Shown: in pieces, positions 1 through 64,000 of the stretch
How the letters are laid out: the number at the start of each line of letters is the position of its first letter
How positions within the stretch are numbered: the stretch's first letter is position 1
NCBI GenBank assembly: GCA_037951105.1
Contig: JBAMJV010003766.1
Coordinates: forward strand, 62,001 to 126,000
DNA: 64,000 bases
Source: Echinarachnius parma
Taxonomy: Eukaryota; Echinodermata; Echinoidea; Clypeasteroida; Echinarachniidae
Reading direction: 5' to 3'
The notes under the pieces: model-generated
Told to the model about the DNA's origin: nothing
Seen by the model: only the letters and a program-made list of their open reading frames with translations
The model's database searches: none
Translations under genes and position numbers: made by a program

Positions 1-612
1 GCACATTTATCTGCGTCATATTCGACATTCATAATGAGTGAAAATAGATTATTAATACCGGTATAATTACTGAGATTGAGAACTTATATTTACTGGTAGG
101 TGTGCTGGTCATTCCACTTGATCTTTCATAATTCACGTTTTAAACAAATACAGTATTGGCCGTGTAAAATGGATGGTAGGTTGGTATAAAGGTGTAAATA
201 CTCAATTCTCATTCCCTTCCATTGCTTTTCTTCTTGAAATGATTATAACGGTAATACGGATATGATAATTTGTATTAATGATTTGCTGTTGTTGTTTTGG
301 GCTGCACATTCGCAAATTCGAGTGCCCATTAATGAACTACCGTTTCTATTCACGAAAGCTAGTGCGTAAGCATGAATTCCCTTGCACGTATTCGGAAATT
401 GAAATACCATGAAGACCGAACCCAATGATTACCCGGCAATGTGTGACTTTGAATGACCCTTAATGAATTTGATTGAAGGAAGTATAACATATAGCGGGAA
501 AACCTCAAAGAAAAAACATCACATGCCCCGAACCCCCCCCCCCCCCCCCCACCCCCTTTTGAGTAAGACCCAGCTACACTACTCAATAGTTCTTATATTA
601 ATTCTTAAGTAT
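1..612. other. Left edge, no gene seen
   Basis: AT-rich sequence with only short open frames and no domain-like translation. A run of about 20 C near 529-550 is the only distinctive feature. It ends where the (TTGAAA)-type tail of the LINE at 613 begins. Confidence 0.5.
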
Positions 613-1336
613 TGAAATTGAAATTGAAACTTTATTCACCATTCCGTTACAAATATCGCAAGGTAAACCAACAATAAAGCATAGAAACAAAAGGTACAAT
701 TGTGATAAAATGCAAACAAATAAAAGAGTGTCATAACATTTGAATATGGAAATGGAAGGACCTCCTAAAAGTAGGAAATCAACTTATAAACTGAAGATCC
801 AGAGAATTATAGTATTAACAGTAAGTGTTACTATAACTCATCCTCTTCACAACCTTGAAGGGGATGAAACGGATAAAACAGAAAGTACAACAAACTTAAA
901 GGGAAAGTTCCCCCATCATCTATTTACCTTTGATTTAGTTCTCTACACATTAAAACATAATTACATGAAAATATGTCCAATGTTTGCCCTCTGAACAAAG
1001 GAGGAACATCACTCAAAGTCACTCGCTAATCCCATTCGTCGCGTACAGCATGGACCAATGTTGGTCGTATTTGTATGAAATTCTGTTTAAATGTGTATAG
1101 AACATAATCAAAGGTAAATAGATGTTGGGGTAACTGTCCATTTAATTATATATAAATAAATGAATGCAATAAATGAATTATAGCTTAATCCTGACCTTAA
1201 TCCTAAACCAAACCTAACGACATAACATCAGCCTAAACAAATATATTGTGACTTTTTACATTAAATCATGATACAATAATCAATAATTATCTTCCTTCAT
1301 ACAATTATGTAGCAAGTCTTTCTTCAATTTTATTTT

Positions 1337-1865
1337 AAAGGGGTAGTTCAGTTTTGGTATAGAGGGCGCTGCACGAAATTATTATTTTGCGAGGTAATAA
1401 AAAACTGAGTGTAGAATTTAAAAGAGCATACAATCTTTATGGCAGAACAAACTTTATTTGATCAAAATCGGTTCAGAAACGGCTGATATATCAATAAATA
1501 TATCCGATCGGAATAAATCGGGGGCCCAGATTTATTCGATGATTTAAAACAAAATGCCTACACTTTTTTTTTAATTTCAAAAGAGGTTTTTAGGTGGTTG
1601 TTGATGATCTCTCTATCTAATTATTATTTCAACAAAACATCACATGCATAATTTTGTATGAAAAATGGTTGAAACCAATGCTTTTTTACAAAGCGCCCTC
1701 TGGTTTTATAATGGCTCTTTTAAAATGATGACAGGCTTTTTAATTAGTCGATTGTAACTTTCTATACCTTTCGAGCATGGTGGAGTTATAACTATTAATT
1801 TGTAGTGTTATTGTGCAGGTTTTGGTTACTAAAGCTCAGCCATATCAAAACTGTACTACCCCTTT
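1337..1865. mobile_element. MITE family 1, copy a
   Basis: About 529 bp with terminal inverted repeats: it starts AAAGGGGTAGTTCAGTTTTG and ends with the complement of AAAGGGGTAGTACAGTTTTG. It has no coding capacity. Internal marker stretches (ACAAAACATCACAT, GCGCCCTCT) recur in 1866-2424, 23676-24168, 47560-47775, 58190-58330 and 61380-61670. It lies head to head with the next copy inside a LINE. Confidence 0.7.
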
Positions 1866-2424
1866 AAAGGGATAGTTGAGTTCTGGTAAGGAGAGTACAG
1901 TTTTGGTGAAACTGAATTTTAGTAACCAAAACCTGCATCATTACATTACAAACTAATAGTTATAACTAGAAAGGAACACAACATTACAAATGACGTAGTA
2001 AAGATCATGTTATCATTCAAAAAGAGCCGTTAAAACGTAAGAGGGCGCTCTCTAAACACTCATCGGTTTTAACCATTTTGAATAAAATATTGTGAATGTG
2101 ATGTTTTGTTGAAATAGTGATTAGATAGAAAAATAACCAACAACTATTTAAATACCTATTTTGTAACTTTTTGAAAAGAGGAAGCATTTTTTTGAATTTT
2201 TAACGGCTGGTTCAAAATTCTGTAATAAACCTGGGGCCCCAGCTTTATTACAAATTGTTTTATTTATGGATATTTCAGCCGTCTCAGAACCGATTTTGAT
2301 CAAACAAAGATGATTTTATTATTTAAATATTATGCTCTTTCAAATTTTACTCTCAGTTTTTCATTACCTCACAAACAAAAAAAGTAGTCTAGCGCCCTCT
2401 CTACCAAAACTCAACTATCCCTTT
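1866..2424. mobile_element. MITE family 1, copy b (inverted)
   Basis: Second copy of the same element in opposite orientation, directly abutting copy a through a shared TTTAAA. Termini are AAAGGGATAGTTGAGTT and its complement. Together the two copies form an inverted repeat of about 1.1 kb inside the LINE C-terminal frame. Confidence 0.7.
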
Positions 2425-2560
2425 AAAACGTTTACAGTTATACAATGTTTAAGTTCATCTGTAAATTTATTCCATAATAGAGGCGCTTTACATATAAAAT
2501 GTGCGTGTGTGAGTGAAGTTTTTCCGTAATTTACACGATAATCATTTGCAGATCTAGTAC

Positions 2561-3035
2561 GTATTATATTGATGATATTCAATATTACATAAAAATATAC
2601 CTTGAAAGTTAGCTCGAAGCATATTATTATGATAGGAATAAATAAATAATAGCAATTGACATATTCATATAACCAAAATATAGGTAAAATATTGAACTTA
2701 AGACATATGGTTTTGTATGACTACGATATGATGTTTTTAGCAATTATTCTCACAACTCTGTTTTGCAACTAATCATGAGAGTGATCATGAAAATGATCAT
2801 TTTTAATTTGACTTACTTTGCATGACAAACACATAACTTGAAAACCAATGACATATATAATGCCATGTATTGACCAAGCATTGTTTACGAAATAAAGAAT
2901 AATAATAATACAATAACAAATATACACAGTAATACCCATACGATCCGTTTTCAAAAAAAGATGACTTCACAGCATTTTCTAAGTTTATTTACTATCGTTC
3001 TGTGTATGGTCAGTCATCCATGTCACGTACATTGA
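2561..3035. other. AT-rich, no gene seen
   Basis: No domain, tRNA or structured repeat was recognised. The short open frames lack splice context. Confidence 0.4.
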
Positions 3036-3427
3036 TATCTTATAAGGACCACCTTTATGGAATAATCTCCCAGAAAATATCAAAAATGTTAATTCACTCA
3101 ATTCATTTAAATTGAAATATAAAGAGTATCTATTGAATAATTTTTGATATACATGTATTAAGCTAGATAATTTTGATATATATCCAACCTATGTTAATTT
3201 GTAAATTATATATGTAATTCTTCCTACGCTCCTCCTTTTCTTTCTACACTATGTTATTATTCTCATGGGGCTATGCTATAAGTCAAATTTGACTTTGTAT
3301 AGCCTCCAACATTTTCACAATGTACATGTAGTGTTACTTCTTTGTTTGTATTTTATCGTTTTTATCCTTTGTAAATAATGACATGTATATATGTTGCTGA
3401 TGTGGAAAATAAAGTTCAATTCAATTT
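3036..3427 (+). mobile_element. 5'-truncated LINE 3' end
   Basis: The frame starting GPPLWNNLPENIKN and ending KEYLLNNF-stop at about 3150 matches the conserved C-terminal end of LINE ORF2, and resembles GPLLWNSLPENIKN in the copy at 14069-14623. The 3' UTR runs to an AATAAAGTTCAATTCAATTT tail at about 3427. Only the last 35 or so codons remain. Confidence 0.6.
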
Positions 3428-3684
3428 AAAAAGATATTAACTATTGAAGTATTTAGATTTCTAACCATTCCAACACTGGAAAGTTAAATAATTATGTGAA
3501 CAAAGTCAGTGTGATGGGTTAGCAAATATCACTTTATTACATTTTCGCTTATAACTTGGTCTTATAATATCAATTTAAATTTTACACATTACTCAGTGGA
3601 CATATCAGATCACAATATAACACATATCATTAACCATTCATCACTTTCTGCACATGTCAACACTGTTACTAGATCCCTTTAACA
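3428..3684. mobile_element. MITE family 2, truncated
   Basis: Right part of the family whose full copy is at 16653-17022. It shares the AAGATATTAAC...GAAGT, CATTTTCGCT and GTTACTAGATCCCTTTAA stretches. The left half is missing at the LINE junction. Confidence 0.55.
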
Positions 3685-3745
3685 TTTATATACAAATGCA
3701 AGGAATAGTATTCCTGTGATAAATGACCCTTCCTGAATGATAATT

Positions 3746-3912
3746 AGCAAATAATTACCGTTGGTGAAGTCGATGGGACAAACTATCACTTCCGAGGCGA
3801 GCTGGATATAGCTATCTTTCCGAAGCGAAGCTGAGGAAAGATAGCGTATACATTCAGATCGCCGAGGAAGTGATAGTTTGCCATCGCCTGAAACCAAAAG
3901 GTGATTATTTGC
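3746..3912. repeat. Hairpin MITE, about 167 bp
   Basis: Inverted repeat with outer arms AGCAAATAATTACC / GGTGATTATTTGCT and inner arms AAACTATCACTTCC / GGAAGTGATAGTTT around a GC-richer centre. Non-coding foldback element. Confidence 0.6.
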
Positions 3913-5872
3913 TTTATATTCGACATCGAACTTCTAGATCTAGGTCTAGTCTAAGCAGGCCTAGTATTAGTAATAGTATAACTCTAACTCTAAGTACTGT
4001 TACTAGGTTTGATCTACTTACCAACAATATCAATGTTATTCCAATTTCGGTAACAGGGTAACTCCATGACAATTCCATTATTTTATAACAGTTCAAAAGT
4101 CAACTGTAACTCCTTGAAAATTCCAAAATTTAAAACGCGAAATATAATTTCCAACCAAAACAGTTCAAAGTCAACAAACACGAAAATAGAGTCTCCCCAA
4201 CACTTGGTCTAGCGCTTTCAAGACCAAGTCCACGGTCAGACAGTTCGTCAAAATGTATGCTTCCAGCATCGCAATAATCTTGGAACACTTTCAGGCTGAA
4301 CTTAAGTTGTCGCTTTGTTTTTTTACTTTCACTCTCAAGCAAAAAATGTCCATTTCAGCTTCGTTAGAGCTCAAATCTTACGTCGAACAACAGAACAAGC
4401 AGCAAACCGTGTATAGATACGTATCATAACAGCTACTAATAACAGTGCATGCATAGCGTATGCATGCAGCTTCAGTACAGTGCATGCAGTGCAGTGTGCA
4501 TGCTACGTATGCACAACGAATAAAATTAAATTTGTAATTCGCGCGCATACCGTTGAGTTATCATGCACGCCACATCATTTGGGGTACACGGAATTTGAGT
4601 GGCCACGCACGAGCTCCGCACAGTCAAGCCAATGCAACCGCGGAGTGTAGATAGTACTTTACCAATTATCTAGTGAGTGCAACGCACTTTCGCCCAAGAT
4701 ATCTACACAGTGTAATGAAGTTTTCTTCTCCCATCAATGATGGGTGAAACTATGTTTCATCACGTGATTAACTTTTGACCAATCGTAGAGCAAGATTCTT
4801 AGTATGTGGAATATAAACAGTCAATATCTTATTTTCGATTCTCAACGAACAAGAACACAAAAACATGCAATCGTATCGGTTAACACATGAACAAACAGAT
4901 CGAAACGGGGATTTTCATTGTTTCATAATTGCTATATGTTCGGTCATAGTGGCCCAGTGGCTCAATAACGTTAATTATTGGAACACAACAGTTTTAGTTG
5001 GACTGTGGAGGAGTTAACGATGTTTAGTAATGTCAAAGGAGCCCGGACCAACGCAGCTGTAATAAAGAAACAACTGAATTTCGGGCTGATTTGGATTTGC
5101 TATGCACACCAATATTTTAATAAAAGACAAACAAATCCCAGTCGCTCTGTGGTAACTTGAAAGCGTGGGGTACGTCGGTTGTGGACCCTGCGAGGATAGG
5201 CTTGCCAGATTCCACTCTTCTGGAAGAGTGGTGTTTTACTCTTTTTCGAGAGAAATTGTGATCGCTCAATTTTCTCTCGAAATTTCTTTTCTCTCGTTTT
5301 ACTCCTGGAGAGGGTGAACAATTTATTATTTTCGAGTGAAATCGTGGTCACTCCTTTTTTCTCTCGAAAAGAGGGGTTTCCTTCTTGAAATGATTTTTCT
5401 GTTTTTGTTTAGTTTTTTTTGTTTTTACTTTTTACTGCTTGTTCACTCTTTTTATATTAAGAGTCAATAATAGATCAGGGCATGCCCATACTTACCACTT
5501 GAACTTTATATACGCTTTAAACAAATAATGCAAGGTTAACCCAAACAAATAATTTTGTTTCAAAAGCAAACTAAAATATAAACATATGATGATGAGCCCT
5601 ATTTATGAAAAAAAAGCATTACACGTTGTAATAAATACTTTCCTTACCAGAAGTAGTAACCATTATGTTTGTCTTTCCATAACGTTCCAACTATATACCT
5701 TTGAATTGTATGATGTTATGCACGAACAAAAAAAACTTGCTATGTTGTTTACCAAAGGCTTTGATAACGGTGGACAATTTTCCTACCGTACTCTTTCTAA
5801 GACATACTCAGCTAAAACGAAAGTATCGCAAATGGTTTAAGAACTGTTGAACCGCTGCATGCGGACTGCGGA
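3913..5872. other. Region 3' of gene A, no gene seen
   Basis: Downstream of the stop of gene A. It contains short alternating TGCATGC/TACGTA stretches near 4440-4510 and a patch at 5220-5370 rich in CTCTCGAAA/TTTCGAGAG that could fold. It may include the 3' UTR of gene A, but no poly(A) signal was assigned. Confidence 0.4.
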
Positions 5873-6133
5873 TTAGACGGTTGATGTTTTTGTATCACCC
5901 TGGTGACGTCCAGCGGAAGATGCGGTGCCTGTGGGCTTACTTCTAGAAGTCGATGATTGCGATTCGATGCGTTCCCGCCACAGCTTCCTGACTCTTGGAT
6001 TCATCCCGAAGGACCAGAAGATGAGGACACCCTGTGCGGAGGAGGCGATGCTGAAGATGTAGTACATGACAGGTGATCTTACAGCAGCGGCTATGTATCC
6101 CACAGACCAGCTGAACCCCATCAGACTTGATAT
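5873..6133 (-). CDS. Gene A last exon: TM6-TM7 and cytoplasmic tail
   Basis: Terminal exon of a family-B-like 7TM receptor. The minus-strand acceptor (..CTCTCCAG) opens in phase 0 on ISSLMGFSW, the start of TM6, and continues to TM7 (MYYIFSIASSAQGVLIFWSF). A Ser/Thr-rich tail of about 40 residues ends at a stop at 5873. It is 261 nt and collinear with the last exon of gene B, which opens with the same residues. The G-S/T-W motif in TM6 and FW in TM7 are usual in secretin/adhesion/methuselah-type receptors. The tail carries several Ser/Thr that could be phosphorylated (inference). Confidence 0.85.
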   Translation of the reverse strand: MSSLMGFSWSVGYIAAAVRSPVMYYIFSIASSAQGVLIFWSFGMNPRVRKLWRERIESQSSTSRSKPTGTASSAGRHQGDTKTSTV

Positions 6134-6453
6134 CTGGAGAGACATAAACACAAGAATTTCATATGCAAAAAGTACATCCGTCCACATATTATCTTTATAT
6201 TTAAATTTTAAATATTTACATTTGAAATGGCGGGGAAATCATGGACAATAAGAATCATTGATAATCAAATTTGATGAAATATAATTAGATGCGTCTACCG
6301 ATTGTAATTTATATCATTAAAACATGTTAGTGTCACAACCTCATAACACCAGAACGAACTGTTATCCCTTTTAAATAACTGTTTCACTTTTCAAAGCTTT
6401 TTTCATGTTTTAGTATCAATGAAGAGATCGTTCTATCGAATATTTAACTCTAC
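6134..6453 (-). other. Gene A final intron
   Basis: Intron of 320 bp. The donor GTAGAG follows ...LLIYVK and the acceptor lies before ISSLMG. Nothing else is recognised in it. Confidence 0.7.
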
Positions 6454-7937
6454 CTTGACATAGATGAGTAGTTCCTTCTTCCTGTCAGATGTCTTGTCGT
6501 TCTGGAGGATTCTCGAATCATTCTTTGAAGCTCTCACTCCGCGGATAGTCAGCGCAAAGAAGACTGCATTCAGCATCAGACTGATGCCTAGAGGCACCAG
6601 GAACACGATGATATTCGATGTAAAGGGGTTTATCCAGCAGTGTCTTCCACCATATACCAGTGGAAGAGACAGATCCTTTCCCCAAATGAAGACAAACACA
6701 CAACAGGCAACCATCAGGAGTGGAAGCAGCCAACCCCAGATGCAGTATCGCAAGAACCTCTTCCTGATATCAGACTTTCCCTGCTGCGGACGAATGTTTG
6801 TTGAAGAAAAGCTGCGGAAGAGAGTCCAGGCCAGGACCGTCATCCAGGAAAATGCCGCAAGAAAGAAGAAGTGAGCCAGAATCGCGACTGCCTGACATGC
6901 TACGGGCCAGGGTGGGAGGTACGTTGCAGGGTATTCCAGGAGTAACTGGGCTATCATCAGTGCAACGATGAAGTTGATGATGGTAATCCCTTGAAGATTT
7001 TGCAGCGACTTAAGGACCAAATAGGTGACCAGAGTAGCAAGAAGGCATAGAGTGGAAACTCCGAACAATGCGTGGCTTGTTATTGTCTGAGCCCTGGAAA
7101 ATTGGCTATAAAAATACCAACCTTCTATATATTTAGACGACCAACAAATAACAGCATTGCCGTTGGGTAACAAAATAAAGTCATCTGGTTGTACTTTGAT
7201 ATTGTTGAACACAATAATTGTTACATTGTTCTCAAGTTCTAGATCGAAGACATGTATCTCCACATGAGGGCAGTCCATGATGTTGTTGGGTACACCACAT
7301 AACTCGAATTCTCTGCGTATGGAGGCATTACTATCAAGAGTGTATAAGGTGGTGTTCGTCCATATGATTGGGCTGATGTAGGTGTTGTTAAAGTAAACGT
7401 AATGTGACCCGTTCGTCTCAACAGCTAGGAAAAGAGTTGGCTCACCGTAATACCATATTCCAGAGCAGTCAGAAGAATTGGTTCCTGATACAGGACAGGT
7501 CTGGATAAGGCCAATTTCAGTTTCGGAACAGACTGAAGTGTTGAATATCTTCGTGAAATTTGTAATTGTCCCTTCGATTTCTGTCCGAGTCGGAAGTTCA
7601 ATGTTCAAGACTTCAATATATTCATACGAAGCAAAAGTCACGTTGGTTGCAGGATCAAGTTCAGTCAGTTGGACTATAGTTCTAGTAAGATAACCGAATC
7701 CCTCAAAGCAATTGTGTCGAAGTCTGTCAGGGAACGAGCTGTTGACGGAGAAGGAAGTTTCGATGAAGTCACATGGAGGCCAAGCGGTATCTTCAGGCAG
7801 GCATTGTGCGTTGATGAAGACAAAACCCTGAGGACACCGAATTTGAATTGAAAGGGCAGGGTCTAAGTCTGGAATCAAGTAGCTTTCAGGTGGTATGAAC
7901 GCGTCCGGTATTGCAAGCGGTGAACTACCAGAAAAAC
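6454..7937 (-). CDS. Gene A receptor exon: Cys-rich ectodomain and TM1-TM5
   Basis: Open frame of 494 codons without a stop. The first half is an extracellular region with many N-glycosylation sequons (NFT, NTS, NSS, NGS, NNT, NTT, NVT) and paired Cys. The second half holds five hydrophobic segments. Family-B hallmarks are Cys before TM3 (VACQAV) and CW in the second extracellular loop (GGRHCWINP). No GPS/GAIN autoproteolysis motif is seen. The phase-1 acceptor TTATACAG at 7938-7939 fits the phase-1 donors of the SRCR exons. The frame also extends upstream to an ATG at 7962, so a separate short product is the alternative. Compared with gene B, the somatomedin B, stalk and first ectodomain parts are absent. 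The donor after LLIYVK matches gene B. Confidence 0.8.
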
Positions 7938-9370
7938 CTGTATAAGTTGGAACGTAAAACATGATTAAGGATTTACTGTTGTTGTTTTTTTATAGGGTTG
8001 GTATACCTAATCGACCCATTAAATCGTATGAAATAACGTGTACTATAATGTTGCTTAGCCTTAAAACACTTGTCCCTTATAGATATTCCCAGGGCGAGGA
8101 GGGAGAGGGTGGCTCAACGATATAGGATATTGTGTCTGATCGTTACCACATTTTGCATGCGCTTTGTTGAGCATGTAACCAACATGAGCACAAAAAATCA
8201 ACCAAACTCATTTTGAGTTTCCCGATGTATATCTTGTCATTAAACTTGTGGTATTGGAAGGTGTCAACATTATACATATCGGACTGCAGTGAGATCCCGC
8301 AGTAGCCCGCGCTTGAACGATGTGCGCGACGCGCTCTTTGAAATGCGTTATGGCCGCAAGGGAACGATGCGTCATCGCGCACGTGAACAAAACATGCATT
8401 TGATAGCGCGCACTAGCTGAACGGGACGCGGCGGCCTCCCGCTTGGAACGAATTTCGAGTGCGCGCAATTTAAAACTCCGCGCAAAACCGTTCCAAGCGG
8501 GATCCCGCGGTAGGACGGTAGTGATAATTTTGATGCCTCCCCATAAACAGGAAAATTATTTTTAATTTGTTTAATTGTATTCCTTATTATGGAAACATAT
8601 GAATCCAGGAACGCTTGTCGATCGTAAAAAATATATATTATAATAGCAAATTTTAGCAATCGTAATTTGTGTAAAACATCCATTCCCCTTCTGCCTAGAA
8701 TACCCTCTCCCGATACAACATAGTGGCGTAGCCACCCAGAAGAGTATGACAACACTTATCACACCGTGAATGTGAGGTCTGTGTGCAGACCGTCAAACAG
8801 AACCTATCCGGAGATAATATAGCGCCATCTCACGGTAGGACTCTGGACAACTCCTGAGGAAGATCATGTTCAAAACGTCAAGTCAGTGAGATGATTGTAG
8901 AAAAATAAAGTGTTTAGATCTGCCAATTCCATTATGTAATAATAGAGGCCTAACACCACTCCGTGATGCATATTTCAATACTATTTAAATATAAATAGCT
9001 TGGTTAGTATAGTCTCCAAGTGCACGTGACAATATCGAAATTTAGAGTGAAAGAAGCAAAAGTAAATTATATGTCATTAATTGTAAAAAACATAATACGA
9101 TTCTACCTGTAATTTAAAACATCATGTCCAGTTGTTCACATGTTAATTGTTATTAATCAAGATACCAGGCTTGTAAAATAAAAGGCCTCTTAAAAACGTT
9201 ATTGCATGCAATCACTAGAGCAGGTTTGACTGTATACATATCAAATAACATACTCTCATATACAAGAGGAGGCTCAGCGATGAAGGCTTCTGCTACAATC
9301 CCCGCTTCTTGTCCGTCTTGTCCTTCAACATCTTTGAAGATAAAAGAACAGGGGGTTTTCATAAAGGTTC
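7938..9370 (-). other. Gene A long intron, distal part
   Basis: Intronic in the proposed gene A model. A GC-rich block at about 8280-8520 contains CCCGCTTGGAACG and its complement, indicating a small inverted-repeat insertion. No exon was recognised. Confidence 0.45.
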
Positions 9371-9640
9371 AAAGTTTAACTTAACTCTAAGTTGGACCTA
9401 ACTATTATGGAAGGCCGTTAGTTTCTTTGTAAAATTATTTAAACACTTCTTCTTTAAAGACACAACGTTTTATAAAATCAGTTAATTTTGTTTATTATCA
9501 AGGAGCCTGAAATAATTGATATATTTTGTTGTTGGAAGTTTCCAATACTTGCATGTTTGCTTTTGAATAATATTTTATTTCATGGCTACAAATGGCTTTC
9601 CATAATTGTTAAGTCTAACTTGGAGTTAAGTTTAACTTAA
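9371..9640. repeat. Hairpin MITE with 45-bp arms
   Basis: The left arm begins AAAGTTTAACTTAACTCTAA and the right arm is its near-complement, ending at 9640. Both arms extend through TTATGGAAGGCC / GGCTTTCCATAA. The core is non-coding and AT-rich. Confidence 0.65.
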
Positions 9641-9746
9641 AATCTGTTTGAAACACCCCTGACATATATTTTTGACAGCAAGACTGGTTTCATAATTGGA
9701 AACACTTATTTTTCTTACGCTAAATATAATGTATGATCTTTTGATG

Positions 9747-10299
9747 TTAAAGTGATACCTGTAAAGTGTCAGGTATTGCACAAAATGACATTTGAGACTT
9801 CAATCCTATATCAATATCATTGTAAAATACAATTGAAAGATTTGTGAAAGTTTGAAAGAAAACGAACACTGTTTACCTAGTGAAAAAACGAATATTGAGT
9901 TCATATTTTATCACCGAATACTGATGGTCTGCCATACATTTGTCGAAGTAATGAATGATCCGATTGAGATATTCGCACCCGTGTATGTTTACACACGTAG
10001 TACATAATTCATGGAATTTGAACTCGCTCGGCTCAAAGTTCAATCTCCGGAATGTTCTCACGCGTGCTGCATGCGGACGTTCTCAGCTAAGACAATTGTA
10101 CTTTTTATCAAAAGCGTTAATTAACGCTTTTGAAATAATGATTTTCAATGATAATTATCTTCATACCAAAGGGACATTTGAAAAAATCTAACCCTATTTT
10201 ATTCTTCTCTTACCATAAGGTAAATAACACGGCAGAAGAGAAACGAGGAAGCTCCAAGTATTTTTCGTGGAGTTAGACACTTTACAGGCATCACTTTAA
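9747..10299. mobile_element. MITE family 3, full copy
   Basis: About 553 bp with terminal inverted repeats TTAAAGTGATACCTGTAAAG (left) and the complement of TTAAAGTGATGCCTGTAAAG (right). Diverged copies are at 19460-19750 plus 21901-21935, about 44900-45000, and 56049-56425. No coding frame. Confidence 0.7.
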
Positions 10300-10581
10300 T
10301 GCTACAAACTTTAGAGTTCATTTGATCGAAATTTGGTTGACAATTATGGTCAGTCTGAAAATTTTTGTAGCAATATTCTCAGCATTTGAAAAGAAAATTG
10401 CGAGTAGTATGAACAACGTCATAATTGGCCAATAAATAACCATGTCTCCCAAATCTTACATATCATTTAGTATTTCTTCGGTTAGATACGTAATAATATT
10501 TGTTTTGATTTTGAGTTGAAATTACTACTGACTGTTGATATTCTGATATTGATTGATAATTCCATAAAACATTTTTACAGA

Positions 10582-10860
10582 TTAGGACAATGATATAATA
10601 TGGATGAAATACGCACCCCATGGTTGAGTAAAGGAATCGAAGGATCGTGAAGACTGAGTATCTGCTCCACTGAATGACGTCAGTGATCCTCCGCCTGAAG
10701 ATGCCATGTCTGGTTTATAGTGGAAAGTAAATAGTCGTAATACAAATATAACTAAACTTTGAGTTCTACTGCCGCTGCTACTAAACACAACGATAACGGT
10801 AGGAGATATAAGTAGAAGAACAGCAACAGCAATGACACGGCTGTATAGCCGCGATAATTC
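10582..10860 (-). other. Open frame with a membrane-like segment; possible exon
   Basis: A minus-strand frame reads a hydrophobic stretch (VIAVAVLLLISPTVIVVF) followed by Ser/Gly-rich sequence (MASSGGGSLTSFSGADTQSS), then a donor-like GGGTGCGT. It lies within the long intron of gene A. It could be a cassette exon or the start of an unrelated small gene. No family was recognised, and there is no counterpart in gene B. Confidence 0.2.
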
Positions 10861-11077
10861 TTACATAATGTATCTATATCATGAAAATGTTTATTTTGGC
10901 ATCCCATCTTTCGTTTGTCAGTTTCCCCAGAGTTATATAGCTCTCGATTACCGTATATACATCCAGGAAAATAAAAACATAAAATAGGGCACATGTTTCT
11001 GACATTATTTGATCAATTTGACTAGTATTTGCGCACTTGCTATCATATCTACAGGATATATTTAGTGCATTGTATAC
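10861..11077. other. Intronic, nothing recognised
   Basis: AT-rich sequence between the uncertain exon and the ATGT microsatellite. Confidence 0.4.
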
Positions 11078-11172
11078 AGGGTATGTATGTATGTATGTAT
11101 GTATGTGTGTATGTATGTATGTATGTATGTATGTATGTATGTATGTATGTATGTATGTATGTATGTATGTAT
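11078..11172. repeat. (ATGT)n microsatellite
   Basis: About 23 copies of TATG/ATGT with one GTGT interruption. It sits just past the remnant of the somatomedin B exon boundary in gene A, where similarity to gene B ends. Confidence 0.95.
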
Positions 11173-11216
11173 AATAATGGTGTTCCTGTAGCCTTTAAAA
11201 TTAACCTACATTTTAT

Positions 11217-11252
11217 AGGAGGAACTGCATGTTGAGAAATGGACAAAGAACG
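11217..11252 (-). pseudogene. Remnant of the somatomedin B exon splice acceptor
   Basis: Minus-strand sequence TCAACATGCAGTTCC, with the preceding TTCTTTGTCCATTT, nearly matches the 3' end of the gene B intron and the first bases of its big exon at 36538-36570. Similarity stops within a few bases of the exon start and no Cys-rich frame follows. Gene A therefore has the splice boundary but not the somatomedin B domain. A nearby stretch (11175-11205) matches an earlier part of the same gene B intron, which points to rearrangement. Confidence 0.65.
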
Positions 11253-11882
<630 letters not shown>

Positions 11883-12221
11883 CCAGGAGTAGAGCAGAGT
11901 TATTGGAGCACACTGCTCCGGCGTCTTCACTATGCAAACAGTTGTGCTGCAAGTATCCGTAATGGTCGCACTCCCTGATGTCAGCCTCTGACCCGTTACA
12001 GATAACTTCGTCCAGAAAGATAGGTCCTGTTCCTTCGCCGAAGAAGGCCTGTCCTGGTGCCGAACTGGCCCCAATATGTCCCAGCATAACACAGACCACC
12101 GAGGCATCACGTACGTCCCAGTTGTCATCACAAATAGTGGACCAAGAACCATTGTAGAAGACCTCTACTCTGCCTTCGAACGAGTCACTGCCTCCGACAA
12201 GTCGCACTTGAGAGACGTCAC
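11883..12221 (-). CDS. Gene A SRCR domain exon
   Basis: The acceptor ATTCCTAG opens in phase 1 on DVSQVRLVGG and the exon encodes one complete SRCR domain to GAVCSNNS. It has six Cys (TIC, VVC, VIC, REC, HNC, AVC), the group A-like pattern, plus the conserved VRLVGG, CDDNWD and MLG motifs. SRCR domains are extracellular ligand-binding modules in innate immune and adhesion receptors. I place the 3' end at 11883 because CTGG|GTGAGTACC is a strong donor in phase 1, which keeps frame to the receptor exon. The ancestral exon ran to 11579. The domain differs from the gene B copies at only about a dozen residues. Confidence 0.75.
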
Positions 12222-12314
12222 CTAGGAATATCAAGAAGGCAACAAGAAACCTTAATGTTTATTTTATGCAAATATCTTTGCATAATGTCGGCTAGATTGC
12301 AATAATAATCTTAC
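12222..12314 (-). other. Gene A first intron
   Basis: Intron of 93 bp between the signal-peptide exon (donor GTAAGA) and the SRCR exon. The matching gene B intron is over 3 kb because of inserted elements. Confidence 0.7.
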
Positions 12315-12384
12315 CTTGTGCATTTCCTAATGTGCAAATCCATCCAGAAATAAGGAAACATACAATAAAATCCGCCTTGATCAT
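12315..12384 (-). CDS. Gene A first coding exon: signal peptide
   Basis: ATG followed by a hydrophobic stretch (MIKADFIVCFLISGWICTLG) and small residues NAQ suited to signal peptidase cleavage. It ends in phase 1 at a GTAAGA donor, which fits the phase-1 SRCR exon 93 bp downstream. This supports a secreted or type I membrane N-terminus. The 5' UTR is not resolved. Confidence 0.75.
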
Positions 12385-12487
12385 GCTGCTTGATTATCTC
12401 GATAAAGTTTAAAGCTAAGAACTGATAAATGGGTCACGTTAACAGGCTCGAGTAGAAAACACAAGACTTCAAGAGACTTCGAGATCA

Positions 12488-12498
12488 CGGCCTTTTAA
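12488..12498 (-). promoter_or_regulatory. Possible TATA-like element of gene A
   Basis: Minus-strand CCTTAAAAGG lies about 105 bp before the ATG of gene A. It is a plausible core promoter element only if transcription starts about 30 bp further on. No other promoter evidence. Confidence 0.2.
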
Positions 12499-13766
12499 GG
12501 ATGTGTAATTGTTGTCAAAATGACTGTGCCTGTTTGGAGCACGAGCTTAGTCAAGAATGAAGCGATCCCTATGATGATGATGAGGAGTTGATCGTATTGA
12601 GTAAAATATATTTTCAAACTAAAAGCATAATATAGTCTGAAGATAATAAAGAAGCCACCGCAAATTATAGATCATGTTATCCACCCTGCAAATCTCACGT
12701 TGCAAGTGTCACTCATATACTTCTTTGTCGCGAGATACGTAACTACTTGTTTTTGTAATTAGCTAAAAGCAAAAACTATAATGATACGGGTAGTTAAAGG
12801 TGGTGTGTCTTTTTTGTTGACCTCATAATCTAACATTGTGGAAAGGTAACAGTATGTTTGAAAAAATATAGTTTATGAACATTTCCAAGAACGTAAGATT
12901 TTGAAATAGAGTCTTCGAGAAGTTATAGCGACATAGTGTGATTCGTGCTGTGTTTAATGTGTGCACACCAACGTCATTTGTTTCAGAATAATTAAAGTGT
13001 CCCAATCAGATTCTTGATGCAACAGGAATATTTTCTTTTCAGATTGATAATAACTATAATAGATTCAGAAAACAACGAACTGAGCCTAAGAATAAGATTT
13101 TATTTTGCATGCATCATTTCCATCGGGTATCACTATAAACTTTCAAATTTCACTATCTGGATGTTAGCATTGTTATTTATGGAATGCATTACTGAGTATA
13201 GTAATGCCAAGTGTTTAGGGCACATAACATAAATATAGCGCAAGTAACAATACTTCCAGAATATGAGATCACTAATAATAACAACAAAAATAATCTTATG
13301 GTATATCGCAAGAAGGGATTTATATTTTTTCCAATGGAAATTAAGAACTCTGTGAACGTGTATGCATATGTATGTATGTATGTATGTAAGGAATTGTATG
13401 TATGTTTGTATGTATGTATGTAGGTATGTGTTTTTGTTTGTTTTTGTTCTGTGCACTAATTTTCTCCTAAATGTGTTGAAACAAGTTTGAACACAAAAAC
13501 AAATACAAGATATGGCACCTGAATGTCTACTTTCCCGTTTTTTAGCGATTCAAATACAAACATTATTTTTGTAAAGAATTAAATTCTTTTTGCTGAAGTG
13601 ATAACTGCTATTATTAGATATCCTACATCGGTGCATAAAGCCGTACTGGTCTTTAACATTACGGTTACGGATCTCAATCTGATAATGTTCCATGACGTAA
13701 TATTAATTATACCCGCAAATGTGGCAAAGGGCGTACGTACTACACTTATTGGCGGGAGTAGGCCAT
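12499..13766. other. Upstream of gene A, no gene seen
   Basis: AT-rich sequence. A TATG-type microsatellite with interruptions lies at about 13358-13430. Short frames there are microsatellite translations. Confidence 0.45.
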
Positions 13767-14623
13767 TGAATTGAATTGAATTGAATTTATTTCACATTTG
13801 CATAAAAAACATGAACATATGTACATACAGTTGAATTAAAACAATATAGCATAACACATAAAAACAAGTATAACAGAAGAGAAAACAAAAAAAACACAAA
13901 ATTGCACTAACATTATGTAAATGTGGGGATTATAAAAAGTCACAAATGACTTATAAGCATAACCCCTGAATATATAAACTGAAATAAGAGTAAAGTGATA
14001 AGGAAGAAAAATAACGTTACTATTTACATATTTCACAAAGATAAGAAATAAAAATGAAGCATAAAATGCTAAAGCTTATTAAAAATGTACTCTTTAAATT
14101 TAGATTTAAATATATTAAGCGATTTTGAATTCTTGATATTTTCAGGTAAACTATTCCACAGCAGTGGACCATTGTATGATATTAAAGTACGTGAGAGTGA
14201 AGATTGACCATAAATAATACGATAATTTAACTTTCCTCTAGTATTGTAAGAATGAATGTCACTATTTCTATCAAAGAATGAATGGAAATTAGTTGGTAAT
14301 AAATCATTAAAATATAAATACATAAATATACCGACATTATAATTATACAGTGCATGAACAGGCAACATTTTAAATTTGTTAAATAGAGGGGCAGTATGTG
14401 CTCTAAAACCAGATTTGGATATTATACGTACACAACGTTTCTGTAATATTAATATTCTATTTAATAAATAATTATTTGCAGATCCCCAAATTGAAATACC
14501 ATAATTTAAATGACACAATATAAGAGTATTATATAAAGTTAGTAATATAGTTTGTGGTATATGGACGCGGAGAGCTAAAGTTGTGACTTTAAGTTGCCAG
14601 ATCTCAACAGTGTAAGACTCCAA
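13767..14623 (-). mobile_element. 5'-truncated LINE with C-terminal RT frame
   Basis: The frame 14623-14069 encodes about 184 residues of the C-terminal part of a non-LTR ORF2: LCHLNYGISIWGSA, ILQKRCVRIIS, then SYNGPLLWNSLPENIKN and FKSKFKEYIFNKL-stop. The 3' UTR ends at 13767 in (TTCAA)n. Catalytic RT motifs are missing, so it is dead. Confidence 0.75.
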
Positions 14624-14751
14624 TTTGTTGCAAGCATTTATATTGAGAAAATAAAAGATATCTTTTAGGCACTTTGAAATGTCTAAAAAGTATTTTACAA
14701 AACAATGTAATCTATAACTTCCGATTTTATGCTGATTTTAGGACTCGTTTG

Positions 14752-15470
14752 GAAATTGAAATTGAAATTGAAATTGAAATGGTTTTATTGAAAATAATAT
14801 CATTCGCAGCCACATGGCTGAATTGCAGATACTTTACAAAGACAATACATAATTAAAATAACTTAACTTCAACTTCAAAACAAGGAGCTCCTTAAGTAGA
14901 CAATTAAATATTGAACATAATAAACATGGTACGATTGAACAAAAAGAAAAACAGTATTACAAGGACGATAAACATTTAACACAGAGATAAAAGGTATGAT
15001 CGCTAAGATTAAGTTTCAAATTGCAATAAGATATTTTTAAGTAGCCCATCATACATTTTAATTATAACCCAGTCTCCAATTTAACTAACATATCAATCAT
15101 TTTATTTTACTTATATAAATATCATATTCTATATTCTATACCTCATCAAAATTATTCATCATAAAAGAATGTAATTTTGGCAATTATAATTTGTATGAGA
15201 GTAAATCTATTATTATATAGATCCAATAATTATTTGTTCAGTGCGTTATACATGTGTATTATTATTCATCATAAAAAATTAATATTCATCATGAGGGGAG
15301 CAATTTGGGCAATTATTTATATTCAAAAAATATACAAAATACTATAATGTAAATCCTATAATAATCAATTCTACGAGTTATATAAACTAGAGCACATACA
15401 ATATAATAAAAATGATGCGTAACGAGTTAAAAATAGTAGTTGTTTCTTTACAGTATCAGTCGATATAAAC
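14752..15470 (-). mobile_element. Likely LINE 3' UTR remnant
   Basis: It begins with (GAAATT)4 at 14755, the reverse of a LINE 3' tail like that at 613, followed by AT-rich sequence without a coding frame. The inner boundary is uncertain. Confidence 0.35.
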
Positions 15471-15659
15471 CTCCCAACCCAACACAGCAATCTGCAGCAA
15501 CCCCCATTGATGAGTACAACTCAATAGGGATTACTGCACACAAACGTCAGCTGGGGGGAAGCCTAACTCGACCAACTATGTACTAATGTACAAAATTGCT
15601 TGTTTACACATGTATCATACATCAATTAAAAAAATGAAAATAATGAATGTGGGGCCAAA

Positions 15660-15895
15660 AGAAATGTGTGTCTTGGGTGATGGTGATTGCATGACAGTGA
15701 TGATGATGACGGTGATGATAATGATGGTGATCATGATGCTGAAGATGAGATTGATGAGGTTGATGAGCATGGTGTTGATGGTGACTTTGATGGGGATGAT
15801 TATGGTGACGGCGATGGTTGTGAAATTGATAACATTGTTGGGGATGACTTTGGTGGTGATGATGGTGATAATGACATGGATGATAGAGTAAATGC
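15660..15895 (+). repeat. GAT/GATGGT-rich simple repeat
   Basis: Imperfect GATGATGGT-type repeat. Its three forward frames translate as Met-, Asp- or Val/Met-rich strings, so the apparent open frames follow from composition. Confidence 0.8.
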
Positions 15896-16043
15896 CAATT
15901 AGCGAAAATGATGGTGATTGCACTTGTCTAAACACAGTAGTGATAAAACATATTGCACATTTAGTTTTGGATCAAAATACTATAATGTAATCACTGATTA
16001 ATCATAATAATGAAACTTGCGATAGTAGGAGAAGACAATAGTA

Positions 16044-16631
16044 CTATAAGTTTCCTTCTTCAAAATTACTGACATTAAAATAAGTTTGCTTCGTGATCCC
16101 GCCGGTCCACACTGGGGCAGCATACTCTAGAACGGGGCGTAGAATGGTGGTGAATATCGTGGTAAGATCTTTCACTGGTAGGTTGAAATGTTTCAGGTGT
16201 CTCAGGATGTAGATGCGGGAGTTGGCCTTCTTGATCATCGCGTTGACGTGGGCATCCCATTTCAGGTCACATTGTATGAATACACCCAATAATTTGATCA
16301 ATTGTTGTTGTTCTAGGAGCTGGTCGTTTAACTGGAGGACGGTAGGGTTAGGGTGAACGCGGGAGAAGCACACTTCCATGAAGACACTCTTCCTAGGATT
16401 GAGAAACATGTTGTTGTTATCTGCCCAATAAGTCAGCTGGTTGATTGACTCAGGAAGTGTTGATTGGGCGGTGACATTCCGCGTTTCTATAATTGTTAAG
16501 TCGTCGACGTAATTGAAGCACTGTATGCTGCTATTGTTGTTTTTGGCTGCATCATTGATTAAACATAAGAACAAAACAGGGCCTAGTTTTGTGCCCTGGG
16601 GGACACCAGCTTGGACTTCTCTTGGAAGCAT
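16044..16631 (-). pseudogene. LINE reverse transcriptase fragment
   Basis: About 195 residues of RT: GVPQGTKLGPVLF (fingers/palm), NYVDDLTII containing the catalytic YVDD box, LNPRKS, LLGVFIQCDLKWDAHV (thumb-proximal motif) and LEYAAPVWTGG. The upstream and downstream ORF2 regions are absent. It is a different lineage from the 14069-14623 fragment, judged by sequence style. Confidence 0.75.
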
Positions 16632-16652
16632 TTTATATACAGCAGTTTTACG

Positions 16653-17022
16653 TTTAAAGGGACTTTATAGTAACATTGTCCAAATATTCAAAACTTACTT
16701 GGTTCTCTCATACATTGTCATATTCATATTAACAATAAAAGCACGGGACAGGTTTTGGTTTTCAAATTTCCCTTTCGTTCAAAGGATATTTACGATTGAA
16801 GTGTTCAGATGTTAAACTGTTTACGGGATAATTCAAGCCGTGTACAAAGTAAGTGCAATGAGTTATTGAATATCACTTTGCATTTTCGCTCATTTCTCGG
16901 CCAAAATATCCAATTAACGTCCACTTATTACTTGGTTGACATATCAGATCACACCAATACACATTTTAGTAATCACTCATCACTTTTTGCACTTGTAAAC
17001 AAATTTACTAGATCCCTTTAAA
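16653..17022. mobile_element. MITE family 2, full copy
   Basis: 370 bp from TTTAAAGGGACTTTATAGTA to ACTAGATCCCTTTAAA, with imperfect terminal inverted repeats. Other copies: 3428-3684, 17580-17787 (inverted, partial), 46303-46480 and 52562-52945. Confidence 0.7.
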
Positions 17023-17579
17023 TAATCAATCCCATTAGCTATCATAACCAGAGAAATATGGATATCCAAACTAATTGTATTCAAATTTCATAATCATAAT
17101 TACTGCGAACAAACATTCATTGGTCTGCAGAAATAGATATTTTGTATTGCCATAGCAACTCCATCACCCCTAACATTTGCCTAAGGTTCGTAGATAATAG
17201 ATGACAGTCTTCTTCTGCAGACCCATGAACACATCATTTAGTGATGATGAGTTTTAAAATTATAATTATCAAAATATGGGAAAACAATTTTCTGAATTTT
17301 GGGTGAAATCGATTACTAAAACTATTCTCTTTCATATATAAGAACATTACTTTGGGGCGTTGGTTCCCTTTAAGCCCAAAAGCTTAAGCCCAAAATGCCA
17401 AAAGTAAAATGAATTGTTTGCCTGAAAATGACTCGACTTTGGCCCAAATCTCAGCGGTCTACATCTGCCCCCACTCGTCCCCTTTTCTTACGCCGTTATA
17501 CCCCATGCTATAAGTGTACACGTATTTTTTGTATTTTTGACAAGTGCATAAAATGCGTTGTTTATAAAATGTGAATTGA
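17023..17579. other. No gene seen
   Basis: AT-rich spacer between two family 2 MITE copies. Confidence 0.4.
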
Positions 17580-17787
17580 TGTGATACTGATATGTCCAGA
17601 AAGTGATGTGTGAAAATTTCGCGTTAATTTGATGTTATTTGGCCGAGAAATGAGCGAAAATGAAATTTGAAAAACCAAAATCTTGTCCCATGCTTTTATT
17701 GTTGATATGAATACAACAAGGTATGAGAGAACCACTAGAGTTCCAAGTAAGTTTTGAGGATTTGGACAATGTAAAGTCCCTTTAATT
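17580..17787. mobile_element. MITE family 2, partial inverted copy
   Basis: Contains GGCCGAGAAATGAGCGAAAA, the complement of sequence inside the full copy. It ends GACAATGTAAAGTCCCTTTAA, the complement of the family terminus. Confidence 0.55.
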
Positions 17788-17862
17788 CCCCCGATACCCG
17801 TATCATGTACAGGAGACCGTATGTTTACGACTGAAGGATTACTATAAAATGTAATAAATACC

Positions 17863-18042
17863 CGACCCGGGCTACATTGCAGAAAGATATACCGGTACAA
17901 TCGTTTGTAATTTACAATTAATTGTAAGTCCGTTCATGAGTTCTAAATGCGCAAATCTGATTGCTTGAAACACGCAAATTTTCCGACTTACAATTAATTG
18001 TAACTTACAATCGATTGTATTTCTTTCTGCAACAGGGCCCTG
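17863..18042. repeat. Inverted-repeat element with TTACAATT arms
   Basis: The left arm runs from CCGGGCTACATTGCAGAAAG through ACAATTAATTGTAAGTC. The right arm is the complement, ending CTTTCTGCAACAGGGCCC. A related half-copy is inserted at 62532-62628. Confidence 0.6.
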
Positions 18043-18130
18043 GACTGATGATAGACGTAAGCGGCGATGGGGCTATGAGGGTTTGGGGGTTGCAGTTATA
18101 GTAGTATGACAGTGACTACAACTGCCATTA

Positions 18131-18570
18131 GTCGTGTCCACACGGTAAAAGCCAATCTTAAAGTTATCTTGTAGTTATCTTGTGGTTTGCAATCTTTAAG
18201 TTATCTTGTAAGTATATAGTAGTTTGCGCCCGTTTGGACACGCTAAACTCGTAGTTTGCAAACTACAAGATTGCGCGCATTGCAAAATTGTACTTATCTT
18301 GTAGGTATCTTGTGGTTTGCAAACCACAAGATAACTACAAGTTTGTGCGCGAATCCGCGCAGTCTAGTTTTGTTTTACCGTTTGGACACGATCAACCACG
18401 AGACTCGTAGTTTAGGTTGACCACATGTCCGAGATATGCTTCCGGTGTGACCACAAGTCAAGTGAGTGCGCTTGACCTCAAATGAGAAAGGCGCGCACAC
18501 TACTTCCGGTTTTAATTCTTAAGAGTTGCAACTATCGAGAGTACGGCATCCTTTACCGTGTGGACACGAC
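18131..18570. mobile_element. TA-flanked MITE with internal subrepeats
   Basis: Terminal inverted repeats GTCGTGTCCACACGGTAAA / TTTACCGTGTGGACACGAC are flanked by TA on both sides, as expected for Tc1/mariner-type insertion. The interior repeats GTTTGCAAAC-like palindromes and TATCTTGTAG motifs. Non-coding. Confidence 0.7.
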
Positions 18571-19076
18571 TATTGTAGTTGTAGTCCCTAATAAGACGCG
18601 TGCTGCCACCTTGCGCACGTTGCGTAATGTATATACTGGCACTATGGTATACTGGTTGGCATGGCTCGGGTGCGCGCGACGTAGCCTAATAATAGGCTGT
18701 TTTCGCAAACGCGACGGAAGCATTCTACAACGCTAATCTCAGCGGGGGGTCGCACTCAGTGCAAACATTTCCGCGTAGCGTCCAAATCTACAACGGTAGT
18801 TGGCCGAATTAGCGTCGGGTGTACAGCGAGTACCGAGCGGCGTGGTAAGCCCTTACTTCAATGGGTCAGCCAGAGGTCAGTGGGGTCAGCCAATCAGCGC
18901 GCTTGGTCACTCGAGCAAGGAGACGTTCCGCGTATTCTTCACTGCGAAACTGCAAATAGATCACGACGGTAGCCAGAGTATGGAGACGGTCACAGCTAAT
19001 TTAAATCCCGCGTATTCAGTACTCCGTCGCATTGCGAAAAGACGCTACTAGTTCAAAGTGGTGACCCACAGTGTAA
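18571..19076. other. GC-richer spacer, no gene seen
   Basis: No conserved domain in the short frames and no clear repeat boundary. Confidence 0.35.
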
Positions 19077-19306
19077 AGCCCGGTGCAGAAAGAGCCGACT
19101 CGACCCGATCTGACTGGCTTTTCTTTCAGATCGGCTCTATGTTCATTGCCTCACGACTGTGATTTTGCCAGTCGGAAGCCAATCGGGCCCAATTCGGGCC
19201 CAATTCGGGCCCATGTTGAATCGGTTGCGACTGAATCGGCTCGACTGGGGCTTTCAGGCGGGTCGGGTCGGGTCGGCACGAGTTGGCTTTGTCTGCGCCG
19301 GGCTCA
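19077..19306. mobile_element. GC-rich short inverted-repeat element
   Basis: Termini AGCCCGGTGCAGAAAG and the complement of AGCCCGGCGCAGACAAAG. The interior repeats CGGGCCCAATT and GGGTCGGGTCGG. Translation is low-complexity. Confidence 0.5.
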
Positions 19307-19459
19307 ACACCCCCACGCTTGATGAATTTTATGCCAATTTTAGATTGGGGCAAACAAAATCTTATGATAGGACAGCAAGGAGCAGTGAAGACTTTTGTGA
19401 TGGTTTTATTGTATTCTAAACGGATGGAAATAGGTAGGGTGACTTTCGGGCAAAAGGCG

Positions 19460-19750
19460 CTTACCCATCCCGTGTTGTTTAGCTTATGGTAAGAGAAGAA
19501 TAAAATAGGGTTAGATTGTTTCAAATGCCCCTTTAGTATGACGATATCTATCATTCAGCGCAAAAGCGTTAACAAACAGTCATAAACCTCATAAACGTTT
19601 GTTGTAAAAGCTGACGCATATTTTCCCATTTTTAACCGGGAAAGTAGTGTTCTTTTTCAATGAAACTTTCACACATCATTCGGACATATCTTACAATGAT
19701 TTTGGTACAGGATTGAAGTCTCAAATGTCATTTTGGGCAATATCTGACAC
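19460..19750 (-). mobile_element. MITE family 3, left piece split by hAT-like insertion
   Basis: The complement of this piece shares GACATTTGAGACTTCAATCC and CCCTATTTTATTCTTCTCTT with the full copy at 9747-10299. It resumes at 21901 after the 2150-bp insertion. Confidence 0.6.
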
Positions 19751-20589
19751 CAGTGGCGTAGCGAGGGTCAAGTGATTGGGGGGGCACAGCTGCGAGGGAG
19801 CGGAGCGACCAAGCCCGAGGGCGCGTAGCGCCCGAGGGGAGGGGGGTGTCCCCCCCTCCCACGGTAGGGAGCTTTTGCAAATTTTTACTTGAAATAATGC
19901 AATTTGGTGCATACCTTGCATATTTGATAATACTGAATTAAAGAAATCATTTCTCTCATGATAAAGTATACACACAATCAAACCTACGTGTACACACACA
20001 CCAGACTCAAATACTCTCACGCCGTATGCTTGTCTACATTTATTTAGGGGAGGGTGTGGGAGGGGGTTCACCCCCTCCTAATTTTTTGTTAATTTTTGAA
20101 ATTGGTGTTTAAAATATCACTGTAGAAGTATGGTCATTATTGTCTTCATCATTGTCTTAATCATGGGTGTTAAAATGGTATATAATAGTGAATCTACTCG
20201 TTACGTATTTTAAAACGGTAATAGCGAGGAAAGATTAAGCCCGTGAGATGGATCCACGTGATCCTGTATACTATAGAGCCATCGATATAGTCTAGGGCAT
20301 TGAGCTCCAATTGAACTAAGCAAAAGTGGAGGGGAGACATTGCGAGGAAGCGAAGCGATCGATTGGGGGAGGGTGTGGGAGGAGGTTTCCCCTCCCACAG
20401 TAGGGAGCTTTCGTATTTTGGGGCCTGAAATTGTGCGATTTGGTGCACACCTAAGACAGAAATTTCACGTAATATAAAGTATACGGTATAAGTATGGAAC
20501 CAAACATACTTAATGACAAAGGAGGGGGACAATCTCCTCCCCTTTCTAATGTGGGGGACATAATATTCCAATTTTATTTGCATTCAGCT

Positions 20590-20935
20590 CATACCCAGCT
20601 AGCCACCTGACGTTGGGCCGATGTCGGAATTTGGTTGCCGGATGTCGGCATATCGCCGTTGGCTCGAGGTTAAAATGTCCGCCAGCCCAACATCGTCACG
20701 ACGTCATTTTTGTGATATATTGGCATAAGGTCATTTTCCGACAATGGCCCAACATCATGTCATGAGATGATGTTGGGCCATTGTCGGAAAATGACGTTAT
20801 GCCAATATATCACAAAAATGACGTCGTGACGATGTTGGGCTGGCGGACATTTTAACCTCGAGCCAACGGCGATATGCCGACATCCGGCAACCAAATTCCG
20901 ACATCGGCCCAACGTCAGGTGGCTAGCTGGGTATG
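20590..20935. mobile_element. Near-perfect 346-bp palindromic element
   Basis: Arms of about 170 bp meet at about 20762, and I saw a single mismatch (ATAAGGTCA versus ATAACGTCA). The outer sequence is TACCCAGCTAGCC / GGCTAGCTGGGTA, consistent with a TA target. The near-perfection suggests a recent insertion. Non-coding. Confidence 0.85.
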
Positions 20936-21697
20936 GACCGAATTTACTAAAAAGATATATTATTTCAAATTATTTTATTTTCCGATGATAGTGTGCTATA
21001 GACATGATAGATGAGGGTCTAATAAATTTCGTATATATATCAGTATTTCAGAATATGCGCGCGAAGCGCGCGGCAAAAATTAAGATTTACAGTCCTTTTC
21101 AAACTAAAAAAAAACACAGCTATGCTCGGGTCCCTTGAATTAGTTTCAGTAGGCCTATGCTCAACTGATGCAGATATCGACTCTGGAGAAGATGACTGGT
21201 GCTCCTTCAATCATGATCATCAACAATATGCCTAGATTATGCATCATGAATTAATGGAACGGGTGCATTTGGAGTGAAGAAATTAGTAAAAGAAGTTTGT
21301 CTTTACCTAGACATTTAGGACTACGTAGTGCAGCTATGCGCCTTTATAGCCTGCATGAAGGCGTCAAAATTATCTATAAAAGCGGGAGGCAGATTCAAGA
21401 TCCTAAAAGGGCCCTAATTGGTATGATAAACGATTTACCATGCTAGGAAGTTTGTTAGGCCGCTCTTATGTCTTCTGAAATGCGGTGAGCGTCGATCCTC
21501 GCGCACGGGACTGAAAATTTGCATAAGGCGCTATATTGGAAGGATTCTTCAAACTGATATAGGTGCGCTATTGCTAGTACTAGCATGACGAGGGAACGAC
21601 TGTTATGTTCTTGGTTATTATCGGTGATAATGATTATTATCACACATTAAATAAAACGTGATAATAATGAATGATATACATTGTAGACACATTTGGC

Positions 21698-21900
21698 TTC
21701 ATGTCGGGTCGTCATTTTTTTTTTTTTTTTTTTTTTGCCAAACGATTGGGGGGGGGGGGGGGGCACGTGCCCCCCCGTGCCCCCCCCGTAGCTACGCCAC
21801 TGGCTTCATGTCGGGTCGTCATTTTTTTTTTTTTTTTTTTTTTTGCCAAACGATTGGGGGGGCACGTGCCCCCCCGTGCCCCCCCGTAGCTACGCCACTG
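21698..21900. repeat. Tandem duplication of the hAT-like right end
   Basis: Two copies (21698-21803 and 21804-21900) of a unit running from GGCTTCATGTCGGGTCGTCA through a T-run, GCCAAACGATTGG, a G/C-run, to GTAGCTACGCCACTG. The copies differ mainly in homopolymer length. Confidence 0.85.
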
Positions 21901-21935
21901 TCTGACACTTTACATGCCTCACTTTAACATTATAT
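21901..21935 (-). mobile_element. MITE family 3, other piece after insertion
   Basis: TCTGACACTTTACATGCCTC is the terminal repeat of family 3. It completes the element interrupted at 19750 and includes the 8-bp target duplication. Confidence 0.6.
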
Positions 21936-22486
21936 TTTAAACAACCATAACTATTTTGATGTAGACCAATATTTCATGGCTTAGTACAAAAAATTACCAA
22001 AAAATGTAATAATCTTTTATTCATCCTAACAGAGAAGAGAGACAACAAATATCGACCACCAAATTAAATACGGTTGGTGTTACGATAGATATACAACAAT
22101 AGTATTGGTGAATGCCAAATAAGTATTTTTAACAATTCATTGTATAAACTGATTCATTTTTATGAACTTCAATTTCATAAACTCCTCTCAAAAAAGTTTG
22201 TAAGACAACAGATAATCGGTCATATTAAAAGTCTAGAATACGTGGATATATTTTTTGATATAATACGGATCTCGATTATCTTTTTCACTAATAGCAATAG
22301 TGAGAGATGAAATGCATAGGAGCCCGTCTAATCAGTATGCTTTTGGCACCATGCGCCATGGTAACAAATTATAATGGTTAGCATATACTGTAACTCTGAG
22401 GTGAAGTACAAAGGTACTCCGAACAATTAATTACTTATTCGTTCTCACGTAATCTTGTTTTGTGCTGTGCGTTAAATGAGACTAAT
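21936..22486. other. No gene seen
   Basis: AT-rich spacer with no recognised coding or repeat structure. Confidence 0.4.
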
Positions 22487-23300
22487 ACCTCAGTCACATT
22501 TGCCGTGGGGTCTAAAATATCTACGGCAAATAGCAATTATAGGGCCGCCGCAGCCTTCCCACGGTCACATACGTACTGTAACAGTCACATAATGTTAGGG
22601 TAGCCGCACGGCGTATTTTGAATTGGTGGAGACAGAAAACCTGCGGCTCATTTAGAGTGATGACGCACGGTCACCTTAGGGCGTCCCTGCGGCGGCCGTA
22701 GGTTTTCGACAAAAAATACTAAGGCAAGCGCAAGGTAGCCGCAAGGTATATATATACCTGCTCCACGCAGGGAGCAGACTGTCACCATTGGTCACGGGGA
22801 CCGGTATGGATGGCGAGCGGCCAGCGTACGGGAGCCGTGCGTGGGCCTTGCGTTGCCCGCAGGGTGTGCCACGTACCGCAAAGCCACCGTACGGGCACCG
22901 TATGGCCACCTTAAGGCAGCCCTACGGCGCCCGTGGAATTCCTGCGGCCGCCGCAATTTTGTTGGGGGTCCGCAAAAGTCAATTGTAATTTATAAGACCC
23001 TATAGGGCAGCCGCACGGCAAACGCAAGGCCACCGTACGCCCGACGTATGATCGCCGTGGATCCGCTCTACGGCATGGCTACGGCGTGTCTAATTGTTAC
23101 GGCGAACCTAGAAATGAAAACAAGTTTTAAATCCGCGCTATAATCACACGGCGACCCCTGAGGCCTGTAAAAGATATGGATACACCCTAGGGTGACCTGG
23201 AGGCCACCGCAGATCCGCTGCGGCCGCCGCAAGTATCTCTCGATTTCGGTGGCCTACGGCCGCCGTATCCTAGCCGTAGAGCAAATGTGTCGGAGGAAAA
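22487..23300. mobile_element. GC-rich element with imperfect terminal repeats
   Basis: Begins CCTCAGTCACATTTGCCGTG and ends near the complement of CCTCCGACACATTTGCTCTA. Between them are dozens of CCGYANGGC-, GCGGCCGCCGC- and CCGTACGG-like words on both strands. The base composition contrasts sharply with the flanks. Its frames are rich in Pro/Gly/Arg with no domain. Confidence 0.5.
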
Positions 23301-23675
23301 ATCACATCAATATGTGACAACTACGAAATGACAATTATGAACATAGCCTAGGATGTGGGCCAATGAGAAAGGGCGTACGCGGCGACACGAACACACTTGA
23401 AAATGATCGTCCAAAAGATCAAAGACTTGTGAGACCAACAGTCCTTTCTAGGACTACCACAGTCCTTTTTAGGACTATCCTAGAAAGAATACTATCAGTC
23501 CTTTTCAGGACTCATCAATCCTTCCCTCTCACATGGTGCAACCGCAAACCAAGCGTATTATATACTCCACCATGGAAACCGATACTTACAAGCAATATTT
23601 GGCATTGTATGTATATTTTATTTTATTTTGTTTGAGGATTTATGTAGACTTAGCGTGTTTTAAAGAGATCATTAA
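23301..23675. other. Spacer with AGTCCTTTTCAGGACT hairpins
   Basis: Around 23440-23510, AGTCCTTT..AGGACT words repeat four times. No gene seen. Confidence 0.4.
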
Positions 23676-24168
23676 AGGGACTGGGTACAGTTCTGGTCAA
23701 ACTGAATTTTAGTACACATAACTTGCACCATGTCATTACAATATAATAGTTAGACCCATCATGCCCGAAAGGTAGAAAAACTTGGAAACGGCTTTGAAAG
23801 TAAAAAGCCTGTTATCATTTGTTTTTAAAGCAGCCGACACAAGGGACCGCTCTCTAAAAACATTGATTTCAACCATTTTGTATTTAACAAAATTGTGAAT
23901 GTTTTTTTTTAATAATGAAGGCATTAGGGAGATCAGTAGCAAATATCTAAAAACCATTTCGGTAAATGTTTGACAAAAGTATAGGCATTATATAAATATA
24001 AATATAAATATAAATCGAATAAATATGATTCCCACATTTATTCAAATCGGATATAGCCGTTGATATATCAGCTTTTCTGATGATTTTTTATGAAATAAGG
24101 TTTGTTTTCTTTCACAAATTAATTATGTCCTGAAGCGCATTGTAGACCAAGACTGTGATTTTCCTTTA
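23676..24168. mobile_element. MITE family 1 copy
   Basis: Begins AAAGGGACTGGGTACAGTTC and ends near TCCTTTAA. It shares GAATTTTAGTA, AACCATTTTG and GATATATCAG blocks with 1337-2424. Confidence 0.6.
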
Positions 24169-24545
24169 ATTCATTAGTTATCTAACAGTATCTCAAATGT
24201 GGATTATATGTCGGACATTTGTTTTTGGTTCTTCCATTAACTTGTTGAAGCTGCTAATCCGCTCTAATATAACACATTAGCACTTCACTCTATATATCTC
24301 TTGCCCAACAAGTTTCATATTCCTAGCTGCCACTCATTCCCCCGATTGACTAGTTCATCAATCAACGACACAGCATTACAGGGAACTAGTAATTATTTTG
24401 ACCTATGCAAAACCTGGGAAAAAATAAGGTTGATAAAATAATGTGAAATTGAATGCCTTATTGCCATTGCTGATTTTTGAACAATAATGCTATTTGCCAT
24501 CTCATTGCCAAACAATTGTACAAAGTTTAAATGATCATAGGCGTT
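24168..24545. repeat. Left arm of long inverted repeat
   Basis: Contains CCATTAACTTGTTGAAGCTG, CCCCCGATTGACTAGTTCAT and TTTTGACCTATGCAAAAC. All occur in reverse order and complement at 26830-27200. Arm similarity is imperfect, with small indels. Confidence 0.65.
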
Positions 24546-24737
24546 CTCTGTGATTGGTTAATTGGGCTAGGGGGTTTGGGGGTTCGGGGCTGTAGGGTGG
24601 CATTCTTATATATTTTCCTAAGTCAGCATCATATTATGTCATGATTTTGTATTCCAATATTCTTCCTAAAAATTGTTTCTAAATGTAGGCAAGAAAAATT
24701 GTAGGACAGCCTGACCACACCCCTAACTCTCATTGGA

Positions 24738-25118
24738 AATGATGAGATTGAACGTCTTTGGTGTTTACACTGTATGGTAGATATGATGAGATTGAACGTC
24801 TTTGGTGTTTACACTGTATGGTAGAAATGATGAGATTGAACGTCTTTGGTGTTTACACTGTATGGTAGAATGATGAGATTGAACGTCTTTGGTGTTTACA
24901 CTGTATGGTAGAATGATGAGATTGGACGTCTTTGGTGTTTACACTGTATGGTAGAATGATGAGATTGAACGTCTTTGGTGTTTACACTGTATGGTAGAAT
25001 GATGAGATTGAACGTCTTTGGTGTTTACACTGTATGGTAGAATGATGAGATTGAACGTCTTTGGTGTTAACACTGTATGGTAGAATGATGAGATTGAACG
25101 TCTTTGGTGTTTACATCT
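24738..25118. repeat. Minisatellite, unit about 43 bp, nine copies
   Basis: The unit begins GATGAGATTGAACGTCTTTG and ends CACTGTATGGTAGAAT. Copies are almost identical, and the last is cut after GTGTTTACA. Unit length is 42-45 bp. Confidence 0.95.
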
Positions 25119-25284
25119 TCGATCCTGGGATTGCAGAGAGACGGGGTGAAAGAAAACAGAAAGAGTGCGGGATTGAAAGAAAAAAACATAAATAGAGGAA
25201 GAGAGCAGGGAGAGAGGAGAAAATAGAGGGGGAGATAAGGGCGTATCCAGTAAAATGCACACGCATTATTATGTAACATTTGCA

Positions 25285-25875
25285 ATGTACCCCATAACTC
25301 CTCGATACTCCATTGGATAGGAGCACGGTAGGCCTATCCCCATGACCCTTGATACTACTCCACTGGATAGGGTCACCGTTCTCATTTGACCCTCGATACT
25401 ACTCCACTGTACCCCATGACTCTTCGATACTACTCCACTGGATAGGGGCACCGTACCCCCCATGACCCTCTTTACTACTCCATTGGATAGGGGCACCGTA
25501 CCCCCATGACCCTCTTTACTACTCCACTGGATAGGGACACCGTACCCCCATGACCCTTGATACTACTCCACTGGAAAGGGGTAACGTAGGCCATGACCCA
25601 CTGGATACGGGTAACGTACCCCATGAACCACTGGATACGGGTAACGTACCCCATGACCCACTGGATACGGGTAACGTACCCCATGACCCTTGATACTACT
25701 CCACTGGATATGGGCAACGTACCTCCATGACATTTGATACTACTCCACTGGATAGGGGCACCGTACCCCCATGACTCTGCGATACTACTCCACTGGATAG
25801 GGGCAACTTACCCCATGACCCTTGATACTACTCCACTGGATAGGGGCACCGTACCTCCATGACTCCGCGATACTG
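25285..25875. repeat. Minisatellite, unit about 44 bp with sub-unit variants
   Basis: Repeats of TACTACTCCACTGGATAGGG plus a CACCGTACCCCCATGACCC segment. A run at 25585-25685 has a shorter unit lacking TACTACTCC. About 13-15 units in all. Confidence 0.9.
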
Positions 25876-26390
25876 CTCCATTATATTGATGCATAATTGC
25901 CACCTACCTCTGATTAGTTACACGTTACTTTTAAGCCATTAAGCGCTTCATTTAGGAGAGGTATATTATCACCTTGATGGATTTGGGTTAATTCGACCTA
26001 CGATGAAACTCAGAGATTGGCAGAGTAAAAGCTAGATGATCCCGCAGAACAGAGTGTTAATTGGTTCTACAAAGCATCGAACAATAAAAGTATTTACGCC
26101 ACTAAGTATCAATATAAACCTTCAATGGATCGATACACTCTCGAAAGTTTCCACTAACCGATCTTGTAGGATTTAGGTCGTACAAATTATGAGAATGAGA
26201 AAGAGGAGTATGAGAAAACTCAACCTAACTAACTGACTGACTAACTAACTAATTACAGTGAACTAAATAAACAAAACAATAAAGTCAGGTTTTTTAAACC
26301 AGATGTAAGAAGAAATATATTGATTGTTTACCATGGTGACTTTCAGAACGATTTATGTTTGATTTGATAAACCATTAATATGGCTTCAAA

Positions 26391-26517
26391 CAGGCCCGCA
26401 GCCAGAGGGGTGCGTCTTGGCCATGTAAACTTGTAGTCATGGGGCAACGATCGGTCTTGTTGACGACCCCCCCCCCCCCCCCCCCCCTCCCCCTTGAGAA
26501 TTCATGCTACGGGCCTG
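26391..26517. mobile_element. Short hAT-like element, 127 bp
   Basis: Termini CAGGCCCGCAGCC and the complement of CAGGCCCGTAGCA. Flanking duplication CTTCAAA on both sides (7 bp, or 8 if one terminal base is reassigned). The interior holds a C-run of about 25. Confidence 0.65.
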
Positions 26518-26829
26518 CTTCAAATGTATCCCTGGTAAAAATGATAATGATGGTAATTATGATATAGCCGTGCAACACTTGACTAGAACGGCACGTATTT
26601 TTAGTGAACAATATTCTAATCAGCCTCATTATGCACAAAATGGCATTTCTGACGTATCTAGGTTGTATGAAATGCATGAAAGGGATTTAGTATTTCTGTG
26701 CACTGACGAAACTCACTGGCATATCTAGTGTTTGTCATGTTTGGTCGTTTTCCTCTTACTATATTATAAGTATGACACTAGCTTTCGTTTAAAACTGTTC
26801 TCATTTCATTGAGATATTGGGGATTCATT

Positions 26830-27200
26830 TTGTAAAACAACAGCAACAGGGGACATGCAAACTTTGTACACACTTCTGGAAATGAGATAGCAAACAGCAT
26901 TATCGCTCAAAATTCGGCCATATTGCATTTTCACATTTTATCAACCTTTTGTCCGTTTTTGCATAGGTCAACATAATTACCTTTAATGCTGTGCCGTTAA
27001 TGGATGAACTAGTCAATACGGGGGAAGGTGGTGTAAATTACTGTAATTGAAATCAATTGTTCGGAGTGCAGGGAATATGAATCTTGTCAGGCAAGAGCTA
27101 TAGAGTGAATTAGTGCTAATGTGTTACATAGAGCGGATTTGCAGCTTTAACAAGTTAATGGGAGAACCGAAGATCCGGTAAAGTAACTAATAAATTAGTG
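26830..27200. repeat. Right arm of long inverted repeat
   Basis: Complement of the left arm at 24168-24545. Together the arms enclose about 2.3 kb containing both minisatellites and the short hAT-like element. Confidence 0.65.
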
Positions 27201-27673
27201 TTTGTTAATAAAAACACGCTCAGTATACATAAGCTATTTTATTGAAGAAGAACGAAATCCGTGAATATTAGGCATGGAGATCGTATAAAAGGTATTTGCT
27301 TGGCTATAACCCTCATGATCACTACCAAGAAGTTCACTAGCAGCTTATCTCTACAAATCTCTACAAGTCAAATTGATTTCAATACTATTTCCTTGTTATT
27401 CACCGTACTGAATACATGTTTATCAGACTACCATTTTAATTTGATATTAATGCATCGGATGTGTATATGACATAATGTCTTTTTTTAACCGTTTATAACC
27501 GTTGAGTTAAAACGTGAGATAAGTCCTAGCCATACAGCTATCAATTTGATCAAACGCAGTTGGTCTACGTGTGCTTAATTTTTAATCCGGTTCCCATGTT
27601 TCTCTTCTGTACACGTATTGCAAAGGGAATTGATTTCATGTCGATTTGATTTGGTTTAATTGGATGACTAAGA
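27201..27673. other. Upstream of gene B
   Basis: Probable promoter and 5' UTR region of gene B. No TATA box or other element could be assigned. Confidence 0.4.
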
Positions 27674-27758
27674 ATGGAACGCCTTATGCTGATTCTGTTA
27701 CTCTACTCTTCTGTTTTCATCAAGAAAGTTGCAACGTCAGACAATGAAGACAACGAAG
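27674..27758 (+). CDS. Gene B first coding exon: signal peptide
   Basis: ATG, then a hydrophobic core (MERLMLILLLYSSVF) and a short acidic stretch (SDNEDNE). It ends in phase 1 at a GTATGT donor. The phase matches the next SRCR exon (31092), and the gene A first exon has the same role and phase, which supports this start. The residues are not similar to the gene A signal peptide. A false exon is possible because the next exon is 3.3 kb away. Confidence 0.6.
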
Positions 27759-28108
27759 GTATGTAAATTTAACAGCTTTCTTTTCTTCGAATTAATCCCA
27801 ACTCCATAAACCAAATAAACATTGGACTCTTTGGATTTTGTCAAAGGGAATAAGCAAATAAATAAGCGACATTCTATAATTCAGAACAACAACACACTTA
27901 TTTAACACATCATATATATCGATATATAATACATGGTTGTTATGTTACATAATACAAAATATAAATTAGAATTGTGAAATATCATTAAATAATTCAATTA
28001 ATTGATATGTCATATATTCTTTTGAATAGTTTATGATTTACCAAAGTAATTTTTTTTTCAAACCGTAGTCACACGGTTTATATTTTGTTACCAAATTTGT
28101 TACTAAAT
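27759..28108 (+). other. Gene B intron 1, first part
   Basis: AT-rich sequence with nothing recognised. Confidence 0.5.
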
Positions 28109-29226
28109 CAGGGGTGTCGATCCTGGGGGGTAGGGGGGGGCGGTCGCCCCCCCCCCCCCCCCCCCAATGAAAATATTGGAGGGGCGAACATATCATTTTG
28201 CCCCCCCCCCCCAATAATTCCGAAAATGAGGAAGAAAAAAATCGATTGATATAATGCCAAAGAGGGGAAAGACACATTTATCAATAATTAATCTTCAAAA
28301 TAGCCGTTTTTTAGTTTGAAAAGGACTGTAAATCTCTTTTTTGCCGCGCGCTTCGCGCGCATACAGTTTCTCATATTGCAAGTTTCATTTGGGTTGCGGG
28401 AACTCACCTTTTGAAATGTGTTGGGCAGCGAAATTTCTCAAACGCACACCTCAAACGAAGTTTATTAAACCCTCATCTAATAGATAGCACACCGTCACAG
28501 AAAATAAAATAATCTCAGTACATATACGCTGAACACAAATCAAATTGGAATATCATGTCCCCCCACATTTGAAAAAGGAGCAGATTGTCCCCCTCCCTTT
28601 GTCATTATGTATGTTTGGTTCCATACCTATATACTTCATATTACGTGAAATGTCTGTCTTAGGTGTGCACCAAATCGCACAATTTCACGCCCAAAAATAC
28701 AAAAGCTCCCTACTGTGGGAGGGGGACACCCCCTCCCACACCTCCCCCGCTCGGTCGCTTCGCTTCCTCGCAATGTCTCCCCTACACTTTTGAGAAATTG
28801 TTGACGCCCTTGCTTAGTTTCATGGGAGCCAAATGCCCTAGACTATATATCGATGGCTCGATCTATAGTATACATGAGCACGTTGATCCATCTCATGCAA
28901 GGCTCAGTCTTTTCCTCGCTATGCCCTTTAAAAATACGTTATGAGTAGGCTCACTAATTTATACAATTTTAACACCCATGCTAGGAGCAAATGTCTGAAA
29001 TCTAAAAGCTTCCGGGGGCTCCGCCCCCCTGGACCCCATTATTGTCCCCAAATGTGGGTGCCCCCCAAAGTCAGGTCTTCGAGCCATCAAGACACTTTCA
29101 ATGAGCGCATAATAAAACTTCCAGGCATGCCAATGTGGGGCTTTTAGCTCTGGTCACTCTGGAAAAAATTTCAAATTTCGCCCCCCCCCCCCCCCCCCCA
29201 ATCTCAAAAACGGATCGACACCCCTG
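28109..29226. mobile_element. hAT-like non-autonomous transposon in gene B intron 1
   Basis: 1118 bp. Starts CAGGGGTGTCGATCC and ends with its exact 15-bp complement. The flanks TACTAAAT and TGCTAACT agree at 6 of 8 positions, consistent with an aged 8-bp target duplication. The interior from about 28270 to 28960 is the reverse complement of much of 20190-21110, including the CGCGCGAAGCGCGCGGC palindrome. No transposase. Confidence 0.7.
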
Positions 29227-29304
29227 TGCTAACTTATAATTATACGTGAAAAGTAGTATTACGTGATTCAAACAAATTAAAAGTATCTATACAATAAAAC
29301 AGTG

Positions 29305-29640
29305 TTCGTACATTGTCATGATTAATGTTGCAGTGTACATGTAGATTATTAGAAATGTGTAAAATATATGTTAAGTATGAAGCATTGAAATAGATCCATA
29401 GTATACTGTATATGCAACTCTGCAATGATAGTCTCTTTCAGCACCCTATCCACATACTATATACTAATCGATTATTACATCAGCTATCATGACGGTTCGT
29501 ATATGTTGTCATGATTTATTTGCAGTACACATGTATCATTAGAACTGTGTAAAATATATGTTGAGTATAAAGTTTGGAACTGGATCCACATTATAATTAT
29601 ACAGTGTGTTATAATGGTCTCTTCCAACACATTACAGCAG
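29305..29640. repeat. Diverged tandem duplication in gene B intron 1
   Basis: Two units (about 29305-29450 and 29493-29640) share TTGTCATGATT, GTGTAAAATATATGTT, GGATCCA and ATGGTCTCTT-like blocks in the same order. Confidence 0.6.
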
Positions 29641-30224
29641 CTGCTAACATAGTATATATTTGTTTTTTCCAAAATACAATTAGTGTCGAGTTACAGCGAC
29701 CAAGTTCATTCATTTCGTTGCAAACTTGAAATCTACCTGACATAATGCGTTGTGCACTGATGCAGAAGTAATCAGTTTAAATATAATGCTAGAAATACTC
29801 TTATTTCACAAACGGTAAACAAATGGTAAAAGGTAATCATGTTAAAATACTTTATAATAAGAAAAATATGGAATAACACGAGGTAAGTTTGCCTGCAGTG
29901 TACCTATGCGGAACTACATGTTATGACTCTATAATGGAAATTACAACAATTCGCTACATAGAATATGTCAACCAGAAATACATGTTTATCATGAAATTAT
30001 ACAATTATGAAATACGTATATAGTTATGAAATTATGATCTACGTGTAGAATGGAATAGATGGAATATGTCAAGTAGAATAACATGTGGAATTATGACATT
30101 ATGAAATACAGTCATGTAGAATGGAACATGTCAAAAAGAATACAAACAATCATCAGTAATGAAGGATAATGATTATGTTCAGATACATTATGTGTCTCAG
30201 TTTGCAAAAGGCAAAATCAGCCTT

Positions 30225-30478
30225 TGTCTTCACCCAACGTCAACGTGGCACCCAATGCACTAACCCTGCTATATCCCGTCGTCATAGCAAGGACTTAGTG
30301 GGCTCCGTGGTCATAGGATAATAATGGTTGGTTAGTTATCTGGGATTTACTGATGAGCTCAATCAATTGTATTTATGTCTGGGTCATCAATTATCGTCAC
30401 CATCCTAGAGACGCACCCTTGGTGTGAACCCGCGGGTGATTAGTGCGTGGAGCAGTGCTCTGACCACTTGACCAAATA
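30225..30478 (-). mobile_element. tRNA-derived SINE (copy 1)
   Basis: The minus strand begins with a tRNA-like head: TTTGGTCAAGTGGTCAGAGC (A-box region), then GGGTTCACACC (B-box-like). A non-tRNA body follows. Duplicated at 34492-34935. Confidence 0.55.
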
Positions 30479-31091
30479 AACTTTTAACAAAAATGAAGAA
30501 ACAATGACAACCAGAAGGCATTTATAGGTCAAGTTGTTAATTAACAAATCTTTTTTGCTCGTTACATTGATGCAATTAATTTGTGCAATGTGTTTTTAAT
30601 GTGATCTGGTAACTATGTTGGCATGTGCAAACAATGGCAAACTCCTTACTCTTACTCTTTACACTGAATTTGTACACAGTTATAATTACACATGTATCCA
30701 GTAGAAAATTATAAATCTGAACACTTCAATCATACATATCTTGATAACAAAAGATACATTATTTTTTAGCAAACCGAAAGCTTTTCCATATGGCTATAAC
30801 ATGTCTATTGGTAATACGAATGTAACGCGGTGTGTGAGAACCGCTAGAGTTCGAAGTAAGTGTTGTGGTTCTCGACAATGTTACTATGTTTGCCTCGTCT
30901 GTATATTAGGTTGTAAACTTGTAACAGTGCAGTTCATGTGGTTCATGTGTTTTTACACACCCTCATTCATGCCTAGTACCCATATTGCACCTGGGCGGGG
31001 AGCAGCAATGTAGATAAAGTGCCTTGCATTAACACTAGTTATGTACATTAAATAAACATTAAAGTTTCTTGTTGCCTTCTTGTTATTCTAG

Positions 31092-31730
31092 GACCCTCTC
31101 AGGTGAGACTTGTCGGAGGCAGTGACTCGTTCGAAGGCAGAGTAGAGGTCTTCCATATGAGTTCTTGGTCCACTATTTGTGATGACAACTGGGACGTACG
31201 TGATGCCTCGGTAATCTGTGGAATGCTGGGACATCTCGGGGCGAGTTCAGCGCCAGGACAGGCCTTCTTCGGCGAAGGAACAGGACCTATCTTGCTGGAC
31301 GAAGTCCTCTGTAACGGGTCAGAGACTGACATCCGGGAGTGCGACCATACCGGATACTTGCAGCACGACTGTTTGCATAGTGAAGACGCCGGAGCAGTGT
31401 GCTCCAATAAGTCTATTCGACTCCTTGGTGGGCACCGTCCTGATGAAGGTACTGTAGAGGTCCTCCACAACAACAACTGGTTCTCTGTTTGTGATGACGA
31501 ATGGGATGATCTGGATGCTACGGTTGTGTGCAGGATGTTAGGTTACAATGGGTCGAGTTACGCAGTGACAGATGCTCATTACGGCGAGGCATATGGCGAC
31601 ATTTTACTTGACAATGTACGATGCAGCGGGAACGAGGATGACATACTAGACTGTCCACATGAGGGTCTTCGAAATCACAACTGCCGTCACGACGAAGATG
31701 CTGGGGTCGTTTGCTCTTACGAAACCGATG
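31092..31730 (+). CDS. Gene B exon 2: SRCR1 and SRCR2
   Basis: 639 nt, phase 1 to phase 1, so it can be added or skipped without changing frame. SRCR1 (VRLVGGSDSFEG to AVCS) and SRCR2 (IRLLGGHRPDEG to VVCS) each have six Cys in the group A-like pattern, with CDDNWD or CDDEWD motifs and MLG. The acceptor TTATTCTAG and donor GTAAGG are clear. Extracellular ligand-binding modules; the ligand is unknown. Nearly identical to exon 3. SRCR1 here reads SETDIRECDHTG where exon 3 has SEADIKECDHYG. Confidence 0.9.
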
Positions 31731-31864
31731 GTAAGGGCAACTGTATATTATTATACTGTTTTCGGACACACTTTACGGGTTGTAATGCTGTGACCTACAA
31801 CATGATTGTATCTAGCACACATTCTCTTAGAATGAATACCATAATCATTGTTAGCTGTAGATAT

Positions 31865-32778
31865 ACAGAGTGTATCAAAAAAAAGGTAATCGAAGTTCAA
31901 AGGCCAATAATTTCAAAATGATACATTCTCGTATCAATCAGGCGTGGATGTAAGGAGTAGTTATGCAGCTTTAATTTGACACATTTCCTGAATCAGCAAT
32001 GTCACACATCGCTGAGTTCTCTGTGATTGAAAGTGACACATGCAGAACCCACTTTTTGCAAGTTTGGGCTAATGAATGCAAGCTTGAAAGTAAAATAATG
32101 GTGCCACACTTGAATGAAAACATCAATTTAAACCGTTTTTGTTGGGTTTGCGAGTTACTGAATCGTTAAGCTGAATACATCACTGATATCATACATGATT
32201 TAGTACATTTTAATTGATCATGAATATGCGCTGGCCTGCCATCCACCAGAATTCAATTCTGATGTTAACATCAGAGGCAAAAAAAAATTGGCAGCTTGGA
32301 TTAGCAACTTTGAGGTAGGTCAAGTGATCGGGCCATTTTTCCTCAAAGGAATTAACATTAACAGGGGACATGTACCTTCAGATGATACCTCAGTTGGAGG
32401 AACACATTAGGCGACAGGGTCGAGGAGTATTTGGACAGATTTAGGGCAGGGTTAGGGTTAGGGTTAGCCCATCGCTGTCAGAGATGGACTAGCCGAACTA
32501 AAAGGGCGTTGCGATCAAAAGTTAAGTGGAATGGCCACAAAGGTCCTCTGATTTAATTTTTGTTTTACTTCTTCCTTTCGGGAAATTTGAAGAACAAGGT
32601 GTGTACATCTTCTCGTGACCTGGACGATGTGCAGGGCCGCAATCGACACGAAGTGGATGTATTAGCCCAAAAATAAAAACAACATTTAAGTGTGACACCA
32701 CTCATTTCAGGAATCCATTTATAAGCCAAAACTTGCAAAAATTGGGTTTCGCACCTGTCATCTTCATCAACAAGAACT
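31865..32778 (+). mobile_element. Mariner-type element with dead transposase
   Basis: The left edge follows TA and reads CAGAGTGTATCAAAAAAAA, like a transposon terminus. Frame-shifted plus-strand pieces give IGPFFLKGIN, GDMYLQMIPQLEEHIR, VEWPQRSSDL and DLDDVQ in the order expected for an IS630/Tc1/mariner-type transposase catalytic and C-terminal region. Several frameshifts and stops. A (TTAGGG)-like triplet repeat lies at 32450-32467. The right end is lost at the duplication boundary. Confidence 0.5.
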
Positions 32779-33438
32779 CAACAATTCGCTGCATGGAATA
32801 TGTCAACCAGAAATGCATGTTTATTATGAAATTATAAAATTATGAAATACGTATATAATTATGAAATTATGATTTGCGTGTAGAATGGAATAGATGGAAT
32901 ATGTCAAGTAGAATAACATGTGGAATTATGAAATTATGAAACACTTAAAGTAGTATGACATTATGAAATACAGTCATGTAGAATGAAAAACACGGAACAT
33001 GTCAACTTATGGAGCAGTCACACGATGCTTGCGACGACCTGCAACAAGACAATAGAACTTATGAAGGGCCGATCATGTTCGAAATAACTAGACGTTACAT
33101 CAGAATGCAAATATCGCAATAAATTCGGTATTATTCCCAATTATAGCCATAAATAGGTTGTATGTATTACATTTAGGCTAAAGTAAACCTAACATGTTAT
33201 TTACCGTGCTTCATAAGCATCATAAGCCTGGTTTTGGGTTGTCGATCGAACAATAGCACGACTGGTCACGAGGAACGCATGCGCCGTGTGTTCTCTTGCG
33301 ACGGCAGGTTACCCGTCGCAAGGTTTTTGAACATCAAAAAGTCGGTTCAAAATCCGTTGCGATCAAAACAATAGAAGAGAGAGAGAAAGAGCATGCGGTT
33401 ATTGCGGTGATTGCGGTTATTGCAGTGGCTTCATCTCA

Positions 33439-33630
33439 CCCTATTGACCTATTGAAATTGCATCCATGGCAAATATTCATGGTTTGGTAGACAATACTTA
33501 ATCCTGAATACTTCAGGCAAGTCTCGTCGCATGCGGCATTGCGGTGACCTATTGAAATCGTATCCATGGCAACGATGCATGGTTTGGTAAACAATGATTT
33601 ATCCTGAATACTCCAGGCAAGCCTGCTTTT
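33439..33630. repeat. Direct repeat inside the Harbinger-like element
   Basis: Two ~80-bp units, each starting TGACCTATTGAAAT and ending CAGGCAAG, separated by about 30 bp. Confidence 0.7.
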
Positions 33631-34059
33631 CATCAAAAGTTATTTATTCTCATTACACACCTACACACCCTCATCATTGAAAGGGAGGTATTTAACCGAC
33701 AGGTTTGTATTGTCATGATTGGGATCGGCATCCACATGACAGCGAAGGGGGGGGGGGGGGGGTCTCGGCTCTTGCGCGAGATTCTCCTTCATGTCCCACA
33801 GTTGTTATTTTTGTTGTTTTTCTAACTTGTTTACTGCGGTAATTTATATTTGGACCATTTTGGGTCTTTGTATGAGCTAAAAGCCAAAAGCTTGCACCCC
33901 TACCCCCGTCCTATATGTTTATATTTTGCAACATTTTTCTTTGTTATGGCTCCATACTAAGCATACTCAGGTTAATTTCATATAAGCTTGGTGCACCAAT
34001 ATGGTTGCCCACCGCTAGTATGCTCCCAGGGGAGTAGAGGATGTGTACAAGGTAATTGT

Positions 34060-34200
34060 TAAATGCGCTTAGAGGCTATTAGGCGCGATATAAATACGAA
34101 CTACTAATATTAATAATTATTATTAAATACTATTGTTATTATTATCATTATTACTATTATAATTATTATAATTATTATTAGTAGTAGTAGTAGTAGTATC
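34060..34200 (+). repeat. SINE 3' tail and (TTA)n
   Basis: GCGCTTAGAGGCTATTAGGC, then GCGATATAAATACG, then TTA/TAT repeats. It resembles the complement of the tail of the SINE at 49250-49620. Confidence 0.5.
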
Positions 34201-34491
34201 ATTATTCCATAATTTGTGCATCATATACACCATATCAATATAAGAGCAGAGAGGTATTAACGCTCATCCTTGAAATGCGTGAGTGTTTATATTGTATAGC
34301 TGCAGTGAGTTTGTACACCGCGGTAATTTATTACAGACTTTGACACTTTCCGCCTTTCATACGCGCACGTGACCAATCGCAAGCTGTTGCAGGTCGTCGC
34401 AAGTCCCGTCTGACTGCTCCATTAGTAATTAAGGAAAATAATTATGTTCAGATATATTATGTGTCGCAGTTTGCAAAAGGCAAAATCAGCC

Positions 34492-34935
34492 TAGTGTCTT
34501 CACCCAACGTGGCACCCAATGCACTAACCCTGCTATATCCCGTCGTCATAGCAAGGACTTAGTGGGCTCCGTGGTCATAGGATACTAATGGTTGGTTAGT
34601 AATCTGGGATTTACAGACGAGCTCAATCAGGAGACCGCTTCTGTAATGTATGCAAATAATATGCGTATGACATAAGACTCTCCGTTGGCAAGCTTAACAA
34701 TAGTAACTAGGTCCGGCAAGCTAAGTTTGCCGGAGATTGCCGGACATAGTTACTATTTTTAAGCTTGCCAGCGGGGAGTCTGACGTCATACGCATAATAT
34801 TGGCATACATTACAGAAGCGGTATATTGTATTTATGTCTGGGTCATCATTTATCGTCACCATCCTAGAGACGCACCCTTGGTGTGAACCCGTGGTGATTA
34901 GTGCTTGGAGCAGTGCTCTGACCACTTGACCAAAT
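34492..34935 (-). mobile_element. tRNA-derived SINE (copy 2), split by hairpin
   Basis: Same element as 30225-30478, carried by the duplication and interrupted by the insertion at about 34630-34824. Confidence 0.55.
34630..34824. mobile_element. 195-bp hairpin MITE specific to copy 2
   Basis: Arms ACCGCTTCTGTAATGTATGC / GCATACATTACAGAAGCGGT, with an inner GGCAAGCTTAA..TAGTAACTA and its complement. It is missing from the equivalent place in copy 1 (about 30374), so it inserted after the duplication. Confidence 0.8.
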
Positions 34936-35551
34936 AAACTTTAAACAAAATGAAGAAACAATGACAACCAGAAGGCATTTATAGGTCAAGTTGTTAATTA
35001 ACAAATCTTTCTTGCTCGTTACATTGATGCAATTAATTTGTGCAATGTGTTTTTAATGTGATCTGGTAACTATGTTGGCATGTGCAAACAATGGCAAACT
35101 CCTTACTCTTACTCTTTACACTGAATTTGTACACAGTTATAATTACACATGTATCCAGTAGAAAATTATCAATCTGAACACTTCAATCATACATATCTTG
35201 GTAACAAAAGATACATTATTTTTTAGCAAACCGAAAGCTTTAGTTCCATATGGCTATAACATGTCTATTGGTAATACGAATGTAACGCGGTGTGTGAGAA
35301 CCGCTAGAGTTCGAAGTAAGTGTTGTGGTTCTTGACAATGTTACTATGTTTGCCTCGTCTGTATATTAGGTTGTAAACTTGTAACAGTGCAGTTCATGTG
35401 GTTCATGTGTTTTTACACACCCTCATTCATGCCTAGTACCCATATTGCACCTGGGCGGGGAGCAGCAATGTAGATAAAGTGCCTTGCATTAACACTAGTT
35501 ATGTACATTAAATAAACATTAAAGTTTCTTGTTGCCTTCTTGTTATTCTAG

Positions 35552-36190
35552 GACCCTCTCAGGTGAGACTTGTCGGAGGCAGTGACTCGTTCGAAGGCAG
35601 AGTAGAGGTCTTCCATATGAGTTCTTGGTCCACTATTTGTGATGACAACTGGGACGTACGTGATGCCTCGGTAATCTGTGGAATGCTGGGACATCTCGGG
35701 GCGAGTTCAGCGCCAGGACAGGCCTTCTTCGGCGAAGGAACAGGACCTATCTTGTTGGACGAAGTCCTCTGTAACGGGTCAGAGGCTGACATCAAGGAGT
35801 GCGACCATTACGGATACTTGCAGCACGACTGTTTGCATAGTGAAGACGCCGGAGCAGTGTGCTCCAATAAGTCTATTCGACTCCTTGGTGGGCACCGTCC
35901 TGATGAAGGTACTGTAGAGGTCCTCCACAACAACAACTGGTTCTCTGTTTGTGATGACGAATGGGATGATCTGGATGCTACGGTTGTGTGCAGGATGTTA
36001 GGTTACAATGGGTCGAGTTACGCAGTGACAGATGCTCATTACGGCGAGGCATATGGCGACATTTTACTTGACAATGTACGATGCAGCGGGAACGAGGATG
36101 GCATACTAGACTGTCCACATGAGGGTCTTCGAAATCACAACTGCCGTCACGACGAAGATGCTGGGGTCGTTTGCTCTTACGAAACCGATG
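35552..36190 (+). CDS. Gene B exon 3: SRCR3 and SRCR4
   Basis: 639 nt, phase 1 to phase 1, encoding two six-Cys SRCR domains that differ from exon 2 at only a handful of residues (EADIKECDHYG; DGILD for DDILD). The acceptor TTATTCTAG and GTAAGG donor are unchanged. Including both exons gives four SRCR domains. Because the exons are interchangeable in phase, isoforms with two or four are possible (inference). The exon 3 donor leads in phase 1 to the somatomedin B exon. Confidence 0.9.
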
Positions 36191-36566
36191 GTAAGGGCAA
36201 CTGCATATTATTATACTGTTTTCGGACACACTTTAAGGGTTAAACTGATGTCACCTACAATATGATTGTATCTAGCACATATTCTCTTAGAAAGAATACC
36301 ATAATCATTGTTATCTGTAGATATATAATGAATATTATTAAAGGCTACAGGAACAACATTATTATCTCGATCAGATACGTGGAATATGTGATGTTTTCTA
36401 CACCTTTCCACAAAGCATAGCAAAGAAAATTACGGCTTTGATAACAAATTGTCATATTTTGGGTAAGATACTGCACATGTTTAGCAACATTTTAATTCCT
36501 AATCAACTTTGATTACCCACAGTAAATATTCTGCCAAACTTTCTTTATCCATTTATCAACATGCAG
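36191..36566 (+). other. Gene B intron 3
   Basis: 376 bp from GTAAGG to ..TCAACATGCAG. Its homology to the gene A intron (11253-11578, reversed) shows that the two SRCR cassettes share non-coding flanks. Confidence 0.7.
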
Positions 36567-39556
36567 TTCCCCAGATCACTTTGCCTAGCGGTCCTCATAT
36601 ATACCTAACTTGCCCCGAGTCTTGTGCTGCTGGAGTTCACCTCAACTGCTACTGTGACGCCATCTGCCTACACCTCGGTGACTGCTGCCGGGACTTCGAT
36701 GCCCCCCGAGACCTCCCAGATTGCACATCATCACGGGGCACAGACTACAGCACGGGTACATACCAAGATGGCACTGAAGGTGGAGATCCAAACGCCTCAA
36801 CAGGTGCTGTCCCAAGTGATACAACATTTGCTACCCCAGGTGGTACAACAGGTGCCACCCCAAGGAGCAATACAGGTGCTACCCCAGGTAGTAATACAGG
36901 TGCTAACGCATGTGTTACAACAGGTGCTACCCAAGGTGGTACAACCGGTGCTACCCCATATGGGAATTCTGGTGCTACCCCAGGTGATAATACAGGTGCT
37001 ACCCCAGGTGGTTCAACTGGTGCTACCCCATGTGTTAAAACAGGTGCTACCCCATATGGGAATTCAGGTGCTAACACAGGTGATAATACAGGTGCTACCC
37101 CAGGTGGTACAACAGGTGCTACCCCAGGTGGTACAACATGTGCTACCCCAGGGGTTAATACAGGTGCTACCCCAGGTGCTGATACAAGTGCTACCCCAGG
37201 TGCTGATACAAGTGCTACCCCAGGCGTTAATACAGGTGCTACCCCAGGTGTTACAATAGGTGCTATCCAATGTGGTTCAACAGGTGCTAATACAGGTGCT
37301 ACCCAAGGTGGTTCAACAGGTGCTACCCCATGTGATAATACAGATGCTACCCAAGGTACTGATACAAGTGCTACTCCAGGTGCTACCCCAGGTGGTAATA
37401 CAGGTGCTTCTATAGGTGGTACAACAGGTGCTACCCCAGGTGATAATACAGGTGCTACCCAAGGTGCTGATACAAGTGCTACTCCAGGTGCTACCCCAGG
37501 TGGTAATACAGGTGATTCTATAGGTGGTACAACAGGTGGGATCCAAAATGATATCCCAGGGCTGGAGTACTGGTCGTGCATCAGGCTTCCTACGGGCGAA
37601 GGTGGTGAAGTGCAATGGATCTTGGCGGTCGGGAAGTGTCCCCCGGACTACACCAATCCCTCGATTCGCGATAAGTGTGAGAGGCTATTCATTATCGGTG
37701 TCCTGACGGATGGCTTTGGTGTTTACTTCTTAAACAAGTTTTGTGCAGAATGCCATGGTTTGTCGGATCATGATCAAACCATGCTATACACGTACACGGA
37801 GTGGCATACATCCCCGGTAAATATATCAGGACAAGTCTTAGGGCGATATTACTATCGCAGTGCGCAGCTTAATGACTCGATACACCCACCTCGACGCTGT
37901 GCTAGTAACCTCTTCAATCCTGTAATTAAGTCTTGTAGAAGCAACACCTTTGCAAATGAGTCAACCATAGCATTATGCCAATCATTCTCCGCGTTGATCC
38001 ACGTTGATGGAACCCCCTACAAAAACAAATACTGCGCAGCTTGTAATGACGCGATTGACCTCTCTGTTCTCGACTTATCCCCGGTATCCGAATGCCCACC
38101 ATTACTTGACGCCGATTTCCCGGTCATTGCTGATAGAGAATACGAGACTATCGGCGTTGCTTTCGTAGATATAACTTTCCGGAGGGAAAGGTGCACGGTA
38201 GGCAGGGTGCTCCACAATGGCAAATGCCGTCCGGAAGACTCTAGATGGCCATTATGTGAACACATCTACACCTCGTACACTGTTACTCGTCAAATGGGTT
38301 TTGATGACTGCTTCAGAGGAGTTGGTCAATATGAAAATCACGTTGATTCAGTTTCCAGTTTGGTCACTTCGAGCAACAGTACTGATATGTATTCTTGGGA
38401 TTCGTACGACGTTACGGACTACGACCTCCCACCGAGGGATGTTCTGGAATCAACAATAATCAATTCAACTTGGGTTTTTACATCACCTCTTTGTTCTGAA
38501 ATAGAAATCTCTCTGCAGCAATCATGCCTTGTATCTGGGCAACCCGATTCTGGGAACTGCACGGAGTCCTGGTTCGCTGGTTCACCAGAGAACTTTCACC
38601 CACTACTAGTCAACGGATCAATAATGATATACCACAACACCACTCGCATTATTCCCGCTCAGTGGAAAAATGTAACTACATACATCTATGATGAGAAAAC
38701 GCAAGATTTGGTTGTAAAAAGACAGTTACGATTATGTGGTCGGGGAAAGAAAGTGTTCGGCTGCGCTGCTAAATTAGAAAACAACTTCCAGCTGATGGAC
38801 GAAAGAAACACAACGTATCTAATCTTAGACGATGGGCTCAAGATCCCACCAGAAAAATACGGGCTATTTCCGAATGGAAGTGCACTCATCTGTTTCATAT
38901 CGGGATACACTTTTAATTCTAGATCCCAAATTATCGTGAGCCATATCGCCTTTGGCTTCTCAATTATGTGTCTTCTGGCTACCCTGGTGACGTACACCGT
39001 CCACAAGCCACTGCGAAACCTCCAGGGACTCGTCATCATGAACTTCATCATCGCCCTCCTGATGGCTCAGGTTCTTCTCGAGTACCCAGCTACGTACGTG
39101 TTGCCCTGGCCGCACGTGTGCGAGGCGGTAGGCGTCCTAGGACACTTCTTCTTCCTTGCCGCATTCTGCTGGATGACCACCCTCGCCTGGAACCTCTGCC
39201 AGAGTTTCTCGGTGTCATACATCAAAACCAGGACAGCATCTGAAACCACACGAAGCATTTTACGCTACTCCGCCTTTGGGTGGATCCTTCCCGCTGTTTT
39301 CACCGGATCCTGTCTGGTGGTCCACCTCTGGGGGCAGAAGATACTTCCACTAAGATATGGTGGAAGTCGATGTTGGGTTTCTCCTTACAGGACCAACATT
39401 ATCGTGTTCATTGTACCACTGGCTCTCAGCCTCCTGTTGAATACTGCTTTCTTCATTCAAACTGTTCGAAAAATCAGGGCGTCCCGCAACAAATCCGCTT
39501 TGGCGTTAGCCCCGGACAAAAAGGAAAATAAGCAAGATCTTCTTATCTATATCAAG
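36567..39556 (+). CDS. Gene B exon 4: somatomedin B, Thr/Gly stalk, ectodomain, TM1-TM5
   Basis: 2990 nt. The acceptor before TTCCCCAG opens in phase 1. First, at about 36606-36722, an eight-Cys somatomedin B domain (CPESC, NCYCDAIC, GDCCRDF). Next, about 36800-37545, some 31 copies of an 8-residue GATPGxxT repeat, rich in Thr and likely O-glycosylated. Then a Cys-rich ectodomain (YWSCIRLP onward) with many NXS/T sites. Five TM segments follow, from IIVSHIAFGF (about 38930) to NIIVFIVPLALSLLLN (about 39450), with the TM3 Cys (HVCEAV) and ECL2 CW (SRCWVSP). No GPS motif. It ends at LLIYIK with GTAAGG in phase 0. Closest by eye to methuselah-like/adhesion family-B receptors. G-protein coupling is expected; the ligand is unknown. 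Confidence 0.88.
36805..37545 (+). repeat. Coding minisatellite, 24-bp unit
   Basis: Consensus GGTGCTACCCCAGGTRRTAA plus TACA, about 31 units. The unit is a multiple of three, so copy changes keep the frame. Other frames and the antisense are also open and should not be read as genes. Some units carry Cys (TPCV, NACV, TTCA) or lack 8 bp pairs. Confidence 0.95.
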
Positions 39557-40300
39557 GTAAGGCTTTCACACGTTTTTACTATAACTGTAATAGAAGCTTC
39601 ATCGATCGGTAAAGGGGAACCAAATGCTAGCCGTTTCGCTTACTGTTACTGATACTAGTTGTACCCGCGGAAATCCGCGGTTTTTTGTGAGAGAGAGGCG
39701 ATGATGACATAACGATACTTTAAATCTTTACTATTCCCAGAGTCATAATTTAAATAGTATAAGACAAAATAAACACGGGCGACTCAATCCCGTCCCACAA
39801 CCCGTCGTTGGACGGGGCCCCGACGCATTAGGGTCCCGTCAAACGATATCTGGCCAATGTGATAGACATATGCACACTATCACGGTGGTGTGGTAGCTCA
39901 TTTTTCAATCTAGTTGGGTGAACAATTAATTTGCAGAGGTACTGCACTATGGGATCATTTTTTACAATAGTCTTTTAAAACGGATTTGACAGAATCTGTC
40001 TTTCATTTCGTGTTTCTGTCCGTAATTCTAGCATTCATTTCTGTAAATGTGTATGTGTATACTATTGGAAGTGATTTTAGTGACTTGTACATTCCACAAA
40101 AAATTAAGAGAACAGTCGTTTACTTTATTAAATATGTTTTATAACTCTTTAAAACGTCACGAAAAGCAGCAGGCTGAATTGTCGTATGGACGCTGTGCAG
40201 ATATTGGGCCCCCTACGTCGGCGGTGAAATCTAAGTGCTGTTTGGTGCTTCGGCTAGAATGCCTACGCGCATTCTGTGACACTGGCTTGTAGCTTTATGG
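39557..40300 (+). other. Gene B final intron, first part
   Basis: Starts at GTAAGG. The TTGTACCCGCGGAAATCCGC motif at about 39659 and the GGACAGACAGACAGAC motif near 41738 look like the ends of a further dispersed element, unresolved. Confidence 0.4.
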
Positions 40301-40780
40301 CGGTCCTACTAATCACCGCGAACACCGTGAATCACTACGAAGCACTACGAAATCACTACTAAGCACTACTAAGCACTACGAAGAGCAAAAAGATAGCATT
40401 TGGAGCGCATGTAGAAGTAGATGAGCAAAAATGCAAAGTGATGTTCACCAACTCCTTGCACTTGTACACTGTTTCGACGATCAATTGGATAATTCAACAT
40501 CTGAACACTTCAATCGTAAATATCATTTTAACGAAAGGGAAAGTCTGGCAGCTACCATAGTCTACCTCTACGTGCGCGCATTAAACGTAGTTTTTAGTAC
40601 AGGGCGCTCTTCGCAGTGCAATCTTCGTCTTCGTAGTGCCTCGTAGTACTGCGAAGACATGCTCTTCGCGGTGCTTCGTAAGGGTATCGTAGTGCTTCGT
40701 AGTGTGCTTAGCAGTGCTTCGCAGTGCTTCGCAGTGCATCGCAGTGCCTAGTACTGATCCTTGGCGATTAGTAGGACCCG
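40301..40780. mobile_element. MITE with 8-bp TSD and inverted CACTACGAAG arrays
   Basis: 480 bp. Termini CGGTCCTACTAATCACC and the complement of CGGGTCCTACTAATCGCC. Direct 8-bp flanks CTTTATGG at 40293-40300 and 40781-40788. Just inside each end lies an array of CACTACGAAG-type words, in opposite orientations (40330-40385 and 40625-40750). Non-coding. Confidence 0.75.
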
Positions 40781-42080
40781 CTTTATGGTATATAAAAACC
40801 AATTTAAAAGTGGTTAAGAATCATTTTAAAACTTGGTTTATACAAAGAAAACAATATTTCTCGACATCTGATACGCATGAAATCCAACAAATATAAGCAA
40901 GTATTTTAAATAAATGTATTAAACATCACGTCGAATACAATCCAGAATTCATACACGAAATATAGGATTATGGGACCGAACGGCGCTTGGAATTGGTGCA
41001 TCATTCCCGGCCCGACGCCGACGGAGGCGGTCTACAGACTCTAATACACTCGTGAGGCTTGGTGTACACGGTACATGTGACTGGGTATAGGCAGAATCGG
41101 GACAGAAACACTCCCGTCAGTCAGTCATTTCCTTCCTTATTCCAAAAAAAAAAATTATACTGTTGTACTCACCAGATGTGATTGATTTTCTCACCTAACT
41201 TTGCAGATCGTTCAGGATTCCCCGGTCAAAATATCGCGTCATGTTGGCCCTAGATATCCCAGTTTTTAAAATGGTAATGTTCGCACATCCGTCTATTGTA
41301 CTGTACACATCCATCCCGTATCACTTTACATACACAACATACGATCTTGTTTTGGTCGGAAGCCAACAATTCGCAAGCAAATTACGATAGTCTTAATTCA
41401 GGCGCACACAGCGGCACACGTGTTATTTCCGATTTGACAGGCATACGATAATGTGTGTAAGTAATTTACAACGTATCGATTCCAGGCTGAACAAAGACTA
41501 CATAATGAAAGGTCATTTCAGCAACACACTTTTCACGGTACTTCCGTCGCAAGCATGTGCGATGATCAGCGCTCGACGCGACTGCATGGCAAATGAACGT
41601 GGAATATTGGCCGATTCATAACTGACCACTGGTCAAACTGACCCCGACCTGACCCAGACCACAAACCTCTATGGGTCATCACCAATCACTACCCAAAGTT
41701 TGATGTTGGTGCCTCAATGCACTACGAAATGCATAGATGGACAGACAGACAGACGTGATCGGCTACTTTAGTATAGTAGAAGTCATATCTTGGGAATCAC
41801 AATATAATAGAAATCATCATTGTTTTTAAACCACTATCAACTGATTTGACTGACCAAAGAAGGCTGCTATGTTTTCCAAATGCAACATATGAAACGTCAT
41901 CTGACCTTGCATTGGCAAAGGTGTGTTGCATAACCACTGCAACTGCCGTTAATGTTTAATAACGTTCCATCTTTCTAAGTTGATGTTTATTTTGTTTCGT
42001 TGATCACTGGATATGTGCTTAAATGTCGTTATCTATCAAGTCATGATAATGTTGTTGTTTTTGTTACTATAATATATCAG
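40781..42080 (+). other. Gene B final intron, second part
   Basis: No exon or RNA gene recognised. Ends at the acceptor ..TATAATATATCAG. Confidence 0.5.
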
Positions 42081-42332
42081 ATCTCTAGCCTGATGGGGTT
42101 CAGCTGGGTCGTAGGCTTCGTTGCAGCAGGTGTCCAGTCACCCGCCATGTTCTACATCTTCAGCATCATCTCCTCCTTACAGGGGGTTCTCATCTTCTGG
42201 TCCTTCGCTACCAACCAGAGGGTCAGGGGAATGTGGCGCGATCTTTTGGTGCCCCGAAGAAACTCAAAGGCAACTCAAAAGACGAGATCTACCGGCTTTT
42301 CAGGGGCTTCAGATAACACGTCTTCTGTCTGA
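42081..42332 (+). CDS. Gene B last exon: TM6-TM7 and tail
   Basis: 252 nt. Phase-0 acceptor, then ISSLMGFSWVVGFVAAGV (TM6) and MFYIFSIISSLQGVLIFWSF (TM7). A basic, Ser/Thr-rich tail of about 40 residues ends SGASDNTSSV-stop. The C-terminal four residues, TSSV, resemble a class I PDZ-binding end (S/T-X-V), as does TSTV in gene A; this is a motif match only. It completes the seven-helix domain. Confidence 0.88.
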   Translation: MSSLMGFSWVVGFVAAGVQSPAMFYIFSIISSLQGVLIFWSFATNQRVRGMWRDLLVPRRNSKATQKTRSTGFSGASDNTSSV

Positions 42333-42709
42333 ATCTATCATGTATCTCCAAGAAATGGTAAAGAGATATATGTAACGGGGATATTTTCATTATTTAAGTT
42401 CTATTATTACCGCCTGGAGATTGCGAGAACGGGATATTTGGTGTCAAGTTATGTATCTTATAAACTCACAACGGAACGTGTTCTGCCGCTATGTCGGGGG
42501 CGTAATCAAACACTAATTCGTCACCCGCCTGATTCAACGATATTTGTTTTTGTTTTTTAAAGCTTCCCTAGACCGACTAGATAAGTGAAACCAAAATTAG
42601 AATAGTGCATTCATCTAAGAAGACAATACAAAACGCGATATGCCTCCATTTCCGGGGCCTCAACCAACGCAATAGCTGTAATCATTCATCTCTCTGATTT
42701 AATTAAAGT
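42333..42709. other. Downstream of gene B
   Basis: Likely 3' UTR of gene B. AATTAAAG at about 42700 is a weak poly(A) signal candidate. Confidence 0.35.
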
Positions 42710-43035
42710 TTAAATTCAAACATAGAGGAAACTGACTAGAAATATTTTAAATGATTGAAAAATTAGCAAATGAAAATAGGCTTCGCCGGGAATCGAACCA
42801 GAGACATCCGGATTGCTAGACCGGTGCTCAACCATTGAGCCACAAAGACCCTTGAATGGGGGACGTTCCCATGAAACCCTTTTCATTGCTCAATTAGTCA
42901 GAAGCTATATAAACCGGGGCTTTCCGGGCACTAACCGAAGGATAATTCAATCAACTTTTCAAAAAAAAGTGCATGGGATCACACGAAGTGATGTAGCTTT
43001 TTATTAATTAAATTCAAACATAGAGGAAACTGACT
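42710..43035 (-). mobile_element. 270-bp insertion with tRNA-like module and 28-bp direct repeats
   Basis: The sequence beginning TTAAATTCAAACATAGAGGA is present at 42710-42737 and 43008-43035, as in a long retrotransposition target duplication. Between them, minus strand 42850-42779 looks like a tRNA: A box TGGCTCAATGG, loop CTAGCAA (AGC anticodon position, Ala-like) and B box GGTTCGATTCC. The acceptor stem does not pair fully, so this is a tRNA-derived retroposon rather than a working tRNA. Confidence 0.6.
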
Positions 43036-43257
43036 TAATTAAAGTCCTGCAACCTTGGAGTTGCCAACTTTATGTTCCTTCTTAACCATCCATTAGCAAC
43101 TGGAGAGTGCATCGAGAACTGTGGCGTGATATTTCCGCTATCAAGATCGGAAGTGAATAAACTGCATCGAACTAGACTAACAGAACGCGATTTGCTGCCA
43201 GTTCTGGGAACTCTTCAAACTATAGGCGTAGGAGGCGGGGGGCTGGAGATTGCAGCC

Positions 43258-43290
43258 CCTCCCCCCCCCCCCCCCCCCCCCCCCCCCCCA
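43258..43290. repeat. Poly-C tract
   Basis: About 30 C within 33 bp. Confidence 0.9.
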
Positions 43291-43311
43291 CTGGAGTTTT
43301 TAAATCGCCTA

Positions 43312-43560
43312 TATTCGGGCAAAATGCAACTGAAATTCTGGCAATCATGTCATATTCGGGCAAAATTATGTCATATTCGGATAAAATCATGTCAGTATTT
43401 TGGCAAAATCAAGTTATATTCGGGCAAATTCATGTCATATTCAGACAAAATAATGTCATATTCGGACAAAATCATATAAATTTCGGGCAAAAACATATAA
43501 TATTCGGGCCAAACCATGGTACATTCGGGCAGTGCCATGTTATTTTCGGGCAGAACCGTC
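43312..43560. repeat. Degenerate minisatellite, TATTCGGGCAAAAT unit
   Basis: About ten units of 20-27 bp, of the form TCATATTCGGGCAAAATCA, decaying toward the right. Open frames here are repeat translations. Confidence 0.85.
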
Positions 43561-44181
43561 TCAATAATTGTGACCTTGTTTCGATAACGCTCGATTAATA
43601 ACAAAAAAAGTGACAGAAACAATCGTGTCCCTGCGAAAAGGAGCGAGGTGAACATGTTAAACCCTATCATTACTTGTTCAGATATATATCGTCTATTATT
43701 ACACATACAGGCTAGTTTTCCGATTCAATAAATCATGTATTTTTTTTTCCGTCTCGGGTTTGTCAGTCATAGCGTTCATTATTGTTATGATATTACCATC
43801 GTCACGTGTATTATGTAGCTCTACAAATGTGTATCGCGAGTGCAATGTCAGACGATATTACTACTCCTCCATAGACATACATGTTATCAGATGATATTTC
43901 TACGTTGAGCTGAATAATAAATATCATATCCAGCGCGGAAGTGCGAAATTCATACGCGCGTTTATTAATGACGCAAGAATGGCTTCGCGCGTATCTAATT
44001 GTGACGTATGAATACGTGTACGCACCTCTGCTACAGTCCGCGCAAATGGCCCTTCATGGGTTGAAAATGTATAATCAGTAATTTGAGATTCAATTCATTG
44101 GTTCTCTTCACTGAACAAGACTGAGTAATATGAATGTTTTTGTTTTTAAATGTTTTGCTCTGGATAGTATGTATAATAATA
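43561..44181. other. No gene seen
   Basis: AT-rich sequence with scattered CGCG words near 43935-44000. Nothing recognised. Confidence 0.4.
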
Positions 44182-44326
44182 ATAATATTGACTGGCTTGT
44201 TCTTTCGTGATATATCAGAAATATTGCATTCGCTAGGATCATATTGCACTCGTCTTCGACTCGTGCAATATGATCCTAGCGAATGCAATATTTCTGATAT
44301 ACCACTCAAGGCCAGTCAATATTATA
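44182..44326. repeat. Near-perfect hairpin, 145 bp
   Basis: Arms AATATTGACTGG / CCAGTCAATATT outside and TCAGAAATATTGCATTCGCT.. and complement inside, meeting at about 44247. The inner 40 bp pair perfectly. Confidence 0.85.
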
Positions 44327-44514
44327 TAAATAATTATTTAATCGAATTAGATAATTATCTAGCTTATATTTTGTTTCCAAGGAAAGCTATTCAAATCCCC
44401 AAACTTTCGGGTAACAAGTGAAAAAAACATTATTACAAAAATCCGGGCCTGAGAGGGAATGGGGGTGGCTCTGGCTCAGGAGCCCCCCCCCCCCCCCCCC
44501 CTCACGGGGTCTGC

Positions 44515-44790
44515 TCGCTATTCATACGGACCACTATTCATAAGGGTCATTATTCATAAGGACCGCTATTCATAATCGGAGAATAGGGTCGCTATTCATA
44601 AAATAAGAAGGGGGTTGGTATTCATAATATAAAAAGATGGTCGCTATTCATATTACAAAATGAGGGTCGCTATTCATAATATGAGAAGAGGTTCGTTATT
44701 CATAATACGAGAAGAGGGTCGTTATTCATAAAATGAGGAGAGGGTCGCTATTCATAATGTAAGAAGAGGGTCGCTATTCACAAAAGATTA
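44515..44790. repeat. Minisatellite array, forward
   Basis: About ten units of 24-30 bp containing GGTCGCTATTCATAA, separated by AATRNGAAGAG spacers. Inverted partner at 45010-45490. Confidence 0.9.
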
Positions 44791-44899
44791 TGTTCCAATG
44801 TTTTTTTTTAATCAGGTTAAGCACGGGGGGCAAAATGAGGTGAATTAACGACATGGAAATGAGAGGAAAGAGAAAACATAAGAAATATACAAGAAATAT

Positions 44900-45000
44900 C
44901 ACACATCATTCAGAAGAATCGTGCAATGATATTGGTATATGACTGAAATCTCAAATATCACTTTTGTAAGAATATTATGTATCACTGTAATTTGGGATCA
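44900..45000. mobile_element. MITE family 3 fragment
   Basis: TTCAGAAGAATCGTGCAATG through TGAAATCTCAAATATCAC matches part of 9747-10299 and 56049-56425. Confidence 0.4.
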
Positions 45001-45009
45001 ATATTTTAA

Positions 45010-45490
45010 TAATTTATGAATAGCGAACCTCATTTCGTTTTATGAATAGCGACCCTCATTTCGTATTATGAACAGCGACCCTCTTCTCACATTATGAATA
45101 GCGACCATCATTTCGTATTATGAATGGCGACCCTCATTTCGTTTTATGAATAGCGACCCTGTTCTTACATTATTAATAGCGACTCCTTTCTTAGATTATG
45201 AATAGCAACCCTGAATCGTATTATGATTAGCACCCCTTCATCATGTTTATGAATAGCGACCCCGATTTCGTATTATGAATAGCGGTCCTTATGAGTAGTG
45301 ACCCTCAATGTGAATTATGAATAGCGACCCTCATCTTACATTATGAATAGCGGTCCTTATGAATAACGGTCCTAATGCCTTTATGAACAGCGACCCCTTT
45401 TGCGTTGTATGAATAGCAGTCCTTCAGTATAGGGAAATAACACATTATGAATAGCGGTCCTTATGAATAGCGGTCCTTGTGAATAGCTAG
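45010..45490. repeat. Minisatellite array, inverted
   Basis: About 17 units of TTATGAATAGCGACCCTCAT type, the complement of the 44515-44790 array. The last units switch to TATGAATAGCGGTCCT. Confidence 0.9.
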
Positions 45491-46302
45491 GTTACCCCGA
45501 AAATCATCTCATGACACGGCCCAGCGCCGGATCCCATGCAAGACATGTTATGGCGATCTGGATGCAGAATGCATTTATCAATAATGCAGTTCTCAATCCC
45601 CCCCCCCCCCCCAAAAAAAAATATATATATTTAATAATAAATTAAAAATAAATAAATAAATAAAATAATAATTAATAAATAAAAGAAAACAAAGCCGAAG
45701 TGCTTTAAACATAATCAAATTTATCTCGTGTACTATTAATGAAACTGCACTTCACTGGTTAAATTACCTAGAATACTTGTTCTCGCCCCATTTACCCCAC
45801 CCTCTCCGTTTGCTCGAAATTAATGTTTTTATTGTGGTGGCCTGATCCCGGGGGAGGGGGGTCACTCCCAACTATATATATACCCACGGCCAAAAAAGGC
45901 GTCAAAATGGTGAAAGTGTTTAGCTACACTGCGTCGTCGACGTTTGCGGTTAAGGGCCCCTTCAAAAGAAAAAAATCACGAAAAGCGTACCTTTTCAGAC
46001 GCACAGGTTTTCGACGTTTTTCTTTTAAAAAGGGTGTGAATCGTGCACTAGCAGGTAACGATGATTCGATTCGCGCATCTTTGATTCGCACGTTGAAATC
46101 AATCCCGTGACATTCACACAGAATATTTTACATTTTTATGCAGATTGTAAAAATTTAAATGAATTTTTAAAAAATTTTGTTTAGACTTAAAGGAATCATT
46201 TCAAACTGTTGAGTTTGAAAATGATACATCATACATATACTATTGATCAAAAGTTGTCAAAGTGGAAATTGATTTTTTAGAAGTGTGTAATGGACAAGCA
46301 CC
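45491..46302. other. Spacer, no confident gene
   Basis: Contains a C-run (45599), AATAAATAAA-rich sequence (45630-45690) and a basic open frame of 67 codons from ATG 45907 with no recognised domain. Confidence 0.35.
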
Positions 46303-46480
46303 TTTAAAGGGATCTAGTAACATTGTCAAAATCCAACAAACTTCATTAGAAATCTAGTGTTTCTCTCATACCTTGTTGTATTCAATATATAGAAGGGTGG
46401 ATCAGGTTTGGGTTTCTCTAATTTCTCCTACGTTAGAAAGATATTAACGATTTAAGTGTTCGGATTTTTAACTATCCACT
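46303..46480. mobile_element. MITE family 2, left part
   Basis: TTTAAAGGGATCTAGTAACA matches the family terminus. The element breaks off before 46500, where a LINE fragment starts. Confidence 0.55.
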
Positions 46481-46499
46481 GGATAGTCATAATTGTGCA

Positions 46500-46825
46500 C
46501 AAAAGCAGTACACGTATGGTCTAGAGGTTTTGGGTGCTGCAAACAAAACAATTTAAAATCTGTTTTGATTCTTCAGAAACGAATTGCAAGGGTGTTAGCA
46601 TTCAAAGATGTCAGACATCCTTCAGGTCCACTATTTTTGGAATTAAAACTGTTAGACGTGATGTCTGACATTACTGTTATATGTGATGTATTTAACGTGT
46701 TGTATTATTGCTATGCATTGTTTTACCATGTATACTTTCTATTTGTATGCTTTTATTCAAGTTGTGGAAATAAAATTAATTTGAATTTTAATTTGAATTT
46801 GTATTTTAATTTGAATTTGAAAAGA
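46500..46825 (+). mobile_element. 5'-truncated LINE fragment
   Basis: Frame with SVLILQKRIARVLAF and GPLFLELKLLDV, typical of the LINE ORF2 C-terminal region. It ends in an (AATTTGA)n tail at 46775-46820. Confidence 0.55.
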
Positions 46826-46865
46826 CGTCTTTAAGCAATACCGTTATATGATTGGTATATTAAAT

Positions 46866-47395
46866 ATTCATGCATAATTTGATAAATAATAATCTTTCAT
46901 TTCTTGCTCATCCGTATGAACATGATGAAACACGGAATAAAGAGAAATGTAATACATGTATAAGCGTTATCATCAATAAAACAATCGTTGGAAAACAAAT
47001 CAATATCATATTCAGGACCATATTTGTGGAACCAATTACCGATGAATTTAAGGGCAAATATTAGACGGAAAAGCTTTTGCCAATCACAATGATTAGAAAA
47101 ATAATAATTAATAACAAATAATTTATTTAGTTTTTGATTGATACAATTTCAATTCATGTACATAGTGTAAATAAGTTAGTTCAGCTGATAATGTATTATT
47201 GTTTGTGTATTTAACCATTATCGGGCCTAACCTCGATTAGCATTGTGCTATTTTGTTAGTCCCTTTTGTCGATTCTCCATTTGTATTATTTATTTCAAGA
47301 TGTATCATTAATCTGTTGTATGATTATATATATATTGTAAATTGGAAATATTGAACTGATTATTATTGACAATAAATCCATTTCATTTCATTTCA
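46866..47395 (+). mobile_element. LINE C-terminal remnant with TTTCA tail
   Basis: A frame near 47010 reads SGPYLWNQLPMNLR, the conserved GPxLWNxLP motif, with frameshifts before it. The 3' UTR ends in (TTTCA)3 at 47395. Confidence 0.55.
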
Positions 47396-47559
47396 AATTG
47401 ATAAAATTACATCCAGGAAGCGCAAAGATGATTCATCACCTTGTGATCTTACTGCAAATAAATTGAATGAGTTTTTTGTATCAGTTGGAAATGTAAATGG
47501 AAATAACAATACGGATGATATGGTGTATACAATCATGGAAACATCCGGAATGTATATAT

Positions 47560-47775
47560 GAATCTATGTTTGTTAGCGTATTGTAACAAAACATCACATT
47601 CACAAGTTTGTTCAAATTGTCGAAACCAATATGCTTTTAGAGAGCGCCCTCTTGTGTTTTTAACGACTGCCTTTTTAATGATAAGAGGCTTCTTACTTAG
47701 CCGCTTGTAATTTTTCTACCTTTTTGGCATGGAATAGTTATAACTATTAGTTTGTAACTATGATGCAAGTGTTGG
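47560..47775. mobile_element. MITE family 1, partial
   Basis: ACAAAACATCACATTCACA, GAGAGCGCCCTCTTG and GTTATAACTATTAGTTTGTA are family 1 blocks. The right end is replaced by the TG microsatellite. Confidence 0.65.
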
Positions 47776-47777
47776 TT

Positions 47778-47778
47778 A

Positions 47779-47861
<83 letters not shown>

Positions 47862-47885
47862 GTGTGCGTGCGTGTGCGTGCGTGC

Positions 47886-47983
<98 letters not shown>
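47778..47983. repeat. (TG)n microsatellite, about 205 bp
   Basis: Almost pure TG/GT with a few CG and GGTG interruptions. The long CVCVCV and HTHTHT frames over it are artefacts. Confidence 0.98.
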
Positions 47984-49249
47984 TGTCATGTTTGTGTGCG
48001 GGAGGGAATTATGAATCAGATCCAGAATACGTCACATAACATGTGACGTAAATGAAGTCATTATAAACGCGCGTTGACTATTTAAAAGCGAAAATGGTGC
48101 AGAGATAGTGAACAGAACTGCAACCAATTTGCATCGTTAGAGGACGGGAACGGCGTCCTCATCCACCGTACGCGAAAAGTCCCTAATAATGTAACCCAAC
48201 GGTGTGCACACATCTATGGTAATCCATGCCTCTATACATGTTTGGGGCATTAAAGCCAAATAACAGTATTGGGGAAGTTACCGAAAGTATCTTTATTGGC
48301 CAAACTAACTGATCAGTATTGTTGAAATAGCATAAAAAGGGCTTGTGTTGAAAAATCCGAACCTTAGTATCGTTAAATGCAGAAATATCAGTGAAAACGT
48401 TTATGCAAGCCGCTGACATTGGGCCTAAATTCACTCCAGTTCGGCCCATCTACGCTGGCCATATCTATTCGCTCAGTTCGCATGCGAAACCATGTGCCGC
48501 ATTTTGCCATAGGTTTTGCACGCATCGCACGAGGGTGCATATCAACATACAACCATGACAACCGTCGGCGATATCTATCAATGCATTGATAGTGTTCTAA
48601 TTTGCCAAATATATCAATTAGTAGGCGGTTTCCTGGACAAATTTGTATAATCGCATATTAGTAAAAAAAAATATATATTCATCCTCATGGTTGGTAATAA
48701 GAGCGAACATTTCATTTTTGTGTGTGGGGCGTTTCCCATTACCATGATTACTGTCTGGTAGCTTTAAGAAACACACAACACACATTCGTAGGCGTACGTG
48801 TGTTTCTTATATGTATCAATTGGATCGACTGTTGGTAGCCTTATTCATGTGGTCGACGTAAAGAGATATCATTTCCTAATCTTTGCTGGACTGCATTATC
48901 TAAAAAAAGATCAACGATTAAATCATGATGATGAGACACAATCATATGCGTCGATCTCTTCTCGCCATTGGGGGGGGGGGGGGGTGATTACGTAATTTCG
49001 ATGGGTTAGGGGGCACCAAATTTAAGTTTTTAACCGAATGACAACTCAAGTCAACGGACATTGTGTTACTTGGTGGGCACACATGCATTGGCAAGAAACA
49101 CTTGGAAGGTTGTGGAGTCGGGACCCGCTATTTGACCCATCCGCGGGGCTCAGGAGGCAGAGCACCAGTTAGCTTTTCGGATTTCGATGTTTAGAAATGT
49201 TCAGATTATTAATGCAAGTACTCTGATGAAGCCCTGAATGGAATCAGTC
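47984..49249. other. No gene seen
   Basis: Mixed AT-rich sequence with a G-run at 48970-48984. Nothing recognised on either strand. Confidence 0.4.
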
Positions 49250-49620
49250 AATGGATAATATAATAATATAATAATAATATCCACTATTTATATAGCGCCT
49301 ATCACGATTGATAATCATCTCTAAGCGCTTTACAATTTTATTATTACCCCGGTCATAGGATACAATGCAAACCAGCACACATTGTGTGCACCATCTCCAC
49401 TCCCTAGGGAGTATTCCTTCCAAGCGCTCAGTGGGCTCAAGAAGATCGTTCACATAAAGGCTTTCACCTCCTACCGGTCCCCATTTATACACCTGGGTAA
49501 AGAGCAGCAATAGTGGATGAATTGTCTTGCTGAAGGACAAACGCCGTGGGCAGGGTTCGAACTCGGGATCTCATGATCGGAAAGCGCGCGCTCTAGCAAT
49601 CTTGCCACACCACATCCACT
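49250..49620 (-). mobile_element. tRNA-derived SINE
   Basis: The minus strand starts with a tRNA-like head (TGGCAAGATTGCTAGAGCGC, then B box GAGTTCGAACCCTG). A central body follows, then the conserved tail AAGCGCTTAGAGATGATTAT / GGCGCTATATAAATAGTGG, ending in ATTATT repeats at 49258-49280. Confidence 0.7.
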
Positions 49621-50689
49621 GATACCAACATTGTGAATCTCAATGGGGGTCCAGGGGGCGGAGCTCCCTGCAGCTTTTGGATTGTTGATATCGAGAACTA
49701 AACATGTTCATAATAACATTCCATAGTTAGCTATTTCATTTCATTTATTTTATTTTATTTTGCAACTTCAAAACATAACATAAATACAAAACAATTATTT
49801 AACAACATATAATACAAATCATGAATATCACAATTGTGCTTAATTACATTAAACAATTGTATAAAATATAAGTAAATAAAGAATAACTATACAACATAAT
49901 AGTATACAGTATAGTAGGAAAGTTGCATGGGAAGTCACAATAAGCTGCAAGCTTGATAGCGTGACTCCCCAAAGAAAAAATAATGTAAGCTTAAATTATG
50001 TATACAACCTATGACATATGGGATAAAGAGAAAGAAAAGAAAGTAAGGAGAAGGAAGGGGTGCAAGTGCAAATAATTAAAGTAATTAAAGTACACGCTAG
50101 CCCTTGAAAACCATATACTAATTTATACAAAATATAAGAATATCTAACAAATTACTCATTAAATTATACAAAATATCATTAAATTACAAAAACGCAAGTT
50201 CACCGCCATCATAACACTATACAGGGAATGAAACTTATATAGGCCTATATCATTTTTTTTTTAATTTTAAATATTGATTCAGCACAATATCTTTTATCCT
50301 TCTTTTAAATTAATTTAGAAAGGTTATTTGTTTTATAAATTCAGGCAAAGTATTCCATATATCAGGCCCATGGTGTCGTATTGACTTATGAGCTAATACT
50401 ATTTTAGGGTTATTCAAATTAATATTATGACATGTACGTGTTAAATGAGAGTGTATATTTTCATTTAAAACAAAATAATCATCAAAAACAGGGGGAAGTA
50501 ATTTTTTTAAGTATTTAAACATAAATACCGCTTATAAATACCGCTATTTGTAATGTGTTAATATCATAAACTTTAAGAATATTCAATTGATAAAATCTGT
50601 ATGCGCTAAATATGAAGATTTAGTACAAATTCTAACTGCTTTCTTTTGTAAAAGAACAATTTTATCAAGATTTGTTTTACTATAGGTTT

Positions 50690-50960
50690 TCCCATCCATT
50701 TTCAAACAATCGTCATTCAATTTCGATAATTGTTAACTTCAATTTCGTCTCGGAAATGTGTGGCTTTCAGTTTTTCATGTTCAATTTCGTCTTTCAGCAC
50801 CCAATTTCGTTTGTTCCCAATCAAATTCGTGTTTGTCATATACATTTTAGTCAAAGGTAATTCGATTTCGTCCAATCGCAGACTGTGTGGCAGAAAGTGA
50901 TGATCAGTTTCGTCATTTTGCGATCAATTTCGTTCTTTCTCGTTCAAATTCGTCTCACAT
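50690..50960. repeat. Interspersed CAATTTCGT motif cluster
   Basis: About a dozen ATTTCGT/AATTCGT words, mostly preceded by CA or TC, spaced irregularly 12-40 bp apart inside the insert that splits the LINE. Confidence 0.6.
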
Positions 50961-51120
50961 TAGCAAGCTGTGATTGCTATTGAATTTTGGTATGAAATAT
51001 CTTGTTAATCATCACACTATGGCTGATTGTTGCGAGATATACATGTATTGTCATGGGTTGGTTGTAATTAATGTCTATCATATAATTTATTAACATTTTC
51101 AGTCATGATAACTCCCAGCG

Positions 51121-51123
51121 CTT

Positions 51124-51190
<67 letters not shown>

Positions 51191-51222
51191 CATCAATCAA
51201 TCAATCAATCAATCAATTGTTG
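51121..51222. repeat. (CAAT)n microsatellite
   Basis: About 24 units of TCAA/CAAT with one ACAT variant, ending where the LINE RT frame resumes. Confidence 0.95.
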
Positions 51223-51800
51223 CCGATTAAATATATAACTTTTCAACCAAGATAATGCAATTCCCCTTATCCCATAATTGTGTAATTTGTGAAATGAAAT
51301 ATTATGATTAATAGTATCAAAGGCCTTGCTCAGGTCCATAAATATAGCAATAACATGTTCTTTATTGGATAATGAATCTATAATGTTATCTAACAATTGA
51401 GTAATTGCGAAATCAGTTGATTTTTTTTTCTAAATCCAAACTGAGATAAGTTAAGTATATTATTTTTTAATAAAAATGAATCTAATCTAGTATAAATTAT
51501 CTTTTCTAAAATTTTAGAAATTACAGGGAGTAGCGATATTGGTCGATAATAAGTTATTTGTGTTCGATCATCTTTCTTATGGACAGGGATCACTTTCGCG
51601 ATTGTTAACGAATCAGGACAAGTTCCATTTATAAATGACAAATTAAATATATATTCTAAAGGGGATAAAATATAATTAATTATTTTTTTCAAACATTTTA
51701 TACTAATTCCATCGTATCCAAAAGATGTTTTTAATTGAAACGTGTTCACAATCCTTACAATTTCATCTTTATTTGTAGGATTTAAAAACATTGTATTTGG

Positions 51801-52561
51801 AGTAGGATCAAATAAATATTGAGAAAAAGTGATTATTATCAGAGTGTATTTTTTAAGGCTAAATCAGGCCCAACATTAATTTTAAAAAAATTATTAAACT
51901 CTTGTGCAATATTAAATGAATCAACAATTTCCTATTGAATAGTTGGTAAGCTCAATATAGTGGGCATAGCGAGAAAACCTGAATAATTGTGTACAACGGA
52001 CTGGGTCAGATGACCTTAGGGAGGGGGGTCCAGAGGGCGCAGCCCCCCGGAAGATTTTATATTTAGGCAGTGTAGCACTCTCTAGATGTGGTTTAAAGAA
52101 GACTATTGTATCAACTTTTACATAATGAATGAGAGGGGGGAATGTCCCTTCATTTTAATATCATTTCATATTTCTGAACCCCAACTATTGGGGGGAATAA
52201 TAATACAGGCTATCCCCTCCCCTCAAGTATTGGGAGATCTATCCCACCCCCCACCCCCCCCCCCCCCCCCCCCCCCCGTGATCGACGCCCATGGAAACAA
52301 TCATCATTGTGTATAATAATAGCACTATATACATGTATATGTAATCCTCAAGAATTCATATACTTGTTTTAGGTTTATTCGACATTTCATATGTAATTTC
52401 ATATGTAATGTAACTATGAATGTTTATATACACTGTACATGTATTTCGAATATCATAAGAATTATAATATAATATAGCATCGGCATATTGGTTTGGGCCA
52501 TCGTCTTTCATCGTTAAGTTGCCACATGACCAAGTTTAATTCCACAGCTGTGACGGTACGG
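51801..52561. other. No gene seen
   Basis: May include more upstream LINE sequence. A C-run lies at 52245-52277. Confidence 0.4.
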
Positions 52562-52945
52562 TTTAAAGGGATATAGTAACATTGTCAAAGTTCACAAAAC
52601 GTACTTAAAACTACAGTATAGTGGTTTTCTTATAACCTCGTTGTATTATTATTACCTATATAGAATCATGGAACAATTTTCCCCTTTCGTTAAACAGATA
52701 TTTACGATTGACGTGTTCGGATTTTTAATTATCCACTGAAAAGTTATAACTATGTACAAGGTCAGTGCAATGAGTCCGCGTAAAAACACTTTTCATTTTC
52801 GCTCATTACTCGGCCATATATTAACATCTTTAACGTGACATTTTGACAGATTACTAGGTGGACATATCAGATCTCAAAAATACACATTTTATCAACCACT
52901 TATCATTTTTTACAAATGTCAACAAAGTAATTAAACTCATTTATC
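52562..52945. mobile_element. MITE family 2 copy
   Basis: Starts TTTAAAGGGATATAGTAACA and keeps GATATTTACGATTGA and GCTCATTACTCGGCC blocks. The right terminus has decayed. Confidence 0.6.
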
Positions 52946-53078
52946 CGGTGTCTGAGTCCTTTTAGCCTTGGAAAATGTTATGCCATTGTTTGGAATTTGG
53001 ATGTTTATGTTAGAGAGCTTGTGGAAGGCAGCATTACAGTCATGTTGTAATTATTAGAGGGGGTTTGAGAAAACAGGA

Positions 53079-54168
53079 TTAGGGCTTTGCTCCGTTGGCC
53101 GTTTTTGCCTTGCTCTTCCTCAAGTGTTCGAGATACACGTTCAGCGTGTACAAGAACGGATTGATCGACGAATTGACAGGGATGATCAATATGACGGTCC
53201 AGGCGTAGAGTGTGGTCGGTAGGGTGGCTAGTCCTGCCTGGGAGAGGATTCCCATGACGATGACGGGCATCCAACAGACGAAGTCCGTCGCGATGATGAG
53301 GGCCATTCGTCGCGCAGTCCGGACCTCACGCTGCTGTGAGGCGGAGTTCCGCACGCTCGCGGCTGACCGGCTTACCTTGACAAACATCATCACGTAGCAG
53401 ACCAGGATGAAGATGAACGATACGAAATTCAGCCCGGTGAAGATCAGAATGGAGAACCACCATGCGGTCTGCTTTACGTTGTTACCGGGAACGAATTCGA
53501 CCGTGTATTCCAAGTAGATTTGGCCACGAATTTGAAGACTGCCCGTGCCTGAACTCTCAACATGCAATGGCAAACCCACGCACACGTCAGGAAGACTGTA
53601 AATATCAGGTCGATAAAGGTTCACTAGTAGGGGCGTGAGGCTCAGGAGAATCACGATGATCCACATCACAGCCACCAGGACTAAGCTGTTCTTCGGACTC
53701 ATCTTGTAGTTCTTAAAGGGGAACATTATTCTGAGAAATCGGTCAATAGTGATTAGAGTCAATGTAAGCACGGATGCTTCACTCGCCATGAACCCAATGA
53801 AACCAGAGCTACGGCAAAGAACGGATGTTCGCCACTGAGGTGCACTGAGGAAGAAATCATCACCATAGAGAAAGTCGGCCGTTGTTAACATCAACATGTA
53901 CACCCCCATAAGACAATCTGCCAGCGCTAGGCACGAGATGAATTCGTTCTGGGAAAGCTTGGCGCGGAGCCTACCTCGCAGACGGATGTAGAGGACCAGA
54001 ATGTTACCCACGACGGCGCTGATACCTAGCGTCCACCCAGCAATCTTTAGTGCTATGTTAGGATATATGCTCCCGCATGTGTCCAGTGGGCTTTTCTGAG
54101 ATGTTCGTGCACAGGCGAAGTTCTCATTCTCCGCAAGCAAGCAACAGAGGCGATTGTCAGACGTAGCT
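53079..54168 (-). CDS. Gene C last exon: LRR receptor hinge and 7TM domain
   Basis: The acceptor TTTGCAG opens with one base that completes the preceding Leu codon, then ATSDNRLCC, the Cys-Cys hinge typical of LRR receptors (LGR). Seven TMs follow: GNILVLYI (TM1), LALADCLMG (TM2), TLITIDRF with a DRF variant of DRY (TM3), WIIVILLSLTPLLV (TM4), LNFVSFIFILVCYVMMF (TM5), TDFVCWMPV (TM6) and NSSINPFLYTLN (TM7 NPxxY-type). Conserved extracellular Cys are at SVLCRSS and PDVCVG. TM6 and TM7 wording is closest to relaxin-receptor/GRL101-like LGRs. A short tail ends KTANGAKP-stop. 362 codons. Confidence 0.9.
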
Positions 54169-54403
54169 CTGCAAATTTAACACGATAATATATATGGTAA
54201 TCAATTTACTTTATCAAATTTGGGGACAAGTTCTTTGCACATGCCTGTGCTTTTTATTGCATTACTAAATAGCAATTTGATATGATAATCATAATAATCC
54301 AACAATGTAACAATAATACAACTACTAATTAAAAGTATTATCATTATCATAAATTGTATTATTATTATGACTACTACTATTAATATAATCAATATTAATA
54401 GTA

Positions 54404-54455
54404 GCAGTAGTAGACGTAGACGTAGTAGTAGTAGCAGTAGTAGCAGTATTAGTAT

Positions 54456-54512
<57 letters not shown>

Positions 54513-54514
54513 AG

Positions 54515-54560
<46 letters not shown>

Positions 54561-54590
54561 AAGTAGTAGAAGTAGTAGTACAAGTATTGT
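54404..54590. repeat. (AGT)n microsatellite in gene C intron
   Basis: About 60 AGT triplets with a few GTA-CGT variants. The poly-Ser, poly-Leu and poly-Thr frames here are artefacts. Confidence 0.97.
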
Positions 54591-54620
54591 TATTGTGATT
54601 ATTATCATTATGTAACTTAC

Positions 54621-54698
54621 AATTTTTCGACATTTGAGAGTCCGTGCAGTGTATCGGGATTAAGTTCAACAAGTTCGACTTCCGTACTGACGAAAAAT
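54621..54698 (-). CDS. Gene C LRR exon (last repeat, 78 nt)
   Basis: FFVSTEVELVELNPDTLHGL then SNVEKL, flanked by ATTTTCAG and GTAAGT. It is two codons longer than the other LRR exons and joins the hinge in the same phase (TT|A, Leu). Confidence 0.85.
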
Positions 54699-55031
54699 CT
54701 GAAAATATATTATTAAATCATCATCTTAAATAAAATAACTAACGATAAAATTCCTACCATGTCGCAAGACAAACTCAATTGCTATTACACTTATTGTATA
54801 TATATATAATCATTTATTTATTGAGCATGTTGAATACTCATGTCGTTTCTTTCTGAAGAACTGAAGAGCAATTTTCTTTAAAAGCTTAACATTGCTAGGC
54901 TTGATATAAATTGACCCCAGATAAAAAATCAAAATCATTGTACGTTCATTTTCGATTTCACTCATCACCATTCTCTTGTTTAAAACCAAAGATACAGGAA
55001 ACTTACCAAAATATATATAATATTAAAAAGA
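54699..55031 (-). other. Gene C intron sequence
   Basis: AT-rich intron with nothing recognised. Confidence 0.5.
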
Positions 55032-55113
55032 AAATGAGCCAAGAAAATTGGGCTTCGCTGGGAATCGGATCCGAGACTTACGTATTGCAAGAACGGTACT
55101 CTAACCATGGAGC
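55032..55113 (-). mobile_element. tRNA-like SINE piece, split by palindromic element
   Basis: The complement reads CCATGGTTAGAGTACCG, loop CTTGCAA (TGC position, Ala-like), then GGATCCGATTCCC and GAAGCCC. The 5' end continues after 55671 as GGCGATATCATATAGCTCC, so the next element inserted into it at TA. Confidence 0.55.
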
Positions 55114-55115
55114 TA

Positions 55116-55669
55116 TACAGGGTGGCCCAGAAATAACGGAACGGGGTACTTCCTAAAGTAAAGTAACAAAATGAACATGTCCATCGGATAGGGTGTCCTT
55201 TTAAATGAACAACGATACCAAGAAAAGTAATTTTGGACGTGTAGTTTATGTTTTAGGGCGCTTTGAGTGAGACCATGTCAGGTTCCTATTTTTGTCAATT
55301 TTTACCAAGTCAGTGCCTGATAAATGAGACTTATTGCCCTACATACCATTGAACACGCGAATATTCCGCGCGCCATTGTTAGTGTGCATTCAGCTGTGTG
55401 CCGAGCGGTGCCGAGAGAATGGGCTTAATTGGTCACTAGTATGACGGGCAGTAAGTCTCATTTATCAGACACTGACTTGGTAAAAATTGACAAAAATAGG
55501 AACCTGACATGGTCTCACTCAAAGCGCCCTAAAGCAAAAACTACAAGTCCAAAATTAATTTTCTTGGTATTGTTGTTCATTGGAAAGGACACCCTATCCG
55601 ATGGACATGTTCATTTTGTTACTTTATTTTGGGTAGTGCCCCGTTCCGTTATTTCTGGGCCACCCTGTA
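55116..55669. mobile_element. Palindromic MITE, 554 bp, TA target
   Basis: Arms of about 245 bp start TACAGGGTGGCCCAGAAATA. They carry matching blocks such as GACATGGTCTCACTC and CAGTGCCTGATAAATGAGAC in inverse order around a centre near 55400. TA duplications at 55114-55115 and 55670-55671. A single-arm relative is at 62368-62700. Confidence 0.8.
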
Positions 55670-55788
55670 TATGATATCGCCATAGTGTTGTGGTAGTCCT
55701 TCCTAATTAAAACCTTTGCAATGCTCGAGCGGTCATAAGCTGTGTCAACCTGACACAAACCCGAAGGCTTCTCTTTTTAGATACTTAC

Positions 55789-55860
55789 AAAAACTGTAGG
55801 GACGTAAGGTCACTAAATACGCCAGCACCGATGTTGGTGATTGTGTTGTAGCTCAGGTCC
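55789..55860 (-). CDS. Gene C LRR exon
   Basis: 72 nt, phase 2. LDLSYNTITNIGAGVFSDL then TSLQF, a canonical 24-residue LRR (LxxLxLxxNxIxxIxxGxFxxL). GTAAGT donor; acceptor CTACGTAG. Confidence 0.9.
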
Positions 55861-56048
55861 CTACGTAGTGGATGAAAGGATTATTAAGCAAATCCATCGG
55901 GAGGAAATAACTATACCACATTTCTTTGAAAATATTCATGTCAAAGTGTATAGACAAACATGTCCAAAACAGATAGAGGTCACTTGTTTACTGTCGCAAA
56001 TTTACTTGTTTCCCGTGGGTTTTCACTATATACTGGTTTGACTATAAT

Positions 56049-56425
56049 GTTAAAGTGATTCAAGTGATTCATTTAATCTATCCAAAGTTGGGACTTCAAT
56101 CATTTACCAATATCATCGTAAGATAATTCTGAATGATGAGCGAAAGTTTCATACAAAAAGAAATAATATTGTCCTAGTGAAGAAAGTTAAAAATGTATGT
56201 CAGATTTCATCACCTACTGCCCATTGCTTTGTATTACAATCGAATAGCATTCAGGAACGCTTTTCAATTTAATTATGAATTTCACCATAATTAGGGAGAC
56301 ATTTACAAATTCAAAACCCATTTCATTCTTCTGTTACTATAAACTAAACAACAAGGGACAATATAAATATAAACGCTCCAAGTGATTTTGATTAAATTTG
56401 ACAAATTTAATGGATCACTTCAACT
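56049..56425. mobile_element. MITE family 3 copy in gene C intron
   Basis: TTAAAGTGATTCAAGTGATT at the left and AATGGATCACTTCAACT at the right. The interior GACTTCAATCA and CATTCTTCTGTTACTATAA blocks match the full copy. Confidence 0.55.
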
Positions 56426-56554
56426 GTATTCACTGTCCAGAGTGTCGTAGATTCAGGACTTGTCCCGAAAATCATCAGGACGACTTCAATCAATGCCGAG
56501 TAATTGATATTATTATCTAAATTATTTACCGAAAGGTTATAAATGCAAACTTAC

Positions 56555-56626
56555 AAGTATTCGAGTTGGTCTAGTCCCGCAAACAGTCCGCTCGTCAAAT
56601 TGGTAAGATAGTTGCTGGATAAATTC
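56555..56626 (-). CDS. Gene C LRR exon
   Basis: 72 nt, phase 2: LNLSSNYLTNLTSGLFAGL then DQLEY. It has a GTAAGT donor and an ATATAG acceptor, and the LRR consensus is complete. Confidence 0.9.
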
Positions 56627-57293
56627 CTATATGGGAAAGAAGATACCAAAAAGACATTAATTAGCTGACAGGATGATCCTGTTTCATTCAATGCGCTATA
56701 GAAATTGAGCTCACCATTATTTACTATTATCTAGTGTCCTACTGTTATATGAATGTAAGCCAATATCCACTAGTTCATAGTCAAAGGGTGTCATAGCGGC
56801 TACCTTCAAACAATATTTCGAATCTAATATTGAGTGAAACTCCTGATGTACATACATTTTGTTGCAAACGGGAAACGACATAATATTATTCTGGAAATGC
56901 TTACATGGAATAAAACAGATTGCGTATAAATACTCTATGATGGTGATCCGCACCTGACAAACATAGTATTTTGATATGATATCATGTACATGTAAGGGAT
57001 ATTTGGAGCGAATCGCGCTCATAATCAACAGAAGTCAGGTTAGATTAAACAAAATTTTAAAAGGCAACAAATTGATACTGGTATTCGAAGTTTTGATATG
57101 AAAAATAATTACAATGAAAATTATCAAAGCTACGAAATAAAATATACAAAATAAGTACAGTATACGTGTACATCACTAGTGCCCAAAGTTATAGTGTAGT
57201 GGTAGTTCTAACTCTTATGTCGTATATGTGTATGATTCGTATAGGTGTGAATCAACACCACAAAACAGACAAATAAAAAAAACGTTAACTTAC
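56627..57293 (-). other. Gene C intron
   Basis: AT-rich; no element recognised. Confidence 0.5.
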
Positions 57294-57365
57294 AATATTT
57301 TCAGGTTTTCCAGCCCATCGAAGGCACCGATCGGAATACTTCCAATCTTGTTGTGTTCGAGCAAC
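57294..57365 (-). CDS. Gene C LRR exon
   Basis: 72 nt, phase 2: LLEHNKIGSIPIGAFDGL then ENLKI. GTAAGT donor, AACAG acceptor. Confidence 0.9.
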
Positions 57366-58574
57366 CTGTTTCAAAATCATAAAAGAGGGAGACTTTAATT
57401 CACAAAATTTGAACAAATGTATTGCAAAACGCATATAGTATCACCGTCATTGTTATACAAACAAAATAGTGTGTTTCGGTTATTTCGCCCAATATCATTT
57501 TTATATTAAGGTATGTTTTTGAAGTTATGAATGAAACCTTTCCATAATATTTTTGACTGCTTGTATTATTCCTCAGCACGTTTAACCGCAGTTTTATCAA
57601 TTTTTTAAAATTTGAGGTATTTCTATTTTAAATAAACCATTACTATATTTTTATTAAAACGTCAATATACATAGACAAGGTAATTTGACTATTCACACGC
57701 ATGTAGTAAATACAATAGCATATACATTTTTTTTTTTACAGTTTTATTGCAATACAGTAAACAATTTACAAACGCCCCAACGAAATGCAATGTTACCCAA
57801 ACACAAACAAGTATCAAGAAATAACACATCTTGTTCATCACATAAAATCGACTTATTTTCCACGTGCTAAATTGAAACTTACATATTATTATCACACCGT
57901 TTTATAACAAATAAAATGACACATTAGAAATATGTCTGACATCGTTCCCTTCTCTCGCCATTTCCCTATATATCCTGTTTAAATGCATAGTATTGATTTG
58001 GTTTGAAGGCTAGAAAGAAATATTTACAGCTTATTCAGAGCACTGTTTTCATTAGAATAGCTAATGTTACTGCATAAGTGCATTTTTAGACATTTGGTTG
58101 TTTATACGTTTTTAGTTTTTTTTCCTAAATTGTAAATGTTATGGGGGTTTTTATTACCCAATATGAAATAAAGAGATAACCAGAATAAATTTTATAAACC
58201 CATGTTAATATATTTTCACGAATGTTGGTTTAAAATTAAATATAAAAAATTTCAAATAATAATATTTATGGATTGTTCGACCGTTTCTGAACCGATTTTG
58301 AACAAACAAGTCCCCGTTTCACACTTAGTTTGCATGACCTCACAATAAAATACTTCTTGAAGTGCTTATCCAAAACTACTCTCGTTTACTATCAATTGTG
58401 TATGAATAGACGGATAAATAGGGGGGCTGACCGAGGCAAGAAGAGATGTGAAGAAAAAAATTTGTTCTTATCCCCATTTTTTCTCAAAGGGCTTTTCCAG
58501 GGATTCATTTACGAATTCATAATGTGTACATAAACTCAAACTAAGAATGAAAAACGGAAATGTATTAAACTTAC
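57366..58574 (-). other. Gene C intron with MITE family 1 fragment
   Basis: Positions 58190-58330 carry TTTCTGAACCGATTTTGA and related family 1 sequence. The rest is AT-rich without genes. Confidence 0.5.
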
Positions 58575-58646
58575 AAATGAACTAAGCTTTCGAGTCCTGC
58601 AAACAGCTCCTCGTGTATAGAATACAGTTCATTATCATCGATGCTT
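58575..58646 (-). CDS. Gene C LRR exon
   Basis: 72 nt, phase 2: LSIDDNELYSIHEELFAGL then ESLVH. GTAAGT donor, CTTACAG acceptor. Confidence 0.9.
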
Positions 58647-58849
58647 CTGTAAGAGAAAGAGAATGACTTTGTCAATAACAGTAAAACGAATTCGTCGTCA
58701 GGGGTTTTATCTCTAAAAACATTTTTTTAAACAAGTTATAGTAGAGAGAAACCACGAAAACTGGACAACTTGACCTTTGACCTCTGGCAGATTTTGGCTC
58801 ACTCCACCCCCTCCTGTGAAAGGTAATTACATGTCATTTTTGACATGAT

Positions 58850-59395
58850 CATATCTTAAAATCCTGCCCATCAAAATTAACCAAAATGAGACACCGGATT
58901 ACTTAAATACTCTACTCTAAACAAGTAACCAAGCAGTTGCTCAACTGACATGGAACAACTTCCGGGACCACATGTCACAGTAAGGGACAATACGCCCGTT
59001 AAATATATACTCAGAGCAGCTCTACAGGAAGAGAGGAACAATCTCCCCCAAGCCTGTATCAGAAACCTGGTGGACAGCATGCGTAGCAGATGCACTGAAT
59101 GATTCCAAGCACATGGTGGACACACCCACTATTGATGTCTGTGTTTGGGTAACTGACATTACCTTCATTTCAATTTGTTTTGACTTCATCACCTGCCTTA
59201 AACTCTGTTGCCGAAATTGCCAGGCTGTGACATGTGATACAGCAAACGGTTCCATGCCAGTGCATTTTTCAGTTCTGTCAGTAAGGCAACAGTTTGGAAT
59301 TTGGATATTGACATGTCATTGGAGTAGGGTATTTAAGTAATCCCATGTGTCATTTTGGTTAATTTTGATGGTCAGATTTTCAAGATATGAAAAGC
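58850..59395. mobile_element. Tc1-like element remnant with inverted ends
   Basis: Inverted ends contain ATTTAAGTAATCC and TTTTGGTTAATTTTGATGG. Between them, plus strand 59015-59140 reads ALQEERNNLPQACIRNLVD, then SMRSRCTE, a stop, and QAHGGHTHY. This is the C-terminal end of a Tc1-type transposase. Most of the gene is missing. Confidence 0.6.
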
Positions 59396-59608
59396 TCGCT
59401 TCCAAAAGGCGCTAAATCCACTTTCCACATGCATAATCTACGTAGCTATCTAGGAATCCACATTTTACGACAAATAACTCACTCAAAATCAAAATATAGA
59501 AAGTTCAATTTTCATATTCCCATAGGCACGTGTACAAAGTGGGACAAAGAAACCTGTTTTCCTCTGAAGTTGAAAAGTGGATTTAGCGCCTTTTGGTTGA
59601 AAGCTCTT
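59391..59608. repeat. Hairpin element with AAAAGGCGCTAAATCCACTT arms
   Basis: The left arm at 59404-59425 and its complement at 59575-59596 enclose about 150 bp. Directly adjacent to the Tc1-like remnant. Confidence 0.65.
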
Positions 59609-59697
59609 CATATGACCATGTGAAAAATTATAAGTTTCTTTTTGGGCCCAGTGTATATATATATAGTATATACACGCAATATTTTTTAAATACTTAC

Positions 59698-59769
59698 AAG
59701 AAGACGAGCTTTCCCAGTCCATGAAACACTCCTGGTTCTATGAAAGTCAAGCGATTAGCCCCAAGTTCC
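59698..59769 (-). CDS. Gene C LRR exon
   Basis: 72 nt, phase 2: LELGANRLTFIEPGVFHGL then GKLVF. GTAAGT donor, AAAACAG acceptor. Confidence 0.9.
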
Positions 59770-60742
59770 CTGTTTTTACGTTAAGAAAGGCTTTCAAGGA
59801 TCAATCAATTCTGACATACAAATCCATGCAACTATTATTGATGTAATATGAATTGTTTTTATTTATAAATAATGAAAATTGGTTAAGAAATATTTACAAA
59901 TAAAAATGTACATTTACCAGCATCATATGTTAATAATGGTTATTATTTGTTAAATAATGATTATATAACATATAATTTGTCTAAATAATCATTTTACAAA
60001 CGGCGCCTCATACTCGTATACGTATTGATGACTATGATTTATATTAGACTTGTCGAGTTAAATTGATGTTTCATATTTTGCAAATACATGTATGTATTTA
60101 AACGAAGAAACCCATTAATAACTAATATAGCAGAAAGAATTATAGTAGTTACATTATTTGATGAAGTGATCTTAGAGAGCAATCGCATTGGGGACGTTCC
60201 GTGCTTGCACACTGGAAGTTCTCAAGTGGCGCAATGTTTCTAAACGATAGAAACCATGCTCATTGACCACGAAGACACTTTTTTAAGAGAAGCAAGATGT
60301 ACAAAATGCTATCAATATATAATTTGTTGTATAGTTTCACTCTCTTGTGCTGCCGGAATAAAAATGGAAACGTTACCTAGCTAGGTCAGCGTTTGCTTTT
60401 GTGGTATTCATTATCACAATTTTTTTTAATATTGCTCGAAACAACATTCCTCAGTGAAGTAGCCGATATATAAACAGTTTTATTCCAATATGTGCGTAAT
60501 CCACTGTTGTAACTTCCATATGGATATCAACTATTGTATTTGTTTGAATTTTTACGCCCACCTATCTATGGGAGTGCACAAATATAATAATCTATAATGT
60601 GTTGCTCTTTGAATTAAGATGTATAACTATATATTTAGCTTATTATTGTCCTTATATCGTTAACTTCCTATATATAAAAAAAAATTTGTAACAACATTTT
60701 AAGAATTAAGCATCTCGTGATATAAAATATTTACAAACTTAC
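59770..60742 (-). other. Gene C intron
   Basis: AT-rich intron with no recognised feature. Confidence 0.5.
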
Positions 60743-60814
60743 AAAGACTGCAGAGATTTTGTAACCACGAAGGTGCCTGGTTCGATATATGAAATATTGG
60801 CATATAGAAGGTTC
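60743..60814 (-). CDS. Gene C LRR exon
   Basis: 72 nt, phase 2: LNLLYANISYIEPGTFVV then TKSLQS. The central LRR Asn falls within YAN, so the consensus is weaker. GTAAGT donor, CTCACAG acceptor. Confidence 0.85.
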
Positions 60815-61161
60815 CTGTGAGTGAAGAAGAAAGAGGCAAATACTATATCTGAGGTTTCAAGCCGGTTGACTTCCTAATGTACATATCCATGAATTTGATT
60901 TAAACATTGGCAAGATAAACGTTGACGTTGAATGCTCAGTGTCATTGGAAGCTATATAATGTTATAATGTAGTTTTCAATAATTATATTGAAATATAACA
61001 TTTCCTATTGGTAATTCTACTTTTTGTAATCGTCATTTGTATACAATCCAACTGGTTCTATCGAGCTGGAGTAAATTTTATTTGAACATAAGAAATAAAT
61101 ACACGATAACAATTAAAGAAGACGAAGAAAACAAATATTGTTTAAGTCATAATATACTTAC
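60815..61161 (-). other. Gene C intron
   Basis: No recognised feature. Confidence 0.5.
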
Positions 61162-61233
61162 AGGGTTGTCAGACTTTCTAATCCGATGAAGGTATCATTT
61201 GTGATACGCGGTAAATTATTTCCACCTAGAATT
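61162..61233 (-). CDS. Gene C LRR exon
   Basis: 72 nt, phase 2: LILGGNNLPRITNDTFIGL then ESLTT. GTAAGT donor, AATACAG acceptor. Confidence 0.9.
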
Positions 61234-61379
61234 CTGTATTGAATTATGATACCAAATTAAAGAAAATACAGTTACCGTATATTTTGTGACTGATTCGAGG
61301 TTTACTGGTTTAAAATTGATTGAATGACGAACAACAAAAGCACACAAGAAGACTTATTTGAATAATGTAATGCCTCAAA

Positions 61380-61670
61380 TATCCACAAACATAACCATTT
61401 GTAATAATTGTGGGGCCCACAATATTATTATTCAATAATTTCGAAACAGCCGTTAACAAAATTCAACCGGAACATTTTACCAAAATCAATTTTATAAACC
61501 CATGTTAAAATATTTTTCACGAATGTGAATAAGAGTGGTTTTAAAATGTAAAAATAAATTTAAAAACTTTGAAGTAATATATTTATTAATAGTTCGACCG
61601 TTTCTGAACCGATTTTGATAAGTTTGCATAATATTATGTGATAGAATAAACGATATTTGGTTACAATGTT
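61380..61670. mobile_element. MITE family 1 fragment in gene C intron
   Basis: GTTCGACCGTTTCTGAACCG and GGGGCCCACAATATTATTA match family 1 interior sequence. The ends are not preserved. Confidence 0.5.
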
Positions 61671-61912
61671 CTATTGAAATTGAAAGGTACAGTTGTGATG
61701 AAATACAAATAAAGATTCAAGAACAGTGCATTCAAATGAGGAAATGGATACACCTTCTAAAAGTAGGAAATTAACTTTAAAACAGAAGATCCGGAGAATG
61801 TTATTAGCAATTACCCAACAGTTTTTATTAAAACTGGCAATAATTAAAATGAGCAATATCAACCACTATCAAAATACATGGTCCAGTGAATCACATAATC
61901 TCATATAAATTT
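61671..61912 (-). mobile_element. LINE 3' UTR fragment
   Basis: Begins with an ATTGAAATTGAA tail and shares CCTTCTAAAAGTAGGAAAT and AAGATCCGGAGAAT with 613-830. Non-coding part of the same LINE family. Confidence 0.55.
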
Positions 61913-62219
61913 AAAGTTGAAGCGGTGGATCAATACAAGCACAATCTTACAAAATTAGAACATGCTCTTCATTTTATGGTTACCCTGGCAACGGAAATTA
62001 GCAAATGGGTTAAAATGTTATATCATGTATAGTGGATGATGACAACTTGAAACATAACTTGGGTGAAAATATCAAATGAAACATTTCATTGAGGCGGCAA
62101 CATAAGAAATAGCGGTGTCACATTCCCCGATCACTCGTTCAACCTCACTCCCGCCCTTGGGCTTGAAATTGTCAAATTCAACGTAATATCTTAGTCAATG
62201 AAGGCACTAAATAACTTAC
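61913..62219 (-). other. Gene C intron, rest
   Basis: No recognised feature. Confidence 0.45.
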
Positions 62220-62291
62220 AAAGTTTGCAATTGTGGAAGTCCAATGAAGGCGCCTGGTTCTACCTCTTCAATGCGTTCATTCCAAAATGAC
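62220..62291 (-). CDS. Gene C LRR exon
   Basis: 72 nt, phase 2: SFWNERIEEVEPGAFIGL then PQLQT. The first half departs from the LRR consensus but the second half fits. Donor GTAAGT, acceptor GTGAAAG. Confidence 0.82.
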
Positions 62292-62367
62292 CTTTCACCA
62301 CAGATAAATAATAAAAACACAGATTAACTTGCTCTGCTCAACGTATTGAATAAGTAAGGGAAGTATA

Positions 62368-62700
62368 TACAGGGTGGCCCCCAAAAAACGGAACGGGGTA
62401 CTTGCCATAATAAAGAAACATGATGACTACGTTCATGGAATAGGGCATCTTTAACAAAGAACAATGATACCAAAAACAGTAATATTGGTCAAGTAGTTTT
62501 TGTTTTAGGATGTTTTAAGTGAGACCATACAGAAAGAGATACAATCGATTGTAAGTTACAATTGATTGTAAGCCAGAAACTTTGCGCATTTCAACCAATC
62601 AGATTCGCGCTTCACATTTACATTTTTGTCAATTTTTACCAAGTCAGTGCCTGATAATTCGCACTTCCTTCACTTCATAGCATCGAACAACGATCAATAT
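62368..62700. mobile_element. One-arm copy of the TACAGGGTGGCCC element
   Basis: TACAGGGTGGCCC, GTGAGACCAT and GTCAATTTTTACCAAGTCAG match the left arm of 55116-55669. A TTACAATT-type inverted-repeat fragment is inserted at about 62532-62628. Confidence 0.6.
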
Positions 62701-63000
62701 GTGCGCCATTGTAGTATGCATTCAGCTGTATGCCGAGAGAAGAGGCATAGTAGGGAGTCAGTAGAAAGGGGTAACTTTGTATGTGAAAATAACAGTTCGT
62801 CCTATTTAACTCGGAGATGTGTTGCTCATGTCCGGCATTCGGCAAGGAGCGAAACTGCTATTTCATTCAATCTTGTTTTTTATCAATTGATATAATTCTG
62901 TCAAATAAAATAATACAAACAACTATAAATGCTAATAATGACTATGTAATATTGGATACACGTTGTCTTTCTTTAAAGGTTTACAATAAATAAGACTTAC

Positions 63001-63216
63001 AATACAGTCACTTTAGCTTGCCGGGAGAGGATAACATCTTGCGGAATAGCTAATCCGACTTGATCGCCTACAGTTTCACTGAATCTAGCCAGAAGAAATG
63101 CTGCTTTATTGACGGCATCTTTTCCAATCAAGGACTGATGTTGCAGGAACATATTGTAGATTCTCTCAAATATCTCGCGGTTCGTCAATTCCGACGTCCC
63201 ACGTTCATGAAAATCC
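63001..63216 (-). CDS. Gene C exon encoding an unrecognised 72-residue segment
   Basis: 216 nt (three times 72), with acceptor TTTTCAG and donor GTAAGT in the same phase 2 as the LRR exons, so it fits the reading frame. It encodes a mostly helical-looking, non-LRR stretch: DFHERGTSELTNREIFERI, then FLLARFSETVGDQVG and LSRQAKVTV before a split Leu codon. No LDLa or Cys motif. It precedes the first visible LRR. The gene continues to the right or begins upstream of the window edge. Assignment to gene C rests on phase and spacing. Confidence 0.65.
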
Positions 63217-63887
63217 CTGAAAAGGTAAAAAATTAATGGCAAAATTATCATATATTGAAATTGATATTTGTATTTTGTATTGTTCTTTGGGGGGAAGCTA
63301 GAATGTGATTTTATTACAATGCATGACATGCTCAGCAAATTGTTTTTGAATATGTACATGCCGCCACTATACTTGCTATAGAGATGTGGAAAGTGTAAAT
63401 CATACAACTTTGTCGAAGGTTGCAAAATCAATGATGTTCCATTCATTACACACATGTCTATGTTTAATAATATTCACGCGTTGTAATAGTTATCACTTAC
63501 TTAATACCTTTACTCAATTTGTTCAAGTGTTTATAATGAGTGAAGTAAAACATAAGACCACATGTGAAATCTTGGTTGCTAGTGAGTTTAGGTGCGGGTG
63601 ATTGTAATTATGTGTGATCAATCATTATAATTTTGGGAATAATCAGGAAACTGCGACACGTTTGCGGCTTACACACGAGCGCGTTGCGATTGTAGTGAAA
63701 ACCCACAATGCTCCCCAGGTCATGGAAGTCATCGCAAAAAAAGGATACAAATAAAAACGTAGAGAAAAAACAACAAATAGAACGGCGGTCGGTGAATTTG
63801 TAAATTGGGCTATATAACACAATAGACATGTACACATCCAGTGTGCCCCCCCCCCCCCCCTCTGTGTGTGCCAATGCCCTGCCCTGC
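63217..63887 (-). other. Likely gene C upstream intron
   Basis: AT-rich with a C-run at 63846-63860. No further exon was recognised. Confidence 0.4.
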
Positions 63888-64000
63888 CCAGTGGCGTACG
63901 TAGCGTGGTCGGACTGAGTGGGGGACATGCGAATTATTGAGGGCGCACCTTATGTTTTTTGTTTTTTTTTAATAATTCTCCCCCTATGTTTTTGTTTTTT
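63888..64000. mobile_element. hAT-like terminus running off the window
   Basis: CAGTGGCGTACGTAGC at about 63890 resembles the CAGTGGCGTAGC terminus of the element at 19751. The other end lies outside. Confidence 0.4.

Follow-up and report, generated by a model that had tools for sequence, protein, structure and literature searches.

A predicted family-B receptor gene of Echinarachnius parma with four SRCR domains and a somatomedin B domain, and candidate exchange of its SRCR exons with neighbouring genes

A stretch of 64,000 nt from Echinarachnius parma (GCA_037951105.1, contig JBAMJV010003766.1, positions 62,001–126,000, plus strand; hereafter the window) very probably carries a single protein-coding gene, whose predicted product is a family-B (adhesion/methuselah-like) seven-transmembrane (7TM) receptor with four SRCR domains, a somatomedin B (SMB) domain, a stalk and a membrane-proximal Cys-rich region; the SRCR exons of the gene would have been exchanged with neighbours and then duplicated. 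The relatives described below come from a comparison with the 1.2 Gb genome.

Gene model and domains of the predicted receptor

The gene has the order signal peptide (SP), SRCR x4, SMB, Thr/Gly stalk, Cys-rich ectodomain and family-B 7TM. Its joined exons make up 4605 nt, that is 1534 aa and a stop, with GT/AG at the four introns (all eight splice sites) and phases 1, 1, 1 and 0, and thus bear out the five-exon frame of 1534 residues given in a preliminary description of this DNA. The features are as follows.

27674..27758, plus strand: exon 1, signal peptide with its start codon, donor of phase 1 (signal-peptide exon scan)
30366..31865, plus strand: duplicated unit, copy with exon 2 (97.9% to 34825–36325)
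31092..31730, plus strand: exon 2, SRCR1 and SRCR2, symmetric phase 1-1, 639 nt (Pfam, splice check, dN/dS)
34825..36325, plus strand: duplicated unit, copy with exon 3 (97.9% to 30366–31865)
35552..36190, plus strand: exon 3, SRCR3 and SRCR4, near-copy of exon 2, symmetric 1-1
36191..36572, plus strand: intron 3 and the first 4–6 nt of exon 4, shared-flank region
36567..39556, plus strand: exon 4, SMB, stalk, Cys-rich ectodomain and TM1-5 (Pfam, hydropathy)
36611..36724, plus strand: SMB domain, 8 Cys (Pfam, 22.0 bits)
36800..37538, plus strand: Thr/Gly-rich repeat stalk (tandem repeats of 24, 36 and 108 nt)
42081..42332, plus strand: exon 5, TM6-7, cytoplasmic tail and stop (hydropathy)

Exon 1, which has two nested ATGs, is the sole signal-peptide-type first exon found by the scan on the plus strand of positions 12300–36566, and is missed under stricter thresholds (donor score of 5.8 against 6.0). 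It has no homologue among the SP exons of the related clade B (see below) and no convincing one elsewhere in the sequence compared. The gene is carried by a single contig (one match at 100%, the others at 53% or less among the matches listed), so this contig may be locally misassembled.

Pfam recognizes two SRCR stretches in each SRCR exon (E 9e-60 and 3e-59). Among solved SRCR sequences, M130, PIT54 and CD5-like rank at the top and DMBT1 lower. SRCR proteins of solved structure, CD163/M130 among them, are known as single-pass or secreted proteins and are not known to have a 7TM. Each SRCR domain of the gene has 6 Cys, which places them in group A according to the rule as worded in PMC10855680. 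The domains listed in the preliminary description (SRCR x4, eight-Cys SMB, repeat stalk and 7TM) were all recovered, the SMB domain (E 2e-4) slightly below the Pfam cut-off of 23.1 bits. The stalk is encoded by 28.9 copies of a 24-nt tandem repeat, contains 25% Thr and 25% Gly, and is probably O-glycosylated.

The match to Pfam 7tm_2 (E 2e-21) puts the protein among secretin/adhesion (family B) GPCRs, and the nearest solved chain to the 7TM is ADGRG2 (E 4e-29, with a profile of 11 rows). Overlapping hydropathy segments merge to seven: exon 4 holds five of them, and the other two lie wholly or mostly within exon 5, whose first residue is 1452. As in adhesion GPCRs, the N-terminus is long and carries adhesive domains; profile searches for the GAIN domain with GPS expected before TM1 gave no match in the 454-aa ectodomain (E up to 1) or in the exon (E up to 10). 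The Methuselah/Mthl ectodomain (Methuselah_N, PF06652), said in the text of PMC4768249 to be arthropod-only, had no match in the gene either.

Relatives in the genome

Close kin of the SRCR exon (73–100% identity) amount to only five exons among the best 150 of 1814 candidates, the next best match reaching 59% among the matches listed. Two of them belong to the gene itself and one each to C7845, C13832 and a minus-strand neighbour in the window (68k), and all five are followed on the same strand, at a distance of 0.4–8.8 kb, by a 7TM exon of the same family. The C13832 gene reads intact as SP-SRCRx2-7TM (812 aa; 5477–5537, 6724–7362, 16185–17665 and 18405–18662); hydropathy at the same threshold gives segments up to residue 702 only and none in its last exon. 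The minus-strand paralogue has the following parts.

12315..12384, minus strand: signal-peptide exon
11560..12222, minus strand: SRCR x2 exon, frame broken, ends approximate
6453..7937, minus strand: ectodomain and TM1-5 exon, without SMB
5873..6160, minus strand: last exon, TM6-7

This inverted paralogue had been invoked in favour of one gene. Its SRCR does precede its 7TM, but the SRCR exon can be read only with a frame change and holds stops, and the intact C13832 is a better witness. SMB and stalk were looked for in the paralogue and not found.

In the tree, the gene (flagged as a long branch) has clade B (99/96) as its neighbour, and both fall within a clade supported at 99/95. Related SP exons are present on the 5' side of all six clade-B genes examined (C5344 set aside), with a phase-1 donor recognized by scan in four and by eye for 52k. 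An SRCR exon lies between the SP and receptor exons in three of these six, and a search upstream of 27k, 41k and 52k gave none at E 1e-3 in the sequence compared (for 41k, in sequence without about 300 bases near C3765:50000-50295). Frame breaks affect two of the three with an SRCR exon, in the SRCR exon at 68k and in the SP exon at C7845. Phase-1 acceptors picked by eye fit in 27k, C13832, C7845, 68k, the more distant SMB-7TM relative C12641 and the gene itself; clean ones were not evident by eye in 41k and 52k. A search of the 9.4 kb upstream of C12641 gave no SP candidate. The clade-B sequence searched contains no SMB, stalk or N-terminal ectodomain exons. A hydrophobic stretch just ahead of the SRCR exon was considered as a signal peptide and rejected, as it corresponds to the acceptor pyrimidine tract, which is common to the gene, 68k and C7845 and happens to contain an ATG in the last.

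Both the gene and C12641 have a single long exon in which SMB precedes 7tm_2. Eleven further SMB matches are found 1.4–2.3 kb upstream of a same-strand 7TM match, a count taken from 12 SMB rows hand-picked out of 73. This core arrangement, with SMB, ectodomain and TM1-5 together in a single large exon, is common within a receptor family of Echinarachnius parma. No contig is common to the SRCR matches listed (150 of 2036 candidates scored) and the 7tm_2 matches listed (150 of 456), and further SRCR-7TM fusions may exist outside this locus.

History of the SRCR exons and alternative readings

Exons 2 and 3 differ at 7 of 639 nt and the enclosing 1.5-kb unit is 97.9% identical; judging from sequence, SRCR3-4 is a recent copy of SRCR1-2. 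Nonsynonymous changes make up most of these differences (5.5 of 7, dN/dS 1.02), which are too few for judging selection. Between genes, the dN/dS of the SRCR exons is 0.19–0.30 (for exon 2, 0.29 with C13832 and 0.20 with C7845), and purifying selection appears to act on them. Their dS is about 0.3 (0.30–0.33 from C13832 and C7845), whereas the receptor exon has reached saturation in dS, with a dN of 0.48–0.50, in all five pairs computed (52k, for which identities alone were computed, is outside these pairs). The gene also shares flanks with its neighbours, 52 bp ahead of the SRCR exon and patches behind it that end 4–6 nt into exon 4, intron 3 being patchily homologous to the intron that, in both C7845 and the minus-strand neighbour, follows the SRCR exon. 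The low SRCR dS against the saturated receptor dS, together with these shared intron flanks, argues that neighbouring receptors in inverted orientation had an SRCR cassette copied from one to another (or homogenised), which was duplicated later. The acceptor of exon 4 lies within sequence common to the introns of the neighbours, which are followed by no SMB exon, so its use is a prediction. A bolder proposal, which falls just short of an even call, is that the phase 1-1 SRCR-pair exon is a mobile recognition cassette passed among neighbouring GPCR genes and fitting both SMB-type and SMB-less receptors, perhaps in two intron settings (C13832 as against C7845, 68k and the gene).

The case for one gene is far stronger than that for two, given the paralogues, the phases, the single SP-exon candidate and the open frame of exon 4, which has no Met before the SMB domain; on this point the preliminary description is well supported. 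That exons 1–3 would instead encode a secreted SRCR protein next to a separate SMB-7TM receptor is improbable. An ATTAAA does occur at 36337 in intron 3, a retained intron after exon 3 would stop the frame 17 residues on, and in C7845 the SP exon recurs between the SRCR and receptor exons, a second copy from which, although it lacks an ATG at the usual place, a receptor start after the SRCR exon could be obtained. However, such a receptor would need a start that exon 4 does not offer before SMB, no second plus-strand signal-peptide exon was found, the intact C13832 has the SP-SRCR-7TM order, and the five kin exons all precede 7TM exons of the same family. It is equally improbable that the SRCR exons are recent debris from neighbours, unused by the gene: they are young compared with the receptor, they share intron flanks with the neighbours and the SRCR exon of the minus-strand neighbour has itself decayed, but both 639-nt exons are open with intact splice sites, and dN/dS is 0.20–0.30 with relatives at a silent divergence of about 0.3.

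Two other readings bear on how the SRCR exons are used and how they arrived, rather than on the number of genes. They might be optional cassettes, since both are symmetric 1-1 and splicing from exon 1 to exon 4 is possible, giving receptors with 0, 2 or 4 SRCR; in three of six clade-B genes an SP exon precedes the receptor exon with no SRCR match in the intervening sequence compared, so that an SRCR-less form exists in paralogues. This exon skipping is hypothetical and less likely than not, and it agrees with one gene instead of competing with it. The similarity of the SRCR exons could also reflect gene conversion of an old shared exon and not transfer into an SRCR-less receptor, a reading to which we give a sizeable minority share of belief: conversion between inverted neighbours would yield equally low dS. 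Yet the shared block is compact, ending about 52 bp upstream and at the start of exon 4, which fits transfer at least as well, and either direction of copying is compatible with it; moreover, C12641 (SMB of 23.5 bits) has no SRCR match in 9.4 kb upstream.

Possible functioning and comparison with known systems

With one gene as the preferred reading, the following scenario can be proposed. The SRCR pair forms a symmetric (1-1) exon within the phase-1 intron that separates the signal-peptide exon from the receptor exon; this pair would have been exchanged between the gene and its inverted neighbours, then duplicated in the former. Other SRCRs bind polyanionic ligands in a metal-dependent way. 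Provided that the gene is expressed and spliced as predicted, its SRCR array, held out on the stalk, would likewise bind polyanionic microbial or self ligands, depending on metal. Ligand binding or clustering would shift the ectodomain and 7TM and lead to G protein or arrestin signalling and uptake, and signalling would occur without cleavage at a GPS. The link between SRCR recognition and G-protein signalling put forward in the preliminary description is kept in this conditional form. It would give the large SRCR repertoire of echinoderms, whose members are usually regarded as immune receptors that scavenge or are secreted, a connection to G-protein signalling, and the gene offers a concrete receptor for testing direct SRCR-to-G-protein signalling. 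It would also illustrate, at one locus, how exons are shuffled between receptor genes, with probable breakpoints that can still be seen. If the mobile-cassette proposal were true, it would yield scavenger receptors coupled to G proteins in which the evolution of the recognition part is independent of that of the signalling part.

The architecture had been presented as unfamiliar, which is too strong. SRCR with family-B 7TM (7tm_2) has been reported from amphioxus, a sponge and the starfish Acanthaster planci, and SMB from methuselah-like GPCRs (Mth/Mthl); for the full combination (SRCR x4, SMB, stalk and 7TM), no report was found in the portions of the literature compared. Amphioxus Adhesion GPCRs, for which domain shuffling was proposed, carry SRCR, SMB, Kringle and other domains in the N-termini of family-B 7TM receptors like the gene (Nordstrom 2008, PMC2246102). 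The portion of that paper compared does not state that SRCR and SMB occur on the same receptor, and many of its receptors have a GPS, whereas none was found here. The Amphimedon Adhesion GPCRs Aq712029 and Aq715659 similarly bear multiple SRCR repeats on a 7TM receptor, but belong to the sponge lineage, and somatomedin is absent from the main text (Krishnan 2014, PMC4302439). In Acanthaster planci, an echinoderm like Echinarachnius parma, 7tm_2 ranks in the top five of the domains that accompany SRCR in its genes (Table 1 of Peng 2024, PMC10855680); the text compared gives no architecture or stalk, and somatomedin is absent from the main text. Mth/Mthl GPCRs with Somatomedin_B, expanded in sea urchin, share with the gene an SMB on a family-B 7TM without Mth ectodomain, but the text compared mentions no SRCR (de Mendoza 2016, PMC4768249). 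In the same way, NvX and planarian PARF1 receptors have a single SMB and an adhesion-like 7TM but, in the text compared, no SRCR or stalk is described (Zamanian 2011, PMC3261222). A likeness in working is offered by placozoan C-type-lectin GPCRs, as described in PMC6321704: their pattern-recognition domain is a CTLD and not SRCR, but it is likewise carried directly on a secretin/adhesion-family GPCR.

Gene model and receptor family

The five exons predicted in the preliminary description were recovered exactly (GT/AG borders in all four introns, phases 1, 1, 1 and 0, 4605 nt, 1534 residues):

27674–27758, plus strand, exon 1, signal peptide
31092–31730, plus strand, exon 2, SRCR pair
35552–36190, plus strand, exon 3, SRCR pair
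36567–39556, plus strand, exon 4, somatomedin B (SMB), Thr/Gly stalk, ectodomain, TM1–5
42081–42332, plus strand, exon 5, TM6–7 or most of them

Pfam finds the four announced SRCR domains, two per SRCR exon with six cysteines in each, and assigns the family-B 7TM to 7tm_2; the repeat stalk is a genuine array (24-nt unit, 28.9 copies). The proposed SMB domain does have its eight cysteines, but its Pfam match lies slightly under the cut-off. Exon 2 and exon 3 belong to two recently duplicated copies of a 1.5-kb unit (97.9% identity between copies).

Among solved structures, the 7TM comes closest to adhesion GPCRs, with ADGRG2 ranking highest. Profile searches retrieved neither GPS nor GAIN (454-aa ectodomain at E up to 1, exon 4 at E up to 10), nor Methuselah_N in exon 4 or the ectodomain. 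In a midpoint-rooted 7TM tree of 30 rows, the gene, flagged as a long branch by the tree program, adjoins a group of receptors, clade B (support 99/96), within a 99/95 clade. A more distant relative on contig C12641 encodes SMB, ectodomain and TM1–5 in one exon, without stalk, and its 9.4 kb of upstream sequence yielded no SRCR match. Among hand-picked rows, at least 11 further loci place an SMB match 1.4–2.3 kb upstream of a same-strand 7TM match. Taken together, these loci indicate that SMB-7TM is a common form in this family, that clade B would have lost the SMB region or let it diverge past detection, and that SRCR would be an addition to the SMB-7TM form.

One gene or two adjacent genes

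The first Met of the exon 4 open frame occurs at 426 residues, well past the SMB domain, and the receptor therefore requires an upstream start. A scan for signal-peptide exons (start codon, hydrophobic signal, phase-1 donor) on the plus strand (12300–36566) returned a single exon, the predicted exon 1, which has two nested ATGs and is absent from the output at stricter thresholds. On the minus strand, the same criteria also returned one exon, the signal peptide of the inverted clade-B paralogue located there. Across the 1.2-Gb assembly (14,790 contigs; the window spans bases 62001–126000 of C3765, a contig of 134,771 bp), the best 150 of 1814 candidates include five exons closely related to the SRCR pair (73–100%), the remaining matches listed reaching at most 59%. 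Each of the five lies 0.4–8.8 kb upstream of a same-family 7TM exon on the same strand. On contig C13832, four exons with phases 1, 1 and 0 form an intact gene that joins signal peptide, two SRCRs, proline-rich linker, ectodomain and 7TM in 812 residues. Related signal-peptide exons precede all six clade-B genes examined; in three, an SRCR exon separates them from the receptor exon, and no SRCR match was found there in the other three. This distribution argues that the SRCR pair is an optional symmetric exon inside a phase-1 intron of the receptor gene.

Several features limit or count against this reading of the locus as a single gene rather than two neighbours. Among the assembly matches listed, the gene is present on one contig. 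The SRCR exon of the minus-strand neighbour contains stops and needs a frame change, and on contig C7845 the signal-peptide exon before the SRCR exon is frame-broken; the clean SRCR-7TM genes are therefore only that of C13832, whose last exon has no segment over the hydropathy threshold applied, and the one described here. C7845 carries two clade-B-type signal-peptide copies (15097–15208 and 18005–18088) flanking its SRCR exon, the second, after that exon, being without ATG at the usual place.

History of the SRCR cassette

Where the receptor exon was aligned, six clade-B genes share 79–91% identity with one another and 44–46% with the window gene; a partial match on C5344 shows 75–81% to the clade-B receptors and 52% to the window gene. 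Between the window gene and clade B, silent changes in the receptor exon are saturated, with dN of 0.48–0.50 (five of six genes computed), whereas comparing the SRCR exons of the window gene with their counterparts in C13832 and C7845 gives a dS of 0.30–0.33 (dN/dS 0.20–0.30). The SRCR exons thus appear to be under constraint and to have split far more recently than the receptor part.

The 52 bp ahead of the SRCR exon are common to the window gene and its neighbours (88% with the minus-strand one). The intron behind it holds patches of 78–93% with the neighbours, one of them out of order, and the last downstream patch crosses the exon 4 acceptor to end 4–6 nt within exon 4. Because no match to C13832 was found in the downstream flank, the same cassette seems to have a second setting in that contig. 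The simplest account would be the transfer, in either direction, of a segment of about 1 kb with the SRCR exon inside it between the inverted neighbours, and a later duplication within the window gene. Homogenisation of an older shared SRCR exon by gene conversion is a possible alternative.

Putative function, precedents and surroundings

SRCR domains bind ligands via acidic metal-binding sites. The solved SRCRs nearest to those of the window gene are M130/CD163, PIT54 and CD5-like, and both of its SRCR types retain CDDxWD and EDAG, which we take to be the acidic (metal-binding) motifs. The SRCR array, held on the extended stalk, would capture a ligand and the 7TM would couple this capture to G protein or arrestin, without GPS cleavage.

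SRCR on family-B 7TM receptors and SMB on 7TM receptors both have precedents: adhesion GPCRs with SRCR in amphioxus (PMC2246102) and sponge (PMC4302439), 7tm_2 within the top five partner domains of SRCR genes in Acanthaster planci (PMC10855680), and SMB on Mth/Mthl receptors (PMC4768249) and on flatworm or cnidarian receptors (PMC3261222). In the open-access main-text passages covered, no description was found of SRCR, SMB and 7TM in one protein or of SRCR exon exchange between GPCRs.

SRCR matches score identically in two contig pairs, C136/C4613 (in reversed order) and C74/C5382, suggesting that the assembly may keep both haplotypes. The single COX1 match reads with the echinoderm code: TGA is required as Trp, and the internal AAA, together with the AGA and ATA codons, occupies positions expected to hold Asn, Ser and Ile, respectively. 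The window also contains the following features, the RVT_1 fragments being marks of retroelements around the receptor cluster:

16044–16664, minus strand, reverse-transcriptase fragment (RVT_1, E 7e-12)
43039–43724, proline run and repeat-like stretch, one frame of which reads SYSDKIMSYSDKI
51390–51863, minus strand, reverse-transcriptase fragment (RVT_1, E 7e-7)
53079–54176, minus strand, rhodopsin-family GPCR in a single open frame of 365 aa (7tm_1, E 1e-33)
55114–55671, inverted repeat with arms of 242 nt, 93% complementary, spaced by 74 nt
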